Source: Chromatiales bacterium (GTDB taxonomy: Bacteria > Pseudomonadota > Gammaproteobacteria > Steroidobacterales > GCA-2729495). Taken from it: DNA of 64,000 nucleotides. This document shows, one piece after another, positions 1 to 64,000 of the stretch. Where the stretch lies: NCBI GenBank assembly GCA_020831895.1, contig JAFIFS010000007.1, positions 1-64,000 on the forward strand, in the 5' to 3' direction. Numbering within the stretch: position 1 is the stretch's first letter; every line of letters begins with the position of its first letter. The position numbers and the translations under genes were made by a program. The notes under the pieces are model-generated. The model was not told where the DNA came from. It did no database searches and saw only the letters and a program-made list of their open reading frames with translations.

Positions 1-105
1 GGGGGGGGGGGGGGGGGGGGGGGGCGGGGGGGGCCCGGGCGGGCCTGTCCCCCCCCTCCCTGCTTTCAGGGCGCGCGGCGGGGGGGGGGCGCGCGGCCCC
101 GTCTC
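1..105. other. Low-complexity G/C homopolymer at window edge, probable assembly artefact
   Basis: The first ~24 bases are unbroken G, followed by further G and C runs to about position 100. Normal coding composition begins at about 105-112. The ilvY reading frame, which should stop here, runs through the block as Pro/Gly/Arg codons without a stop. This looks like low-quality contig-end sequence rather than biology. Confidence 0.75.
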
Positions 106-111
106 GTTTCC

Positions 112-1005
112 GGGTTGTCCAGGCAGCTTGGACGACCAGAATGCGCTCAGCAGCGGACTGCGCAGGTTTTTCTCCAGCGCGAACAGGCCAACCTCATAGG
201 GCTCAAGCGGTGGCTTAACCTTGAGCACCTCGACGCGGCTGGCGAGCGGGCTGTTGTCCAGCACAATCTGTGGCACGACACCGACGCCGAAGCCCAGGCT
301 CACCATGCTCACGATCGCCTCGTTGCCGGCCACCTGCGCATAGATGTCGGGCTCTATACCGAACTCACGAAACCAGCGGTCGACGCGCTGGCGCGATAGC
401 CCGGACTCGGACAGGATCATCGGCGTGGCGGCCCAGGCCGCCGGGTCCGGACGGGGCCGTGAGAGTGTCCGGTGCAGCTCTGTGCTGGCGGCGGCAGCGA
501 TGAACTGCAGCGGTGAACGCGTGATGGACTTGAATGCGAGGCCGGCCGGCATCCTCTCCGGCAGGGCGCCGATAGCGATGTCCTCGCTGCCTGACAGGAT
601 GCGGCCGATTGCATGCTCCGGGTCACCGGTATGCAGCTTGATCTCGATGCGTGGGTGCTCGCTTCGCAGCCGGCTCAGCAGCTCGTACAGGAAGCTGTAG
701 CTCGCGGTGACCGAACAGTAGAGGCTGACCTCGCCCTGCAGCTCCCCGGCCTGCTGGCGCAGGCGCTCCCGGACCAGGTCGAGCCCGCCGAGAGTCTCAC
801 GGGACCAGTCGAGGAACGACCTGCCCTGGGGTGTCAGTGTGACGGAGCGGTTATCCCGCTCGAACAGGCGCACGCCGAGCTGGCCCTCGAGCTGCCTGAT
901 GCTGCGGCTCAGGGCGGACGCGCTGATATGGCAGAGCCGGCTGGCGCGCCCGAAGTGCAGCGTGTCGGCGAGCTGGACGAACTGCTGGAGTTGTCGGATA
1001 TCCAT
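112..1005 (-). CDS. ilvY: LysR-family activator IlvY, 3' end lost at window edge
   Basis: LysR-type transcriptional regulator, expected to activate the divergent ilvC when its substrates acetolactate/acetohydroxybutyrate accumulate. The ATG is at 1003-1005. The N-terminal winged HTH (residues ~1-60, MDIRQLQQFVQLADTLHFGR) is followed by a co-inducer domain with IlvY-like blocks (CSVTASYSFLYELL, IEIKLHTGD, GNEAIVSMVSLGFGVGVVP). About 298 codons are readable, matching the ~297 aa of E. coli IlvY, and the similarity ends at AFWSSKLPGQ. The frame then enters the homopolymer block with no stop, so the true stop is probably within a few codons of position 112. The divergent position next to ilvC strongly supports the name. 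Confidence 0.85.
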
Positions 1006-1014
1006 GGTTTGTGT

Positions 1015-1060
1015 TGCGCATAGCGCAGTACTTTGTTGCGAATATATCAGTTTACGCAAC
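1015..1060. promoter_or_regulatory. ilvY-ilvC intergenic operator region with two inverted repeats
   Basis: Between the divergent starts lie TGCGC-ATA-GCGCA (1015-1027) and GTTGCG-N14-CGCAAC (1035-1060). LysR regulators bind tandem dyads in such divergent promoters, so these are the likely IlvY sites. The assignment is by pattern and position only. Confidence 0.55.
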
Positions 1061-1070
1061 GTGCCGGTGA

Positions 1071-2146
<1,076 letters not shown>

Positions 2147-2147
<1 letters not shown>

Positions 2148-2164
2148 TCGCCTTCCTGGGCGAT
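2147..2164 (+). terminator. Short hairpin after ilvC
   Basis: ATCGCC (2147-2152) pairs with GGCGAT (2159-2164) around a 6-base loop directly after the ilvC stop. There is no T-run, so this is at best a weak or Rho-assisted terminator, or a processing hairpin. Confidence 0.3.
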
Positions 2165-2175
2165 AATCTGCGTCG

Positions 2176-2922
2176 ATGGAACCCCCGGCGCAGCTTGGCC
2201 TGTTCGAGGGCCCGGTCCGGCAGCAGGCGCTGTCGGACCGGGTGCCCCTGACGATAAGGGAAAGCCGTCGCGCACGCCGCCTGATCCTGCGCTGCGTACC
2301 GCCCCATACGCTCGAGGTGGTCGTCCCGCCCCGGACCCGGCCGGCCGAAGTCGCGGCCTTCGTTGGGGCCCACCGGGCATGGATCGAGGACGCGCGCCGG
2401 CAGCTCGCGGCGGCACGCGGAGAACGCGATCTGCCCGGGCAGATCGCGCTTGCGGCCACCGGCGAAGCCTGGACCACCCGCTACCGGCAGGGATCCCGCT
2501 CCCGGCTTTCGGTGAGCATTCCGGCCCGCGAGCTGCGCATCACCACGCCCGGGGACGCCGTCGAGCATGCGCCCGCCCTGCTGTGTCGCTGGTTGCGGGC
2601 CCACGCAGCCGTGGTGCTCCGCCCTCTGCTGGAACGCGAGGCGCAGCGCACCGGCCTCGTGCCGAAGACGGTCCAGGTCCGCCTCCAGCGCAGCCGCTGG
2701 GGCAGCTGTTCCAGCGCGGGAACCCTGAGCCTCAACGCCGCGCTGTTGTTCGCCTCTCCTGAGCAGCTGCGTTACCTGCTGGTGCATGAGCTTTGCCACC
2801 TCCAGGTCATGAGCCATTCGCCCCGTTACTGGCGCCTCGTGGAGCGCTGGGAGCCGGACTGGCGCAAGCTGGACCGCGGCCTGGCAGAGGCCTGGAAAGG
2901 GCTTCCCTGGTGGCTCTTTTGA
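2176..2922 (+). CDS. YgjP/DUF45-type metal-dependent hydrolase (M48-like)
   Basis: Protein of 248 aa in the YgjP/UPF0758-neighbour DUF45 family of zinc metallopeptidase-like proteins. The diagnostic zinc site lies near the C-terminus: [16 protein letters not shown], that is HExxH followed by a conserved H-S pair, at residues ~207-222. An RWGSCS-like block ([10 protein letters not shown]) precedes it, also typical of the family. There is no signal peptide or membrane segment, so it is cytoplasmic. It lies 28 bases downstream of ilvC on the same strand and may be co-transcribed, but nothing links it to branched-chain amino acid synthesis. The substrate is unknown. Confidence 0.85.
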
Positions 2923-3033
2923 GCCCGACGTCGTGCTGATCCTTCCTGAACAGCCGCTGAACCAGCCGTTGCTGGTGGATTTCGGGGCGGATGGCTAGCA
3001 TCGCATCACCCTGGACCAACGAGAGCCTGACCC

Positions 3034-4377
3034 ATGCGCATTTCGCTCCTGATCCTCGTCGGCCTGCTTGGCAGCGGTTCCGCTGCAGCCGAAGAAGACA
3101 GGCTGGAGGAGCTGATCGAACTGCTGGCTGGGCAGGGGCTGCTCGCCCCTGAAGATGCAGAGCGGCTGCGCGCGGCCCGCACGCCGGACGCGACCACGCG
3201 TGTCTCGATGGACCGCGGGCTCCTCGCGGTCGAGTCAGTCGATGGTGAATTCGCGTTTCGGCTCGGCGGGCGCATCCATTTCGACGCCAACTGGTATGAC
3301 GATCCCGATGGCTTCGACTTCGGCAGCGGCAGCCAGCTGCGCCGGGCGTGGCTGGAACTCGACGGGCGCCTGTGGCGGCACTGGGAATGGAAGTTCGCCT
3401 ACAACTTCGCCGACAGCGGCCGCAGTGGCTTCCAGGACCTGCTGCTGGATTACACCGGGCTGCCGAACACGACGCTACGCTTGGGTCACTTCAAGGAACC
3501 GCTGGGCCTGGAGCTGCTGGCAGCCTCCAACCACCTGACATTCATGGAGCGGGCATTGCCCACTGCGCTGCTGCCTTCCCGCAGCATCGGGCTGGGTGTC
3601 TACTACCAGTGGGACCAGGCCACCGCGGCCTTCGGCCTGTTCGGCGAGGGCCTCGACAAGATCAGCGATACCGGAGCGACGGCGGGCCTGGACGAGGGCT
3701 GGGCCGCCAGCGGCAGACTGACCTGGACGCCGGTGCGCAGCGCCGACCAGCTCCTGCACCTCGGCGCCAGCGGCAGTTTTCGCAAGGCCAATGACCTGGG
3801 CGGTACGCAGCAGGGCACCCCGCTGCGCATTCGCCAGCGCCCCGAGGCTCAGCTGACCAGCATCCGCCTGGTCGACACCGGGGACAGCATCGGGCCGGTC
3901 GATGACATCGGGCTATGGGCGCTGGAAGCGGCCTGGGTGCACGGCCCGCTGTCACTGCAGGCAGAGTACATGAGCATGCTGCTCGCCCGGGACCTCCCCG
4001 GTGCGCCGGACCTCCGGTTCAGCGGCTGGTACGCCTATGGCAGCTGGATCCTGACCGGGGAATCACGGCGCTACAATTTTTCGACCGGACGTTTCTCCAA
4101 TCCGCGCGTCAACCGGCCACTCGGCCGCGGCGGCTACGGCGCCTGGGAAGTGGCCCTGCGCTACAGTCAGCTCGACCTGAACAGCCGGGTGGCCGATCCC
4201 TCGGGTGTCATTGGCGGCGAACAGCAGAACCTGACCTTCGGCATCAACTGGTACCCGAACGACAACCTGCGCCTGATGCTGAACTGGGTCAAGGTACTCG
4301 ACGTCGACCGGCCTGGCTCGCAGTTCGACGGCATCGAGCCGAACATCGTCCAGCTGCGAGCCCAGACCTACTGGTGA
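3034..4377 (+). CDS. OprP/OprO-type outer-membrane porin
   Basis: Protein of 447 aa with a signal peptide (MRISLLILVGLLGSGSAAAE). A short acidic helical segment (EEDRLEELIELLAGQGLLAPEDAERLR) is typical of the periplasmic coiled coil at the N-terminus of phosphate-selective porins O and P. Then come a series of amphipathic strands starting FRLGGRIHFDANWY and a C-terminus ending in an aromatic residue (QTYW), as expected for BAM recognition. OprP family members carry anions such as phosphate or polyphosphate, but the binding ladder cannot be checked here. The gene converges on the histidine kinase gene, only 19 bases away. Confidence 0.85.
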   Translation: MRISLLILVGLLGSGSAAAEEDRLEELIELLAGQGLLAPEDAERLRAARTPDATTRVSMDRGLLAVESVDGEFAFRLGGRIHFDANWYDDPDGFDFGSGSQLRRAWLELDGRLWRHWEWKFAYNFADSGRSGFQDLLLDYTGLPNTTLRLGHFKEPLGLELLAASNHLTFMERALPTALLPSRSIGLGVYYQWDQATAAFGLFGEGLDKISDTGATAGLDEGWAASGRLTWTPVRSADQLLHLGASGSFRKANDLGGTQQGTPLRIRQRPEAQLTSIRLVDTGDSIGPVDDIGLWALEAAWVHGPLSLQAEYMSMLLARDLPGAPDLRFSGWYAYGSWILTGESRRYNFSTGRFSNPRVNRPLGRGGYGAWEVALRYSQLDLNSRVADPSGVIGGEQQNLTFGINWYPNDNLRLMLNWVKVLDVDRPGSQFDGIEPNIVQLRAQTYW

Positions 4378-4384
4378 TCGCCTG

Positions 4385-4411
4385 GAGGTTCCGGGCCTAG
4401 AGGTTCCGGGC
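4385..4411. repeat. 12-bp direct repeat between convergent genes
   Basis: GAGGTTCCGGGC occurs at 4385-4396 and again at 4400-4411, separated by CTA. That CTA is the reverse complement of the kinase stop codon, so the repeat straddles the 3' end of the kinase gene. Confidence 0.7.
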
Positions 4412-5758
4412 GGGCGGGTTGTGCAGGCGAGGCAATCTCAGCGTCGCGCACAACCCGCCCAGCTCGCTGCGGGCCAGCTCCAGCGCGCCACCGTGCAGCT
4501 GGCAGAGATCGCTGACGATGGCCAGGCCAAGGCCGTGGCCCGGCACGGTCTCATCTAGCCGGACACCGCGCAGCCTGGCCCGTTCAAGTACTGCGCTGTT
4601 CATGCCGGGACCGTCGTCCTCGATAGACAGGGTGATGCCATCCGACGTTGTGCCGCCCCGGATCCGCACCATCGACGTGGCCCACTTCCAGGCATTCTCC
4701 AGGAGGTTGCCGACCAGTTCCTGCAGGTCACCCGCCTCACCGGAAAAGCGCAGATCCGCCGGAACCTCCTGCTGGACCGCAAGCGCGCGATCCGCATGTA
4801 CCCGTTCCATCAGCGACACGAATTCACGGACCAGCGGGGCTACCAGGGTGCCGGCCGAAAGTGGTGCCGCCGGGCCTGCATGGCGGGCACGGCGCAAGTG
4901 CAGCTCAACCAGCTGCTGCATGCGCAGCAGCTCTGTTTCCAGTGCCTGGACCTTGGGGTCACCGCTGGCCCGTATGCCATTCAGTACGGCAGTCAGCGGG
5001 GTCTTGAGCCCATGAGCCAGATTGCCGACATGTGCGCGCGCGTGTTGCAGCGTGCCCTCAGCGTGTGCGATCAGGGCGTTGATCTCGTCCGTCAGGGGCT
5101 CGAGCTCACTGACCGGGGCGCTCCCAATATGTGTGCATTTACCGGCACGCACGGCGAGCAGCTGCCGCCTGAGTTGGGCTAGCGGACGCAGTCCGAAGCC
5201 GATCTGTACACCGACCGCCACCAGCAGGCTGCCGCCCAGTACCAGCAACGCAATCAGCAGGGGGCGCCTGATCCGGTCGACCTCACGTGTCAGCAGCTCC
5301 ATCGGCATGGCGACCTGGACAAGCAGCAGGCGCGGATCTCCAGGCGCGCTGAACTGGCGTGAACGGATCAGCAGCGGCAGGCCATCCGGGTCGGATGCCA
5401 GGTGCGTGGATGGACCTGTAGGCTGGACCAAGGGTGGTGGGGGGAGGGAACGATCAGTCAGTGAACGCGATGACAGCAGCACGCCTTCGCCATCGTCAAT
5501 CTGCCAGTACCAGCCAGAGCCGATACGGGTGAATGCCGGCTCAGGCGGCTCTCGTTGCAGCACCAATGCACCATTGTCCTCGAACTCTGCCCCGGCCATC
5601 AGTCCCAGCATCTCGGTATCGAGCCGCGCCTCGAGCAGCTGCTTGAACTGGCCGCGCAGCAACTCGCTGACGACGGTTCCGGTCAGTACGAGTGCCAGCA
5701 GTACCCAGAACGCCGCAGCCGCCACCAGCCGGAACCGCAGCGAGCGGGCCAGGGTCAC
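4397..5758 (-). CDS. PhoQ-like sensor histidine kinase
   Basis: Membrane sensor kinase of 453 aa. There are two transmembrane segments (residues ~11-31 and ~168-190) flanking a periplasmic sensor region of about 135 residues. A HAMP linker follows, then the phosphoacceptor box HVGNLAHGLKTPLTAVLN, an N box (LVGNLLENAWKWA), and G1 (EDDGPGM) and G2 (GHGLGLAIV) of the ATPase domain. It starts with GTG and overlaps the stop of the response regulator (GTGA), so it is the last gene of a PepSY-regulator-kinase operon. The kinase is intact although its partner regulator is interrupted. The stimulus is unknown; the PhoQ/QseC-type layout suggests cations or envelope stress. Confidence 0.9.
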   Translation of the reverse strand: MTLARSLRFRLVAAAAFWVLLALVLTGTVVSELLRGQFKQLLEARLDTEMLGLMAGAEFEDNGALVLQREPPEPAFTRIGSGWYWQIDDGEGVLLSSRSLTDRSLPPPPLVQPTGPSTHLASDPDGLPLLIRSRQFSAPGDPRLLLVQVAMPMELLTREVDRIRRPLLIALLVLGGSLLVAVGVQIGFGLRPLAQLRRQLLAVRAGKCTHIGSAPVSELEPLTDEINALIAHAEGTLQHARAHVGNLAHGLKTPLTAVLNGIRASGDPKVQALETELLRMQQLVELHLRRARHAGPAAPLSAGTLVAPLVREFVSLMERVHADRALAVQQEVPADLRFSGEAGDLQELVGNLLENAWKWATSMVRIRGGTTSDGITLSIEDDGPGMNSAVLERARLRGVRLDETVPGHGLGLAIVSDLCQLHGGALELARSELGGLCATLRLPRLHNPPARNL

Positions 5759-6414
5759 GGTGCCTCCAGGCGATAGCCGCGGCCACGCTCCGTCTTGATC
5801 CGTTCAGGGCCAAGCTTGCGCCGCAGGCGGCTGACGATCACCTCGAGGGAGTTGTAGTCCTGGCTCGAGTCCGCGCCATACAGGTGGTCAGCCAGTTCGC
5901 TGCGGCTGATCACGCGGTTGGGGTGATGGATGAAATACTCCAGTACCTGGTGCTCGAAAGCGGTCAGGCGCAGCGGCTGACCCGACAGCGTGAAGCGGTC
6001 ATGCGCGGTATCCAGCTCAAGCTCGCCACAGTTCAGCAGCGGTGTCGCATGACCGGCGGCGCGCCTGATCAGCGCACGCAGGCGCAGGATGACTTCATCC
6101 ATCCGGAATGGCTTGGTCAGGTAGTCATCCGCCCCGGCGCGGAATCCCTCGAGCTTGTCGTTCCAGCCGTCGCGGGCGGTCAGTATCAGCACCGGCACCT
6201 TGACGCCGGCGGAGCGCCAGCGCCGGAGGACACTGATGCCGTCGAGCTCCGGCAGCCCGAGGTCGAGGACTGCGGCATCGTAGGGCTCGTAGCGGCCAAG
6301 ATGGGCGCCGCCGGTTCCGTCGCGCGCCCAGTCGCACACGAGCCCGTCGGCCTCGAGGGCCTCGCGGATCTATCCGCCCAGCTTTTCATCATCCTCGACC
6401 AGCAGGATTCTCAT
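5755..6414 (-). pseudogene. OmpR-family response regulator interrupted by an in-frame amber codon
   Basis: The frame from ATG 6412-6414 reads MRILLVEDDEKLGG, then TAG at 6370-6372 (codon 15), then IREALEADGLVCDWARDG and an otherwise perfect regulator. The receiver has the phosphoacceptor in LDLGLPELDG and the conserved lysine in TKPFR. The winged-helix DNA-binding domain ends RTERGRGYRLEAP-like. The ATG overlaps the PepSY stop (ATGA) and its own stop overlaps the kinase GTG, so the operon architecture is normal. Restart at a GTG (6337-6339) would lose the acidic pair of the phosphorylation pocket. One C-to-T change (CAG to TAG) explains the lesion. It may be a true nonsense mutation or a sequence error. 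Confidence 0.85.
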
Positions 6415-6758
6415 GGCCGCCTTGCCTCAACCAGGCCGTGGCCGTCGACCTCAAGGAAGCTGCCATCGGTCGCATCGATCCGTATGCGCAGCACCTGGCC
6501 CTGCCCGGTCAGCAGCTTGATCTCGTAGAGATCATTGCCGGTATCGCGTGCCGCCGCCAGCCGGAGCTCGGCATCGATGACTGTCCCGGCATAGCGCTGC
6601 TGGGCCAGGCCGATCGCATCGACCAGGGTCGGGGGCCCGCCGCCGGGAGACCAGCTGACCGGGGCAGGCCCGGGCTCCGGCCTGTCAGGCAGGGTAGCCA
6701 GCCACCCTCCGCCAGCCGCTACCATCAACAGCAGGCCAAGTGCTGCGGCAACTCTCAT
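6411..6758 (-). CDS. Exported PepSY-domain protein
   Basis: Small protein of 115 aa with an N-terminal hydrophobic signal/anchor (MRVAAALGLLLMVAAGGGWLATL) and one C-terminal PepSY domain: LVDAIGLAQQRYAGTVIDAELR..., NDLYEIKLLTGQGQVLRIRIDATDGSFLEVDGHG. Such proteins commonly lie upstream of two-component genes, and PepSY domains are thought to modulate proteases or sensors in the periplasm. It is the first gene of the operon and overlaps the regulator start by 4 bases. A role as accessory sensor for the kinase is inference. Confidence 0.85.
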   Translation of the reverse strand: MRVAAALGLLLMVAAGGGWLATLPDRPEPGPAPVSWSPGGGPPTLVDAIGLAQQRYAGTVIDAELRLAAARDTGNDLYEIKLLTGQGQVLRIRIDATDGSFLEVDGHGLVEARRP

Positions 6759-6780
6759 GAGCGCAAGATTAACAGCACCT

Positions 6781-6798
6781 TCTGAATCCGGTCTGAAT
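6781..6798. promoter_or_regulatory. Direct-repeat box for an OmpR-family regulator
   Basis: TCTGAAT at 6781-6787 and again at 6792-6798 are spaced 11 bp start to start, one helical turn. Read on the minus strand it is TTCAG-N6-TTCAG. This is the geometry used by OmpR/PhoP/PmrA-type regulators. It lies in the 119-bp divergent promoter between the PepSY operon and the secreted PepSY-like gene, so it may control both. Confidence 0.5.
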
Positions 6799-6877
6799 GC
6801 CGCGGCCGTTCAGGGTCCCGCAAGGCTTGGACGGCTAGTCTAAAGCCATCGAAATGTCGAGACTGAAGGAAGTCGCC

Positions 6878-7477
6878 ATGAAAAACATGTTGCTGCTGAT
6901 AGCGTTCCTGGTGATGGCACATCCTGTGCAGGCGGCCCAGGTGCCACTGGCAGCACTGGGCCCAGAAGGGCTCACCGTCAGCGCGGTGGTGCTCCGCGTG
7001 CATCAAGACGCGGTCTGGCTGGGTGATGGCAGCGACGAAGTCAAGGTCCGGGTGAACCGGCTGGTGCCCGTCGAACCCGCGCTCGTGCCGGGTGAGCTAG
7101 TGACTGTAACCGGTGAGTACCGCCGGGGGCGGCTGGAGGCCCGCCGTCTCGAGCGGTCCGATGGCCAGGTCTACCTTCGGGCTCCGCGCCGCAGCCGGGA
7201 TGCGGAAAAGGAGCGTGAACGCAGCCGGTCTTCCGTCGGCGGACCCCGGGGTGGCCGGCTGGTGCTGCCGGACGAGGAGGCCAGCGATATCCCGCCCCAG
7301 CTCCTGCCGGCACAGCTCGCGGGGCTGCTGGAGGCAGCGGGCTACCGGCAGCTGGGGCGTATCGAGCTGCACCCGCGCCATTATGCTGTCGAGGTGCTGA
7401 ACCCCTGGAACGAGCGTGTCGAGGTCCATCTCGACTTCGACCGGCGGATCTACAAGGAGCGCCGGCTGCTGGACTGA
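6878..7477 (+). CDS. Secreted OB-fold/PepSY-like protein, probable target of the two-component system
   Basis: Protein of about 199 aa from the ATG at 6878, chosen because AAGGAAG precedes it and MKNMLLLIAFLVMAHPVQA is a clean signal peptide. Residues ~30-95 form a small beta-rich region (VWLGDGSDEVKVRVNRL..., GELVTVTGEYRRGRLEARRLE) resembling OB-fold proteins. A charged linker follows, then a C-terminal PepSY-like segment (LLEAAGYRQLGRIELHPRHYAVEVLN... RRIYKERRLLD). It is transcribed divergently from the PepSY/regulator/kinase operon, the usual position of a target of such a system. I recognise no named family for the whole protein. Confidence 0.7.
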   Translation: MKNMLLLIAFLVMAHPVQAAQVPLAALGPEGLTVSAVVLRVHQDAVWLGDGSDEVKVRVNRLVPVEPALVPGELVTVTGEYRRGRLEARRLERSDGQVYLRAPRRSRDAEKERERSRSSVGGPRGGRLVLPDEEASDIPPQLLPAQLAGLLEAAGYRQLGRIELHPRHYAVEVLNPWNERVEVHLDFDRRIYKERRLLD

Positions 7478-7499
7478 GGCCTGGTATTCCTGGGCGCGG

Positions 7500-7877
7500 T
7501 CAGCGCACGACAAGGACGTCGCAGGGCGCCTCGCGCGCCAGGGTCGAACTGACAGAGCCCAGCAGCACGCTGGCTGCAGCGCCGCGTCCGCGGCTGCCGA
7601 CCACGATCATGTCGGCCGAGGTTTCGGTGGCCGAGCGTGCGATTGCCGCAGCAGGCTTGCCCGCGGCCTCGATGGTGCTGTAGGCCACACCAAGCTTGTC
7701 GCACTCGGCCGAGGCCTCCTCGAGCAGCCGCTTGCGCGAGACCATATCGCTGGCCTCTGCATTCTCGGGCAGCACGGAAACGATGGAGAGCTGCCCGCTC
7801 TTGCCTGCCAGCGCGGCCGCACGCTGCAGTGCGCGGCGCGAAAAATCCGAACCGTCATAACCCACTACGAGACGCAT
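7500..7877 (-). CDS. Universal stress protein (UspA family)
   Basis: UspA-domain protein of 125 aa: N-terminal MRLVVGYDGSDFSRRAL, then the ATP-binding signature near the C-terminus (GSRGRGAAASVLLGSVSSTLAREAPCDVLVVR), that is G-x2-G-x9-GS/T. It is a single-domain cytoplasmic protein, probably acting as an ATP-binding dimer. It stands alone between the secreted PepSY-like gene (convergent, 22 bases) and the M19 dipeptidase (divergent). A second UspA gene lies at about 12.3-12.7 kb. Confidence 0.93.
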   Translation of the reverse strand: MRLVVGYDGSDFSRRALQRAAALAGKSGQLSIVSVLPENAEASDMVSRKRLLEEASAECDKLGVAYSTIEAAGKPAAAIARSATETSADMIVVGSRGRGAAASVLLGSVSSTLAREAPCDVLVVR

Positions 7878-8027
7878 GCAAGCAGACTCCTCAAGTTGAT
7901 CCCGGGGCCAGAATACCGCATTGCAAGCCTGAATGGAGGCCCCGATGCGAAGCAGCAGCGAGGGTAGGCAATTGCAGGTTTGACAGCGCGCGCGCGCTCG
8001 CTATGCTCCGCTGCAGGGGGAAAAGAG

Positions 8028-9326
8028 ATGAAAATGACTTTCCGAAGCTTCTGGGCCCTGGCCGCGCTGCTGGCTGGCGGAGGCGTCCTCGCCGACGATG
8101 CGGCGATGGTCGAGCGTGCCCGGTCGATCCACGACCGGGCGATCACGATCGACACCCATGTGGACATCCCGCTCAACTTCGGGACCGAGGCCTATGATCC
8201 GATGCGCCCCGGTCCGCGGGGACAGCAGATGCATATCCCGACGCTCAGGGAGGGTGGGCTCAACGCGGTATTCCTGATCGTGTTTACCCCACAGGGTGAT
8301 CTGACAGCCTCCGGCTATACCCGCGCGCTGTCGGAGGCCTTTACCCGGTTCAGTGCGATACACCGGGTCACATCGGAGATGTACCCCGATGACTGGGAGC
8401 TTGCGCTGACGGCGGATGACGTACGCCGCATCCATGCCGACGGGCGCAAGATCGTGCTGATCGGGGTGGAGAACGGCTACCCGGTGGGCAACGACCTGAA
8501 CCTGATGGACGTGTTCTACGACTACGGAGCCCGGTACTTCGGCCACACCCATATCGGCCACAACCAGCTGGGCGACTCGTCCATGGGCCTCGATCGCACG
8601 CTGGCAGCGCCCGAGCCCCTGCACGGCGGGCTTTCCGGGCTCGGGCGGGCTGCGGTGAAGCGGGCCAACAAGCTCGGCATCATGAACGATGTCTCGCACG
8701 CTGGCATCGCAACCACGCTGGAGATCGCCGAACTGTCAGGCGCGCCCGTGATCGCTTCGCACTCCGGCGTCAGGGCCCTGTACGACCACCCGCGCAACCT
8801 GACCGATGAGGAGCTGAAGGCGATCCGTGATTCCGGCGGAGTCGTCCAGGTCGTCGCGTTCGATACCTACCTCCGGGCGCCACCGGAACAGAAGACCGCC
8901 GCACTGCGTGCTCTGCGCGAGGCGTTCGGTATCCGGGATTTTCCCGATTTCGCCCGGCTGAGCCGTGAACAGCTGGCTGAGTACCGCCTCAAGGCCGACG
9001 AGATCGAGCTGCGCTGGCCCAAGGCCACCGTAAGCGATCTTGTCGACCACATCGACTACGCCGTCGAGTTGATCGGTGTCGACCATGTCGGTATTTCCTC
9101 GGACTTCAACGGCGGTGGAGGCATCCTCGGCTGGGATGATGCCAGCCAGACCTTCAACGTGACGCTGGAGCTGGTGCGGCGCGGCTACAGCGACGAGGAC
9201 ATCGAGAAGATCTGGGGCGGCAACCTGCTGCGCGTGATGGAGGCGGTCGAGGCCTATGCCGAGGCCTCAGGCTACAACGCCGCCCGCCAGGCTGACCGTT
9301 CCGCCTTGATGCTTCAGGGAGAGTGA
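8028..9326 (+). CDS. Exported M19 membrane-dipeptidase family peptidase
   Basis: Zinc dipeptidase of the renal dipeptidase family M19, 432 aa from the ATG at 8028, which follows a GGGGGAAAAGAG ribosome site and starts a signal peptide (MKMTFRSFWALAALLAGGGVLA). Metal ligands are visible: H44 and D46 in IDTHVDI, the HTHIGHNQ block, SHAG, and SHSGVRALYDHPRN. ISSDFNGGGG near the C-terminus is also typical. The periplasmic product should cut dipeptides, including those with D-residues. The next gene is an amidohydrolase 4 bases downstream, so the pair probably forms a peptide-scavenging operon. Confidence 0.92.
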   Translation: MKMTFRSFWALAALLAGGGVLADDAAMVERARSIHDRAITIDTHVDIPLNFGTEAYDPMRPGPRGQQMHIPTLREGGLNAVFLIVFTPQGDLTASGYTRALSEAFTRFSAIHRVTSEMYPDDWELALTADDVRRIHADGRKIVLIGVENGYPVGNDLNLMDVFYDYGARYFGHTHIGHNQLGDSSMGLDRTLAAPEPLHGGLSGLGRAAVKRANKLGIMNDVSHAGIATTLEIAELSGAPVIASHSGVRALYDHPRNLTDEELKAIRDSGGVVQVVAFDTYLRAPPEQKTAALRALREAFGIRDFPDFARLSREQLAEYRLKADEIELRWPKATVSDLVDHIDYAVELIGVDHVGISSDFNGGGGILGWDDASQTFNVTLELVRRGYSDEDIEKIWGGNLLRVMEAVEAYAEASGYNAARQADRSALMLQGE

Positions 9327-9330
9327 ACCG

Positions 9331-10731
9331 ATGCGTGTCCTAGTGACATGTCTGATGCTGGCCGCATTCCAGCTGGCGAGCGCGCCCTCGCATGCGCAGC
9401 GGGCTGGCGAGCAGGCGCGGGCGGACCGTTTCGTGCTGCTGCATGCCGGAACACTGCTCGCTGTGCCTGGCGAGGCCCCTGCAGGCAACAGCACTGTCAT
9501 CGTGCGCAACGACCGCATCGTCCGCGTCGCGGCCGGGTTCCTGACTCCGCAGCAGGCAGGCATCACCGAGGGGGCCGATGTACGGGTGATCGACCTCAGC
9601 GGCCATTTCGTGATGCCAGGGCTCATGGACGCGCACGTGCACCTGCGGGGTGAGCCCTCATTTTCCCGCGGTCGCGCGGTACGCGGCCAGCGCGACCCGG
9701 CCACGTCCGCCGAGATGGCCTTCAACGCCGTTCTGTTTGCGCGCCGGAACCTGGCCGCGGGCTTCACCACGCTGCGCGACGTGGGCTCCGACGACGAGGC
9801 GGTATTCGCCGTGCGCGACGCGATCAACGCGGGCAGGATGATCGGCCCGCGCATTCTGGTTTCTGGCCCCGCGATCGCGGTCACTGGAGGGCATGGCGAT
9901 GGCGCGCCGATGGATCGCACGGGAGACCCTGCCACGCGCCTCGCCAACGGGCTGTGCGACGGACCCCACGAGTGCAGGCGGGCGGTGCGCTACCTGTACA
10001 AGCTCGGTGCGGACCTGATCAAGTTCACGTCGACGGGCGGGTTTGGCTCGAACACCGGGCTCGACCCTCAGCTATTTCCCGACGAGATCGAGGCGATCGT
10101 GCAGACCGCGCAAATGCTCGGCATGAAGGCCACCACGCATGCGTACTCCGCGGTATCCATCAAGGATGCAGTCCGTGCGGGTGTTGATTCCATCGAGCAT
10201 GGCTTCCTGCTGGACGATGAGGCCATCGCGCTGATGCGCCAGTCCGGCACCTTCCTCGTGCCCACACTCTCTGCCAGCTATCCGCCGCCGCTCTTCAGGG
10301 TGCCTGAACCCGAGTCCGTGCGCATCAGGGCCGAGAACCGTGCGTTCGAGCGTGCCTACGAGGCGGGTGTCCGCATTGCCTTCGGCACCGATGCCGGCAC
10401 GTTCCGCCACGGCGACAACGCGAAGGAGTTCGAGCTGATGGTCGAGTTTGGCATGGCGCCGATGGATGCGCTGCGTTCGGCCACAGTGGAGACTGCCGCG
10501 TTGTTCGGCATTGCGGACGAAGTCGGGACGCTTGCGCCGGGCAAGCTGGCCGACGTGATCGCGCTGCGGGGCGACCCGCTGGAGAACATCTCTGTGCTGC
10601 GGCAGGTCGACTTCGTGATGAAGAGCGGGGTGATCGCGAAGCAGGGCGGGCAGATGACCGAGCCCTTTGATTACCCGCCTGTGAGCCCGGGAAGACTGAC
10701 GGAGCTGTTCCCGCTGACTTCCGCGCGCTAG
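9331..10731 (+). CDS. Exported amidohydrolase (imidazolonepropionase/prolidase-like)
   Basis: Metal-dependent amidohydrolase of 466 aa with a signal peptide (MRVLVTCLMLAAFQLASAPSHAQ). The HxH motif is in GLMDAHVHLRG. Further metal ligands are in KFTSTGGFGSNTG, TTHAYS, IEHGFLLDD and the terminal Asp in FGTDAGTF. The layout matches the large group of exported Xaa-Pro/Xaa-Arg dipeptidase-like amidohydrolases. It lies 4 bases after the M19 dipeptidase, which supports a role in cleaving peptides in the periplasm. The exact substrate cannot be read from sequence. Its stop shares the tetramer CTAG with the stop of the convergent mltD. Confidence 0.88.
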   Translation: MRVLVTCLMLAAFQLASAPSHAQRAGEQARADRFVLLHAGTLLAVPGEAPAGNSTVIVRNDRIVRVAAGFLTPQQAGITEGADVRVIDLSGHFVMPGLMDAHVHLRGEPSFSRGRAVRGQRDPATSAEMAFNAVLFARRNLAAGFTTLRDVGSDDEAVFAVRDAINAGRMIGPRILVSGPAIAVTGGHGDGAPMDRTGDPATRLANGLCDGPHECRRAVRYLYKLGADLIKFTSTGGFGSNTGLDPQLFPDEIEAIVQTAQMLGMKATTHAYSAVSIKDAVRAGVDSIEHGFLLDDEAIALMRQSGTFLVPTLSASYPPPLFRVPEPESVRIRAENRAFERAYEAGVRIAFGTDAGTFRHGDNAKEFELMVEFGMAPMDALRSATVETAALFGIADEVGTLAPGKLADVIALRGDPLENISVLRQVDFVMKSGVIAKQGGQMTEPFDYPPVSPGRLTELFPLTSAR

Positions 10732-12164
10732 CGGCCGGGCGGGCGGACCGTCAGCCTCTGTCCGGGCCGGATTACCGTCCCGCGCAGGTTATTCCAGCTC
10801 TGCAGCTGGGCAATCGTGACGCGGTGCTGCCTGGCAATCGTCCAGAGACTTTCGCCGGGCGCCACGCGATGGACCAGCGCCGGCGCCGGCACCAGCTGAC
10901 GTTGCAGCCTGGCGAGTTCGGCATAGTGCTCCGCATACGCCGGGTCGGTGTGTAAGGCCGGGTTACCCGCAACCTTCAGCTGCTGCCCGGCAACGATGCG
11001 GTCCCCGTTCAGTCCGTTCATCTCCCGAAGCGCGCTGACGGTGGTCCCGTGGCGTCGCGCAAGCGTCGACAGGGTGTCCCCACGGCGTATCGTCACCTGC
11101 CGCGAGGCCTGTGCCGCCGGTGACCGTCGCATGTCCGGCAGGTCATTGACGTGCACTGCCTGACCTGCGGGCACCACGATGCGATGCGGACCCGCCGGAG
11201 GTGTCAGGTGACCGTTCAGGCCTGCATTGAGCACCGCGACTTCCGCGATATCCAGGCGATTGTCCACCGCCAGCCGTACGATGTCGGCCTGGCCGGGCAG
11301 CTCGACGATGTTGATCAGCGGCTCGTTGGGAACTTCCGGCAGCTCGATGCCGAAGGCCTCCGGCTCACGGAACAGGCAGCCCAGACCGTTCACCTTCGGC
11401 ACGTAGGCCAGCGTCTCGCGCGGCAGCGTGAGCGCATGCCACTCGGTCGACCGGCCGCGGGCCTGGTTACGCTGTATGGCACGGTGCACGCGGCCCTGGC
11501 CACCGTTGTAGGCTGCGAGCGCGAGGTTCCAGTCCCCGTCGAAGCGCTCCACCAGCACAGTCAGGTAGTCCAGAGCTGCGCGTGTCGCGGACCAAGTGTC
11601 CCGGCGTCCATCATAGAACGGGTTGATGTCCAGGCCGTACTCCCGCCCGGTCGCGGCGAGGAACTGCCAGGTGCCAGCCGCCTGGCCATGGGAGTAAGCA
11701 AAGGGGTTGTAGGCGCTCTCGACGATCGGCAGCAGCACGAGCTCCCCGGGCAGTTCGCGCTGCTCCAGCTCGGTGGCAATGTCGTGCAGCCAGGGCCGGG
11801 CCCGGTCCAGTACGCGGTCCAGGTAGTCGGGGCGCTCGGCATACCAGATTGCCCAGGTCGCTGCCGGGCTGCCTTCAGGACATTCGGCAAAGGCAAAGCG
11901 GACCGCCAGCTGGTTCCAGAAATTCTCATCCGCCGGGTCGGTCGGCGCCTCATCATCAGACGCGGGGGCGCGGGTTCCCACCCGGCGTGCGGCCTCGTCG
12001 GCGCGCTCGTACTGCGCGCGGCCGCCGTCGGCAGGCACTGGCAAGGGTTCCAGACGCGCTGCTCCATCGGGAGCGGGCAGCTGGGCACAACCCGCAGCCA
12101 GGCCAAGGATCAGGATAAAGGCCAGCGATGGTCGGGCCGAGCGGCGACCGGCTATTGGCTGCAT
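10728..12164 (-). CDS. mltD: Membrane-bound lytic murein transglycosylase D with LysM repeats
   Basis: Peptidoglycan lytic transglycosylase of 478 aa. It starts with a lipoprotein-type signal (LILGLAAGCAQ, lipobox cysteine at residue ~26). An SLT domain follows, with the catalytic glutamate in PIVESAYNPFAYSHGQAAGTWQF and the GLDINPFYDGRRD and NLALAAYNGGQGRV blocks. At the C-terminus are three LysM-type segments, two of them clear (VTIRRGDTLSTLARRH, HRVAPGESLWTIARQH), for glycan binding. It cleaves murein to 1,6-anhydro products at the inner face of the outer membrane. It lies downstream of the UspA gene on the same strand, 103 bases apart. Confidence 0.94.
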   Translation of the reverse strand: MQPIAGRRSARPSLAFILILGLAAGCAQLPAPDGAARLEPLPVPADGGRAQYERADEAARRVGTRAPASDDEAPTDPADENFWNQLAVRFAFAECPEGSPAATWAIWYAERPDYLDRVLDRARPWLHDIATELEQRELPGELVLLPIVESAYNPFAYSHGQAAGTWQFLAATGREYGLDINPFYDGRRDTWSATRAALDYLTVLVERFDGDWNLALAAYNGGQGRVHRAIQRNQARGRSTEWHALTLPRETLAYVPKVNGLGCLFREPEAFGIELPEVPNEPLINIVELPGQADIVRLAVDNRLDIAEVAVLNAGLNGHLTPPAGPHRIVVPAGQAVHVNDLPDMRRSPAAQASRQVTIRRGDTLSTLARRHGTTVSALREMNGLNGDRIVAGQQLKVAGNPALHTDPAYAEHYAELARLQRQLVPAPALVHRVAPGESLWTIARQHRVTIAQLQSWNNLRGTVIRPGQRLTVRPPGR

Positions 12165-12267
12165 GGCGTGCCTGGGATGTGTCGGGGGAAGCGCAGGATT
12201 ATCCAGCCACGGGCTGGCAGGTCAAGTCACAGGCCGACCGGGCAGCCCGGCGCGGCCTGTCGACGGT

Positions 12268-12735
12268 TCAGGGCACGATGGTGACGGGGCAGGCCGCGTG
12301 ATGGATGATCTTCTGGCTGACGCTACCCATCACCAGTTCCCGGATCGCGGACAGCCCCCTGTGACCTACGACGATCACGGCATCGGGCACGAGCTTCGTG
12401 TAGTTCAGGATCACCTCGGCCGGATCCCCGGGACGGGCGATCTCGACCACCCGGATGTCGGACGGCAGACGTGTGCGCGCCTTCTCCAGCACGGCTGCGG
12501 CGGTGGACTGGCGCGCCTGCTCGAACGCTGCGGCCGATGCCCGCGCCTCGTCGCGCGCGGCAGCCGGGTAACCCATGACCTGCATGACCTCGAGCGGGCT
12601 CGGCGGCATCACGTGCAGGAGGTGTACCTCCAGCCCGGCCGCCGCGGCCAGCGCCCCGCCATGGTCGACCGCCCGCAGGGCGTTATCCGAGCCGTCCACG
12701 GGCAGGATTACGCGCTTGAAGTTCAGCAATGTCAT
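12268..12735 (-). CDS. Universal stress protein (UspA family)
   Basis: UspA protein of 155 aa from the ATG at 12733-12735. An in-frame extension to 12777 has no better ribosome site. The nucleotide-binding pattern is at both ends: VILPVDGSDNAL at the start and VVGHRGLSAIRELVMGSVSQKIIHHAACPVTIV at the end. It is divergent from the hydrogenase operon and shares its 98-base promoter region. In several bacteria UspA genes and hydrogenases are co-induced in hypoxia or energy limitation, so co-regulation here is plausible but not shown. Confidence 0.92.
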   Translation of the reverse strand: MTLLNFKRVILPVDGSDNALRAVDHGGALAAAAGLEVHLLHVMPPSPLEVMQVMGYPAAARDEARASAAAFEQARQSTAAAVLEKARTRLPSDIRVVEIARPGDPAEVILNYTKLVPDAVIVVGHRGLSAIRELVMGSVSQKIIHHAACPVTIVP

Positions 12736-12833
12736 GGAAATGTCCGTTGACCGGGTGATACTGCGGGCATTATCCACGGAAAGAGCCCGTACTGGCCATC
12801 CCGGCCACGGTTGGCGATACTGGGCGTCCAGAC

Positions 12834-14018
12834 ATGAAGAAGCGCGAAGAAGTACGAACCCTGCCCGAAGACGGGCTCGAGCGGTTGATCGGGCTGGTCC
12901 GGTCCCGCGGCTACTGCCTGGTGGGCCCCACCCTGCGCGACGGGGCCATTGTCTACGACGAGATCAGCGCTGTCTCCGACCTGCCGGCCGGCTGGACCGA
13001 CGAGCAGGAGGCGGGGCGGTACCGCGTCAAGGCGCGGGAGGATGCCGCCGCCTTTGGCTACAACCTGGGCCCGCACTCCTGGAAGCGTTTCCTCTATCCG
13101 CCGCGCACGCAGCTGTGGCAGACCACGCCCACCGGTGAGGCAACGCTGCAGCCCGTGGGCGCCGCAGCCCGCGCTGTTCAGGAGCTGGATTTCATCGGCG
13201 GTTCCACCACCCCGGATCGTCCGTTCGCCTTCCTCGGTGTACGCGCCTGCGAGCTCAGCGCAGTCGCGATCCAGGACCGCGTGTTGATGGGGGGTGCCTT
13301 TCCGGACCCGCATTATCAGTCGCGGCGGGAGAGTGCGCTTTTCATCGCAGTCAACTGCAGCCAGGCTGCCGCGACCTGCTTCTGCGTCTCGATGGGTACC
13401 GGTCCCGAGGTGACCGGGGGCTTCGATATCGTCCTGACCGAGCTGCTCGAAGACGGCAGTCCGGCTTATCTCGCCCGGGCCGGCTCGGCGGCCGGCGAGT
13501 CGCTGCTGGCACAGCTGGAGCATGGCCCTGCCTCGCCAGCAGAGCTCGACAGGTCGCGCGTGCAGCTTGATCAGACGGCCGGCAGCATGCGCCGCGAGCT
13601 GGCCGCGGATGAGGTCCGGGGCCTGCTGGCCGCGAACCTCGAACACCCGCGCTGGGACGATGTTGCCAGCCGCTGCCTCGCCTGCACGAACTGCACGATG
13701 GTCTGCCCGACCTGCTTTTGCTCCACGGTCGAGGATCATACCAGCCTCGACGGCACCGCGACCCGCACGCGCAGCTGGGATTCCTGCTTCAGCCTGGATT
13801 TTTCCTACGTGCATGGGGGCAGCGTGCGCGCATCGACCCGGGCCCGCTACCGCCAGTGGCTGACCCACAAGCTCTCCACCTGGCACGACCAGTTCGACAG
13901 CTCCGGCTGCGTAGGCTGCGGACGCTGCATTGCGTGGTGTCCCGTGGGGATCGACCTGACCGAGGAAGTGCGGGCGATAGCGTCGGAACCGGGCGACCGG
14001 CAGGAGACCACATCGTGA
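12834..14018 (+). CDS. hyhB: Group 3b [NiFe]-hydrogenase beta subunit, 4Fe-4S ferredoxin-like
   Basis: Electron-transfer beta subunit of a group 3b (sulfhydrogenase-type) NAD(P)-linked hydrogenase, 394 aa. Two ferredoxin-type clusters are seen near the C-terminus: C281/C284/C287/C291 in CLACTNCTMVCP and C359/C362/C365/C369 in CVGCGRCIAWCP. The N-terminal two thirds are the HydB/AsrA-like domain (FLGVRACELSAVAIQDRVL, NCSQAAATCFC). It passes electrons between the small-subunit clusters and the flavin subunit, and is cytoplasmic. It is the first gene of an operon that continues without a gap to hypE. The next gene starts inside its stop codon (GTGA). Confidence 0.92.
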   Translation: MKKREEVRTLPEDGLERLIGLVRSRGYCLVGPTLRDGAIVYDEISAVSDLPAGWTDEQEAGRYRVKAREDAAAFGYNLGPHSWKRFLYPPRTQLWQTTPTGEATLQPVGAAARAVQELDFIGGSTTPDRPFAFLGVRACELSAVAIQDRVLMGGAFPDPHYQSRRESALFIAVNCSQAAATCFCVSMGTGPEVTGGFDIVLTELLEDGSPAYLARAGSAAGESLLAQLEHGPASPAELDRSRVQLDQTAGSMRRELAADEVRGLLAANLEHPRWDDVASRCLACTNCTMVCPTCFCSTVEDHTSLDGTATRTRSWDSCFSLDFSYVHGGSVRASTRARYRQWLTHKLSTWHDQFDSSGCVGCGRCIAWCPVGIDLTEEVRAIASEPGDRQETTS

Positions 14019-14482
14019 AGACACTGGAGCAACTGATTGCCGAGCAGCCGCTGTTCGCGGACCTGGGCCCGGATTTCCAGCGCCTGCTCGCCGGCTGTGC
14101 CCGTAACGTCCGTTTCTCTGCGGGAAGCTACCTGTTCCGCGAGGGCGACCCGGCCGACAGTCTCTACCTCCTGCGCGAGGGGCGCGTAGCGCTGGAGGCG
14201 GCTGCACCGGGCCGCGGCGCGCTGGATTTCCTCAGCGTGGGGCCGGGGGAGATCGTTGGCGTCTCCTGGCTGGTGCCGCCCTACCGCTGGGCCTGGGACG
14301 CGCGCGCAACCACCGATACCCGCGGCATCAGCTTCGACGCGACCTGTGTGCGGGCGAAGTGCGAGGCCGACCCGGCGCTGGGCTATGCGCTGATGAAGCG
14401 CTTCCTGCCCGTGCTGCTCGAACGACTCCACGCGGTGCGCTGGCAGGTCCTCGATGTCTACGGCAGCGCGCCCGAGTCCTGA
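14015..14482 (+). CDS. cNMP-binding-fold protein of the hydrogenase operon
   Basis: Protein of 155 aa from GTG 14015, overlapping the beta-subunit stop. It has one cyclic-nucleotide-binding (cupin-like) domain: LFADLGPDFQRLLAGCARNVRFSAGSYLFREGDPADSLYLLREGRVALEA. There is no helix-turn-helix, so it is not a CRP/FNR regulator. The phosphate-binding cassette region (PGEIVGVSWLVPPYRWAWDARA) does not match the usual GEFGE...RSA pattern, so cNMP binding is doubtful. Such small proteins recur between the beta and gamma genes of group 3b operons. The role may be to control or assemble the flavin-FeS module. Confidence 0.8.
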   Translation: MKTLEQLIAEQPLFADLGPDFQRLLAGCARNVRFSAGSYLFREGDPADSLYLLREGRVALEAAAPGRGALDFLSVGPGEIVGVSWLVPPYRWAWDARATTDTRGISFDATCVRAKCEADPALGYALMKRFLPVLLERLHAVRWQVLDVYGSAPES

Positions 14483-15327
14483 TGGCTGCCGGCGGCGCGC
14501 AGCGACCCGATCCCTTGGTGCCGATTCCCGTCACCGTGCGCCGTCGCAGGCGTGAGTCTCCGGATACCTGGAGCCTGCAGCTTGAGTGCGCCGGCCCCTG
14601 GCCACCCAGCCTGCCGGGCCAGTTCAACATGCTGTATGCGCCCGGTGTTGGCGAGGCGGCGATCAGCATCAGCGGCGAGCCGGGACGCAACGGGCTGCTG
14701 ATGCATACGATCCGGTCCGTCGGCGCCGTATCCCGCGCGCTCGGGGACCTGCGGCCCGGGCAGCAGCTGGGCCTGCGCGGACCGTTCGGCGTGGGCTGGC
14801 CGGTCGGCGAGGAGGCCGAAGGACGCGACGTGCTGCTGGTCGCTGGCGGACTCGGCCTGGCGCCGCTGCGCCCGGCGCTGCGCGCGCTGCTGGACCGTAG
14901 GCGATCTCTCGGTGCACTGGCGCTGGTCTACGGTACCCGCGGGCCCCCGGACCTGCTGTTTCGCGGTGAACTGGCGCGCTGGCGGCGTGACCGGCGCCTG
15001 CAGTGCCACGTGACCGTCGACCAGGCAGGACCTGAATGGCAGGGTGAAATCGGTGTCGTCACGCGACTGCTGCCCCGCCTGGTCTTCCGGCCCGGGAATG
15101 CCCTGGCGTTGCTCTGCGGGCCCGAGATCATGATGCGCCGTACCGCAGCAGCGCTGCGTGACCAGGGTGTGCCGGAGTCCGCGATCTTTCTGTCGATGGA
15201 GCGCAACATGAAGTGCGCTCTGGGCCAGTGTGGACGCTGCCAGTTTGGTCCAAGCCTGATCTGCCGGGATGGTCCCGTCCTGCGGTACGATCAGGTGCGG
15301 CCGCTGCTGGTCGTCAGGGAGATCTGA
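14482..15327 (+). CDS. hyhG: Group 3b hydrogenase gamma subunit, FAD/NAD(P)-binding
   Basis: Flavoprotein subunit of 281 aa exchanging electrons with NAD(P)H. The start overlaps the upstream stop (TGATG). The FAD domain (residues ~15-110) includes [22 protein letters not shown]. An NAD-binding domain follows with [16 protein letters not shown]. The C-terminal [2Fe-2S] site has four cysteines in [17 protein letters not shown], as in dihydroorotate dehydrogenase electron-transfer subunits and HydG. It sits between the cNMP-fold gene and the small-subunit gene in the operon. Whether it prefers NAD or NADP cannot be decided by eye. Confidence 0.92.
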
Positions 15328-15328
15328 G

Positions 15329-16114
15329 ATGGGAGGGCGCGACAGGCGGCCGAAACTCGCCGTATGGAAGTTCGCTTCCTGCGATGGCTGCCAGCTGACC
15401 CTGCTGGACTGCGAGGACGAGCTGCTGGCGCTCGGGGATGCCGTCAGGATCGCCCACTTCCCCGAGGCGACACGCGGGCGCCTGCGAGGTCCGTATGACC
15501 TCTCGCTGGTCGAGGGTTCGATCACGACGAAGAAGGATGTCGCTCGCATCGCGCAGATACGCCGGCAGTCGCGCCGGCTGGTCACGATTGGTGCCTGCGC
15601 TACGGCGGGCGGCATCCAGGCCCTGCGCAACTTCGCCGGCCAGCCGGGCCTGGCCGGGCAGGTCTATCCTGAACCCGCCTATCTGGACGCGCTCGCCACC
15701 TCGACGCCGATCGCCGAGCACGTGCCGGTCGACTTCGAGCTGCGCGGCTGCCCGATCGACAAGCGCCAGCTCCTCGAGGTCATCACCGCATTCCTTGCCG
15801 GGCGCCGTCCGCAGGTGCCGGCCTACAGCGTCTGCGTCGAATGCAAGCTTGCGGGCCAGGTCTGCGTGATGGTCGCTCACGGCACGCCCTGCCTGGGGCC
15901 GGTGACGCAGGCCGGCTGCGGCGCGCTCTGCCCGCGCTTTGACCGGGGCTGCTACGGCTGCTTCGGGCCGATGGAGACCCCGAACACGGCTTCGCTGGCC
16001 TCGCCGCTTGCGGCCTGTGGGCTCGATCGCGGGGCGATCGTTCGTCTTTATCGCAGCTTCAATGCCGCTGCCCCGGCGTTCCGGGACGAGTCCTTTCGCA
16101 ATGAGCGCGACTGA
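15329..16114 (+). CDS. hyhS: Group 3b [NiFe]-hydrogenase small (delta) subunit
   Basis: Small subunit of 261 aa from ATG 15329. There is no Tat signal, so it is cytoplasmic, as expected for group 3. The proximal cluster has [12 protein letters not shown] near residues 20-30, [11 protein letters not shown] and ELRGCPIDK. The C-terminal part is rich in cysteines for two more clusters ([11 protein letters not shown] and [23 protein letters not shown]). It relays electrons from the NiFe site to the beta and gamma subunits. The large-subunit ATG lies 14 bases before its stop, which suggests translational coupling. Confidence 0.94.
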
Positions 16115-17402
16115 CGGCACCCGGACCATCCGCGTACGCGAGCTCGCGCGCGTCGAGGGAGAGGCAGCGCTGAAGATCAGCGTCCGCGGCGGGCGCGTGC
16201 AAGAGGCGCAGCTCAACATCTTCGAGCCGCCGCGCTTCTTCGAGGCGCTGCTGCGTGGACGCCAGTTCGCGGAGGCCCCCGACATCACGGCCCGCATCTG
16301 CGGAATCTGCCCCGTTGCCTACCAGATGAGCGCGGTGCAGGCGATCGAGCAGGCGCTGGCCGTGGAGATTCCGCCCCCCATCCGCGCGCTGCGGCGCCTC
16401 CTCTACTGCGGGGAGTGGATCGAGAGCCATGGTCTGCACGTATACCTGCTGCATGCCCCGGATTTTCTCGGTTACCAGGGTGCGATAGAGATGGCCCGGG
16501 ACCACCGGGCAGCGGTCCAGCGTGGACTGAAGCTCAAGCAGACAGGCAACAGGGTCCTGACCACGCTGGGTGGCCGCGAAATCCACCCGGTCAACGTCCG
16601 TGTCGGGGGGTTCTACAAGCTGCCGTCGAACAGCGCCCTGCGTGAACTGGTGCAGCCGCTGCGCGAGGCTCGCGAGGCGGCACTGGAGACGGTCCGCTGG
16701 GTGGCGGGTTTCGAGTTTCCGGACTGCGAGCGTGATTACGAGTTCGTCGCGCTGCAGGCCGATGGCGAGTATCCGATCGACCAGGGTCGGATCGTTTCGA
16801 GCAGCGGACTCGACCTGCCGGCAGACCGCTTCGATGAACACTTCGTCGAGGAGCAGGTGCGCCATTCCACTGCGCTGCATGGTCGCCGGCGCGACGGTCA
16901 AAGCTATCTCGTCGGTCCCCTGGCCCGTTACAGCCTGAACCATGACCGTCTCTGGCCGCTGGCGAGAAAGGCGGCCGAGGATGCGGGGCTCGGGCCTGTC
17001 TGCCGCAATCCGTACCGCAGCATCATCGTGCGCGGCATCGAGCTGGTGCAGGCTTGTGACGAGGCGCTTGCGATCATCGAGCAGTGGGAGCGTCCGGCGC
17101 AGCCTGCTGTCCCGGTCGCTGCGCGGGCAGCCACCGGCTACGGTTGCACAGAGGCGCCTCGCGGGCTGCTCTACCATCGTTATCGCCTGGCAAGGGACGG
17201 ATCGATCGAGGACGCGCTGATCGTGCCACCCACCTCGCAGAATCAGCCCACGATCGAGCGCGATCTCGAGATATTCGCGAACGACTGGCTCGACCTCGCG
17301 GACGAGCCGCTGCGCTGGCGCTGCGAGCAGGCCGTGCGCAACTACGATCCGTGCATCTCCTGCGCGACACATTTCCTGAGGCTGGAGGTCGATCGTGGAT
17401 GA
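16101..17402 (+). CDS. hyhL: Group 3b [NiFe]-hydrogenase large (alpha) subunit
   Basis: Catalytic subunit of 433 aa. The L1 motif is RICGICP with C67 and C70. The L2 motif is DPCISCATH with C418, C421 and H424. These four cysteines hold the Ni-Fe(CN)2CO site. After H424 a tail of nine residues (FLRLEVDRG) should be removed by the endopeptidase encoded immediately downstream. The length and motifs fit group 3b, the cytoplasmic bidirectional NADP-coupled (sulf)hydrogenases that can oxidise NAD(P)H and evolve H2, or reduce polysulfide. Start ATG 16101 overlaps the small-subunit gene by 14 bases. Confidence 0.95.
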
Positions 17403-17889
17403 AGCTGCGCCGGGCGCCCTGCGACTGGTGATCGGGCTCGGCAACCGTGACCGCGGCGATGACGCGGCGGGGCTGCTGGTGGCCGAGGCGCTGCGCAGCC
17501 AGCTGCCGCCCGATGTGCGGGTGTTCTCGGGCGGGAATGATCCTGCGGCGCTGGTCGGCCAGCTCACCGGGGCAGAGGCTGCCTGGATCGTCGATGCGGC
17601 TTCGGGCCAGGCGGCAGCCGGCACGGTGACGCGATTCGATGTGAGTGAGGCGGCCCTGCCTGCCCTGCACCGCACGGTTTCGAGCCATGGGCTGGGCCTT
17701 CCTGCAGCCTTGGAGCTTGCGCGCTCGCTCGGCCAGCTGCCCCGTCGCTGCATTGTCTACACCGTTGCCGCGCAAGACTTCGCCCCGGGTTCTCCACTTT
17801 CGCCACCGGTAGCCGCAGCCCTGCCCGGGCTGGTCCGCCGGCTGGCCGCCGAGCTTGATCCTGTAGCCGTCAGTGCCGGCGATGCATGA
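17395..17889 (+). CDS. Hydrogenase maturation endopeptidase (HycI/HyaD family)
   Basis: Protease of 164 aa that trims the C-terminal tail of the large subunit after nickel insertion. The family N-terminus is LVIGLGNRDRGDDAAGLLVAEAL, including the nickel-sensing Asp. The central acidic residue is in WIVDAASG, and the conserved His is in SSHGLGLPAALELA. It starts with GTG at 17395, overlapping the large-subunit stop by 8 bases. Its own stop overlaps the hypA start. Order and coupling indicate that it is dedicated to this hydrogenase. Confidence 0.92.
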   Translation: MDEAAPGALRLVIGLGNRDRGDDAAGLLVAEALRSQLPPDVRVFSGGNDPAALVGQLTGAEAAWIVDAASGQAAAGTVTRFDVSEAALPALHRTVSSHGLGLPAALELARSLGQLPRRCIVYTVAAQDFAPGSPLSPPVAAALPGLVRRLAAELDPVAVSAGDA

Positions 17890-18145
17890 GTCAGGACTGG
17901 TCGAGGCGCTGCTCCGGCGCGCCATCGCCCGCGCCGAGGAGAATGGTGCACGAAGGATCGTCTCGATCAGCCTGCGTATCGGGGCGCTTTGCCCGATCAC
18001 ACCCGAGCACCTGGCCGGCCATTTCCGCGACGCCTGCGCCGGCACGCTGGCTGCGGATGCGGAACTGCGCATCACGACGGCAGGCGAGCTGCTGGATCAG
18101 GACGCGATGGGCGTCATACTTGAAGAACTCGAGCTGCAGCTGTGA
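17882..18145 (+). CDS. hypA: HypA-like nickel chaperone lacking the zinc domain
   Basis: Protein of 87 aa that begins MHESGLVEALLRRAIARAEENGARR, with the nickel-binding Met1-His2-Glu3 motif intact and the family block ISLRIGALCPITPEHLAGHFRDACAGT. A normal HypA has about 113-118 aa and a zinc hairpin made of two CxxC pairs. Here the chain goes directly from AELRITTAGE to the C-terminal strand LLDQDAMGVILEELELQL, with no CxxC pair at all. The missing segment matches the zinc hairpin almost exactly, while both flanks are kept. No hypB is seen in this operon. The gene overlaps the protease upstream and hypF downstream (GTGA). Confidence 0.88.
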   Translation: MHESGLVEALLRRAIARAEENGARRIVSISLRIGALCPITPEHLAGHFRDACAGTLAADAELRITTAGELLDQDAMGVILEELELQL

Positions 18146-20469
18146 GCGCGGTGGTCGAAGTTGCGAAAGCAGACGAGGCCCCCGTGCGGCGCCTCAGGTT
18201 CGAGCTGCATGGGACGGTGCAGGGCATCGGGTTTCGTCCGCTGGTCTGCCGCTGGGCGCGTGAACTGGGCCTTGGCGGCTTTGTGTTCAACTCAGGCGCT
18301 GCACTGCTGATCGAGGCGGAGGGCCCGGAGCCGGCCCTGCGCGCGCTGGAGGGCCGACTGCGCACACCGCCACCCCAGGGCCGCGTGCGTGCGATGCACA
18401 CCAGGCAGGTGCCGGTGCGGGGCCAGTCCGGATTCACCATCGAGGCGAGCGAGTGCGACGCACAGCCTGGCGCAGGCCTGCTGCCTGACCTGGCCAGCTG
18501 CCCTGAATGCCTCGCCGAGACGAAGGCGCCCGGCGATCGGCGCTTTCGCTATCCTTTTGGCAGCTGCACGCGCTGTGGTCCCCGCTACAGCATCGTCGAG
18601 TCGCTGCCTTGGGACCGTTCCCGCGGCAGCATGCGTACCTTCAACCCATGCCCGGAATGCCGGCATGAGTACCAGGACCCTGGCAATCGCCGCCACCACG
18701 CCGAGACGCTGGCCTGTCCCGCGTGCGGCCCCACGCTCGCGCTGCTGGATGCCCGGGGCAACCGGCTGGCCGGCGGCGAGCCTGCGCTCCGGTCGAGTAT
18801 CGAGGCGCTCCTGCAGGGACGTATCGTGGCAGTGAAGGGCCTGGCGGGCTTCCAGCTCTGGGTGCTGGCCAGTGACGAGCGGGCAGTGGGCCGGCTGAGG
18901 GCGCGCAAGCAGCGGCCGGCCAAGCCGTTCGCCGTGATGTTTGCTGACCTTGAGGCGCTTCGCCAACACTGCGATCCGGGCGCGGAGGAAACGGTGATCC
19001 TGGCTGGTCCTGCGGCCCCGATTGTGCTGCTGACACGCAGGCAAGGCTCGGCCACGCACAGGATCGCGCCCTCTGTGGCGCCCGGCAGCCCGCTGCTGGG
19101 CGCGATGCTGGCGGCTCTCCCCCTGCACCAGCTTCTGCTGAGTGGTCTGGGCCAGCCGGTGGTCGCGACCAGCGGCAACCGTCGGGGCGAGCCGGTTCTC
19201 GGTGACGAGGCCCAGGCGCTGGATGCGCTGTCTGGCATCGCCGACCTGTTCCTGATCCACGACCGTCCGATACTCAGGCCGCAGGAAGACTCCATCGTCA
19301 GGGTTATTTCCGGGCAGCCGGCGACGCTGCGCCAGGCAAGAGGGCTTGCGCCGCTGGCACTGGGTGAACTGCCGGGTGCCGAGGGTGTACTGGCGCTTGG
19401 CGGACACCTGAAGGCCAGCGTGGCCCTGGGTATTGCCGGACAGGCGGTGCTCGCGCCCCAGACCGGTGACCTGGACAGTGCGCGTGCGCGCGATCGCCAT
19501 GCGGCGCTGCTTGACGAGTTTCCTCGCCTGCATGGGATACAGCTGCGCGCCTTGGCCTGCGACTTGCACCCGGACTATTTCACCAGCCGGCTGGCGGCGC
19601 AGGGGGGGCTGCCGGTGCTGTCCGTTCAGCATCATCAGGCCCATGTGCTCGCGACGATGGCCGAGCACGGGCTTCAGGCGCCGGTGCTCGGTGTCGCGTT
19701 CGATGGCAGCGGCTACGGCCCGGATGGCACGGTCTGGGGCGGCGAGTTTCTGGCGATGGGTCCGCGCAGCTTCAGGCGTCATGCCTGTCTGCGCCGCTTC
19801 AGGCTGCCGGGCGGGCAGAAGGCAGTGCGCGAGCCTCGCCGGAGCGCGCTGGGCCTGCTCCATGCGCTCCACGGTGGCGCAGGACTCGGCCCTGCGTCGC
19901 TGCCGTCGGATGGGCTTGGCGATACGGGACGCCGCACTCTGGGCGCAATGCTGGAGCGCGGGTTCAACTCGCCGTGGACCTCCAGCGTGGGGCGCCTGTT
20001 TGATGCCGTTGCGGCGCTGCTGGGGCTTTGCCAGGTGATGAGCTATGAGGCCGAGGCGGCAATGCAGCTCGAGTGGGCGGCGCTGTCGGCGGGCTGCCTC
20101 GATGGACGTGGTTATCCGTTTCCGCTGCGCACGGGCGAGGGCAGATGCCGGGTCGTGGACTGGGGTCCGGCCATAAGCCGGCTGATTACCGACCGCGATG
20201 CTGGTCGCTCGCCCGGCGCGATCGCGGCCGATTTCCACGCCGGGCTGGCCGATGCGATCCTGGACGTGGCTCTCGATGCGCGTGCCCGCCGCGTCGTGCT
20301 CGGCGGGGGCTGTTTCCAGAACCGCTGCCTGACCGAGGCGACCATCCAGCGCCTGCATGCGGCCGGGATCGAGGCCTGGTGGCCTCAGCAGGTACCCGCC
20401 AACGATGGCGGGCTTGCGCTGGGCCAGCTGGCCCAGGCCGCCGCACTCAGTCGGCAGGAGCTGCACTGA
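18142..20469 (+). CDS. hypF: Carbamoyltransferase HypF
   Basis: Large maturation enzyme of 775 aa that uses carbamoyl phosphate to make the cyanide ligands of the NiFe site with HypE. Domains in order: acylphosphatase (FELHGTVQGIGFRP, residues ~18-100); two zinc-finger-like units (CPECLAETKAPGDRRFRYPFGSC... overall pattern CPEC/CTRCGP and CPEC/CPACGP, residues ~115-195); a YrdC-like domain (IVAVKGLAGFQLWV onward); and a Kae1-like carbamoyltransferase domain with HHQAHVLATMAEH and GVAFDGSGYGPDGTVWGGEF. The start is GTG, overlapping the hypA stop, and its stop overlaps the hypC start (TGATG). Confidence 0.96.
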   Translation: MSAVVEVAKADEAPVRRLRFELHGTVQGIGFRPLVCRWARELGLGGFVFNSGAALLIEAEGPEPALRALEGRLRTPPPQGRVRAMHTRQVPVRGQSGFTIEASECDAQPGAGLLPDLASCPECLAETKAPGDRRFRYPFGSCTRCGPRYSIVESLPWDRSRGSMRTFNPCPECRHEYQDPGNRRHHAETLACPACGPTLALLDARGNRLAGGEPALRSSIEALLQGRIVAVKGLAGFQLWVLASDERAVGRLRARKQRPAKPFAVMFADLEALRQHCDPGAEETVILAGPAAPIVLLTRRQGSATHRIAPSVAPGSPLLGAMLAALPLHQLLLSGLGQPVVATSGNRRGEPVLGDEAQALDALSGIADLFLIHDRPILRPQEDSIVRVISGQPATLRQARGLAPLALGELPGAEGVLALGGHLKASVALGIAGQAVLAPQTGDLDSARARDRHAALLDEFPRLHGIQLRALACDLHPDYFTSRLAAQGGLPVLSVQHHQAHVLATMAEHGLQAPVLGVAFDGSGYGPDGTVWGGEFLAMGPRSFRRHACLRRFRLPGGQKAVREPRRSALGLLHALHGGAGLGPASLPSDGLGDTGRRTLGAMLERGFNSPWTSSVGRLFDAVAALLGLCQVMSYEAEAAMQLEWAALSAGCLDGRGYPFPLRTGEGRCRVVDWGPAISRLITDRDAGRSPGAIAADFHAGLADAILDVALDARARRVVLGGGCFQNRCLTEATIQRLHAAGIEAWWPQQVPANDGGLALGQLAQAAALSRQELH

Positions 20470-20723
20470 TGTGCCTCGCGGTACCCGGACGGATACTGGA
20501 GGTCGAGGGCGATGATCCGCTCTCGCGCAGCGCGCGCGTCGACTTCGGTGGCCTGGTCCGGCGGGTCAACCTGGCGTTCGTGCCGGAAGCCGGTGTTGGT
20601 GATCACGTGCTCGTGCACGTGGGGGTCGCGCTGGCCGTGATCGACGAGGACGAGGCCTCGCGTATCTTCACCTGGCTTGGCGAGCTCGAGACCGTGGACC
20701 CGACGGACGGTTCGCGGCCATGA
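20469..20723 (+). CDS. hypC: Hydrogenase assembly chaperone HypC
   Basis: HypC/HybG-family chaperone of 84 aa. It starts MCLAVPGRI, with the essential Cys2 that, together with HypD, carries the Fe(CN)2CO unit and then contacts the large subunit. The beta-barrel core follows ([42 protein letters not shown]). It overlaps hypF and hypD by a few bases on either side, consistent with coupled translation of a HypCD complex. Confidence 0.96.
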
Positions 20724-21820
20724 AGTACCGCGACGAGTACCGGGATCCGGCCAGCGCCCGGCGCCTCTCGGCCGAGATCGCGCGGACCGCAACGCGGCCC
20801 TGGACCCTGATGGAGGTCTGCGGGGGGCAGACCCACGCCATCCTGCGTCACGGCATCGACCGTATGCTTCCCGAAGGCGTCGAGCTGATCCATGGTCCGG
20901 GCTGCCCGGTCTGCGTCACGCCGCTCGGCTGCATCGACAAGGCGATCGAGATCGCCATGGAGCCGGGCGTGATCTTCTGCAGCTTTGGCGACATGCTCCG
21001 CGTGCCCGGGAGCTCCGGTGACCTCGCGGCCGCCCGGTCCCGCGGTGCCGATGTCCGCATCGTCTACTCTCCGCTGGATGCCGTCGCGCTTGCAGAAGCA
21101 AACCCACAGCGCGAGGTCGTGTTCCTTGCGGTCGGCTTTGAGACTACGGCGCCAGCCAACGCGATGGCGGTGCGCCAGGCCCACCGTTCGGGTCTGGGCA
21201 ATTTTTCCCTGCTGGTCGCGCAGGTGCTGGTACCGCCGGCGATCGAGTCCCTGCTGACCAGTCCGGGTTGCCGCGTCCAGGGATTTCTTGCGGCTGGCCA
21301 TGTCTGCACCGTGATGGGGCTGGATGCCTATGAGCAGCTGGCACAGACTTACAGGGTGCCCATCGTCGTCACGGGCTTCGAGCCGGTCGATATCCTCGAT
21401 GGCGTGCTCGCCTGCGTGAGCGAGCTGGAGCAGGGCAGTGCACGCGTGCTGAACCGGTATGCTCGCGTGGTGCGCAGTGAAGGCAACCCGGCAGCGCGTG
21501 CGATGGTGGAGGGGGTGTTTGCCGTCGTGCCCCGGTACTGGCGAGGCATGGGACTTCTGCCGGCCAGCGGACTCGGTCTTGCCCCGGCCTGGCAGCAATA
21601 CGATGCGGAGCGACGTTTTGGCGGCGTCGAGGCTGGCCCGGAACCCGCCGGCGAATGCATCAGCGGCCTGGTGCTGCGCGGGGAACGCCGACCTGACCAG
21701 TGCCCGGCCTTCGGCTCCCGCTGCACGCCCGAGGCCCCGCTCGGGGTCACGATGGTGTCCGGCGAGGGGGCCTGCGCGGCCTATTTCCGCTACCGGGAGC
21801 CGCAGCGTGCCTTCGGCTGA
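20720..21820 (+). CDS. hypD: Hydrogenase formation protein HypD
   Basis: HypD of 366 aa, the scaffold on which the Fe(CN)2CO cofactor is built with HypC. Family motifs: [20 protein letters not shown] (residues ~29-48), [11 protein letters not shown] with its CxxC at ~residue 70, GFETTAP, and a C-terminal cysteine set that holds the 4Fe-4S cluster (GECISG..., [31 protein letters not shown]). The length is normal. It overlaps hypC by 4 bases and hypE by 14 bases. Confidence 0.97.
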
Positions 21821-22856
21821 GACTGGCCCCGCCTGCCCCCTCCCGGCCGGCGAGGGCGACACGATACAGCTGGCCCATGGTGGGGGCGGCCGGATGATGG
21901 CCCGGCTGCTGGAGACGGTGTTCTATCCGGCCTTCGACAACCCGGCACTGGCGCGCCGCCATGATGCGGCCAGGCTCGCCCTGGAGGGACCGGTCGCTTT
22001 CAGCACCGACGCCTATGTGGTGCAACCGCTGTTCTTCCCCGGCGGTGACATCGGCTCGCTGGCCGTCAGCGGGACCATCAACGACCTCGCGATGGCCGGG
22101 GCCCGCGCACGCTACCTGAGCGCAGCGTTCATCCTGGAGGAGGGACTCCCGGTCGAAACGCTTCGCCGGATCGTCAGGTCGATGCGCAGCGCAGCGTTCA
22201 CCGATGGCGTGGAGATCGTCGCCGGTGACATCAAGGTGGTCGAGCGCGGCAAGGCGGATGGCTGCTTCATCACGACTGCCGGGGTCGGCAGCGTACTCGC
22301 TCCGACGGCCGTCGAGCCGCAGGCGCTGCGCCCCGGAGACCTGATCCTGCTCAGCGGAGACATTGGTCGCCACGGCATCGCCGTGCTCAGTGCCCGGGAG
22401 TCCTTCGGGTTCGAGGAGCCGGTCGAAAGTGACTGCGCCTCGCTGCTCTCGCCCGTGATGGCCCTGCTGGAGGCGGGCGTGGCGCTGCACTGCCTGCGCG
22501 ACCTCACTCGTGGCGGCCTGGCCAGTGTGCTGGTTGAACTCGCACAGGGCTCCGGTCTTGAACTGAGGATCGAAGAATCCGCCGTGCCGGTTCGCGCGGA
22601 TGTGCGGGCGGCCTGCGAGCTTTTCGGTCTCGATCCGCTTTACGTGGCCAACGAGGGGCGTTTCGTGGCCGTGGTTCCGGCGGCGGCTCGCCAGCGGGCG
22701 CTTGAGCTGCTCGCGCGGTTCCCGGTGAGCGCCGGAGCGATACCCATCGGCAGCGTGGTGGCGGGTGAGCCCGGCCGCGTCATCGCGAGGGGGGCGCTGG
22801 GCCAGGATCGCGTGATCGACCTTCTGAGCGGCGAGCAGCTTCCGCGGATCTGCTGA
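21807..22856 (+). CDS. hypE: Hydrogenase maturation protein HypE
   Basis: HypE of 349 aa, an AIR-synthase-fold ATPase that dehydrates the thiocarboxamide on its C-terminal cysteine to thiocyanate and donates cyanide to HypCD. It ends in PRIC, the required C-terminal Cys. Other blocks are [57 protein letters not shown] and [14 protein letters not shown] 21807 is the most upstream in-frame start that fits the family and overlaps hypD. It is the last gene of the hydrogenase operon and is followed by a strong hairpin. Confidence 0.96.
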
Positions 22857-22887
22857 AACATTCGCATCATGCGCTTGCAGCATGCGC

Positions 22888-22930
22888 ATCCGTAGAATCC
22901 GCGATGCGGCCTGCATCGCGCTCTACGGAT
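22888..22930. other. Two-part stem-loop between the hydrogenase and acetyl-CoA operons
   Basis: ATCCGTAGA (22888-22896) pairs perfectly with TCTACGGAT (22922-22930). Inside it GCGATGC (22901-22907) pairs perfectly with GCATCGC (22913-22919), with a small internal loop between the stems. The palindrome ATGCGCAT lies just upstream. No T-run follows, so this is not a standard intrinsic terminator. It may be an mRNA-stabilising or operon-boundary hairpin, or a REP-like element. Confidence 0.7.
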
Positions 22931-22967
22931 AATCATCCCTGCGGTTTGCGGGACCGGGAGGATCTGG

Positions 22968-24743
22968 ATGGGCCCACAGCAGGACACCGCGGCGGGTCGA
23001 GAGCTGCCGCAGATCGAGAAAGCCCCGCGAAGGTCGTTCAACCTCGAGGACTATGAGGCGCTGCGTGCGAGCTTCAGCTGGGCCGATGCGCGCAGGCTGA
23101 TGGAAGGCCTGCCGGGCGGCGGGCTCAATATCGCACACGAGGCGGTGATCCGGCACGCCAGAGGTGCGCGGGCCGAAAGCACCGCGCTGCTGTGGCTGGG
23201 ACGCCAGGGTGAGCGTCGCGAGATCAGCTACCGGGAGCTCGCCGGCGAGGTCGCGCGCTTCGCCAACATGCTGCGGGACCTGGGCGTGGCGCCGGGTGAG
23301 CGCGTGTTCGTCATGCTCGGGCGGGTGCCCGAGCTCTACATCGCGGTGCTGGGCTCGCTGCTGTCCCGGGTCGTCGTCTCGCCGTTATTCTCTGCGTTCG
23401 GGCCGGAGCCAGTCGCTACCCGGGTTTCCATCGGCCAGGGCCGGCTGCTGGTGACCAGTCCGGGGCTCTATGCGCGCAAGATTGCGCCCGTCCGTGATGA
23501 GCTGCCCACGCTGCAGCATGTGCTGGTCACGGGGGAGGTCGCCGCGCCGGGCACGGCGGCGCTGACGCCGCTGCTCGCATCCGCCTCCGACGAGTTCGAG
23601 ACGCCGGAGACCGACCCCGAGGATATGGCGCTGCTCCACTTTACCTCGGGCACGACCGGGACACCGAAGGGTGCGATCCACGTCCACGAGGCCGTGGTCG
23701 CGCATCACATCACGGGTCACTATGCGCTGGACCTGCGGCCCGGGGACATCTTCTGGTGCACCGCTGACCCCGGCTGGGTGACGGGCACCAGCTACGGCAT
23801 CATCGCGCCGCTGACCAACGGTGCGACCAACCTCGTCCTCGAGTCCGAGTTCGACGTCGCGCTCTGGTACGAGACCCTCGCATCGGAGCGGGTCAACGTC
23901 TGGTACACGGCACCCACCGCCATCCGCAGGTTGATGAAGGCTGGCCCGGAGGCGGCCCGGGGGCATGACCTTTCACACCTGCGCTTCATGGCTTCCGTCG
24001 GCGAGCCCCTGAATCCGGAAGCAGTGACCTGGGGTCAGCAGGTCCTGGGCCAGCCCTTCCACGACAACTGGTGGCAGACAGAGACCGGGGGCATCATGAT
24101 CGCGAATTTCGCCGCCCTGCCGGTCAAGCCCGGGTCCATGGGCCGTCCCATGCCGGGTATCGAGGCCGCAATCGCCCGCCGTGGTGCTGACGGTGGGGTC
24201 GACATCGTCCAGGATGCCGGAGTCGAGGGCGAGCTGGTCATCAGGTCAGGCTGGCCCTCGATGATGCGTGGCTACCTGGGCGAGGAGGCACGCTACCAGA
24301 AGTGCTTCGCGGGGGGTTGGTACCTGACGGGCGACCTCGCCCGGTGTGACGAGGATGGCTGCTTCTGGTTCGTCGGCAGGGCGGACGACGTGATCAAGAC
24401 CTCCGGGCACCTGATCGGTCCTTTCGAGGTCGAGAGTGTGCTCATCGAGCACCCCGCGGTCGCGGAAGCCGCAGTCATTGGCGTGCCCGATGCCACGGCA
24501 GGGGAGCTGGTGAAGGCCTTCGTCGCGCTGAAGACGGGACATCAGCCGGACGAGACCCTGCGCCGCTCAATCCTCGGCCATGCCCGCCAGAGGCTCGGCC
24601 CGGCGGTGGCACCCAAGCTGGTCGACTTCTGCGCGGACCTGCCAAAGACGCGTTCCGGCAAGATCATGCGGCGCCTGCTCAAGGCGCGCGAGCTCGGACT
24701 GCCGGAGGGTGATCTCTCGACGCTGGAAGGAGACGCGCGTTGA
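22968..24743 (+). CDS. acsA: AMP-forming acetate-CoA ligase (short AcsA type)
   Basis: Acyl-CoA synthetase of 591 aa. The adenylation motif is [13 protein letters not shown] (residues ~222-234). A5-like [10 protein letters not shown]8-like [36 protein letters not shown], and the C-terminal catalytic lysine in [10 protein letters not shown] (K~560) are all present. The opening [21 protein letters not shown] is typical of AcsA-type acetate-CoA ligases. It makes acetyl-CoA, AMP and pyrophosphate from acetate, ATP and CoA. The family II pyrophosphatase at the end of the same operon would pull the reaction forward. A different short-chain acid substrate is possible. Confidence 0.85.
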
Positions 24744-25741
24744 TCGACAAGCCGCACCTGGACCGGGCGCACCTGCTCGAAATGCTGGAAGGGATGCTGC
24801 GTATCCGCCTGTTCGAGGCCCGCTGCGTCGAGCTCTACCAGGCCCAGAAGATCCTCGGGTTCCTTCATCTGTACGATGGCCAGGAGGCGGTGTCCGTCGG
24901 CGTGATCGGGTCGCTGGGGCCTGAAGATGCGGTTGTCGCAACCTATCGCGAGCATGGACAGGCGCTTGCACGTGGCCTCGGCATGGACGTGCTGATGGCC
25001 GAGATGCTGGGCATGGAACAGGGCTGCTGCCGTGGCCGCGGCGGCTCGATGCATATCTTCGATGCCGGGACGCGCTTCTATGGCGGCAATGCGATCGTCG
25101 GGGCCGGCCTGCCACTGGCGGTCGGGATCGCGCTGGGCGACAGCATGATGCGCCGGGATGCCGTCACCGCCTGCTTTTTCGGGGACGGTGCTGTCGATGA
25201 GGGCGAGTTTCACGAGAGCCTGAGCCTGGCAGCACTATGGCAGCTTCCGGTGCTGTTCGTCTGCGAGAACAACCTGTACTCGATGGGGATGGCACTGGAG
25301 CGCGCCACCGCCGAGCCCGACATCGCGAAGAAGGCCGCCGCCTATGCGATGCCGGCCGAAGTGGTCGATGGCATGGATGTAGTGGCGGTGGAGCTCGCCA
25401 CAGGGCGCGCGCTCGAGCACATTCGGGCAGGCCAGGGACCCGCCTTCCTCGAGTGCCGCACCTACCGGTTCCGGGCGCACTCGATGTTCGATGCACAGAG
25501 CTACCGCACCCGGGAAGAGGTCGCCGCCTGGCGCGAGAAGGATCCCATCGTCAGGCTGCGTGGCTGGATGGAGGACGCCGGCCTGCTGCACGAGGGTGAA
25601 TACGCGGCGATGGAATCCCGCATCCGGGCTGACATTGACGCCGCCGTGGCCTGGGCGGAGTCCGGCTCGCCCGAGAGCCCGGCGAACCTGATGAAGTTTG
25701 TCACGATGGACCATGTGCCCCAGGAAGGACAGGCGTCATGA
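24740..25741 (+). CDS. pdhA: Pyruvate dehydrogenase E1 component, alpha subunit
   Basis: Thiamine diphosphate-dependent E1 alpha chain of 333 aa. The TPP motif starts at [31 protein letters not shown] (residues ~150-180). [19 protein letters not shown] and [16 protein letters not shown] are typical of PdhA/AcoA. The gene begins with TTG overlapping the acsA stop, and GGAAGGAG 9 bases earlier supports this rare start. With the beta chain and E2 it should decarboxylate pyruvate to acetyl-CoA. Acetoin or another 2-oxo acid dehydrogenase cannot be excluded by eye. Confidence 0.88.
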
Positions 25742-26727
25742 CCGGCGCCGGGCCACTGACCTACCGCGAGGCCTGCCGGCAGGCGCTGATCGAGGCGCTG
25801 GAGTCGGATCCCAGGGTGTTCATGATGGGGGAGGATATCGGCGCCTACGGTGGCTGTTACGCCGTGACCAAGGGCCTGCTCGAGCAGTTCGGTCCTGAGC
25901 GTGTCCGCGATACGCCTCTTGCCGAGAGCGGCTTTACCGGTGCCGGCATCGGCGCGGCCATGGTGGGCATGCGGCCGATCGTCGAGCTGATGACCTGCAA
26001 CTTCAGCCTCCTGGCGCTGGACCAGATCATGAACAGCGCGGCCACGCTGGCCCACATGTCGGGCGGCCAGTTTGCCGTGCCGCTCGTGATCCGCATGGCG
26101 ACCGGGGCCGGGCGCCGCGTGGCCGCCCAGCACTCGCATAGCCTCGAGGGTTGGTTCGCCCATATTCCCGGGGTCAAGGTGCTCGCTCCGGCGGTCATCG
26201 AGGACGCGCGATACATGCTCGGGCCTGCCCTGGCGGACCCGAATCCTGTCCTGATCTTCGAGCACGTGATGCTCTACAACGATACAGGCCCGCACGATCC
26301 ATCGGTCACCGAGGTCGACATCAGTTCGGCAGCGGTGCGTCGCGAAGGAAGTGACGTGACGCTTGTAACCTACGGCGGAAGCCTCCGGAAGTGCCTGGCG
26401 GCGGCCGGTCAGCTGGCCGAGGAGCGCATCTCGGCCGATGTGATCGATCTGCGCATCCTGCGGCCACTCGACAGCGCCACCGTCCTTGAATCCGTGCGCC
26501 GGACGCGTCGCTGCGTGATCGTCGACGAAGCCTGGCGCTCGGGCTCGATTGCTGCGGAGATCGGCATGCGCATCGCCGAGGAGGCCTTCTTCGACCTCGA
26601 TGCTCCGCTGCGGCGCGTCTGCTCGGCCGAGGTTCCTGTGCCCTATGCGCCGGCGATGGAGGATGCGGCCCTTCCGCAGGTCGATGACATCGTGGGCACC
26701 GTCCGCCAGCTCCTGGGGAAATCATGA
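25738..26727 (+). CDS. pdhB: Pyruvate dehydrogenase E1 component, beta subunit
   Basis: E1 beta chain of 329 aa. Family blocks: [95 protein letters not shown], and a transketolase C-terminal domain from [15 protein letters not shown]. The catalytic His is in AQHSHS. It overlaps pdhA by ATGA and the E2 gene by 4 bases. The alpha2beta2 E1 is the Gram-positive/mitochondrial type, distinct from the single-chain AceE usual in gammaproteobacteria, which suggests a second, accessory complex. Confidence 0.9.
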
Positions 26728-27953
26728 TGCGTGAGTTCCGTATGCCGGCACTGGGTGCCGACATGGAGTCGGGCGTGCTAGCCCAGTGGCTGGTGAAGCC
26801 AGGCAGCGCCGTCAGTCCGGGCGACATCGTCTGTGTGGTGGAGACACAGAAGGGCGCCATCGAGGTCGAAATCTTCGAGGATGGCGTGATCGAGGAGATA
26901 CTCGTCGAGCCGGGCACGGAGGTGCCGGTCGGGCAGCCCCTGGCCCGCCTCGACGGCGGGCCAGCCGCAGCTCAGGGCGCTGCCCCGGAGCTCAAGCCCA
27001 TGGAACCACAAGCAGGGCGCCCCGCCGACGTGCAGGCGGCGCCCCGATCCCCGGCGGCGCCTGCGGGACCTCCGCCAGAGCCCCGGGCCAGGCCAGCGCG
27101 GGCTCTGGTCACGCCTGCGGCGCGGCGGCGGGCAGCCGAGCTGGATGTCGATCCGGAGACGATGACGGGGACCGGCATCGATGGCTCCGTCACGCTGGCT
27201 GACGTGGAGGTGGCGGCCCGAAGACCGGAGAGCGTGAAGCGGCCCCCGCAGGAGCTGGCACCAGAGGCAAGGCCAGCCCGGGGTTTCGACAAGTCGGCCA
27301 TGCGCGCGGCGATAGCCGCAGCGATGCAGCGTTCGAAGCGCGAGATCCCGCACTATTACCTCGGCCAGGCGATAGACTTTTCCGCAGCCCAGGGCTGGCT
27401 CGAGGCACGCAACGCGGACCTGCCGCCGGCCAGCCGGCTGATGCCTGCCGTGCTGCTGCTGAAGGCGGCCGCGCTCTCTCTCAGGGCCGTGCCGGACCTC
27501 AACGGGCATTTCGTCGATGGCGCCTTCCGGCCGGGTAAAGACATCAACGTGGGTTGGGTGGTCGCACTGCGCGGCGGCGGCCTCGTTGCGCCGGCGATCA
27601 ATGGGGTGGACCGGCTTCCCCTGCCTGACCTGATGTCGGCGCTGCGTGACCTCGTGCAGCGGGCCCGCGCAGGGGGGCTGCGTGCCTCCGAGCTCAGCAG
27701 TGGCACGGTGACCGTGACCAGCCTCGGTGAGCGGGGCGCCGACCGAGTCATGGGGGTCATCTATCCGCCCCAGGTTGCCGTGATCGGTTTCGGGCGGATT
27801 GCGAGCCGGCCCTGGGTCGTGGATGGCCAGGTCGTCGCCCGCCCGCTGGTCGATGCCTCGCTTGCGGCAGACCATCGTGTCTGCGACGGGCGCTTGGGTG
27901 GCCTGCTGCTCGCAGCGATCGACCGTCACCTGCAAAAACCTGGAGAGCTATGA
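26724..27953 (+). CDS. Dihydrolipoamide acyltransferase (E2) with one lipoyl domain
   Basis: E2 of 409 aa. The lipoyl domain is at residues ~2-78, with the lipoylated lysine K43 in [12 protein letters not shown] Pro/Ala-rich linker follows (residues ~85-130). The E1/E3-binding domain is [33 protein letters not shown] (~132-165). The catalytic domain ends ADHRVCDG, with H384 and D388 as the active-site pair. It transfers the acetyl group to CoA. No E3 (dihydrolipoamide dehydrogenase) gene is in the operon, so E3 must come from elsewhere. An ACP gene follows 4 bases later. Confidence 0.9.
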
Positions 27954-27957
27954 AACG

Positions 27958-28209
27958 ATGAGCAGCCCTGCAGCACATATGACACTGATTCGCGAGATCC
28001 TCGCAGGAATAGCGCCCGAGGCTGCCGACTGCGATATTCCGGGCGATGCCGACGTGCGCGAGGCCCTGGACCTGGATTCCATGGACTTCCTGAACTTCAT
28101 CATCGCGCTCCACGAGCAGACCGGGGTCGACATCCCGGAGACGGACTATCCGCAGCTCTTCACGCTCGATGGCGCCATCGCTTACCTCGGGCAGCATGAC
28201 CGCTCCTGA
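27958..28209 (+). CDS. Acyl carrier protein-like protein
   Basis: Small acidic protein of 83 aa of the phosphopantetheine-attachment fold. S41 in DLDSMDFLNFI is the likely 4'-phosphopantetheine site, and helix I starts MTLIREILAGIAPE. It lies 4 bases after E2 and overlaps the pyrophosphatase start by 14 bases, so it is an integral operon member. An ACP among pyruvate dehydrogenase genes is not standard. It might carry an octanoyl or acyl group for lipoylation, or accept acyl groups from the adjacent ligase. Both ideas are inference. Confidence 0.85.
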   Translation: MSSPAAHMTLIREILAGIAPEAADCDIPGDADVREALDLDSMDFLNFIIALHEQTGVDIPETDYPQLFTLDGAIAYLGQHDRS

Positions 28210-29146
28210 GCCCGGCCTCGTTTATGTGGTCGGCCATCGGCGCCCAGACACCGACTCCATCTGTGCTGCCATTGGCTATGCGGCACTCCGGCAGGCGCTG
28301 GGCGACCCGCACGTGCGGGCCGCCCGTGCCGGCGAGCTGAATCCCGAGTCCCGCTGGGTGCTCGAGCGTTTCGGGCTGCCGGAGCCGGAGCTGCTGACGT
28401 GCGCCAGGGGTCTTCGGCTGATACTGGTCGACCACAACGAGGTGGCCCAGGCGCTCGATGACATCGAGCAGGCCGAGATCCTCGAGGTCTGGGAGCACCA
28501 CAGGATCGGTGACCTGCATACCGCACGTCCGATCCTTTTCCACTGCGAGCCGGTCGGGGCGACCGCTACGCTGATCGCCGAGCAGTACCTGTTGCAGGAG
28601 GTGCCGATTCCCGCGCCGATCGCCGGCGGCCTGCTGGCGGCGATCCTTTCCGATACGCTGGTCCTGGCCTCGCCCACCACCTGCGGCAAGGACAGGCGGA
28701 TGGCTGCGCGACTCGCGGCGCTTGCCGGTGCCGGGATCGAGGAGCTGGGTGCCGCGTTGATGGCTGCGCGTGGCGCGGTGGCATCGCTGACCCCGGCCGA
28801 GCTTATCGATTCGGACTGCAAGCATTTCGAGTTTTCAGGCCGTCGGGTCGGGGTCGCCCAGGTCGAGCTGCCTGACGCGGGCGTGCTGATGGACCGGCGC
28901 GAGGCGCTCGTCACCGAGCTCGAGGCCAGGTGCCAGTCGGGTCAACTCGACCTGCTGGTGCTGATGGTCACCGACATCCGCCGGCGCGGCAGCCATTTCT
29001 GGGCGGCAGGGCCCGCGCGCGAGCATCTGGGTCGCGTGCTCGGTCAGGAGGTGCACCCCGCGAACGGGCTCTGGGCCGAGGGCTGGATGTCGCGCAAGAA
29101 GCAGCTGGTTCCGGCGATGGAGGCCGTGTTCTCGGTCGTCGCCTAG
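28196..29146 (+). CDS. ppaC: Manganese-dependent inorganic pyrophosphatase (family II, DHH)
   Basis: Family II pyrophosphatase of 316 aa. DHH motifs: GHRRPDTDSICAAIGYA (residues ~12-28), VDHNE (~81-85), EHHRIGD (~100) and SDT (~152). The C-terminal DHHA2 domain ends with the substrate-binding SRKKQ. It hydrolyses pyrophosphate with Mn or Co. As the last gene of an operon led by an AMP-forming acetate-CoA ligase, it probably removes the pyrophosphate that enzyme makes. Its TAG stop shares a CTAG tetramer with the convergent DsbD-like gene. Confidence 0.93.
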   Translation: MTAPEPGLVYVVGHRRPDTDSICAAIGYAALRQALGDPHVRAARAGELNPESRWVLERFGLPEPELLTCARGLRLILVDHNEVAQALDDIEQAEILEVWEHHRIGDLHTARPILFHCEPVGATATLIAEQYLLQEVPIPAPIAGGLLAAILSDTLVLASPTTCGKDRRMAARLAALAGAGIEELGAALMAARGAVASLTPAELIDSDCKHFEFSGRRVGVAQVELPDAGVLMDRREALVTELEARCQSGQLDLLVLMVTDIRRRGSHFWAAGPAREHLGRVLGQEVHPANGLWAEGWMSRKKQLVPAMEAVFSVVA

Positions 29147-30462
29147 AGTGATCCATCAGGCGACTGCGCCCGGGCCCTGAACATCCTGTGGGCGAGCAGC
29201 GTCAGGCCTGCGGCAAGGAAGGCGCTGGCGAAGACCAGCAGCGTTGCGTCCAGCCGGTTCATGAGCTCAGGCGCCACGAGCAGCGTGAGTCCCAGCGCCA
29301 GCATGATCATGCCGCCGAACAGCTTCAGTATCCGGCCGTGCCGCTCCTCGAAGCGCGCGACGCTTAGCGTGCGCAGCGCACCGATGAAGAGGATCAGCTC
29401 GATCAGCAGGTAGAGCAGCAGGTAGAGCGCGAGCAGGCCGATGAAGGTCATGAAGCCTGGCGCGCGCTCGGCAACCAGGCCGCTCCAGATTACTGGAAAG
29501 CCTGCCGTGCATGGAAGTTCGACCAGCGCGACACCCAGCGCCATCAGGATGGTGGCACCTACCAGGGTCGCGGTCGAGTGTCCCGGGTCGAGCAGGCCGC
29601 GCATTCGGCGGTAGATACCCGGCTTCTGGCTGGCCGGTATCGTCAACGACAGGCCGCGCTGGAACCAGAAGTAGTCCTTGACGTTGACGAGGCCGAACCC
29701 GAGTGCCATCAGCCCGACGATCCACTGCACCCAGCCCAGGTAAACCACGAAAGCGAGCATGCTGAACACGCCCGCGATGAACAGCCCGTACACCGCCGCT
29801 GTCGTCACCAGGAAGCTCAATCCGACCAGCAGCACGCGCCGGCGGGAGCGGGAGTGGATCACGAGTGCAAGCAGCACGGTCAGCACCCAGAGGGAGCACG
29901 GGTTGAAACCGTCGATCAGGGCGATCAGCACGGTGCTTGCGACCAGCGGCTGTACTGCGAGATCGACAGTGCCAATCAGCGGCAGGGTCAGGCTCGGTGT
30001 CGTCGTGGCGGCACCGCGCGCTGTCGGCGCGGTCATGGAGCCGGAGTCGGGGCAGTCGCCGGCCAGGCAATACTCGATCCTCGCCTCGAGCCTGCGCCGC
30101 AGGGCCGGGCTGTCACCGACAAAGGCCTCTCCGCCGAGAAAGATCGTCGGCACGGAGCTTGCCCTGATCCCATGGGCGCTGGCCATCGCCCGGAAACTGG
30201 CGTGGTGGTCGCGACGCAGCCAGAGCTCCCTCGAGACGATGCGCAGGTCGGAGTATTGCGCGGTGAGCGCGGCGAGGAAATCTTCCTGGTCGGCACAGAC
30301 GGGGCAGCCGTCCCCCCAGTAGTAGTACAGCTTGAGTGCTTCCCCGTCAGAAGCTTTCGCCGCGCCCGCCAGCCAGGGCAGGGCGAGGCACAGGAGCAGG
30401 AGGATCCGGCACACTGCAGCCGAGTTCAGGGCACCGAACGGCCGAGCGTCCTTTCCAGCCAC
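29143..30462 (-). CDS. Thioredoxin-fold domain fused to a CcdA/DsbD-like membrane domain
   Basis: Protein of 439 aa. The start is GTG 30462, preceded by GGAGGT at good spacing, although it overlaps the Nudix gene by 37 bases. A signal peptide is followed by a thioredoxin/glutaredoxin-like domain (residues ~40-135) with active-site CPVC in YYYWGDGCPVCADQEDF and a cis-Pro in SVPTIFLGG. Then come about seven transmembrane helices with the paired membrane cysteines of thiol transporters: GFNPCSLWVL and ELPCTAGFPV. It should move reducing equivalents across the inner membrane to a periplasmic thiol partner. The partner is not evident here. Confidence 0.85.
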   Translation of the reverse strand: MAGKDARPFGALNSAAVCRILLLLCLALPWLAGAAKASDGEALKLYYYWGDGCPVCADQEDFLAALTAQYSDLRIVSRELWLRRDHHASFRAMASAHGIRASSVPTIFLGGEAFVGDSPALRRRLEARIEYCLAGDCPDSGSMTAPTARGAATTTPSLTLPLIGTVDLAVQPLVASTVLIALIDGFNPCSLWVLTVLLALVIHSRSRRRVLLVGLSFLVTTAAVYGLFIAGVFSMLAFVVYLGWVQWIVGLMALGFGLVNVKDYFWFQRGLSLTIPASQKPGIYRRMRGLLDPGHSTATLVGATILMALGVALVELPCTAGFPVIWSGLVAERAPGFMTFIGLLALYLLLYLLIELILFIGALRTLSVARFEERHGRILKLFGGMIMLALGLTLLVAPELMNRLDATLLVFASAFLAAGLTLLAHRMFRARAQSPDGSL

Positions 30463-30983
30463 CAGAGACCTCCATATACCTTGGGATCGGCCGGTACGCC
30501 GGCCCGCTCGCGTTCGATCAACCAGGGACCTGCCTCGGCCAGCGGTACCTCGTGGACGGTGATCTCCTCGCTGTCGGTGCCGCCTCCCGGGCCGATGCGC
30601 TCCAGGCCCTCGGCCAGCATGAACGAAACCATCTCGCTGCTGAGTCCGCTGGACGCGGGTCCTGTGGTCAGCAGGCGGATCGAACGGGCGCGATAGCCGG
30701 TTTCCTCCTCGAGCTCCCTCGCCGCAGCCTGTTCCAGCGACTCGTCCGACTGGCCCGCGATGTCGCCGGCCAGTCCGGCCGGCATCTCGATCACGTTGCG
30801 CTGTATCGGCGGGCGGAACTGCTCGACCAGCAGTACCTTGCCGTCTGGAGTCAGCGCAAGAATCACGACAACCCCATGGCTGCCGACCCGCTCGCAGTAT
30901 TCCCAGTGCCCGCGCTGCTTGAAGGCGAGGTGGCGACCGGAATGGATTGTTCGTTCTGTCGTGTTGCTGTCCACGTTCGTCAT
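30426..30983 (-). CDS. Nudix hydrolase, ADP-ribose pyrophosphatase-like
   Basis: Nudix protein of 185 aa. The Nudix box is GLAGDIAGQSDESLEQAAARELEEETGY as a pattern (G-x5-E-x7-REUxEExGU with insertion), preceded by QFRPPIQRNVIEMPAG, typical of NudF/ADP-ribose pyrophosphatases. It lies between the Rieske oxygenase gene (63 bases away, same strand, upstream in transcription) and the DsbD-like gene, which it overlaps. The substrate is assumed from the family. Confidence 0.9.
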   Translation of the reverse strand: MTNVDSNTTERTIHSGRHLAFKQRGHWEYCERVGSHGVVVILALTPDGKVLLVEQFRPPIQRNVIEMPAGLAGDIAGQSDESLEQAAARELEEETGYRARSIRLLTTGPASSGLSSEMVSFMLAEGLERIGPGGGTDSEEITVHEVPLAEAGPWLIERERAGVPADPKVYGGLWWLERTLGRSVP

Positions 30984-31046
30984 TGCACCTGGAGCCGGGG
31001 GTGGGCTCGTAACATTCTATCGGTCCGGCGACGCTGCGGGCAGCGC

Positions 31047-32201
31047 TCAGCCGGTCGCCACCCTCGTTTCGGACGAGCCCGGAGCAACGCAGGGCACCTC
31101 ACGGTACACCCAGTCTTCCGGCACCTGGCGCCGCGCCGGAGACGGTATCACGCGGTAATCGCCGCGTTGGTCCAGCTCCGCCAGGCGCCGCGTATCGATT
31201 TCCCAGCCGCGCGCGCGCATGCGCCGCATCAGCTGCCAGTAGGCGACCATCAGCTTGTCCTCGCGTTCGGCGCGGACCAGCGGCCAGTCCGGAAGGTCCG
31301 GCGGGACAGGCGGGAGGATACTCTCGGCATTGGCCTTGTCCTGGAAGATATTCTTCAGGTTGCGCTGCAGGTAGGCCTTGTCGTTTTCTGGCTCCATCAT
31401 GTAGTTGCGGAAAAATACCCAGTGCATGCGCGTGCTGAGTTCGTCGACTGGGGTTGAAAACACGTAGAAGATGTTCGAGAACCCGGTGCCAAGCCCGCCG
31501 ATCTCGACGTTGCCCCTCAGCGTGAACCCGGCCACCTGGAAGCTCAGGCGCGAGTGCACCGGGCTGCGCTCCGTACGCCCGGCCTGGGCGCTGCCTTTGG
31601 TCACGGCGGGCCTGCCTGTGATCTCGGTGCGGTAACCCCCCGGGAATGTCTCCACGACATGGTCCGGCGGCCGGAACGGGTTGTCGCCGCCAAAGCTGAC
31701 ACCGTGAACGACCGCGAGGTGCACGTGGTCCATGTCGACCATCTTGCTCCAGTGGAGGTTGGCCGCCCAGGTGTCGCTGAAGTCGGCGCGCCGGTAGGCG
31801 GTGCCTTCGTCCTCCGGCATCCCGGGAATCGGCGTCGCCGCATCGAGGTCGTCGCCGAGGAATACCCAGATCAGCCCGTTGCGCTCGACCGCGGGATAGG
31901 CGTCGGTTCGCGCCAGCGGCGGGAGCTGGCCAGCCGGGTCGGCCTGCGATGGCACCCTGGTACAATGCCCCGCGGCATCAAAGCGCCAGCCATGGAACGG
32001 GCAGGAGACCGTGCCGTCACCCTGGCACTTGCCACGGGCGAGGCTGGAACCGCGATGAACACAGACGCTGCTCAGGCAGGCGGGCGCGCCTGCCTGGTCG
32101 CGGAACAGCACGAAATCGCGGCCGAGCATGCGCACGCCCAAGGGCCGGTTGCCCAGTTGCTCGGCCCGTGCCGCGACGTACCAGACGTTCTTGAACAGCA
32201 T
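31047..32201 (-). CDS. Rieske non-haem iron oxygenase, alpha subunit
   Basis: Ring-hydroxylating/demethylating oxygenase-type protein of 384 aa. The Rieske [2Fe-2S] site is CVHRGSSL ... CPFHGW (Cys-x-His, 17 residues, Cys-x2-His) at residues ~47-70. The mononuclear iron site is in DMDHVHLAVVH (~155-165). A short start, MLFKNVWYVAARAEQL, is typical of the vanillate O-demethylase/phenoxybenzoate group. No reductase gene is adjacent. It is divergent from an SDR gene, a pairing common in aromatic or alicyclic catabolism. The substrate is unknown. Confidence 0.92.
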   Translation of the reverse strand: MLFKNVWYVAARAEQLGNRPLGVRMLGRDFVLFRDQAGAPACLSSVCVHRGSSLARGKCQGDGTVSCPFHGWRFDAAGHCTRVPSQADPAGQLPPLARTDAYPAVERNGLIWVFLGDDLDAATPIPGMPEDEGTAYRRADFSDTWAANLHWSKMVDMDHVHLAVVHGVSFGGDNPFRPPDHVVETFPGGYRTEITGRPAVTKGSAQAGRTERSPVHSRLSFQVAGFTLRGNVEIGGLGTGFSNIFYVFSTPVDELSTRMHWVFFRNYMMEPENDKAYLQRNLKNIFQDKANAESILPPVPPDLPDWPLVRAEREDKLMVAYWQLMRRMRARGWEIDTRRLAELDQRGDYRVIPSPARRQVPEDWVYREVPCVAPGSSETRVATG

Positions 32202-32302
32202 GGTGGTACCCCATGGGCCCCGGGCAGGCCGCCCAGGCCCCTCTCATGACACTCGTTTAGCACTATGCTTGGGGTCCCGCAAGGCCGGCATGGAGCAGCA
32301 GC

Positions 32303-33109
32303 ATGGAACCTGATCCGGAGATCGAGGGCCGCGTGATCCTGATCACCGGGGCTGCAGAGGGCATCGGTCTTGGCATGGCCGTGCGGCTGGCGCGCGCCGG
32401 CGCCCGGCTGGTGCTGGGCAGCCGGGACGCTAGTCGAGGGGAAGCAGCGGCTGAGGCCATTGCCACGCAGGCTGGCTGCGATCCTGGCCGGGTGTATTTC
32501 ATCCCGACCGATGTCACCGTCGAGGCCGAAGTTGAGCGGCTGGTGAGGGCGGGCGTGGCTCGCTATGGCCGCCTCGACGGTGCGATCAACAATGCGGTGT
32601 ACTCTGGCGACTTCCAGCTACTCGCCGAGGAGCCGGCCGAGGCGTTCGAGCAGACGCTGCGCACCAATGTTTCCGGAGTATTCCATGGCATCAAGCACCA
32701 GGTCCGGCAGTTCCTTGAGCAGGGCGCGCGGCCCGGTGACGGCTACTCCATCATCAACGTCAGCAGTGGGGCGACACGTGATATCGCCCCCCGGATGGGT
32801 GCCTACGTGGCATCGAAGATGGCGGTGGAAGGCCTGACGCGCGCCGCTGCCGTCGAGTACTCCCCGCTGGGCATCCGCGTCAATACCTTGCTTTTCGGTG
32901 TATTCGAGACGGAGAAATCGGCGCGACTGCATGCCGCCATGCCGGATATCCACGCGAAGAACCTGGGCAAGCACCTGGTTGGCCGGCTCGGCGACCCGGT
33001 GCATGATGCCGGCGAGACTGCGATCTTCCTGCTGTCGCGACGCAGTAGTTTCATGACCGGGAGCGAACTGATCGTCGACGGGGGAATGTGCGCCCGAGCG
33101 GGCCGCTGA
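32303..33109 (+). CDS. Short-chain dehydrogenase/reductase
   Basis: SDR oxidoreductase of 268 aa. The cofactor motif is TGAAEGIGLGMA (residues ~14-25). The NNA-type block is AINNAVYSG, the catalytic Ser is in INVSSGAT, and the Tyr/Lys are in AYVASK. The C-terminus DGGMCARAGR fits classical SDRs. The intergenic space to the divergent Rieske gene is 101 bases, so both may share a promoter region and pathway. It would oxidise an alcohol made by a dioxygenase or demethylase. Substrate and cofactor preference are not determined. Confidence 0.9.
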   Translation: MEPDPEIEGRVILITGAAEGIGLGMAVRLARAGARLVLGSRDASRGEAAAEAIATQAGCDPGRVYFIPTDVTVEAEVERLVRAGVARYGRLDGAINNAVYSGDFQLLAEEPAEAFEQTLRTNVSGVFHGIKHQVRQFLEQGARPGDGYSIINVSSGATRDIAPRMGAYVASKMAVEGLTRAAAVEYSPLGIRVNTLLFGVFETEKSARLHAAMPDIHAKNLGKHLVGRLGDPVHDAGETAIFLLSRRSSFMTGSELIVDGGMCARAGR

Positions 33110-33203
33110 CGGCACAGTCGAAGCTTGCCACGGGCCACATGTTAAGGTGTGGGCTGGAACAGAGGGCGCCGCCATCAGCGCCGGCGATGTCCGGCCGCGT
33201 TGA

Positions 33204-36319
<3,116 letters not shown>

Positions 36320-36339
36320 TCCGCTGCCGCCCAGGCAGG

Positions 36340-36383
36340 CCCTGTCCTCCGCCCTGTCCTCCGCCCTGGCCTCAGCCCTGTCC
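36340..36383. repeat. 12-bp tandem repeat at convergent gene ends
   Basis: CCCTGTCCTCCG is repeated at 36340-36351 and 36352-36363, then CCCTGGCCTCAG (10 of 12 matches) at 36364-36375 and a partial CCCTGTCC at 36376-36383. The array lies between the VOC stop and the deacetylase stop, and enters the last codons of the latter. Confidence 0.8.
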
Positions 36384-37298
36384 CTTGCGCCAGGCCTCGA
36401 GGATCTGCGCCCCGGTCGCGGGCCAGACGCCATCATGGCCGAGCACGTACTCCAGCGCACGCCGCATGGCCTTGATCCGGTAAGGCAGACCGCTGATATA
36501 CGGGATCAGCGGCAGTGACAGTATGCGCCCGCCGGAGCGTCCCGCCTCCGCAAGGAGGCAGTCGAAGGCATCGCTGACCTGGTCGACGTATTCATCCTCG
36601 GAGCAGTGGTAGTCGATCAGCAGCTGCCGATCGGACAGCTCGGTGCTGTGTGGCATCGAGTGCAGGCTGCCGGACGAGGTCGTCATCGCGTAGGGCATGT
36701 CGTCGTTGACCCAGTCGCAGACGTACTCGATGCCCCGGCTGCCCAGCAGGTCGGGTGTCGCGAAGGATTCGCTCTTGGCCGGCGACAGCCAGCCGGTCAC
36801 CAACTGGCCGGAGTGCTTGCGCAGCGAGTCCAGTGACTTGTCCAACTGGGCTGCCTCCGTGGCCTCGTCCAGCCCGCTGTGGTGCAGGGCGTCCATGTCG
36901 ACCCCGTGACCAATCACTTCCCAGCCACGCGTGGTCACCTCGCCCAGCAGGGCGGGATAGCGCTCGGCCACCGCGGAGTTCACCGCGACCGAGGCCGGTA
37001 TTCCGAGTTCGTCCAGCACCCGGAAAATCCGGTAGATGCCGACACGGTTGCCGTAGTCGCGCGTCGTGAAATGCCGCAGGTCAGGGTAGGGGGTGACCAT
37101 GCTGCCGGGCGCCTTGAATGGCTTGCCCGTGGGGTTCAGCGGGAAGAACTCGAGCGCCGGTATCACCCACAGTGCCACCTTGGCGCCATTCGGCCAGCTG
37201 ACCGGCTTGCGCTCAGGCAGGCTCAGGTACGGATAGCGGTCATGGTCCATGCCGTGGCGACGCCACGGGTACTCCAGGTAGTCGGCTGGCAGGCTCAC
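36372..37298 (-). CDS. PuuE/polysaccharide deacetylase-fold hydrolase (copy A)
   Basis: Protein of 308 aa of the polysaccharide deacetylase (NodB-like) superfamily, closest in layout to PuuE allantoinase/HpPgdA-type enzymes. Start GTG 37298 follows GGAGGAG and overlaps the stop of copy B (GTGA). Family blocks: WPNGAKVALWVIPALEFF, DLRHFTTRDYGNRVGIYRIF, GWEVIGHGVDMDALHHSGLDEATE and GWLSPAKSESFATPDLL. Such enzymes hydrolyse amide bonds in cyclic ureides or similar nitrogen compounds rather than polysaccharides. Copy B and a cysteine hydrolase are in the same operon. The substrate is unknown. Confidence 0.85.
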   Translation of the reverse strand: MSLPADYLEYPWRRHGMDHDRYPYLSLPERKPVSWPNGAKVALWVIPALEFFPLNPTGKPFKAPGSMVTPYPDLRHFTTRDYGNRVGIYRIFRVLDELGIPASVAVNSAVAERYPALLGEVTTRGWEVIGHGVDMDALHHSGLDEATEAAQLDKSLDSLRKHSGQLVTGWLSPAKSESFATPDLLGSRGIEYVCDWVNDDMPYAMTTSSGSLHSMPHSTELSDRQLLIDYHCSEDEYVDQVSDAFDCLLAEAGRSGGRILSLPLIPYISGLPYRIKAMRRALEYVLGHDGVWPATGAQILEAWRKGQG

Positions 37299-38215
37299 TT
37301 GATCTCCTCCCCGGGCGTCATGCCGAGCAGCCGGCAGGTGTCGGCATAGTGGTGCTCGTAGTAGTACTCCGCGATCTCGCGTGCGGTCGTGACCCATACG
37401 CCCTCGTGACTCGTGATGTACTCGAGGGCCTCGGCAAACGGCCCGATACGGTGCGGATGCCCGACGAGGTAGGCATGCAGAGGAATGCACATGACGGTGC
37501 CGGATTCGGCGCCTTCCTCGTACAGCTGGTCGAACTGCATCTTGAGGATGTCGCCGTACCGGCGCGGGCTCATCAGGTAGCTGTTGTACGCGATGACATC
37601 GTTGACCTCGAGCGAGTAGGGCATCGAGATCAGTCGGCCCTTGCGCACATGCACTGGCTGCGGCTGGTCATCCTGGAACAGGTCACAGGTGTACTTGATG
37701 CCGTACTCGGCGAGCAGGTCGAAAGTGCGCTCGGTATGCGTCAGTGCCGGGGCCAGCCAGCCGGCGATCCGCTGGCCGGTCGCGGCCATCACGGTCTCCA
37801 GGGAGTCCTCGATGATCGCCCGCTCCTGCGCCTCGTCCATCCCGTAGCAGTAGCGTGTGTTGTAGATGCCATGGGAAAAGAACTCCCAGTTGCGCTCGGC
37901 GCAGGCCTCGATGATCTCCGGATGGTGCTGGCAGAGGGCCACGGACAGTGAGATGCTGCCGCGCACGCCGCAGCGGTCCATCGCCTCCATCATGCGCCAG
38001 TGACCGGCGCGGTTCCCGTAGTCACGCTGGGCGTAGTGGAGGACGTCCGGATGAGGCCGCGCCCAGGGCTTGCGCGCCGGGTTCTGCGGCGGGTCCAGCT
38101 CATAGAACTCGATGTTCGGCGCCACCCAGAACGCGATGCGGGCACCATTCGGCCAGGTGATCTTCGGGCGGTCCTTGTACGGCCAGAACTCGTAGAGGGC
38201 GGGGTCATGCTTCAT
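37295..38215 (-). CDS. PuuE/polysaccharide deacetylase-fold hydrolase (copy B)
   Basis: Paralogue of copy A, 306 aa from ATG 38215 (GGAGTGATCACC precedes it). Blocks: WPNGARIAFWVAPNIEFYELD, DVLHYAQRDYGNRAGHWRMMEAMD, NWEFFSHGIYNTRYCYGMDEAQER and GWLAPALTHTERTFDLLAE. The His-containing SHGIYN replaces GHGVDM of copy A, so the two may act on different substrates or form a heteromer. Distance to the upstream cysteine hydrolase gene is 5 bases. Coupled paralogous deacetylase-fold genes are seen in purine and pyrimidine or drug-like amide degradation loci, which is only a hint here. Confidence 0.85.
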   Translation of the reverse strand: MKHDPALYEFWPYKDRPKITWPNGARIAFWVAPNIEFYELDPPQNPARKPWARPHPDVLHYAQRDYGNRAGHWRMMEAMDRCGVRGSISLSVALCQHHPEIIEACAERNWEFFSHGIYNTRYCYGMDEAQERAIIEDSLETVMAATGQRIAGWLAPALTHTERTFDLLAEYGIKYTCDLFQDDQPQPVHVRKGRLISMPYSLEVNDVIAYNSYLMSPRRYGDILKMQFDQLYEEGAESGTVMCIPLHAYLVGHPHRIGPFAEALEYITSHEGVWVTTAREIAEYYYEHHYADTCRLLGMTPGEEIK

Positions 38216-38220
38216 GGTGA

Positions 38221-38892
38221 TCACTCCGGACGCCACTGTGCGAGGTAGTCGAAGACTTCCTGGACGCTGACGACATCGGCGTACTTGAGCTGCAGGTCTG
38301 TCAGGTTCGCGTAATGGTAGCTCTCATGCTTGTCGGCCACGCACTCCTCCGGGACGATGGTCCGGTAACCATGACTCAGGCTATCGACGCCGGCGGCGCG
38401 GATGCAGCCAGAGGTGGAGCCACCCGTCAGGACCAGCGTATCGACCTTGTGCCAGACGAGCAGGGACTGCAGGTTGGTCTCGTGGAAGGGTGAGGGCATA
38501 CGCTTGTGCATGATGATGTCGCGCTCACGGTCGATGTTGAGGCGGTCATCGAACTCGGCACGCTCGGAACCGTGCTTGATGTTCTGCAGTGAATCCGGCG
38601 TGTCGGTGCGCGTGCCCCAGACGCCTGCGTCCTCGCCCGACTGCATGTAGGCGACATAAGTCCAGACCACCGGCAGACCCCGTTCGCGGAACAGGGCGGC
38701 CAGGCGGTCGACGTACTCCAGCTGGCGCGGGTCGGTCTCGTAAGCCGTCTTGAACTTGCCAACGGCCGTGTAGGCTTTCTGCAGGTCGATGTTGATCAGC
38801 GCGGGCCGGCGGCCGAAGCCGAAGCGCGCGCGCGCAGGGTTGGACTTGACCTCCAGGTAGATTTCCCGGGCTGTCTTGTTGCTGGATTCCAT
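38221..38892 (-). CDS. Isochorismatase-family cysteine hydrolase (N-carbamoylsarcosine amidase-like)
   Basis: Amidase of 223 aa with the Asp-Lys-Cys triad of the family: Asp in INIDLQKAYT (residues ~33-42), Lys in IIMHKRMPSPF and Cys in GGSTSGCIRAAGVDSLSHGY. The N-carbamoylsarcosine amidase/RutB-like group hydrolyses carbamoyl or amide bonds and releases ammonia. It is the first gene of a three-gene operon with the two PuuE-type hydrolases, suggesting stepwise breakdown of an N-rich ring or amide compound. Confidence 0.88.
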   Translation of the reverse strand: MESSNKTAREIYLEVKSNPARARFGFGRRPALINIDLQKAYTAVGKFKTAYETDPRQLEYVDRLAALFRERGLPVVWTYVAYMQSGEDAGVWGTRTDTPDSLQNIKHGSERAEFDDRLNIDRERDIIMHKRMPSPFHETNLQSLLVWHKVDTLVLTGGSTSGCIRAAGVDSLSHGYRTIVPEECVADKHESYHYANLTDLQLKYADVVSVQEVFDYLAQWRPE

Positions 38893-38970
38893 GATCGCTC
38901 CTGTGCCGGTCCCTGTCTGTCAAGCAGGGGTATACGGGACATACAGCCCCTTAATTTAGCGCAGTATTCC

Positions 38971-39087
38971 CGCCGGTGCCTAGCGCAGGCTTGCTCCAGC
39001 CGGCGCATGCGCCCTTGCGAGGGCCGTACTGGTGAACATCACGGCTCTCACCGATAATGGCAGCCCGCAGCAGCCTGCGGGCTTTTC
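38971..39087 (+). ncRNA. Possible small structured RNA ending in an intrinsic terminator
   Basis: The 216-base gap between the divergent cysteine hydrolase and DUF2237 genes holds three consecutive stems: CGCCGG/CCGGCG (38971-38976 with 39000-39005), GAGGGCCGT/ACGGCTCTC (39019-39027 with 39041-39049, one G-U), and the perfect GCCCGCAG/CTGCGGGC terminator (39063-39082). No + strand gene ends here, so the terminator would end an otherwise unseen short transcript, or act as a leader attenuator for DUF2237. No known family was recognised. Confidence 0.35.
39063..39087 (+). terminator. Intrinsic terminator upstream of the DUF2237 gene
   Basis: Perfect 8-bp stem GCCCGCAG-CAGC-CTGCGGGC followed by TTTTC. 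It lies 22 bases before the DUF2237 ATG on the same strand, so it may act as an attenuator or end a small RNA. Confidence 0.75.
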
Positions 39088-39108
39088 TGCTGAATGGAGT
39101 GCGTGCCT

Positions 39109-39501
39109 ATGGATGGTGGACAACCTGGACGTGAGCGGCCCGTCAACGTGCTCGGCGGCTTGCTCAAGAATTGCTCCCTGGAGCCGCTGACCGGCTTCTA
39201 TCGTGATGGCTGCTGTAATACCGGGCCGGAGGATGTGGGTCGCCACCAGGTCTGTGCCGTGATGACGGCCAAGTTCCTTGAGTTCTCCCGGCAGGCAGGC
39301 AACGACCTGAGTACCCCGAGGCCCGAGTTCGGGTTTCCGGGTCTTGCGCCCGGGGATCGCTGGTGCCTGTGCGCCGCGCGCTGGCAGCAGGCACTGGAGG
39401 CCGACATGGCCCCGGGAGTCATTCTCGAGGCGACTCACCAGAGGGCCCTGGAAGTGATTCGCCTGGGCGACCTGAAGCGCCACGCCCTCGACCTGTCCTG
39501 A
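39109..39501 (+). CDS. DUF2237 family protein
   Basis: Protein of 130 aa from ATG 39109 (GGAG 9 bases upstream). An ATG at 39094 has no ribosome site. It is a clear member of DUF2237: NVLGGLLKNCSLEPLTGFYRDGCCNTGPEDVGRHQVCAVMT, EFLEFSRQAGNDLSTPRPEFGFPGLAPGDRWCLCA and LEATHQRALEVI. The conserved cysteines (NC, GCC, VC, WCLC) suggest metal or redox chemistry, but no function is established. No signal peptide is seen. It is followed by the SGNH hydrolase gene. Confidence 0.93.
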   Translation: MDGGQPGRERPVNVLGGLLKNCSLEPLTGFYRDGCCNTGPEDVGRHQVCAVMTAKFLEFSRQAGNDLSTPRPEFGFPGLAPGDRWCLCAARWQQALEADMAPGVILEATHQRALEVIRLGDLKRHALDLS

Positions 39502-39565
39502 GTCACCGGCTGGGTGCGCCGGCTGGTGGGAGGTCCGGCGCGTGCCAGCCGCGCGGGGGTTCCAT

Positions 39566-40324
39566 GTGATCGACAGACTCTCGTACCCGCTCGCGCTTGT
39601 GCTTCTCCCGCTGCTTGTCCTGCAGGGGCGCGGCTTGCGCCGCCGGGTGCCCAAGCTTCGCCCGCCCCCCGGGGTTGCTCACGGCAGGGTGCCTGGCACC
39701 GGGAGCGAGTTGCGTCTCGGCATCTTCGGCGAGTCACCCGCCGCGGGTATCGGCGCGTCGACGGCACAGGCGAGCCTGGGTCCGCGCCTGGCTTGCAGCC
39801 TTGCATCCCGCCTCGGCAGGCCGGTTGCCTGGCAGGTGCTTGCAGGAGATGGCTGGAACGCGAGGCGGCTGCTGCAAGCCATGCGTACGGTCGAGGCACC
39901 GCCGCGACTCGATCTGGCCGTGATCGCGCTGGGTGTCAATGACGCGAGTCGCCTGCGTACGGCCCGGGCCTGGCGGCACGACTTGCAGGCGTTGATGGAG
40001 GAGCTTGGTCAGCGCTGGGGACAGCCCCTGGTCGTGCTGGTGGGAGTCCCGCCCATGGACCGGTTCCCGGTGCTTTCGCAGCCCTTGCGCTGGCTCATGG
40101 GCGCGCGCAGCCGCATGCTCGACCAGGTGCTGTCCAGCCTGGCCGCCTCGCATGCGGCCTCCAGATGGGTGCCCGTGGATGTCGGATTGCTTGTGCCGGA
40201 GCTGTTTGCTGCCGACGGTTTTCATCCGGGGGACGCTGGGCACAGGGCCTGGGCAGAGCAGATAGCCGGGGAGGCTGCTGTTCTCTCGATACCGGCGGCC
40301 GCCGGCCACCGGCCCCGTGGCTAG
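39566..40324 (+). CDS. SGNH/GDSL-type hydrolase with N-terminal membrane anchor
   Basis: Protein of 252 aa from GTG 39566 (GGGGG upstream). An uncleaved hydrophobic segment (LSYPLALVLLPLLVL) is followed by a short basic stretch. SGNH blocks: I, GIFGESPAAGIG (Ser nucleophile in GES instead of GDS); III, ALGVNDASRL (Asn); V, DGFHPGDAGH (Asp-His). It is probably an esterase or lipase facing the periplasm. Its C-terminal half is duplicated as a fragment at 41.77-42.1 kb. Its stop shares CTAG with the stop of the convergent VPLPA-CTERM gene. Confidence 0.88.
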   Translation: MIDRLSYPLALVLLPLLVLQGRGLRRRVPKLRPPPGVAHGRVPGTGSELRLGIFGESPAAGIGASTAQASLGPRLACSLASRLGRPVAWQVLAGDGWNARRLLQAMRTVEAPPRLDLAVIALGVNDASRLRTARAWRHDLQALMEELGQRWGQPLVVLVGVPPMDRFPVLSQPLRWLMGARSRMLDQVLSSLAASHAASRWVPVDVGLLVPELFAADGFHPGDAGHRAWAEQIAGEAAVLSIPAAAGHRPRG

Positions 40325-41505
40325 ACGGACTGTCGCCGCCGCAGGACAGGGAGCATCAGCAGGGAGGAAGCGAAGAGCCAGACTGCAGCAGGCAACGGGA
40401 CAATGGTGGCCCGCAGCCACTGCTTGCCAGCCAGCTCGTCGTTCACTGTCGAGAATACGATCCGGAGTTCCTCGCGCAGCTCTGGATAGAGGATTTCGTC
40501 GAACCGATCCAGCAGCGACGCGGCACCGATGAGGTCGAACTGCGACCCGGCCTGTGGCATGAAATCCCCGAGGAGCCTGAGCTCAAGGGTTCCGCCAAGC
40601 TCAGCAGTGCCGCCGACGATCAGCCTGTCGTTGCCGTCTTGACCAAGCTCTAGCAGCAGGCGGCCGCCCGATTCCTGCAGGAAAGTATCGGTGATCTCGA
40701 TCGTGCCGATGGAGGCCCCCGGGCTGATGAGTCCCTGGTTGACCACGCTGCCGCGTACCCTGCCACTGCCAGTGAGTGAGTCCTCTGCGCGCAGTGTCAC
40801 CGGAGCGGGCACCACGATCTCGCCGAACTGGTCCAGGCTGTAGGCGATGCCTGCTTCGCTGGCGATGAAGCTGAATGCATCCAGACCATAACTCTTGCGG
40901 TTCGGGTTGCTCTGGTTCGGGATCACGGCAAAGCGCGCAATCCCTGGTGTTGCGATTGCGATGCGCGTGAATGCGGCATCATCAGGCCTTTCGAAGCGGT
41001 AGCTGCCCAGCAGTATGCCGTCATCCGCGAAGAGCTGGACATCCACCCAGGGAGTAGATCGCCGGGTCGATGGTGCGTCGTCTGTTGTCCAGATCACGTC
41101 TATCGAGATGAACTTGGCAGGGGAGAACGAGAACCGGTTCTGCGCTGGCAGGTAATCGCCAAAAAGAACGTGCGCGCTGGCGCCGTCCCAGAGGGAGCCT
41201 CCACTGTTGTTGCTGACTGAGTAGACAAGTTCACCCGTGGACGGAATGATCCCCGTGCTGGGGGCGGTGGCATATAGCGGCCGTCCAAAGAAGGTGTTGC
41301 GGGCAAAGATGTCGGCGAAAGTGCCATCGGGGCGCAGGAAGGTGCCTATGTTCGCCGACCAGAAGCGCATGTACGCCCCGCTGTCCGGGATTCGTGAATT
41401 CTCTGCATAGAGGTCCGGTTCGAGGCTTGTGAAGGCAGCCTGGGCGGGGCCCGCAAGAAAGCCGAGGCCGAAGAGGGTGGCGAGGCAAGTCAGTTGACGT
41501 GGCAT
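40321..41505 (-). CDS. Exported VPLPA-CTERM protein with a beta-solenoid-like region
   Basis: Surface protein of 394 aa with a signal peptide (MPRQLTCLATLFGLGFLAGPAQA) and a C-terminal sorting signal VPLPAAVWLFASSLLMLPVL followed by RRRQ. That is the VPLPA variant of the PEP-CTERM tripartite signal: motif, hydrophobic helix, basic tail. The middle (residues ~235-330) is low in Cys and rich in Gly and beta-strands (GSGRVRGSVVNQGLISPGASIGTIEI), as in autotransporter-like passenger repeats. It should be processed by an exosortase and is typical of exopolysaccharide-making Gram-negatives. No exosortase gene is in the window. Confidence 0.85.
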   Translation of the reverse strand: MPRQLTCLATLFGLGFLAGPAQAAFTSLEPDLYAENSRIPDSGAYMRFWSANIGTFLRPDGTFADIFARNTFFGRPLYATAPSTGIIPSTGELVYSVSNNSGGSLWDGASAHVLFGDYLPAQNRFSFSPAKFISIDVIWTTDDAPSTRRSTPWVDVQLFADDGILLGSYRFERPDDAAFTRIAIATPGIARFAVIPNQSNPNRKSYGLDAFSFIASEAGIAYSLDQFGEIVVPAPVTLRAEDSLTGSGRVRGSVVNQGLISPGASIGTIEITDTFLQESGGRLLLELGQDGNDRLIVGGTAELGGTLELRLLGDFMPQAGSQFDLIGAASLLDRFDEILYPELREELRIVFSTVNDELAGKQWLRATIVPLPAAVWLFASSLLMLPVLRRRQSV

Positions 41506-42091
41506 CGTGGTGGTTCCTCCCTGATCGCCCGCGAATATCTGTTCTGTTGCCGCTATTGTGCGGTTCTGGAAAAGGCTTCAGTGTGCTACCACGGAGAGCG
41601 CATGCACCATTGCGGGAAACCCTGATGGTCTCGATGCTGACAGGTGGTCCAGGGGCAAGCGTCCGGACGGCGCGGCTGTGTGCTGATGCTGGGCCGCGCC
41701 TTGCCGAGAGCTTCAGGCGCTGACCACAGGGTCCATCGAGACCAGCAACCTCTCGCAGGCCACGTGCGGCGATCGATTGCCTGGCGACAGGATATCCACG
41801 CGGTGATGGACGAGCTCGATCTCCGCTGGGGACAGCCAAGGACCGTCCTGGTGGGCGTGCCGCCCATGGACCGTTTTCCGGTGCTCCCTCAGCCGCTGCG
41901 CTGGATCCTGGGTGTGCGCAGCCGGATACTCGACAGGGAGCTGTCCAGCCTCGCAGCCTCCGGCCGGACCGCTAGATGGGTGCCGGTGGATGTGGACCTG
42001 CTGGTACCCGAGCTGTTTGCGGCTGACGGCTTCCATCCGGGAGATGAGGGGCATCGTGCCTGGGCGGAGCAGATTGGCCGGGAGCTCATGC
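41506..42091. other. Gene-poor scar between the VPLPA-CTERM gene and folE2
   Basis: No complete gene is seen. The left ~200 bases are the upstream region of the VPLPA-CTERM gene. From about 41713 the sequence is debris of two other genes, a DUF1826 tail (minus strand) and an SGNH hydrolase C-terminal half (plus strand), which meet near 41771. Confidence 0.8.
41713..41774 (-). pseudogene. 3' tail fragment of a second DUF1826 gene
   Basis: The minus strand reads RSPHVACERLLVSMDPVVSA and a TGA stop. The intact DUF1826 gene at 52.76-53.37 kb ends RSPHSRAPRLLVSMDPITAH. At the DNA level GGTCCATCGAGACCAGCA is identical in both. Similarity stops abruptly upstream, where the SGNH fragment starts. This is the remnant of a lost DUF1826 copy. 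Confidence 0.7.
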
Positions 42092-42105
42092 TTATCCAAA
42101 GCTGA
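41771..42105 (+). pseudogene. 5'-truncated SGNH hydrolase copy
   Basis: About 110 codons (AWRQDIHAVMDELDLRWGQPRTV onward, then GVPPMDRFPVLPQPLRW, DLLVPELFAADGFHPGDEGHRAWAEQIG) match the C-terminal half of the SGNH hydrolase at 39.57-40.32 kb, with many silent differences. Blocks I and III with the Ser and Asn are missing, so the piece cannot be catalytic. The frame can be read from 41644 but that part is not SGNH-like. Its end overlaps the folE2 stop by 14 bases. Confidence 0.85.
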
Positions 42106-42988
42106 GCTCAACGAAGGCATCGTGCGGGTGCAGGCTCTCGTGATGCTGAACCCTGATCTGCCCGGAGTTATAACGGGACGCCAGTGCCTGCTGCAGTCTA
42201 CGGGCGGCATCCTCCACGTACATCAGGTTCGCCCCGTTCAGTTCAGCGAAGGCCTGCTCGTCGGCGCGCTTGACAGCAGTCTGCACGGGTGTGCCCAGCG
42301 CTTCCTCGATGCGTTCAATCAGCCTGTCCACGCCCAGGTCGGTGGCATCTTCCGGAATGCTGACGGTGACGCATGCCGTGCTGCGCTGGCTATGGGGGGT
42401 CGCGACACTGCCGTGTTTCCGCAGCCATTGTGCTGTATCGGCAGGGCTGACTTCGCTGCGCGCTGAGAAGTCGGACAGGTAGCGGCTCTCCAGCACCTGC
42501 CGGGCGAGCGCTGCCGAGCATGGACAGGTGGATGAGTAGGACACCTTGACCGTGAGCCTGATGGCCAGGCTTAGCTGCGGGCGGATCTCGGCGGTTACTG
42601 TTATCGGGTAGCTTCGCCATCCGGTGAGGCCTGGAGTCACCAGCGCCGGGCGCTCGACCAGATGATCGAGGTGTATCACCACCCTGGCACGCGTGGACTG
42701 GCAGTCAGCATGTGTCTGGACGGCATCCTGGAGCAGTTCCTGAAGCTCCGGGGGTGACAACGATGCTCTGGCGACGAACTCGTGCAGGAGCAGGTACAGG
42801 CGCGACATGTGGATGCCCCGCCCGGCGTTGGCCGGCAGGTCAACAAAGATATCCGCACGAGCGGAGGAGGGTATGCCCGCAGGCGCAAGCCTGACCGGCA
42901 GCTCGATGTCGCGCATACCGACCCAGTCGAGGGAAGGGTCGGCAATGAGCGCGGCGGTCCTGGCTACGTCTGGCAATGTTGCGATCAT
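42092..42988 (-). CDS. folE2: GTP cyclohydrolase IB (zinc-independent FolE2)
   Basis: FolE2 of 298 aa makes dihydroneopterin triphosphate for folate, as FolE does, but does not need zinc. In many bacteria it is induced by Zur in zinc starvation. Motifs: metal-site Cys in YSSTCPCSAALARQ (residues ~150-165) and the ATPHSQRS block (~195-202). VDLPANAGRGIHMSRLY and NGANLMYVEDAARRL are also typical. It overlaps the small gene upstream (ATGA) and so is transcribed from the promoter with the Zur-like palindrome at 43245-43257. No folE or zur gene is in the window. Confidence 0.94.
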   Translation of the reverse strand: MIATLPDVARTAALIADPSLDWVGMRDIELPVRLAPAGIPSSARADIFVDLPANAGRGIHMSRLYLLLHEFVARASLSPPELQELLQDAVQTHADCQSTRARVVIHLDHLVERPALVTPGLTGWRSYPITVTAEIRPQLSLAIRLTVKVSYSSTCPCSAALARQVLESRYLSDFSARSEVSPADTAQWLRKHGSVATPHSQRSTACVTVSIPEDATDLGVDRLIERIEEALGTPVQTAVKRADEQAFAELNGANLMYVEDAARRLQQALASRYNSGQIRVQHHESLHPHDAFVELSFG

Positions 42989-43200
42989 CGGCGGCTCCCT
43001 GCCGTCTGCTGCGCCTGCTCAAACCAGCTGACCACTTTGTGCCAGTGGGCATCGCCGTAGAGCTTGCGAAAGCGCCGGGTTTCCTCGGATTCGGCCTGTC
43101 GCAGGATCGCGAGCCGGCTGGCGACATAGTCCTTGGTGAGATCAAGCCTGCACTCTACTTCAATGCAGTGTTTCCACTCGCTGAAAGTGGCCGGAATCAT
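42985..43200 (-). CDS. Small protein of the folE2 operon, unknown function
   Basis: Protein of 71 aa beginning MIPATFSEWKHCIEVECRLDLTKDYVASRLAILR and ending DAHWHKVVSWFEQAQQTAGSRR. It is soluble and helical, with two cysteines and two or three histidines (EWKHCIEVEC, AHWH) that could bind metal. It is the first gene after the Zur-like box on the minus strand and overlaps folE2 by 4 bases. Such coupling suggests a conserved member of the zinc-starvation set. I do not recognise a named family. Confidence 0.75.
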   Translation of the reverse strand: MIPATFSEWKHCIEVECRLDLTKDYVASRLAILRQAESEETRRFRKLYGDAHWHKVVSWFEQAQQTAGSRR

Positions 43201-43244
43201 GAAAAGTTCCCCAGCTGTCCTTGGGCAAAATCACCAGAGTGAAT

Positions 43245-43257
43245 GTTATACTATAAC
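43245..43257. promoter_or_regulatory. Zur-type operator between folE2 operon and cobN-like operon
   Basis: GTTATA-C-TATAAC is a perfect 6-1-6 palindrome and matches the core of the gammaproteobacterial Zur box (GTTATAnTATAAC). It is 45 bases from the small gene start and 28-106 bases from the possible cobN-like starts, so one site may repress both directions. Confidence 0.85.
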
Positions 43258-43363
43258 TGTCAAGTACGCCTTGGGGCCCTAGGAAATGCGTCGATACTGT
43301 CAGCACGCCCTGTCGAAACAAGGGGCGGTCACGGGGGAGCATCGGCCTCTCTTTATCCTCCGC

Positions 43364-46300
43364 ATGATTCGTGATCTGCGGGTTCGAGCCGCTCTTGCGG
43401 CCCTGATGGTGGCACTTGTCTCGCTGAGCATGCCGGTCGTGGCTGACACACCGCCGCGCGTGGTGATTCTTGCCACCGACTTTGTGCTCGAAGCCAAGCT
43501 GCGTGCGGTCCAGGATGCGGCAATCGAACAGGGCGTCGTGCTTGGTTACTTTATTCCCGGCCAGGCAGAAAATGCCGAGGTATCACGGGCACTTGCAGAG
43601 GCCGACCTAGTGATCATGGACGCGCCGCGACTGAATGACGGGCCGGTCCTGATGCAGGCTTTCGATGAGGCTCTCGCAGCTCATCGGGGCAAGCGGCTTT
43701 CCATCATCGGCGGTATTGCGGCAGGGCTTGGTGGTCTCGGGAGGGCTGAGGCCAGGGCTCTGGGCGTCTACTACGTCAACGGAACCCGCGCAAACTACTC
43801 CGCGTTTTTCCGCTACTTCCTGGTAAACGTGCTCGGCACTGCCGTGGGCGCTGTCCCGGAACCGCTCGAGTTTCCTGCCGCGGGAATCTATCACCCGGAT
43901 CTTCCGGAGCTGGTGACGGCTGACCCAATCTCCTATGCGGACTGGCTTTCTCGCCGGGACCTGCCGGCGGAGCGGGGCACAGTCGGCATCATCATGTCGC
44001 AGGGGCTGTTTCCTTCGGACCAGCTGGAGTTGTTTGATGCGGTGATCAGGAAGGTCGAGGCAGCGGGCGCGCGGCCTTGGGCGTTCTACTTCGAAGGTCA
44101 TCCGCAGGCGCGAATGACTCACCTGACCATGCTGGAGGATCTTCCGGCAGTGGACGTGCTGGTCAACCTGACCCACCTGCGAGGTACCGATCAGCGCATC
44201 TCCGACCTGGTAGACCTCGATGTGGCCTTGATTCAGGGCTTTGTCTACCGCGATGGCGGGCGCGAGGCCTGGCGTGCCAATGCCTCCGGCATTCCGATGT
44301 ATGCCGTACCGGCATTCCTGACGGTTCCCGAGCAGATGGGAGCCCATGACACCGTTGTTATTGCGGCAGAGGAGCGTGGAGAGGCCGTGCTTCTCGAGGA
44401 GCAGGCCAGCTACCTGGTCTCACGCGCGGTGCGGATGGCGCGCCTCAGGTGGGCTCCGGTCGACACGAGGGAGCTGGGCCTGATGTTCTGGTCGTACCCG
44501 CCCGGGGAGCGTGGCGTGTCCGCCTCCCACCTAAACGTGCCTCGGTCGCTGGCCAATCTGCTCGAGGCCCTGAGCGTTGCCGGCTACCAGGTTGAGCAGC
44601 GCAGCGCCGAGGAGCTGGAGATAGCCTTGCCGGCTTTGCTGGACCCGTGGCAGGGCAGAGTCGGCATAGCGGACTGGATCAGCCAGAACGACAGCTGGGT
44701 GGGCCTGCCCCTTTCCCGGTATCAGGCCTGGTACGAGAACCTGCCGGAAGATGTCCGGTCCCGTGTCGAGTCGGCATGGGGCCCCCCCGAGGCTGATCCC
44801 CTGCTGGTTCCAGGCGACACAGGAGAGCCTCTGCTGGTCCTGCCTGCACTGGAGCTTGGTTCCCTGATCATCATGCCCCAGCCGGCACGCGTCACGGGTG
44901 ACGTAAGCCTTGCAAGCTATCACGATGGTGAACTGCCGCCCTCGCATGCTTATCTTGGCGCCTATTTCTACCTGCGTGAAGTGCACGCGATCGATGCGCT
45001 GGTGCACTTCGGCACCCATGGGACGCAGGAGTTTCTCAGCGGGAAGGACAGGGGGCTGTCGATTTACGACGATGCCCTGCTGGTGCTGGGAGACATGCCG
45101 GTGATTTATCCCTACATCACCGACAATGCCGCCGAGGCGCTGCAGGCCCGCCGTCGAGGCCAGGCGGTGACGGTCAGTCATCAACCGCCGCCCTTCGTGC
45201 CGGCCGGTCTCCACGGGGAGATCCAGCTCGTGCACGACCTGATGCACGAGTGGGAAATGCTGGATACGGGCCCCGTTCGCGCCGATGTCGAGCAGACTCT
45301 GATGGCGATGGTGCTGGATGGCACGATCTATCGCGATCTGCAGTGGGACGCCGCGAGACTCGAGGCCGATTTCCCGGCGTTCCTTGAAGAGCTGCATATC
45401 TATATGCATGAACTGGCCAGGGATACCCAGCCCCTTGGTCTGCACACGCTTGGAGTGGCACCGGACCGTCAGCATCGGGTGGCCACGGTAATGCAGATGC
45501 TCGGGGACCCTCTCTATGAGGCGCTGGGTGTCGATGACATTGATGAACTGTTCGCAGTTGACTATGAGCTGATTTCAGAGACCCTGCCTTTTCTCTTTCT
45601 GAGCCGATTCCTGGTCGATGGATCAAGGCCCCGAGACGAGACAGACCCCAGGCTGCGTGAGTTCGCCGAACAAGCGGTGCGCCTGGATGCTGCGCTCCAG
45701 GCCTCCGGGGAGATCGACGCGATACTTGCAGCGCTGAAGGGTCGCTATGTTCCCGGTACCTCAGGCGGCGACCCGCTTAGAAATCCGGATGTCCTGCCCA
45801 CGGGACGCAACATCTTCGGCTTTGACCCCTCACGAGTGCCCAGCGAACGCGCCTGGCGTATCGGCCAGACGCTGGCAGACGAACTGATCAGCCTGCACCT
45901 GCAGAGTCACGATGGCTTTCCCAGAAGTCTGGCAATGTCTCTCTGGTCATCCGACACGATGCGCCAGCAGGGCGTGCTCGAAGCGCAGATGCTCTGGTTG
46001 CTGGGACTGCAGCCCGTGTGGGACCGCGCCGGCCGGCTCGCACGTCTAGACATCATTCCTGCCGAAGCGCTCGGGCGCCCCCGTGTCGACGTCGTGGCTT
46101 CAGTTACGGGCGTTTACCGTGACCAGTTTGGCCATTTCATCGGGCACTTGTCCTCGGCGCTACAGGAGCTGGCGGCGCTCGACGAGCCCGCGAATCCGGT
46201 TGCCGAGCACAGCCGTGCACTTGCTGCACGCCTTTCAGGCAACGGCCTCGATCCATCACAGGCTCTGGCTGTCTCTGCGCTACGCGTGTTTTCCAACGAA

Positions 46301-47227
46301 GCAGGCAGCTATGGGTCTGGAGTGCCCGACGCATTGCTGGATACGGAGGGCTGGGCATCCGAGGACGAGCTGGTGGCGGACTACCTCGGCAGGATGCAGT
46401 ATGCCTATGGCGCCGGTTCCGATAAGTGGGGCGTGCGCACGAGTGCTGTCAACTTGTATGCGGAGCACCTGCAGCACGTAGAGGGTGCCGTGCTGAGTCG
46501 TTCCTCGAACCTGCACGGGCTACTGTCCACAGACCACCCCTTCGAGTATCTCGGCAGCATTGCGATGGCGGTGCGCAGCCTTACCGGCAGGAATCCCGCG
46601 CTCTACATCAGCAACCTGCGTAACCCGACTGGCGGGCAGAACACGACGGCAGGCCGATACCTGTCAGGAGAGCTGCGCAGCCGTTATCACCATCCCGGCT
46701 GGATCTCCGGCATGCAGAACGAGGGGTATGCCGGCACGCTCGAACTCCTGAACGTCGTCAATAACTTTTTCGGCTGGCAGGTGACAGATCCGGACACAGT
46801 CAGGGCTGACCAGTGGGCATCCTTCCATGATGTCTACGTGAGAGACAGTCTTGACCTGGGACTGGAGGCCTGGTTTGCCGAACACAACGCCGGGGCCCTG
46901 GCCCGGATCCTCGATCGCATGCTGGAGGCTGTCCGGCGGGACTACTGGGCCCCCGACGAGGAAGTGCTGCGGGATCTTGTCGAGCGTCGTCAGGCACTGA
47001 TCGACACCGAGCCCCTGGAAGCGCGCCTGGAAGAGTTCGCAAGTGCGCTTGCCAATGGTTTCGGTCTCGATGCTGCCTTTGGTCAGGCACAGACGGTAAT
47101 CGGCCAGCAGCTGCGTCCGGTATCACCCCCGTCGCAGCCCGTGGCTCTGGATACCACCTGGCTGGTCGTGGCCGGTCTCTTCCTGCTCATGGGGGCGGGC
47201 GCACTGCGTCAGATGGTACGAAGCTAG
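43364..47227 (+). CDS. Exported, membrane-anchored CobN/HmuS-like chelatase
   Basis: Protein of 1287 aa of the CobN/magnesium chelatase H family, from ATG 43364, chosen because it gives a signal peptide (MIRDLRVRAALAALMVALVSLSMPVVA). An upstream ATG at 43286 adds 26 residues. The CobN signature HFGTHGTQEFLSGKDRGLSIYDD lies near residue 550, and a second block is NLHGLLSTDHPFEYLGS. The C-terminus has one transmembrane helix (TTWLVVAGLFLLMGAGAL) plus a short basic tail. Cobalamin CobN is cytoplasmic with CobST; here the protein is exported, with no cobS/cobT but with a channel, DUF2149 and a TonB receptor. This matches HmuS of haem loci and the zinc-induced PA1922-PA1925 type operon. It probably removes metal from an imported complex. 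Confidence 0.88.
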   Translation: MIRDLRVRAALAALMVALVSLSMPVVADTPPRVVILATDFVLEAKLRAVQDAAIEQGVVLGYFIPGQAENAEVSRALAEADLVIMDAPRLNDGPVLMQAFDEALAAHRGKRLSIIGGIAAGLGGLGRAEARALGVYYVNGTRANYSAFFRYFLVNVLGTAVGAVPEPLEFPAAGIYHPDLPELVTADPISYADWLSRRDLPAERGTVGIIMSQGLFPSDQLELFDAVIRKVEAAGARPWAFYFEGHPQARMTHLTMLEDLPAVDVLVNLTHLRGTDQRISDLVDLDVALIQGFVYRDGGREAWRANASGIPMYAVPAFLTVPEQMGAHDTVVIAAEERGEAVLLEEQASYLVSRAVRMARLRWAPVDTRELGLMFWSYPPGERGVSASHLNVPRSLANLLEALSVAGYQVEQRSAEELEIALPALLDPWQGRVGIADWISQNDSWVGLPLSRYQAWYENLPEDVRSRVESAWGPPEADPLLVPGDTGEPLLVLPALELGSLIIMPQPARVTGDVSLASYHDGELPPSHAYLGAYFYLREVHAIDALVHFGTHGTQEFLSGKDRGLSIYDDALLVLGDMPVIYPYITDNAAEALQARRRGQAVTVSHQPPPFVPAGLHGEIQLVHDLMHEWEMLDTGPVRADVEQTLMAMVLDGTIYRDLQWDAARLEADFPAFLEELHIYMHELARDTQPLGLHTLGVAPDRQHRVATVMQMLGDPLYEALGVDDIDELFAVDYELISETLPFLFLSRFLVDGSRPRDETDPRLREFAEQAVRLDAALQASGEIDAILAALKGRYVPGTSGGDPLRNPDVLPTGRNIFGFDPSRVPSERAWRIGQTLADELISLHLQSHDGFPRSLAMSLWSSDTMRQQGVLEAQMLWLLGLQPVWDRAGRLARLDIIPAEALGRPRVDVVASVTGVYRDQFGHFIGHLSSALQELAALDEPANPVAEHSRALAARLSGNGLDPSQALAVSALRVFSNEAGSYGSGVPDALLDTEGWASEDELVADYLGRMQYAYGAGSDKWGVRTSAVNLYAEHLQHVEGAVLSRSSNLHGLLSTDHPFEYLGSIAMAVRSLTGRNPALYISNLRNPTGGQNTTAGRYLSGELRSRYHHPGWISGMQNEGYAGTLELLNVVNNFFGWQVTDPDTVRADQWASFHDVYVRDSLDLGLEAWFAEHNAGALARILDRMLEAVRRDYWAPDEEVLRDLVERRQALIDTEPLEARLEEFASALANGFGLDAAFGQAQTVIGQQLRPVSPPSQPVALDTTWLVVAGLFLLMGAGALRQMVRS

Positions 47228-47239
47228 ACGGGGAAACAG

Positions 47240-47731
47240 ATGAATCCGATAGAAGTCATGATGTACGAGATCGCGAGGGTGTTTCTCCTTCCGGTACTGC
47301 TCATCATCCTCGGCCTGTTCTGCTATGCCTTTTTTGTCCTTGGATCGTTCCTGATAGAGGCCTGGCAGCGGCGGGATCCGAACAAGCGCCGTGCTGTCTG
47401 CCGCCTGCGCCGCTCGGTTGGCGCGGGCGGGGTGGTCGACTCGGAGGCGCTTCAGCTGCGTATTCTGCAGCTGCTCGAGCCGCTGAGGATCAGCACCAGG
47501 ACCGCGCCGATGCTTGGCCTGGTGGCGACGATGATCCCGCTGGCGCCGGCCCTGCTCGCCCTCGGGGATGGTGATCTCGCCGTGGTAGGGCAGAACCTCG
47601 TCGTGGCCTTCGCCGCCGTCATCCTGGCGCTCCTGTCTGCCTCGATCACGTTTCTTGTCCTTTCGGTCAGGCGGAGGTGGCTGCTGGCTGCGCTGCACGA
47701 GCTGGAAGCTGAAGCAGGGCAGCCGTCATGA
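47240..47731 (+). CDS. MotA/TolQ/ExbB-type proton channel protein
   Basis: Membrane protein of 163 aa. The N-terminal transmembrane helix is VFLLPVLLIILGLFCYAFFVLGSFLIEAW. A cytoplasmic stretch is followed by two helices: TAPMLGLVATMIPLAPALLAL and QNLVVAFAAVILALLSASITFLVLSV, matching the TolQ/ExbB core with its Gly-Leu...Gly-Thr/Met-Pro signature. It is 12 bases after the cobN-like gene and overlaps the DUF2149 gene. It likely corresponds to HmuU, a channel that uses the proton gradient to drive the cobN-like protein or the receptor. Confidence 0.88.
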   Translation: MNPIEVMMYEIARVFLLPVLLIILGLFCYAFFVLGSFLIEAWQRRDPNKRRAVCRLRRSVGAGGVVDSEALQLRILQLLEPLRISTRTAPMLGLVATMIPLAPALLALGDGDLAVVGQNLVVAFAAVILALLSASITFLVLSVRRRWLLAALHELEAEAGQPS

Positions 47732-48042
47732 ATCGCAGGTTCCTGGAGCTCGATGAGGACGATGACCCGGTGTTGTCGGTGGTCAACGTCGTGGACGTTT
47801 TCCTGGTGGTCATTGCTGTGCTTCTGGTCGTTGTTGCAATGAATCCGCTGAACCCCTTCGCGGCGGAACAGGTCATCGTGACGATCAACCCCGGCTCGGA
47901 GGATATGCAGGTCATCGTCAAGGATGGCGAGCAAATGACCCGCTATCAAACCGTGGACATGATCAGTGAGGGCCAGGGGGTGCGGGCCGGCATCACCTAC
48001 CGCCTGGCAGACGGGTCGCTGATTTACGTGCCTGAAGAATAG
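47728..48042 (+). CDS. DUF2149 protein (HmuT-like, ExbD-like position)
   Basis: Protein of 104 aa. It has an acidic N-terminus (LDEDDDPVLSVVNVVDVFLVV), one transmembrane helix (VFLVVIAVLLVVVAMNPLNPF) and a periplasmic domain of ~60 residues (VIVTINPGSEDMQVIVKDGEQMTRYQ). The topology resembles ExbD/TolR, and it follows the TolQ/ExbB-like gene with a 4-base overlap. DUF2149 proteins occur in this arrangement with CobN-like genes. The likely role is stator partner of the channel, coupling proton flow to the periplasmic chelatase. Confidence 0.85.
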   Translation: MNRRFLELDEDDDPVLSVVNVVDVFLVVIAVLLVVVAMNPLNPFAAEQVIVTINPGSEDMQVIVKDGEQMTRYQTVDMISEGQGVRAGITYRLADGSLIYVPEE

Positions 48043-48136
48043 CTGCGTTCGCGTCCTGGAAAGACCTGCTTTTCACTCGGGTCATCTACACACGCTTGCC
48101 GGAATGGCGGCGACTGGAAACACAGGGAGACTATTC

Positions 48137-50392
48137 ATGCTGAGACCTGTCAGGAGGTCCGGACCTTTTTCTGTCCTCAGCGCATTGTCGGTTCTGCTTT
48201 GCGTGGCACCTGTACATGCGGATCAGCGGACCTACATCGATGAGATTCTGGTGATTGCCGATCCAAGGGGCAGTGATGTTCCGGGTTTCGGGGAACAATT
48301 CGAGAGGTTCCTCCGGCGTCCGGGTGCCGAGACAGTTGTCGACCTCGGCGGCGTGACCAACCGACGTCTGGCCAACCTCGAGGATGCGCTTGAAATGACG
48401 CCTGGCATTTTCACCGCGGCGCCCAACCAGGGATCCCAGGGGCTTTTTTCTATCAGGGGTTCGGATATCGCAACAGCGGGACCGCGTAATGGCAGGGGAA
48501 TACGAGCCTTTATTGACGGCGTGCCCGTTGGCCGCACGGAAGCCGGACTCACTACTGCGTTGATTGATCTCCAGGCGGCGCAGTACGTAGAAGTCTACCG
48601 TGGACCCAACAGCCTGCGCTTCGGAGCCATCGCATCGGGTGGAGCGCTGAACTTCGTATCGAAGACGGGACGCAACTTCATGGGCACAGGCGTCCAGGCA
48701 CAGGTCGGCTCATTCGACTTCTGGCGGTCAACGGTCGAGCAGGGATGGCAGGGCGATTCCCTGGATGCCTACGTGAACGCAAGCGGCAGCTCCACCAATG
48801 GCTTCCGCGGCCAGTCACAGTCAGGCTTCGGCCGGGTAAATGCCAACATCGGCTGGCAGGTCAATGAATCGATGTTTTCACGAAGCTATGTCTCCGTGGG
48901 CTTCACTCGCCAGGAGCTGGCAGATGCGCTGCCGCTGAACGAGATACGCGAACGACGCCGGGAGGCAGGCCCGATTGCGAGTATCTATGACCAAGATATC
49001 AACTTCGACTATCTCCGCCTGGCCAATCGCACCAGCTTTGACGTAGGCGAAAGCGGCCAGCTGCAGGTCGATGCGTACTTCCTTGCTACGCGGCTTGATC
49101 ACCTGCCGTCACCGTTCGCTGGCCTGATCGACAACACCTGGCTGGAAGGTGGTGCCGGGGTGCGCTGGACGGACAGCAGGGTGATTCTGGGCCTTCCGGT
49201 CGAGGTCGTGTCTGGACTGCGCGTGAACTATACCGATGGAGATTTCCAGAGGTACCAGCATCGTGACGCGGGACGCACCAAGGGTCCACTGGTCTCGGAT
49301 CAGGTCTTCGAAGCGCTGCTGGTGGAGAGTTACGGTGAAACAGCGTGGCTGCTGACCGAGAACCTGAGGGTGTTCCTGGGTCTTCAGGCGGTGTACACCA
49401 CCCGGAAGCTGCAAGACTTCCCCATCGACCCCCCGGTGGAGTTCATCCCGCCGATAGGTGGAATTTTCGGCTTCTTCCCCTTTCTCGACAGGTGGCAGCC
49501 CAATCCGGGCAGCAGCCTTGTTGATCAGAGCTATGACCGCTCATTCCGGCGTGTAAACCCCAAGCTGGGCTTGAACAGGCAGTTCAGCCCCGGCTGGTTC
49601 GTCTTTGCCAGCATCGCCCAGAGCTACGAGGTGCCAACAGGTGCAGACCTCGCTGACAGGGCCTCGGCAGCCGCACGCTTGCCTGACCAGGATTTTCCGG
49701 AGCTGCGCGCCCAGAGCGCCTGGACCGCCGAGGTCGGGATCAGAGGAGGTGGAGAGCGGGTGTCCCTCGATCTGACGCTTTACCACATGGCTCTGCGTAA
49801 CGAGATACTGACCCGGTGTGACGATCCGGTGGGCAACCCTGGCTGTCCGACGACGGTCGCATTCAACGCTGACCGGACGCTTCATCAGGGGCTGGAATTC
49901 GGCGGCAGTGCCACCCTGTTGCCGGATCTGCTGGGTACCGGCAGTTCTCTGGAGCTTGATCTCGTGTACAACCTGTCGCGGTTCAGGTTCCTCAACGACG
50001 AGTTCTTCGGCAGCCGCCGCCTGCCTGTCATACCGCGGCATGCTGGCCAGGCCGTCGCCCGGTTCGAGCACCCTTCAGGTTTCTATTTCGGGCCGGACTA
50101 TCGCTACATAGGAAGCCGCGCGGTGACCTATGACGGCAGCGGGGGCAGCGCGTTCGTCGTCCCTGCCGTTGGCCTTTGGGGGTTGCGCAGCGGCTGGCGT
50201 CAGCCTGCGGGAACCTGGGAAGTTTTCGTCCAGGCCACCAACCTGACGGACAAGGTGTTCGTTTCCACGTTCAACGCCTTGCCCACACAGCCGTTCGTGA
50301 CCCAGCCGCCCCCTGGCAGCCTGCTCGCGAGCCCTTCGGTTCGCCCCGGTGAGGGGCGCGCGTGGTACTTCGGGGTCAATCTGCGTCTCTAG
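48137..50392 (+). CDS. TonB-dependent outer-membrane receptor
   Basis: Receptor of 751 aa from ATG 48137 (GGGAGA upstream). A signal peptide is followed by a TonB-box-like DEILVIA, then a plug domain (LANLEDALEMTPGIFTAAPNQGSQGLFSIRGSDI, FIDGVPVGRTEAGL, EVYRGPNSLRFGAIASGGALNFVSKTG), and a 22-strand barrel with terminal GEGRAWYFGVNLRL. It is the last gene of the cobN-like operon. By context it imports a metal complex, in the Zur setting probably zinc-related. Its ligand cannot be read from sequence. It converges with the SOD operon. Confidence 0.92.
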   Translation: MLRPVRRSGPFSVLSALSVLLCVAPVHADQRTYIDEILVIADPRGSDVPGFGEQFERFLRRPGAETVVDLGGVTNRRLANLEDALEMTPGIFTAAPNQGSQGLFSIRGSDIATAGPRNGRGIRAFIDGVPVGRTEAGLTTALIDLQAAQYVEVYRGPNSLRFGAIASGGALNFVSKTGRNFMGTGVQAQVGSFDFWRSTVEQGWQGDSLDAYVNASGSSTNGFRGQSQSGFGRVNANIGWQVNESMFSRSYVSVGFTRQELADALPLNEIRERRREAGPIASIYDQDINFDYLRLANRTSFDVGESGQLQVDAYFLATRLDHLPSPFAGLIDNTWLEGGAGVRWTDSRVILGLPVEVVSGLRVNYTDGDFQRYQHRDAGRTKGPLVSDQVFEALLVESYGETAWLLTENLRVFLGLQAVYTTRKLQDFPIDPPVEFIPPIGGIFGFFPFLDRWQPNPGSSLVDQSYDRSFRRVNPKLGLNRQFSPGWFVFASIAQSYEVPTGADLADRASAAARLPDQDFPELRAQSAWTAEVGIRGGGERVSLDLTLYHMALRNEILTRCDDPVGNPGCPTTVAFNADRTLHQGLEFGGSATLLPDLLGTGSSLELDLVYNLSRFRFLNDEFFGSRRLPVIPRHAGQAVARFEHPSGFYFGPDYRYIGSRAVTYDGSGGSAFVVPAVGLWGLRSGWRQPAGTWEVFVQATNLTDKVFVSTFNALPTQPFVTQPPPGSLLASPSVRPGEGRAWYFGVNLRL

Positions 50393-50493
50393 CGCAGGAG
50401 AGAGCACGGGGGACTCGGCAGGTCATGCTGTCGCAGAACCTGCACCCGAACCCCGTGACCGGCAAGGTGCCGGCCTGCCTGCGAGGGTGGCTC

Positions 50494-50513
50494 CCGGGGT
50501 ATCGTATCCCCGG
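50494..50513. terminator. Hairpin between convergent operons
   Basis: CCGGGG (50494-50499) pairs with CCCCGG (50508-50513) in the 132-base gap between the receptor stop and the SOD stop. No T-run is present on either strand, so a bidirectional terminator is only possible. Confidence 0.3.
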
Positions 50514-50524
50514 CTCAGGCAACC

Positions 50525-51223
50525 TTACGGGTTCATGGCCTCCGCATACCGCCGGCTGACCGAATCCCAGTTCACTACGTTCCACCAGAAATCCAGGTAG
50601 GCCCCTCGGCGGTTCTGATAGGCCAGATAGTAGGCATGTTCCCAGACGTCGATACCCAGGATGGGTACACCCTGGTCCGGGACAATGTCCATCAGGGGGT
50701 TGTCCTGGTTCGGGGTCGATGTCACTGCCAGCTTGCCTTCAGCGGTCACGATCAGCCAGGCCCAGCCGGACCCGAAGCGTGTCGCCGCAGCGCGGTTCAC
50801 CAGGGCCTGCATCGCCTGCAGGGAGCCGAAATCACGCTCGATGGCTGCCAGCAGTTCGGCCGACGGTTCGCCACCGTGGCCTGCGGGTGCCATCACGTCC
50901 CAGAAAAGCTTGTGGTTGTAGTGACCTCCGGCATTGTCGCGAACGGCCATGTTGAACCTGGAGATCATGGGCATGATTTCCTCGAGGCTCATATCTCGCA
51001 GCTCAGGGTAGTTTTCCACCTGAGCGTTGAGGTTGGCGACATAGGCGCGATGATGCCGGCCGTGATGGATCTCCATGGTTTGCTGGTCTATGTAGGGTTC
51101 CAGCGCCGAGCTGTCATAAGGCAGAGGCTCCAGCTCGAATGGGCCGGCCGTCGCGATCCCGGAAAAAAGCCCGAAAACGACGGGCCACGCATACCGATGC
51201 AGCCGGAGTTTTGGTACAGGCAT
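50525..51223 (-). CDS. Exported Fe/Mn superoxide dismutase
   Basis: Fe/Mn-family SOD of 232 aa from ATG 51223 (AAGGAG 6 bases upstream). An ATG 15 bases earlier lacks a site. It has a signal peptide (RLHRYAWPVVFGLFSGIATA), unusual because Fe/Mn SODs are mostly cytoplasmic. Metal ligands: His in EIHHGRHHRAYV, His in GGHYNHKLFWDVM, Asp and His in GIDVWEHAYYL. It is the last gene of the CobW-DUF1826-CobW operon. In zinc starvation it would replace periplasmic Cu/Zn SOD. The choice of Fe or Mn is not certain. Confidence 0.92.
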   Translation of the reverse strand: MPVPKLRLHRYAWPVVFGLFSGIATAGPFELEPLPYDSSALEPYIDQQTMEIHHGRHHRAYVANLNAQVENYPELRDMSLEEIMPMISRFNMAVRDNAGGHYNHKLFWDVMAPAGHGGEPSAELLAAIERDFGSLQAMQALVNRAAATRFGSGWAWLIVTAEGKLAVTSTPNQDNPLMDIVPDQGVPILGIDVWEHAYYLAYQNRRGAYLDFWWNVVNWDSVSRRYAEAMNP

Positions 51224-51234
51224 AGCTTGCTCCT

Positions 51235-51570
51235 TCATTTCTGGGGAATTCTGTCTGCCGCAGGCATCCTGATGAGAAACCCGGTCGCCGTGTCTGAATA
51301 TACCGTTTTCAGGTCCGCGATGATGCCTCTGCGGCGGGCTTCGAGAAGTCTCCGACCTACAGGCAGGAAAGGCGTCTCGCCTGTGTTCTCGCCGGCGTGA
51401 TCAACGACGACCAGTGTGCTCACTGCGGATTGCGCCTTGGCGGACTCCAGAAGAGAGACAACCGCTTCAAGCGCCTGCCCGGACGAGAGCCCACGCAGGT
51501 CAAGCGCAGTGTCTGCTTCGCCTAATGACTCACCCAGCTGGCCGACAGCGCTCTTGTCCAGTACCGTCAT
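51235..51570 (-). CDS. Small protein with weak Smr-like pattern, unknown function
   Basis: Protein of 111 aa. LDLRGLSSGQALEAVVSLLESA followed by STLVVVDHAGENTG and GRRLLEARRRGIIADLKTVYSD has the order and spacing of a Smr domain (strand-DLxGL-helix-strand-HGxG), but the His-Gly-x-Gly is not preserved. It may equally be a TusA-like or other small alpha/beta protein, so no function is assigned. Its ATG overlaps the CobW stop (ATGA), and its end overlaps an alternative SOD start, so it belongs to the operon. Confidence 0.7.
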   Translation of the reverse strand: MTVLDKSAVGQLGESLGEADTALDLRGLSSGQALEAVVSLLESAKAQSAVSTLVVVDHAGENTGETPFLPVGRRLLEARRRGIIADLKTVYSDTATGFLIRMPAADRIPQK

Positions 51571-52721
51571 CAGTGATCCGTCATGCCTCGATTCTGGTTC
51601 CAGGCCTCATCAGGCTGCGGGCGACCCGTCAACCCCCCAAAGGTCCACTGGTCAGGTCCCGTGGAGTCACTGCTGGCCTCGGTCAGGATACGCAAGGTGT
51701 TACGAAGCAGCGATTCCTCTATGCCTCGGGTGATAAAGACGATCCGGCTGGTCTGGTCATCATCCGGCCATTCTTCGAGGACTATGGGTGGGTGGAAAAT
51801 GTGCTGCACCCCGTGAATCACGATGGGTGCTTTGAGTTCGACCAGGTTGATAAGCCCCTTGATTCGAAGAAAGTCCGGGCCGCGGAACGACAGCAGCGTT
51901 TCCAGCCAGAGATCAAGCGTCACGCCCCTGATGGGCTTCTCGATCCGGATACTCAGTGCGCGAATGTCATGGCTGTGACGGTTCACATCATGCCCGTGCC
52001 CGTGCCCGTGCCCGTGCCCGTGGCTATGCCTATGCTCATGATCCTCCGCGCCCAGCCAACGGGCAACGTCGGGCATCCGGGTATCGGGGTCGTAGAGTCC
52101 GGAGTTCAGCAGCACCCATGCATCCATATGTCCGTTGATGACGCTAGTACGGGGCGCAGCGGGATTGAGCGACTCCAGTCGGCGCTCCAGCGAGTCCAGA
52201 GTCTCCTTGTCTGCAATATCACTCTTGGTCAGGAGCAGGTGATCGGCGATGGCTGCCTGCCGGACTGCCTCATTGTGCCGATCAAGTGTGTCCAGCCCGT
52301 TGACGGCATCGACTGTGGTAAACACCGCGTCGAGTCGATACCTGTGCGTGACGCTGGCCTCTGTCATCAGGGTATGCAGGATTGGTGCCGGGTCCGCGAG
52401 CCCTGTGGTCTCGATGATGACCCTGTCGAACCAGCAGCGGCCGTTGCGGGAGAATCTGCTTGGTGCTTCCCGAAGTGTTCTGGCCAGATCACCACGAATC
52501 GTGCAGCAGAGGCAGCCGCTGGCCATTTCCACCACGACATCCTCGCTGCTGTGCGACACGAGCGCATGATCCAGTCCGATCTCACCGAACTCGTTGATCA
52601 GGACCAGGGTTCGCTGCAGACCGGGCTGCCTGAGCAGCTTGTTGAGCAGGGTGGTTTTCCCGCTGCCAAGAAATCCGGTCAGTAGCGAGACGGGGATCAG
52701 GTCCCCGGGGTTCATCAACAT
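51570..52721 (-). CDS. CobW/COG0523 GTPase with His-rich metal loop (copy 1)
   Basis: G3E-family GTPase of 383 aa acting as a metallochaperone. Walker A is GFLGSGKT at residues 16-23. [10 protein letters not shown] is the switch region. The CxCC motif GCLCCT coordinates zinc. LTKSD is the guanine specificity motif. A His/Gly loop at residues ~230-255 (alternating HG units flanked by HEHRHSH and NRHSHD) offers many metal ligands. Zur-regulated members deliver zinc to client enzymes when it is scarce. It is 34 bases after DUF1826 and overlaps the next small gene. Confidence 0.93.
51993..52022 (-). repeat. Hexamer microsatellite coding the His-Gly loop
   Basis: CCCGTG is repeated five times without interruption (51993-52022). 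In the CobW frame on the minus strand each unit codes His-Gly. Slippage here would change the number of metal-binding His residues in frame. Confidence 0.9.
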
Positions 52722-52755
52722 TCGTTAGCCTGTTGCTTGCGGCCGTCGCCTGGGG

Positions 52756-53370
52756 TTAATGAGCTGTGATCGGGTCCATCGAGACCAGCAGCCGCGGCGC
52801 CCGTGAGTGAGGCGACCGATGGACCACTCCACCGAACCGGTCAGTCCAGGTTCCGCCTTTCAGCAGCGACCAGGCAGTCGTGGTCAGCTGCCTGATCCCG
52901 GCACCAGCGCGCAGTGGGGGCGCCTCTATTGTCCGATTGGCCAGCAGTGCCCGGTCAACCTCATCGCAGGCGATCCATTCCGTGCCGGGACCGGTAATCG
53001 TCATCAGCAGCCGGCAGGGCACCTGGTCGACATGGAAACGCGGACACATGGGCGCCCGCAAAGAGGTTACGCGGACCCCCACCCGGTCGCAGCCCAGAAG
53101 TTCACTGAGCAGCTCGCCAGCCAGTGCGATTTCACTGCCCATGGCCTGCTGCCACGAGGGGTCTGCACAGCCCGACAGTCCGGTGAGGGCTGCATTGATG
53201 TCGCCTGCAGGCTGCTCCCAGCGCGCCTGGATCACCTGGCCAGCTTCCAGGAGCCTGGCGGACTGGCTGCTCAAGGACCCGTCACTCGCGCGTCTGACCG
53301 TGATTAATTCAACATCATCCTCGTAGATTCTGCTGAAATCCACGAGCTGATGGCTGGCCACCTGGCGCAT
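52756..53370 (-). CDS. DUF1826 family protein
   Basis: Protein of 204 aa from ATG 53370, overlapping the upstream CobW stop (ATGA). DUF1826 genes are regular neighbours of Zur-controlled cobW genes. Blocks: LLGCDRVGVRVTSLRAPMCPRFHVDQVPCRLLMTITGPGTEW and FGGVVHRSPHSRAPRLLVSMD. The HxD in FHVDQ, the distal HR in VHRSP and a following Arg are spaced as in 2-oxoglutarate/Fe(II) oxygenases, but this is my reading of the pattern, not an established activity. A tail fragment of a second copy lies at 41.7 kb. Confidence 0.88.
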   Translation of the reverse strand: MRQVASHQLVDFSRIYEDDVELITVRRASDGSLSSQSARLLEAGQVIQARWEQPAGDINAALTGLSGCADPSWQQAMGSEIALAGELLSELLGCDRVGVRVTSLRAPMCPRFHVDQVPCRLLMTITGPGTEWIACDEVDRALLANRTIEAPPLRAGAGIRQLTTTAWSLLKGGTWTDRFGGVVHRSPHSRAPRLLVSMDPITAH

Positions 53371-54587
53371 CAGACAGCAGCCTCCTCGACCTCGCGCATC
53401 CACTGCGGGAACGGGTCCGGAAGCGTTGCCCAGCTCTCAGATCCGAAAGCAAGCTCCTCGTCATTGAGCAGGCAGGCATCAAGCGCCTTGCGTGCAGCGG
53501 GCTCATCGAGCTGGAGGCCAATGAACACGATTTCCTGGCGACGATCGCCAAAAGGAGGCTCGAACTTGCTTTGAATGGCAGCTCTATGCTCGGGGCGGTC
53601 AGGCCAGCTGGACTCAGGTACTGCGGACCAGAACAAGCCAGCGAACCCGTGGTTCATGATGCCCCCGGCCTGCGACCAGGCCCCTGCCTGGTCGAACCGT
53701 GTGGCGAGCCAGAAGTATCCCTTGGAGCGTACCAGCTCGCCATACCGCCAGCCGCTGGCAAGAAAATCGTACAGACGCTGGGGATGAAACGGCCTGCGGG
53801 CGCTGTAGACAAAGCTCCCGATGCCATACTCCTCGGTTTCCGGGATATGTTCCCCGCGAAGCTCCGCCAGCCAGCCGGGCGCTTCGGCAGCTTCCTCCAT
53901 GCTGAACCGTCCGGTGCCCAGAATGGCCGAGGGCGCGATGCGGCCATGTTCGGAGAGGATGACCTCGGCGCGAGGGTTAAGCCGGCGCAGAGTGGCCAGC
54001 AGGGCATCAAGCTGCTCCCGCTCAACGAGGTCACCCTTGGTCACCACGATCACGTTGCTGAATTCAACCTGTTCGATCAGCAGGTCGGCGATATTGCGCT
54101 CGTCCTCCTCACCGATTTCCATGCCCTTGTCCTTCAGACTGTCAGCCTCCGATAGAAGCCGCGGGAAATTGAAGGCATCCACCACGGTGACCAGGGTGTC
54201 GAGCCGCGAGACGGAAGAGAGGGAGCGTCCCTGTTCATCGGCGAAGGTGAAGGTTTCCGCAACCGGCAGGGGCTCGGAGACGCCAGTCGACTCAATCAGC
54301 AGATAGTCAAAACGTTGCTCATCCGCCAGCCTCGCCACCTCGATAAGGAGATCTTCCCGCAGCGTGCAGCAGATACAGCCATTAGTCATCTCGACGAGTT
54401 TTTCATCCACATGCTGCAGTGACACATCGTCACGGAGCAGCGCTGCGTCGATGTTGACCTCGCCCATGTCGTTGACGATGACCGCAACGCGCAGGCCCTC
54501 GCGGTTGTTCAGCACGTGATTGAGCAGCGTGGTCTTGCCGGCTCCAAGGAAGCCTGACAGCACCGTTACGGGCAGGGGTTTGGCCAT
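53370..54587 (-). CDS. CobW/COG0523 GTPase (copy 2), first gene of Zur-type operon
   Basis: G3E GTPase of 405 aa from ATG 54587 (AGAGGA upstream). Walker A is GFLGAGKT (residues 12-19), [12 protein letters not shown] the switch, NGCICCT the CxCC zinc site and VVTKGDL the guanine motif. The C-terminal CobW_C domain ([19 protein letters not shown]..., GYFWLATR) is of the ZigA/YjiA-like type. It lacks the His-rich loop of copy 1. A Zur-like site lies ~100 bases upstream. It probably supplies zinc to essential proteins in starvation. Confidence 0.93.
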
Positions 54588-54889
54588 GATGCAGTGTCCT
54601 CTGGGGATTTCCCGAACCGGAATGGAGCCTGCCGCAGCTTGTGCCTTTTCCCAGGCCGGGAATGCGTGTCGTGAATGATCAAAAAGATACATTATAACAT
54701 CACGTAAAGTGGGGCAAACTTTCCCTGGACCTGGCTATCAGAACGGAAAACGAGAAAGGAGCCGGTGCGCCTGGTCCTTTGGCCGGCCCTGGACTAGGTT
54801 CGACCACCTGTAACAGGGGCGAGGGAGGGCAGGTCGCTCATTCTTACTCCGGTCCGGCACGACTGCGCGAGCACCCCCGATCTGGCAGT
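54588..54889. other. 302-base divergent intergenic region
   Basis: It separates the CobW operon (leftward) and the dehydrogenase gene (rightward). It contains the Zur-like site and an AT-rich patch at about 54680-54710. No further gene or repeat is seen. Confidence 0.6.
54686..54698 (-). promoter_or_regulatory. Second, weaker Zur-like operator upstream of the cobW operon
   Basis: GATACA-T-TATAAC has one perfect half-site (TATAAC) and one half with 4 of 6 matches to GTTATA, in an AT-rich patch 99 bases upstream of the CobW start. Its position and similarity to the 43245 palindrome support joint control. Confidence 0.6.
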
Positions 54890-56311
54890 ATGTCGGCCAT
54901 GGCCAGAGACCGCTTCCTCCAGAGCGTACAACGCTACTTTGACCGTGCCGCGGCGCACACTCGATACCGGCCCGGCCTGCTGCGGCAGGTCAGGACCTGC
55001 AATGCCGTGTACCGCATGCGCTTTCCGGTGCGCGAGGACAGCGGCGAGATCCGGGTGATCGAGGCCTTCCGAGCCGAACACAGCTTCCACCGGATGCCGA
55101 CCAAGGGGGGTATCCGCTTCAGCCGGCGCGTAAGCCTCGACGAGACGATTGCGCTGGCCACGTTGATGACCTTCAAGTGCGCGATCGCAGGCGTGCCGTT
55201 CGGCGGGGCCAAGGGCGGGGTGCTGGTCAACTCCAGCGGGCTGTCGGCCGGGTTCCGCGAGCGCATCATCCGCAGGTACACGGCCGAGCTGATCCGCAAG
55301 AACTTCATCGGCCCCGACGTCGACGTGCCTGCCCCGGACTACGGCACCGGGGAGCAGGAGATGGGCTGGATCGCCGACACCTACAAGAATCTCCGGGTAA
55401 ACGAGCCCTCACCCTATGCCTGCGTCACGGGCAAGCCGCTGTCCATGCACGGGATTCCCGGCCGGCGCCAGGCCACCGGCCTGGGTGCCTACCTTGCCAT
55501 TCGAACCTGCATGGACGTTGCTGCCGATATGCAGGCGCTCGGGCTGACTCCCGGCATCGCGGGCAAGCGCGTCATCATCCAGGGCCTGGGCAATGTGGGT
55601 TACCACGCAGGGGTTGCCCTGCAGAACCAGGGACGCGCCCTGATCGTCGGCATCATCGAGCGCGAAGGTGCCCTGCATGCGCCCGATGGCCTCGATGTGC
55701 AGGCGGTCCATGACTACCGGCAGCTGCACGGCACGCTGCATGGGTTCCCCGGGGCCACCTTCGTGGCCGAGGGAAACAGCGTGCTCGAGTACGATTGCGA
55801 CGTGCTGGTGCCAGCGGCACTGGAAAGCCAGATCACGGGCGGGAACGCCGGGCGCATCCGCGCCCGTATCGTGGCGGAGGCCGCCAACGGTCCGGTTGAC
55901 TTCGAGGGTGAGCGCATCCTCGGCGAGCGCGGCATCATGGTGCTGCCGGATATCTACACCAATGCTGGCGGCGTGACGGTCTCGTACTTTGAATGGCTGA
56001 AGAACAAGGCCGGCGTCAGTTTCGACCGGATGGTCTCCCGCCACGAGCAGATGACGAAGATTCAGATCGTGGCGGCAATCGAGAGGCTGACCGACCAGTC
56101 GATCCCGGACTCGATCAGGGACAGGCTGCTCAGGAGCTTGAACGAGGAAGACATGGTGATCGCGGCGCTCGACCAGACGATGACTCAGGCCTTCGAGAAC
56201 ATCCACCAGTGCTGGAAGAGCCGCGAGCTGCCGGACATGCGCACGGCGGCCTTCCTGCTGGCTATCGAGGCGGTGGCCGAGAGCTACCAGCAGCATGGCA
56301 TCTTCCCGTGA
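54890..56311 (+). CDS. Glu/Leu/Phe/Val-type dehydrogenase
   Basis: NAD(P)-dependent amino acid dehydrogenase of 473 aa from ATG 54890; ATG 54899 is an alternative. Substrate and catalytic lysines are in MPTKGGIRF (residues ~67) and FGGAKGGV (~105). The catalytic Asp is in VPAPDYGTGEQEMGW. The Rossmann motif is GLGNVGYHAG. PDIYTNAGGVTVSYFEWLKN is typical of glutamate dehydrogenases. It interconverts glutamate and 2-oxoglutarate, or a related amino acid. It stands alone and is not obviously part of the zinc module. Confidence 0.9.
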   Translation: MSAMARDRFLQSVQRYFDRAAAHTRYRPGLLRQVRTCNAVYRMRFPVREDSGEIRVIEAFRAEHSFHRMPTKGGIRFSRRVSLDETIALATLMTFKCAIAGVPFGGAKGGVLVNSSGLSAGFRERIIRRYTAELIRKNFIGPDVDVPAPDYGTGEQEMGWIADTYKNLRVNEPSPYACVTGKPLSMHGIPGRRQATGLGAYLAIRTCMDVAADMQALGLTPGIAGKRVIIQGLGNVGYHAGVALQNQGRALIVGIIEREGALHAPDGLDVQAVHDYRQLHGTLHGFPGATFVAEGNSVLEYDCDVLVPAALESQITGGNAGRIRARIVAEAANGPVDFEGERILGERGIMVLPDIYTNAGGVTVSYFEWLKNKAGVSFDRMVSRHEQMTKIQIVAAIERLTDQSIPDSIRDRLLRSLNEEDMVIAALDQTMTQAFENIHQCWKSRELPDMRTAAFLLAIEAVAESYQQHGIFP

Positions 56312-56366
56312 TACCTGCCTGCACCCACCGGCCTGTACACACAGTCAACACTATCGGAGACTCATC

Positions 56367-57353
56367 ATGTTCGGCATTCGCGTCCTGATCGGAGCGTTTC
56401 CCCTTGTTCTTGCAGGCTATGCTGCGCCCGTGGCGGCGGAGGTCAGCGGTCGTGACCTGGTTGAGGCCCTGAACGGCATCTTCGGTCAACACGCCGGCCA
56501 GCGGGCTTCCCATGCCAAGGGCATCTGCGCAGCGGGCGAGTTTCGAGCCACCGAACAGGCGCCGGAGCTTTCCAGGGCTGAGCTGTTCGGTGCTGAACCT
56601 GCATTGGTGAGAGTCCGCTTTTCCATGGGGGGAGGTAACCCTGTGGTCCCGGACACCGCCCGGGCTGTGCGCGGCCTGGCCGCCCGTTTTTCGCTGCCGG
56701 ACGGAGGGGTGACGGACCTGATCATGCTGTCGGCGCCCGTGTTTCTCGCCCGAAACCCGGAGCAGGTGTTCGAGTTCCTGCGGGTGCGCGAGGTCGATCC
56801 GGCCACTGGGCTGCCGGACCCCGAGAAGGTGGCGGCGTTCTCGGCGGCCAACCCTGAAACCACGCGCCAGGCAGCTTGGCTTGCGGCTAATCCCCCGGCG
56901 GACAGCTACCTGTCGACTCGTTTTTTCGGTGTCAATGCGTTCCGCTTCATCAACGATGGTGATGAGGCAGTGTATGGGCGCTGGCAGATTGAGCCTGCTG
57001 ACGGCGTTGTGGAGCTGGACGAAGCGCAGCTTGCGGAGCTCGGCGATGACTTCCTGAGCGAGGACCTCGTCCGGCGTTTGGCCGCCGGACCGTCGGCCTT
57101 CGAGGTCTACGTGCAGCTGGCCGGGGAGGGTGACGACGTGACGGATCCCACCGTGTCCTGGCCCGAATCCCGGCCTCGTGTCCATGTTGGAACGCTGAAC
57201 CTCACCAGCGAAGAAGGCCAGTCCTGCGACACGCTCATGTTCAATCCGCTGGCGCTGCCGGCGGGCATCGAACCATCCGAGGATGCTACGCTGAGGGTGG
57301 TGCGCACCACGGCCTATGTCGAGTCCCTTGCCCGGCGGCTTCAGCGTCAATAA
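56367..57353 (+). CDS. Exported catalase-family peroxidase (SrpA-like)
   Basis: Protein of 328 aa from ATG 56367 (CGGAGA upstream) with a signal peptide (VLIGAFPLVLAGYAAPVAA). It is a mini-catalase type haem protein, about 330 aa rather than ~480: catalytic His in RASHAKGI, Asn in MGGGNPVVPDTARAVRGLAARF, and the proximal haem Tyr in VVRTTAYVESLARR. SrpA/catalase-related peroxidases detoxify peroxides, here in the periplasm. It follows the dehydrogenase by 55 bases. With the exported SOD and KatG it adds to a notable oxidative-defence set. Confidence 0.88.
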   Translation: MFGIRVLIGAFPLVLAGYAAPVAAEVSGRDLVEALNGIFGQHAGQRASHAKGICAAGEFRATEQAPELSRAELFGAEPALVRVRFSMGGGNPVVPDTARAVRGLAARFSLPDGGVTDLIMLSAPVFLARNPEQVFEFLRVREVDPATGLPDPEKVAAFSAANPETTRQAAWLAANPPADSYLSTRFFGVNAFRFINDGDEAVYGRWQIEPADGVVELDEAQLAELGDDFLSEDLVRRLAAGPSAFEVYVQLAGEGDDVTDPTVSWPESRPRVHVGTLNLTSEEGQSCDTLMFNPLALPAGIEPSEDATLRVVRTTAYVESLARRLQRQ

Positions 57354-57424
57354 GGGTCGAGCTGGCCCCAAAGATTAAAGGCTGCTTCGGCAGCATTGAC
57401 ATCCAGGTCAGCAGCCTCCCAGAC

Positions 57425-58912
57425 TCAGGCTGCAGCTGCCGACGCTGAAGGGACTGGCACCACCCCGCGGCGCAGTTCCAGCGCCTTTCTTACCTCGTAG
57501 GCTTTTTCCTCGGTGATAGAGAAACTGTAGATGGCCCAGATCGCCAGCGCCGAAGACACAAATGGTACGAACGCATCCATCAGCCGCAGCAGATAGATGG
57601 TGCGCTCTGACTGGTCTCCGCCAAGCGCCACGTCGAATCCAGTTGCGTTGAGCAGGAAACCCCCCGCTGCAAGGGCGGCTGCCATTCCGAGTTTCACCAC
57701 CCACCAGAAGATGGAGCCGTACATGCCCTCCCGCCGCTCCCGCGTCTGCAGTTCATCGGCATCGACTACGTCGGCGATCATGGAGGGCATCAAAGTGAAC
57801 AGGCCACCAAGCCCGAAGGCCATCAGCGGGGCTGGCACCAGCAGCAGCCACGGAATTTCCGGGTTGTAGCAGACCCACTTCAAGGCATAGCCAAGCATCG
57901 AGATGCCGGTGGCCACGAAGAAGGTACGCCGCTTGCCGATCCATGTGCCAAGCCGGGTGACGATGACGATCACCACGAAGGTTGACAGGGCCCCCAGCGT
58001 CCCCGCGTAACCTGCAAACCTGGCGCCCTCTACCGTGTCACCCCCAAACACGTAGTAGATAATCACGTAGAACTGAAACGATGCGATCATCATGAAGCCG
58101 TTGAATATGAGAAAGGTTGCAATACACAACTTGACGAACGGGGTGAACTTCAGCGTGATCAGGAAGCCCTTGAGAAATCCTGCTACGTTGCTGGCGATTC
58201 GCCGGGTCCAGTGCAGGGGCGCTGCCCCAGCGGCCGGCAGTCCATCCAGATCGGCGTGAGCGAAGCGCTCCCGCAAAAAAATGGCTGGCAGGATGCCAAT
58301 GAACATGACCACCAGCGCGATCACTATGGCGAGGCCCGCTGCACCGGAAACCATGTCGGGGAACAGCCGTTCATCCTGCATGATCAGCAGGAACCAGGGC
58401 GCGATCAGGTAGGCCAACTGGCCAATGAAGTTCTGCGTACCCATAAGCCGGGTGCGCTCGTGGTAATCAGGGGTCAGCTCGTAGCCCAGGGCCACCCACG
58501 GCGTCGCAAACACCGTATACGCAAGGTAGAAAACCAGAGAGCCGACCAGGAAGTACCAGAAATAGAAGGCCTCGGATCGTGCCTCCGGCAGCTGCCAGAG
58601 CAGTGCGAAGGTGACGCCTGCAGCGATCGCTCCGAAGAAGATGTAGGGCCTGCGGCGGCCCCAGCGTGAGCGTGTGTTGTCCGATATGTAGCCCACCAGC
58701 GGATCGGTCAGTGCATCGGTAAGCCTCGGTATCGCACTCACCAGTCCCACCAGTGCGGGGTTCATGCCCAGCCCGAGATTGAGCACGATGACCATGCCGC
58801 CGATCGCGGCGGCGAGAAGGTTGTTGACGAAAGCACCAAGCCCGTAGACCAGCTTGAGCGGGAACGGAATACGGTCCTGCGGGGCTGTCTCGTGCTTGCT
58901 GGCGGGGCTCAC
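57425..58912 (-). CDS. GPH-family sugar:cation symporter (MFS)
   Basis: Transporter of about 496 aa with 12 predicted helices, of the glycoside-pentoside-hexuronide:cation symporter family. Family blocks are LTDALTDPLVGYISDNTRSRWGRRRPYI (helix 2-3 loop) and SMIADVVDADELQTRERREGMYGSIFWWVVKLGMA. The frame extends to 58984, but that start lies inside the LacI-type operator, so GTG 58912 is more likely. It is divergent from the GH3 gene with the operator in between. It should import oligosaccharides or glucose from beta-glucan breakdown. Confidence 0.88.
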   Translation of the reverse strand: MSPASKHETAPQDRIPFPLKLVYGLGAFVNNLLAAAIGGMVIVLNLGLGMNPALVGLVSAIPRLTDALTDPLVGYISDNTRSRWGRRRPYIFFGAIAAGVTFALLWQLPEARSEAFYFWYFLVGSLVFYLAYTVFATPWVALGYELTPDYHERTRLMGTQNFIGQLAYLIAPWFLLIMQDERLFPDMVSGAAGLAIVIALVVMFIGILPAIFLRERFAHADLDGLPAAGAAPLHWTRRIASNVAGFLKGFLITLKFTPFVKLCIATFLIFNGFMMIASFQFYVIIYYVFGGDTVEGARFAGYAGTLGALSTFVVIVIVTRLGTWIGKRRTFFVATGISMLGYALKWVCYNPEIPWLLLVPAPLMAFGLGGLFTLMPSMIADVVDADELQTRERREGMYGSIFWWVVKLGMAAALAAGGFLLNATGFDVALGGDQSERTIYLLRLMDAFVPFVSSALAIWAIYSFSITEEKAYEVRKALELRRGVVPVPSASAAAA

Positions 58913-58968
58913 TGGATGTGCCCGGACCCTGTGGCTTGGCTGGCAGTGCTTTGCGATCCTCGGGCAAA

Positions 58969-58984
58969 TTGACAGCGCTGTCAA
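58969..58984. promoter_or_regulatory. LacI-family operator between symporter and GH3 genes
   Basis: TTGACAGCGCTGTCAA is a perfect 16-bp palindrome with the central CG typical of LacI-family operators. It lies between the divergent transporter and beta-glucosidase genes. A near copy (14 of 16) lies upstream of the GH16 gene with similar flanks (GCAAA on the left, TTGCTA on the right). Confidence 0.85.
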
Positions 58985-59026
58985 CCTTTGCTAGTTATCC
59001 GTCAGGACCGTAGCCAGCCAAGACCG

Positions 59027-61267
59027 ATGCAACCCAAGCCCGCCGCATCCCCGACAGTATCGCTGCTGGAGCAACGCGTCGCGGAACTGCTTTCACGAAT
59101 GACCTTGGCGGAAAAAGTAGGGCAGATGGCGCAGAGGGATGGCAGCCACGGGTATCCACCGGACTACCTCGGTGCGGATATCCGCGCGGGCCGTTGCGGT
59201 GCGGTGATCAACGTCGTCGATGCCTCCGCAGTCAATGAGCTGCAGCGCATTGCCCGGCAGGAGAGCCGGCTGGGTATTCCGCTGCTGGTGGGCCGCGACG
59301 TGATCCATGGATTCAGGACCATCCTTCCGATTCCACTCGGGCAGGCTGCCACCTGGAACCCGGGGCTGGTACGTGCCGGGGCGCGCATGGCTGCCGAAGA
59401 AGCTGCTGCCGCAGGCGTCAACTGGACCTTCGCCCCGATGCTCGACATCACCCGCGATCCTCGCTGGGGACGGATCGCCGAGAGCCTCGGCGAGGACCCG
59501 TATCTGGCGAGCCGCCTTGGCGAAGCGATGATCAGGGGCTTCCAGGGCAAAGAACTTGCCGAGCCGGACGCGCTGGCAGCCTGCGCCAAGCATATTGCGG
59601 GTTACGGGGCAGTCGAAGGCGGCCGCGACTATGCAGCCACCAGTATTCCCGAGATAGACCTCCGCAATGTCTATCTCCCGCCTTTCCAGGCTGCTGTGAG
59701 GTGCGGCGTGGCTACCATGATGCCCTCGTTCTCGGAGCTCAATGGCGTGCCTGCAACCGCAAACCGCTTTCTTCTCACCCAGGTGCTGCGCGAGGAGTGG
59801 GGGTTCGACGGGGTGGTGGTCAGTGACTGGGATTCCGTGTGCCAGCTCTGCGTTCATGGTACTGCCGGGGACAAGGCTCATGCTGCCCTGCTGGCGGTAA
59901 CTGCAGGCACCGACATGGAGATGACGGGAGATGCGTACAACGAGCACCTCGGCGAACTGGTCGCGCTGGGCACGCTGGATCCTTGCACTGTCGACGAGGC
60001 AGTGGCCCGCATACTGCGCCTCAAGTTCCGCCTCGGGCTGTTTGACGCCCGCCGCAGCCCTGCAAAAGGCCTGCCCGCGCGGCCGTCGAGGGCAGCCATC
60101 GAGACTGCCAGGCTGGCCGCGGAACAAAGCGTCGTGCTGCTGAAGAACAATGGCCCGGTGCTGCCGCTGTCAATCGAGCAGCTGGACACGGTGGCCGTGA
60201 TCGGTCCGCTGGCTGACGCGCCCTGGGAGCAGCTGGGTACCTGGGTGTTCGACGGGGACCCCGGGGAGACAGTCACGCCGCTGTGCGCGATCGAGTCGCT
60301 GGCGGGAGGCCACCTGAAGGTGCGGCATGTGCCGGCCATGGTGCATTCACGCGGCCGCGCCGGGCCAGGTTTCGACGAGGCAGTCGAGACTGCGCGCAAC
60401 TCCGATGTCGTGCTGCTGTTCCTGGGCGAGGAGGCGATCCTCTCCGGCGAGGCGCATTGCAGGGCGGATATCGGCCTGCCGGGTGATCAGCTCGAGCTGG
60501 TCCGGCAGCTGCACTCGGCGGGCAAACCGGTTGTTGCCGTGATCATGGCGGGCCGGCCTCTTGCGCTGACTCAAGTCCTGGATCACGTCGATGCGGTGCT
60601 GTTTGCCTGGCATCCTGGCACCATGGGTGGCCAAGCGATAGCCGAACTGTTGTTCGGTCTCCGATGCCCATCTGGCAAGCTGCCAGTCACCTTTCCTCGC
60701 ATGGTGGGCCAGGTGCCGATCTACTACAGCCAGAAGAACACGGGCAAACCCCCGTCACCGGCAGAGGTGGTGCATATCGACGATATCGATCCGCAGGCGG
60801 CGCAGACGTCGCTGGGCATGGTGTCCTTTCATCTCGATGCCGGCTACCGTCCGCTGTTTCCCTTCGGGTTCGGGCTTTCCTACACGCAGTTCCACTATGG
60901 CGATATTTTCGTCAGGCCTCTAGAGGTCTCCCCTGGCGAACGGATCACGATTGGCGCCGAGGTGACCAATGCCGGGGCAGTGGCGGGTGAGGAGGTTGTC
61001 CAGCTCTATGTGCGCGACGTCGTAGGCAGCGTGACCCGGCCCGTGAGGGAGCTCAAGGGATTCTTGAGGGTCCAGCTGGAACCGGGCGAGAAGCGCCGTG
61101 TCGAGTTTGCCCTCGATACGGATGCCCTGGCCTTCCACGGCGCGGACCTTCGGTGGGCTGCCGAGCCGGGCGAGTTCCGGGCGTGGATTGGTGGCGACTC
61201 GGATGCTGAACTGGGCGTCAACTTCCGGTTGTCCGGCACGCCAGCGATGGCCGGAGTGACCTCATGA
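59027..61267 (+). CDS. GH3 beta-glucosidase
   Basis: Glycoside hydrolase family 3 protein of 746 aa. The (beta/alpha)8 domain has LAEKVGQMAQRDGSHG, RDVIHGFRTILPIPLGQAATWNP and DPRWGRIAESLGEDPYL. The nucleophile D267 is in GVVVSDWDSV. The second alpha/beta sandwich starts near residue 365, and a C-terminal fibronectin-III-like domain ends LAFHGADLRWAAEPGEFRAWIG. No clear signal peptide is seen, so it probably acts in the cytoplasm on imported oligosaccharides. It overlaps the GH17 gene by 4 bases. Confidence 0.94.
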   Translation: MQPKPAASPTVSLLEQRVAELLSRMTLAEKVGQMAQRDGSHGYPPDYLGADIRAGRCGAVINVVDASAVNELQRIARQESRLGIPLLVGRDVIHGFRTILPIPLGQAATWNPGLVRAGARMAAEEAAAAGVNWTFAPMLDITRDPRWGRIAESLGEDPYLASRLGEAMIRGFQGKELAEPDALAACAKHIAGYGAVEGGRDYAATSIPEIDLRNVYLPPFQAAVRCGVATMMPSFSELNGVPATANRFLLTQVLREEWGFDGVVVSDWDSVCQLCVHGTAGDKAHAALLAVTAGTDMEMTGDAYNEHLGELVALGTLDPCTVDEAVARILRLKFRLGLFDARRSPAKGLPARPSRAAIETARLAAEQSVVLLKNNGPVLPLSIEQLDTVAVIGPLADAPWEQLGTWVFDGDPGETVTPLCAIESLAGGHLKVRHVPAMVHSRGRAGPGFDEAVETARNSDVVLLFLGEEAILSGEAHCRADIGLPGDQLELVRQLHSAGKPVVAVIMAGRPLALTQVLDHVDAVLFAWHPGTMGGQAIAELLFGLRCPSGKLPVTFPRMVGQVPIYYSQKNTGKPPSPAEVVHIDDIDPQAAQTSLGMVSFHLDAGYRPLFPFGFGLSYTQFHYGDIFVRPLEVSPGERITIGAEVTNAGAVAGEEVVQLYVRDVVGSVTRPVRELKGFLRVQLEPGEKRRVEFALDTDALAFHGADLRWAAEPGEFRAWIGGDSDAELGVNFRLSGTPAMAGVTS

Positions 61268-62379
61268 GCCGCCAGATACCGCACCAGCCACTGCCGGTTT
61301 TTCGCCTGCGGTCAACAGGGGCCGCGCTGGTGCTGGCTGCAGTGCTTGGCGTTACGCAGCTTGCCGCCTGCCGGGCGGATCCGGGGATGCCCGACGGGAT
61401 CGGTGAAGCCACGGAGAGCCGCGTGCCTGCTAACGAACTCCTGGCAGGTGAGGTCATGGCCATCGCGTATTCGGGATATCGGGAGGGGCAGCATCCGGAC
61501 CAGGGGGAGGGGGCAGTCTACCCGTCGCGGGAGGAGATACTCGAGGACCTGCAGCTGCTGGTCGAGCATGGGTTCGGGCTGATCCGCCTGTACGACGCGG
61601 GCGAGAAGGCGGTGATGACGCTGGAGCTGATCCGCGAGCACCAGCTGCCCATCCGGGTGCTGCAGGGGATCTGGTTGAGTGCCGAGCTAAGCAACCACGA
61701 GCGCTGTCCCTGGCTGGAGAAACCGATTCCCGACGATGAGTTGGCAGCCAACGTGCTGCGCAACAAGGCCGAGGTCCGGCGGGGTATTGTGCTCGCACAG
61801 CGTTTTCCGGAGCTGATCGTAGCGGTCAATGTCGGGAACGAGGCACTGGTCGAATGGACGGATCACCTGGTGCCGCTGGACCAGGTGATCCGTTACGTCC
61901 GGAAGGTGCGGGCAGCGATAGCCCAGCCGGTCACCGTGGCCGAAAACTACCTCTGGTGGATCACCGAGGGTGCGCCGCTGGCAGCCGAAGTTGACTTTAT
62001 CGGGATTCACACCTATCCGCAGTGGGAAGGCAAGTCGATAGACGAGGCGCTGCCCTACACGATCGAGAATATCGAGGGAGTTCGCGCTGCCCTGCCGAAC
62101 CGGCCCGTGGCTGTGCTGGAGGCGGGCTGGGCAACAACAGCCGAAGAGTTCGGAGAACGTGCGGACGCACGCAAGCAAGCGGGTCATTTTGATGCGCTGG
62201 CCGCCTGGGGCGAAGCCGAGGGTATTACCGTGTTTTTCTTCTCCGCGTTCGACGAGCCCTGGAAGGGCGATCCCGCGAGGCCCCTGGGAGCCGAGAAGCA
62301 CTGGGGAATCTTCTACGTCGACCGCAGCCCCAAGTACATCCTGTGGCGGCCTGGCGCCGGTGACAATGACCAAGGCTGA
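61264..62379 (+). CDS. GH17-family glucanase/transglycosylase, lipoprotein
   Basis: Protein of 371 aa with a lipobox (TQLAAC) after a hydrophobic signal, so it is probably attached to the outer or inner membrane. The TIM-barrel has GH17-like features: LIRLYDAGEKAVMTLELIREH (strand/helix 2), VAVNVGNEALVEWTD (acid/base Glu in NVGNEAL), VDFIGIHTYPQWEG and VAVLEAGWATT (nucleophile Glu in LEAGW). GH17 enzymes act on beta-1,3-glucans. It overlaps GH3 (ATGA) and lies before the second LacI-type operator. Confidence 0.88.
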   Translation: MSRQIPHQPLPVFRLRSTGAALVLAAVLGVTQLAACRADPGMPDGIGEATESRVPANELLAGEVMAIAYSGYREGQHPDQGEGAVYPSREEILEDLQLLVEHGFGLIRLYDAGEKAVMTLELIREHQLPIRVLQGIWLSAELSNHERCPWLEKPIPDDELAANVLRNKAEVRRGIVLAQRFPELIVAVNVGNEALVEWTDHLVPLDQVIRYVRKVRAAIAQPVTVAENYLWWITEGAPLAAEVDFIGIHTYPQWEGKSIDEALPYTIENIEGVRAALPNRPVAVLEAGWATTAEEFGERADARKQAGHFDALAAWGEAEGITVFFFSAFDEPWKGDPARPLGAEKHWGIFYVDRSPKYILWRPGAGDNDQG

Positions 62380-62440
62380 TGAGTCCGGGCGGCTTCGAGG
62401 CCGGCCGCGGTGGAACACGCCACTGCGATGAGAAGCAAAA

Positions 62441-62456
62441 TTGACAACGCTGTCAT
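62441..62456. promoter_or_regulatory. Second LacI-type operator upstream of GH16
   Basis: TTGACAACGCTGTCAT differs from the site at 58969 at two positions, and its flanks are similar (GCAAA before, TTGCTAAAT after). It lies 51 bases before the GH16 ATG. Confidence 0.8.
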
Positions 62457-62506
62457 TCCTTGCTAAATCTCCAGCATCAAGGATGCTCCTGACCGCAAGG
62501 AATGCC

Positions 62507-63457
62507 ATGGCCCAGCACAGTTATCGCAAAGCCGCGAAGATGGCTTTTCTGGCCTCTGCCCTCGGGCTGTCTGGCTGCTTTGGAGAAAACGACGAACCGT
62601 TGCTGTCAGGCGTGGACGTGGCTCCGCCGGCGCAGCTGCCGCCGCAGGGCAATGTCAACATCCCGAATCCCACGATCACCTTGCTCGACAACACGCCGGT
62701 CAGCGCTGGCGCTGCGCGCACACTGGTCTGGAGCGATGAGTTCGACGGTGATCGTGTAGATCCTGAAACCTGGTTTTTCCAGAGCGGAGACGGTACGGAC
62801 GAGGGTATCCCGGGCTGGGGCAACAACGAACTGCAGTTCTACCTGCCTGACAATGCCCAAGTCAGCGATGGCCTGCTGAGGATCACCGCGCGCGAGGAGC
62901 GGGTTGGCCCGTTCAGGTACACGTCGGCCCGGATCATCACGCGTGACCGGGTGGCTGTCCGCTATGGCCGCATCGAGGCCCGCATCCGTCTGCCTGGAGG
63001 CCAGGGCATCTGGCCCGCATTCTGGCTGTTTGCCCAGGACAGCCCGTACGGCGGCTGGGCGGCCTCGGGCGAGATCGACATCGTCGAGGCCGTAAACCTG
63101 GGTGGCACCGGAGGTAACCGCGTGTTCGGCACCCTTCACTATGGTGGTGAGTTCCCGGCCAACCTCTTCACGAGCCGGCAGTACACGGTGCCGGCTGATG
63201 CCACCCAAGAGTTCCATGTCTATGCGATCGAGTGGGATCCGACGGAGATTCGCTGGTACGTCGATGACGTGCTGTATGCCGTGCAGAACAGCTGGTTCTC
63301 GACCGGCGGGCCTTTCCCGGCGCCCTTCGACACTCCGTTCTATATCCTCCTCAACGTCGCGGTAGGCGGAAATCTGCCTGGCCCACCCAATGAATCGACA
63401 GTATTTCCGGTGACCATGGAAGTCGACTGGGTGCGTGTCTACTCCGGCGTGGACTGA
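62507..63457 (+). CDS. GH16 beta-glucanase (laminarinase-like), lipoprotein
   Basis: GH16 protein of 316 aa from ATG 62507 (AAGGA upstream). The lipobox is LSGC at residue ~24. The catalytic motif is GEIDIVEA with E189 nucleophile, D191 and E194 acid/base. Other GH16 blocks are LVWSDEFDGDRVDPETW and GWGNNELQFYLPDNAQVSDGLLRITA (typical of laminarinases), plus GGQGIWPAFWLF and FHVYAIEWDPTEIRWYVDD. It should cut beta-1,3 or mixed 1,3/1,4 glucans at the cell surface or in the periplasm. It is the first gene after the second operator. Confidence 0.94.
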   Translation: MAQHSYRKAAKMAFLASALGLSGCFGENDEPLLSGVDVAPPAQLPPQGNVNIPNPTITLLDNTPVSAGAARTLVWSDEFDGDRVDPETWFFQSGDGTDEGIPGWGNNELQFYLPDNAQVSDGLLRITAREERVGPFRYTSARIITRDRVAVRYGRIEARIRLPGGQGIWPAFWLFAQDSPYGGWAASGEIDIVEAVNLGGTGGNRVFGTLHYGGEFPANLFTSRQYTVPADATQEFHVYAIEWDPTEIRWYVDDVLYAVQNSWFSTGGPFPAPFDTPFYILLNVAVGGNLPGPPNESTVFPVTMEVDWVRVYSGVD

Positions 63458-63520
63458 AGCCTGATGGCCGCCCCGAACCGCCTCGCGCAAATGCGGCGAC
63501 AACAGTAACGGAGCCAGCCG

Positions 63521-64000
63521 ATGACCACCGCTCGATGCGCCATCCGCAGATGCAACTTGCCCCTCGCATTGGCTGCATCCCTCGCAATCGGTGGTTGCTT
63601 CGGCCAGGGTGATGGCCCCGAAAGGATTCCCGGCACCCCGGCACCGCCTCCCCCTGATATCCCGCCCGGCTTCTGCGATGTGATCAACTTCGAGGATGTC
63701 TGCGGTCCGGTTACGTTCATCAACTTTGAGGGCGGGGTCTCACAGGTTGTCGTCAACCCGTTCCCGGGAGGCATCAATACAACGGATCGTGTCGCCCGGA
63801 TGCTCAAGTTTCCATCCCAGTTCACTTTCGGTGGCAGCACTCTGCCGCTGCCTGCAGGCGTCGACTTCTCGCTCGGAACGGCCTTCACGGTGAAGGTCTG
63901 GTCGCAGCGCCAGGTGCCTGTGCTGTTCAAGCTCGAGGGCCTTGAGGTGGAACGCTCCAGAACTCATGACGGCGGCAGCACCTGGCGGCAGCTTTGCTTT
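63521..64000 (+). CDS. Glycan-binding-type lipoprotein, cut by window end
   Basis: 160 codons are open from ATG 63521 to the window end, without a stop. Signal with lipobox (LAIGGC, Cys at residue 26), a Pro-rich linker (GTPAPPPPDIPPG), and a domain starting CDVINFEDVCGPVTFINFEGGVSQVVVNP. Next comes RVARMLKFPSQFTFGGSTL... FTVKVWSQRQVPVLFKLEG, a beta-sandwich pattern that recurs in surface glycan-binding and GH16-linked modules of laminarin loci. It lies 63 bases after the GH16 gene. It probably holds beta-glucan at the cell surface or continues into a hydrolase domain beyond the window. Confidence 0.75.
   Translation, partial: MTTARCAIRRCNLPLALAASLAIGGCFGQGDGPERIPGTPAPPPPDIPPGFCDVINFEDVCGPVTFINFEGGVSQVVVNPFPGGINTTDRVARMLKFPSQFTFGGSTLPLPAGVDFSLGTAFTVKVWSQRQVPVLFKLEGLEVERSRTHDGGSTWRQLCF

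Follow-up and report, generated by a model that had tools for sequence, protein, structure and literature searches.

What a cobaltochelatase-like protein does in an operon with a proton-channel-like pair and a TonB receptor, beneath a predicted Zur box, is the question raised by this locus. Annotation pipelines call such proteins cobaltochelatase, which leads to vitamin B12; the evidence assembled here favours metal scavenging, and a role of the operon in zinc nutrition is very probable.

Operon organization and zinc context

The window is the whole 64,000-nucleotide stretch of Chromatiales bacterium DNA that was analysed. A preliminary description had recognised an exported CobN-like protein, an ExbB-like protein, a DUF2149 protein and a TonB receptor encoded as one operon, and all four genes were recovered in place on the + strand (Table 1), separated by gaps of 12, -4 and 61 bases. 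The first gene starts at ATG 43364, from which residues are numbered here, or at ATG 43286 for a longer ORF. Its product of 1287 aa scores above cut-off for NCBIfam NF004644 and matches CobN-Mg_chel over ~1066 residues. Hydropathy analysis places a single signal-like segment at its N terminus and a single helix near its C terminus (residues 1260-1278), followed by RQMVRS, so the body of the protein should be periplasmic; the ExbB-like protein has three helices by this analysis and DUF2149 one. The family matches of the receptor are too weak and mixed to point to a substrate.

Table 1. Features of the operon and its surroundings, in window positions
Feature	Position	Strand	Basis or context
FolE2, alternative GTP cyclohydrolase	42092..42988	-	Divergent neighbour; common intergenic region with Zur box
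71-aa ORF, no family match	42985..43200	-	Overlaps folE2 start; first ORF of divergent unit
Zur-like box	43241..43262	.	Exact core GTTATACTATAAC at 43245-43257, between operon and divergent 71-aa ORF/folE2
CobN/HmuS-like class I chelatase, predicted exported, with C-terminal membrane anchor	43364..47227	+	Pfam CobN-Mg_chel, E=4e-278
MotA/TolQ/ExbB-like proton-channel protein, 163 aa	47240..47731	+	Profile match, E=1.4e-5
DUF2149 protein, 104 aa, one TM helix	47728..48042	+	Profile match, E=1e-24
TonB receptor, 762 aa, weakly siderophore/PqqU-like	48104..50392	+	Weak, mixed TonB family matches
Rest of ZigA unit: Fe/Mn SOD, 111-aa ORF, second COG0523 GTPase, DUF1826	50525..53403	-	Zinc context, outside module
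ZigA zinc metallochaperone GTPase	53370..54692	-	NCBIfam equivalog, 634 bits vs cut-off 600; first gene of facing zinc-linked unit
Second, weaker Zur-like match (2 mismatches)	54686..54699	.	At ZigA start

To place the Zur box in its genomic context, the 2.8-Mb assembly of the same genome (92% complete) was searched with the pattern TGTTATANTATAAC at up to two mismatches. The pattern occurs in three places only: at the CobN-like operon, upstream of a ZnuD-like TonB receptor (ZnuD is its best NCBIfam match, 265 bits, below cut-off) and at the start of zigA. The reversed pattern gave 4 matches against 5 for TGTTATANTATAAC, so the number of matches proves nothing alone and their positions carry the argument. 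Zur is by far the best match of a Fur-family gene in this genome (121.8 bits, with 42 for the next best). The Zur control proposed in the preliminary description is thus supported by an exact box core, an encoded Zur-like regulator and other near matches at zinc genes, and the operon, with its predicted promoter box, apparently belongs to the Zur regulon. Together with the facing ZigA unit it forms a zinc island. ZnuA was not found in this 92% complete assembly, which holds a second copy of the module, of class B as defined below.

Family distribution and promoter classes

The named proteobacterial relatives were the best 80 loci from a scan of GTDB genomes by CobN similarity; since likeness to the window decided which loci were taken, class A is over-represented among them. 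Receptor, CobN, ExbB-like and DUF2149 genes occur together in nearly all 80 loci, mostly in that order, and independently found DUF2149 matches have an ExbB-like gene within 1.5 kb in 22/22 cases and CobN in 18/22, which argues that the four-gene linkage is not due to chance. Two loci, L012 and L013, carry CobN, ExbB-like and DUF2149 genes with no receptor found nearby. Among 147 neighbours of class A loci from the bulk scan, CobW (3), DUF1826 (2) and DUF3526 ABC genes (4) were seen, with no dominant family.

Classes were set by the residues at His1209/Glu1212 of HmuS, namely LSTDHPFE in class A (which includes the window), LDTDHPFE in class B and LTTDDPFQ in class C, and were fixed before promoters were scored by class. 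In a phylogenetic tree, class A (n=41, window included) and class B each form a clade with a support of 1.0, and true CobN branches separately with the same support; the join to HmuS is weak, and the window is not firmly grouped with HmuS. Zur-like boxes are present in 36/43 class A loci versus 1/32 of classes B and C (Fisher p=3.6e-13, such p values being overstated because related sequences are not independent), and Fur-like boxes in 9/18 class C loci versus 1/58 of classes A and B. Box significance was taken from first-order Markov shuffles, few in number (60 per locus), with start codons called mechanically. A second sample of 398 evenly drawn genomes yielded 15 loci. Two of these combine His254 with the class A motif and both have a Zur-like box, versus 0/13 of the others; both typical class C loci have Fur-like boxes, and the remaining 11 have neither box at p<=0.05.

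Cobalamin synthesis, named beforehand as a refuting case, is not supported. No PF06213 match, and hence no CobT, was found in the 92% complete genome, and a Zur box stands at the promoter; control by a cobalamin riboswitch was rejected, with no Rfam match in the window and no riboswitch among 16 loci of classes B and C.

Active site and fold of the CobN-like protein

HmuS dechelates haem and requires His538, and its His254 binds haem at site 1 (PMC12583661). The preliminary description had drawn a parallel with HmuS-type proteins, and the active site bears it out, with H271, H552, H1058 and E1061 aligned to His254, His538, His1209 and Glu1212, respectively. H552 and the H1058-E1061 site thus align with residues that have an established or proposed part in the removal of iron from haem by HmuS. 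At the His254 position, 41/41 class A proteins carry a His that is missing from every examined class B, class C, CobN and ChlH protein; His1209/Glu1212 are likewise kept in 41/41 class A proteins, and His538 is kept throughout. His1209 alone does not mean dechelation, since ChlH/BchH have it too. The motifs HFGTHG and DHPFE replace the HxGKHG and DDxxQ of CobN. Met79 of HmuS is absent, with Pro aligned (read by eye), and the Aureibacter protein, which is encoded in an hmuY operon, has Arg at this position. The Met-rich insertion of domain IV is also absent from the 1287-aa protein, and no HmuY gene adjoins the operon.

In domain IV, two predicted helices bear a set of four histidines (H624/H628 and H678/H682) that is kept in classes A and C and absent from class B, HmuS and CobN; the set is possibly a metal hand-off site. 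The residue classes follow phylogeny, so they may mark descent rather than metal. An AF2 model (pLDDT 92.7, pTM 0.92) shows the full class I chelatase fold, and compared over ~930-1120 residues it gives Z scores of 51.5 with CobN (7c6o), 50.6 with ChlH and 41.5 with HmuS (9d26). As a fold of the superfamily, this offers no choice between chelation and dechelation.

The ExbB-like/DUF2149 pair

The ExbB-like protein has an invariant T97 in a GLVAT motif that aligns with the GLFGT motif of ExbB (hhalign 73%), and the invariant transmembrane Asp23 of DUF2149 aligns with the transmembrane Asp of ExbD (hhalign 56%). This alignment supports homology of the two proteins to ExbB/ExbD moderately, and the earlier label of DUF2149 as ExbD-like is kept at that strength; the DUF2149 model is poor (pLDDT 67) and its fold matches all have Z<3.

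The preliminary description had also given the system its own proton channel together with the receptor. The channel-like pair stands, but it looks dedicated to CobN and not to the receptor. A canonical ExbD lies beside the pair in 11 operons (10 of class B and 1 of class A), some of which also encode TonB, and a DUF2149 match among the control genomes was found only in Methanosarcina acetivorans, which has a CobN-family protein too. M. acetivorans has no outer membrane. That the pair follows CobN and that 11 operons hold a separate canonical ExbD suggest that it powers CobN rather than the receptor; L012 and L013, with no receptor found nearby, and Methanosarcina point the same way. Powering of CobN is thus the more likely role, powering of the receptor less so, and the receptor can use the ordinary TonB system. 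The class C locus L043, with TonB in the operon and no canonical ExbD seen, is compatible with a pair that serves TonB. Assigning the pair to CobN runs contrary to the published role of HmuU/HmuV in energising HmuR (PMC12583661), and we consider a proton-driven CobN to be plausible, a little short of probable.

A candidate zinc-scavenging mechanism and its alternatives

The explanation that we favour, tentatively and at somewhat less than an even chance, is a Zur-repressed zinc-scavenging module that joins receptor import, periplasmic dechelation and a proton motor. Under zinc starvation Zur would leave its box, and the cell's ordinary TonB-ExbB-ExbD would energise the receptor so that a zinc complex enters the periplasm. 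There the CobN-like protein, tethered to the inner membrane through the helix at its C terminus, would bind the complex in its class I chelatase cleft and remove Zn(II) through His552 and the His1058-Glu1061 site. Proton flow through the ExbB-like/DUF2149 pair would drive the conformational cycle, in place of the AAA+ ATP-driven subunits of cytoplasmic CobN and ChlH, and the freed zinc would pass to an inner-membrane importer. Import of the complex, dechelation and proton drive are what we infer from these data. Extraction of a metal from a carrier is somewhat favoured; that the carrier is a tetrapyrrole is a possibility we lean slightly against, and zinc porphyrin as an example is a guess, prompted by the tetrapyrrole substrates of every superfamily member characterised so far. 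Of the two axial haem ligands of HmuS, the window protein keeps only His254, an arrangement that would fit a zinc porphyrin with five-coordinate metal. A literature search gave nothing direct on bacterial use of zinc porphyrin to obtain zinc, and to our knowledge zinc removal from an imported zinc complex would be a first for such a protein.

The CobN-like protein and the ExbB-like/DUF2149 pair could instead form a dedicated TonB-like energiser that pulls the partner receptor for free or chelated zinc, with no dechelation. The near-constant adjacency of the receptor, the juxtaposition of a membrane-anchored CobN with an ExbB/ExbD-like pair, and L043, with TonB but no canonical ExbD, are consistent with this, as are the role given to HmuU/HmuV (PMC12583661) and the naming of PA1922-25 as an importer of non-chelated zinc (PMC10393844). 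However, an energiser would not need the class-invariant active-site His and Glu, and the canonical ExbD already beside the pair in 11 operons (some with TonB), the modules of L012 and L013 without a receptor nearby, and DUF2149 in Methanosarcina make it unlikely.

The remaining alternatives keep catalysis and change the reaction or the substrate. Retention of all four HmuS residues would fit a Zur class whose substrate has stayed haem or another iron tetrapyrrole, with zinc starvation setting only the timing, for example of porphyrin recovery; this is improbable, given that haem iron has a Fur-linked sister class of its own, that Zur-like boxes are class-wide and the window neighbours are zinc genes, and that Met79 is not kept. 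A forward reaction, in which zinc (or cobalt) is put into a periplasmic macrocycle, either for zinc storage or so that cobalt can stand in for zinc, would agree with the CobN fold and NCBIfam name and with the higher cobalt of P. aeruginosa znuA mutants (PMC4542158). We regard it as quite improbable, since CobT is absent from the genome, His/Glu replace the Asp/Gln of CobN, T replaces K in HxG[K/T]HG, and expression under zinc lack is at odds with spending zinc. The periplasm also has no ATP for AAA+ partners.

Other classes, other metals and significance

The operon of the class C locus L062 includes ChaN and a receptor that scores above cut-off as a haemin receptor. In Runella, a module with a weakly NicO-like protein lies inside hypF...hypCDE (hydrogenase maturation), which suggests nickel, and class B neighbours are mixed, with PCuAC, multicopper oxidases and DUF2946, or an apparent NiFe hydrogenase. 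A wider and rather doubtful proposal is that this periplasmic module is a class I (de)chelatase driven by the proton motive force, with ExbB-like/DUF2149 replacing the AAA+ ATPase, and has been adapted in one class to zinc under Zur, in another to haem iron under Fur, and elsewhere probably to nickel and possibly to copper. If the scavenging reading is right, metal removal from carriers would be a general strategy beyond haem, with a dechelation route for zinc into bacteria, a function for the PA1922-PA1925 operon, and a proton motor for a chelatase in HmuU/HmuV and DUF2149 proteins. Through the residue and promoter classes, metal specificity is open to direct test.

Comparison with known systems

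The PA1922-PA1925 operon is under Zur control and strongly induced by zinc lack in P. aeruginosa (PMC4542158, PMC8531726, PMC11761036). The likeness noted in the preliminary description holds for the gene types as published, by which the two were compared: receptor, CobN-like, ExbB/ExbD-like and small protein under a Zur box (PMC4542158). In the window operon, however, the receptor comes last. With an apparently homologous Zur-regulated operon already published, the suggestion of an undescribed system was overstated, and the window operon is one more uncharacterised example of an operon type already on record. According to a review, P. aeruginosa is the only pseudomonad with Zur control of PA1922-PA1925 (PMC10393844); in the family surveyed here, Zur-like boxes are seen repeatedly in both alphaproteobacterial and gammaproteobacterial loci.

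CobN and ChlH/BchH share with the window protein the six-domain fold over 1100 residues and the HxGxHG motif, but the window protein has a signal-like segment and an anchor, has His/Glu where CobN has Asp/Gln, and is accompanied neither by CobT nor by adjoining cob genes. ExbB/ExbD, TolQ/TolR and MotA/MotB resemble the channel-like pair in its ExbB-like transmembrane motifs and single-helix partner with an invariant Asp; the window pair is shorter, has no NCBIfam match and is tied to CobN and not to TonB. HmuS of the Bacteroidota hmuYRSTUV system is similar in design, as an exported, anchored class I chelatase fold with a receptor, an ExbB-like protein (HmuU) and the His254, His538, His1209 and Glu1212 common to the window protein, and the Aureibacter hmu operon contains DUF2149 as the window operon does. 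The window differs in lacking HmuY, the haem site-1 ligand Met79 and the Met-rich insertion, and in having a Zur box, the additional four-His set of domain IV and a separate clade. The window operon is therefore a Zur-specialised relative of HmuS, not HmuS itself, and is of the PA1922-PA1925 type.

Additional modules and their genetic surroundings

The genome from which the window derives carries two modules, the window copy and a class B copy (CobN residues LDTDHPFE) at L011, and the latter has no Zur-like box. A palindrome like TGTGACAATTTGTCACA is common to two Nitrosomonas loci, L083 and L034, where it lies upstream of class B operons and is a possible regulator site. The module of Runella slithyformis, together with its weakly NicO-like membrane protein, is enclosed by a hypF-hypCDE hydrogenase-maturation cluster, suggesting that it is a nickel version. 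In the alignment, the CobN of L166 is missing the HxGTHG and DH/DD motifs and is perhaps a degenerate or misaligned member. Some class A receptors (the window's class) are directly preceded by DUF3526/ABC-2 type transporter genes, which could export an emptied carrier.

Features of the window and of related loci
Feature	Locus	Position
Complete class B module (receptor, ExbB-like, DUF2149, CobN)	L011 (own genome, G000:C74)	5035-12218
Module with possibly atypical CobN	L166 (G582)	1376-8369
Module with weakly NicO-like membrane protein	L117 (R. slithyformis plasmid)	386-10000
ZnuD-like receptor with Zur-like box, followed by DUF3299, ABC permease and ATPase genes	L134 (own genome, G000:C58)	4678-14000
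C-terminal VPLPA/VPVPAAVWLF and basic tail	window	40321-41505
Same	L135	3123-3794
Same	L135	4693-5382
SGNH-hydrolase-like frame	window	39542-40324
Similar frame	window	41644-42105
DUF3526/ABC-2 type transporter genes	L021	1324-4717
Same	L050	1633-4860

The VPLPA/VPVPAAVWLF endings with basic tails are of the PEP-CTERM/exosortase sorting type. The window's VPLPA protein is flanked by both SGNH-hydrolase-like frames, the second shorter, which look like a partial duplication.

No ZnuA was found in the window's own genome. Beyond the ZnuD-like receptor, L134 encodes a DUF3299 protein, an ABC permease and an ATPase, a set that may resemble PA4063-PA4066.
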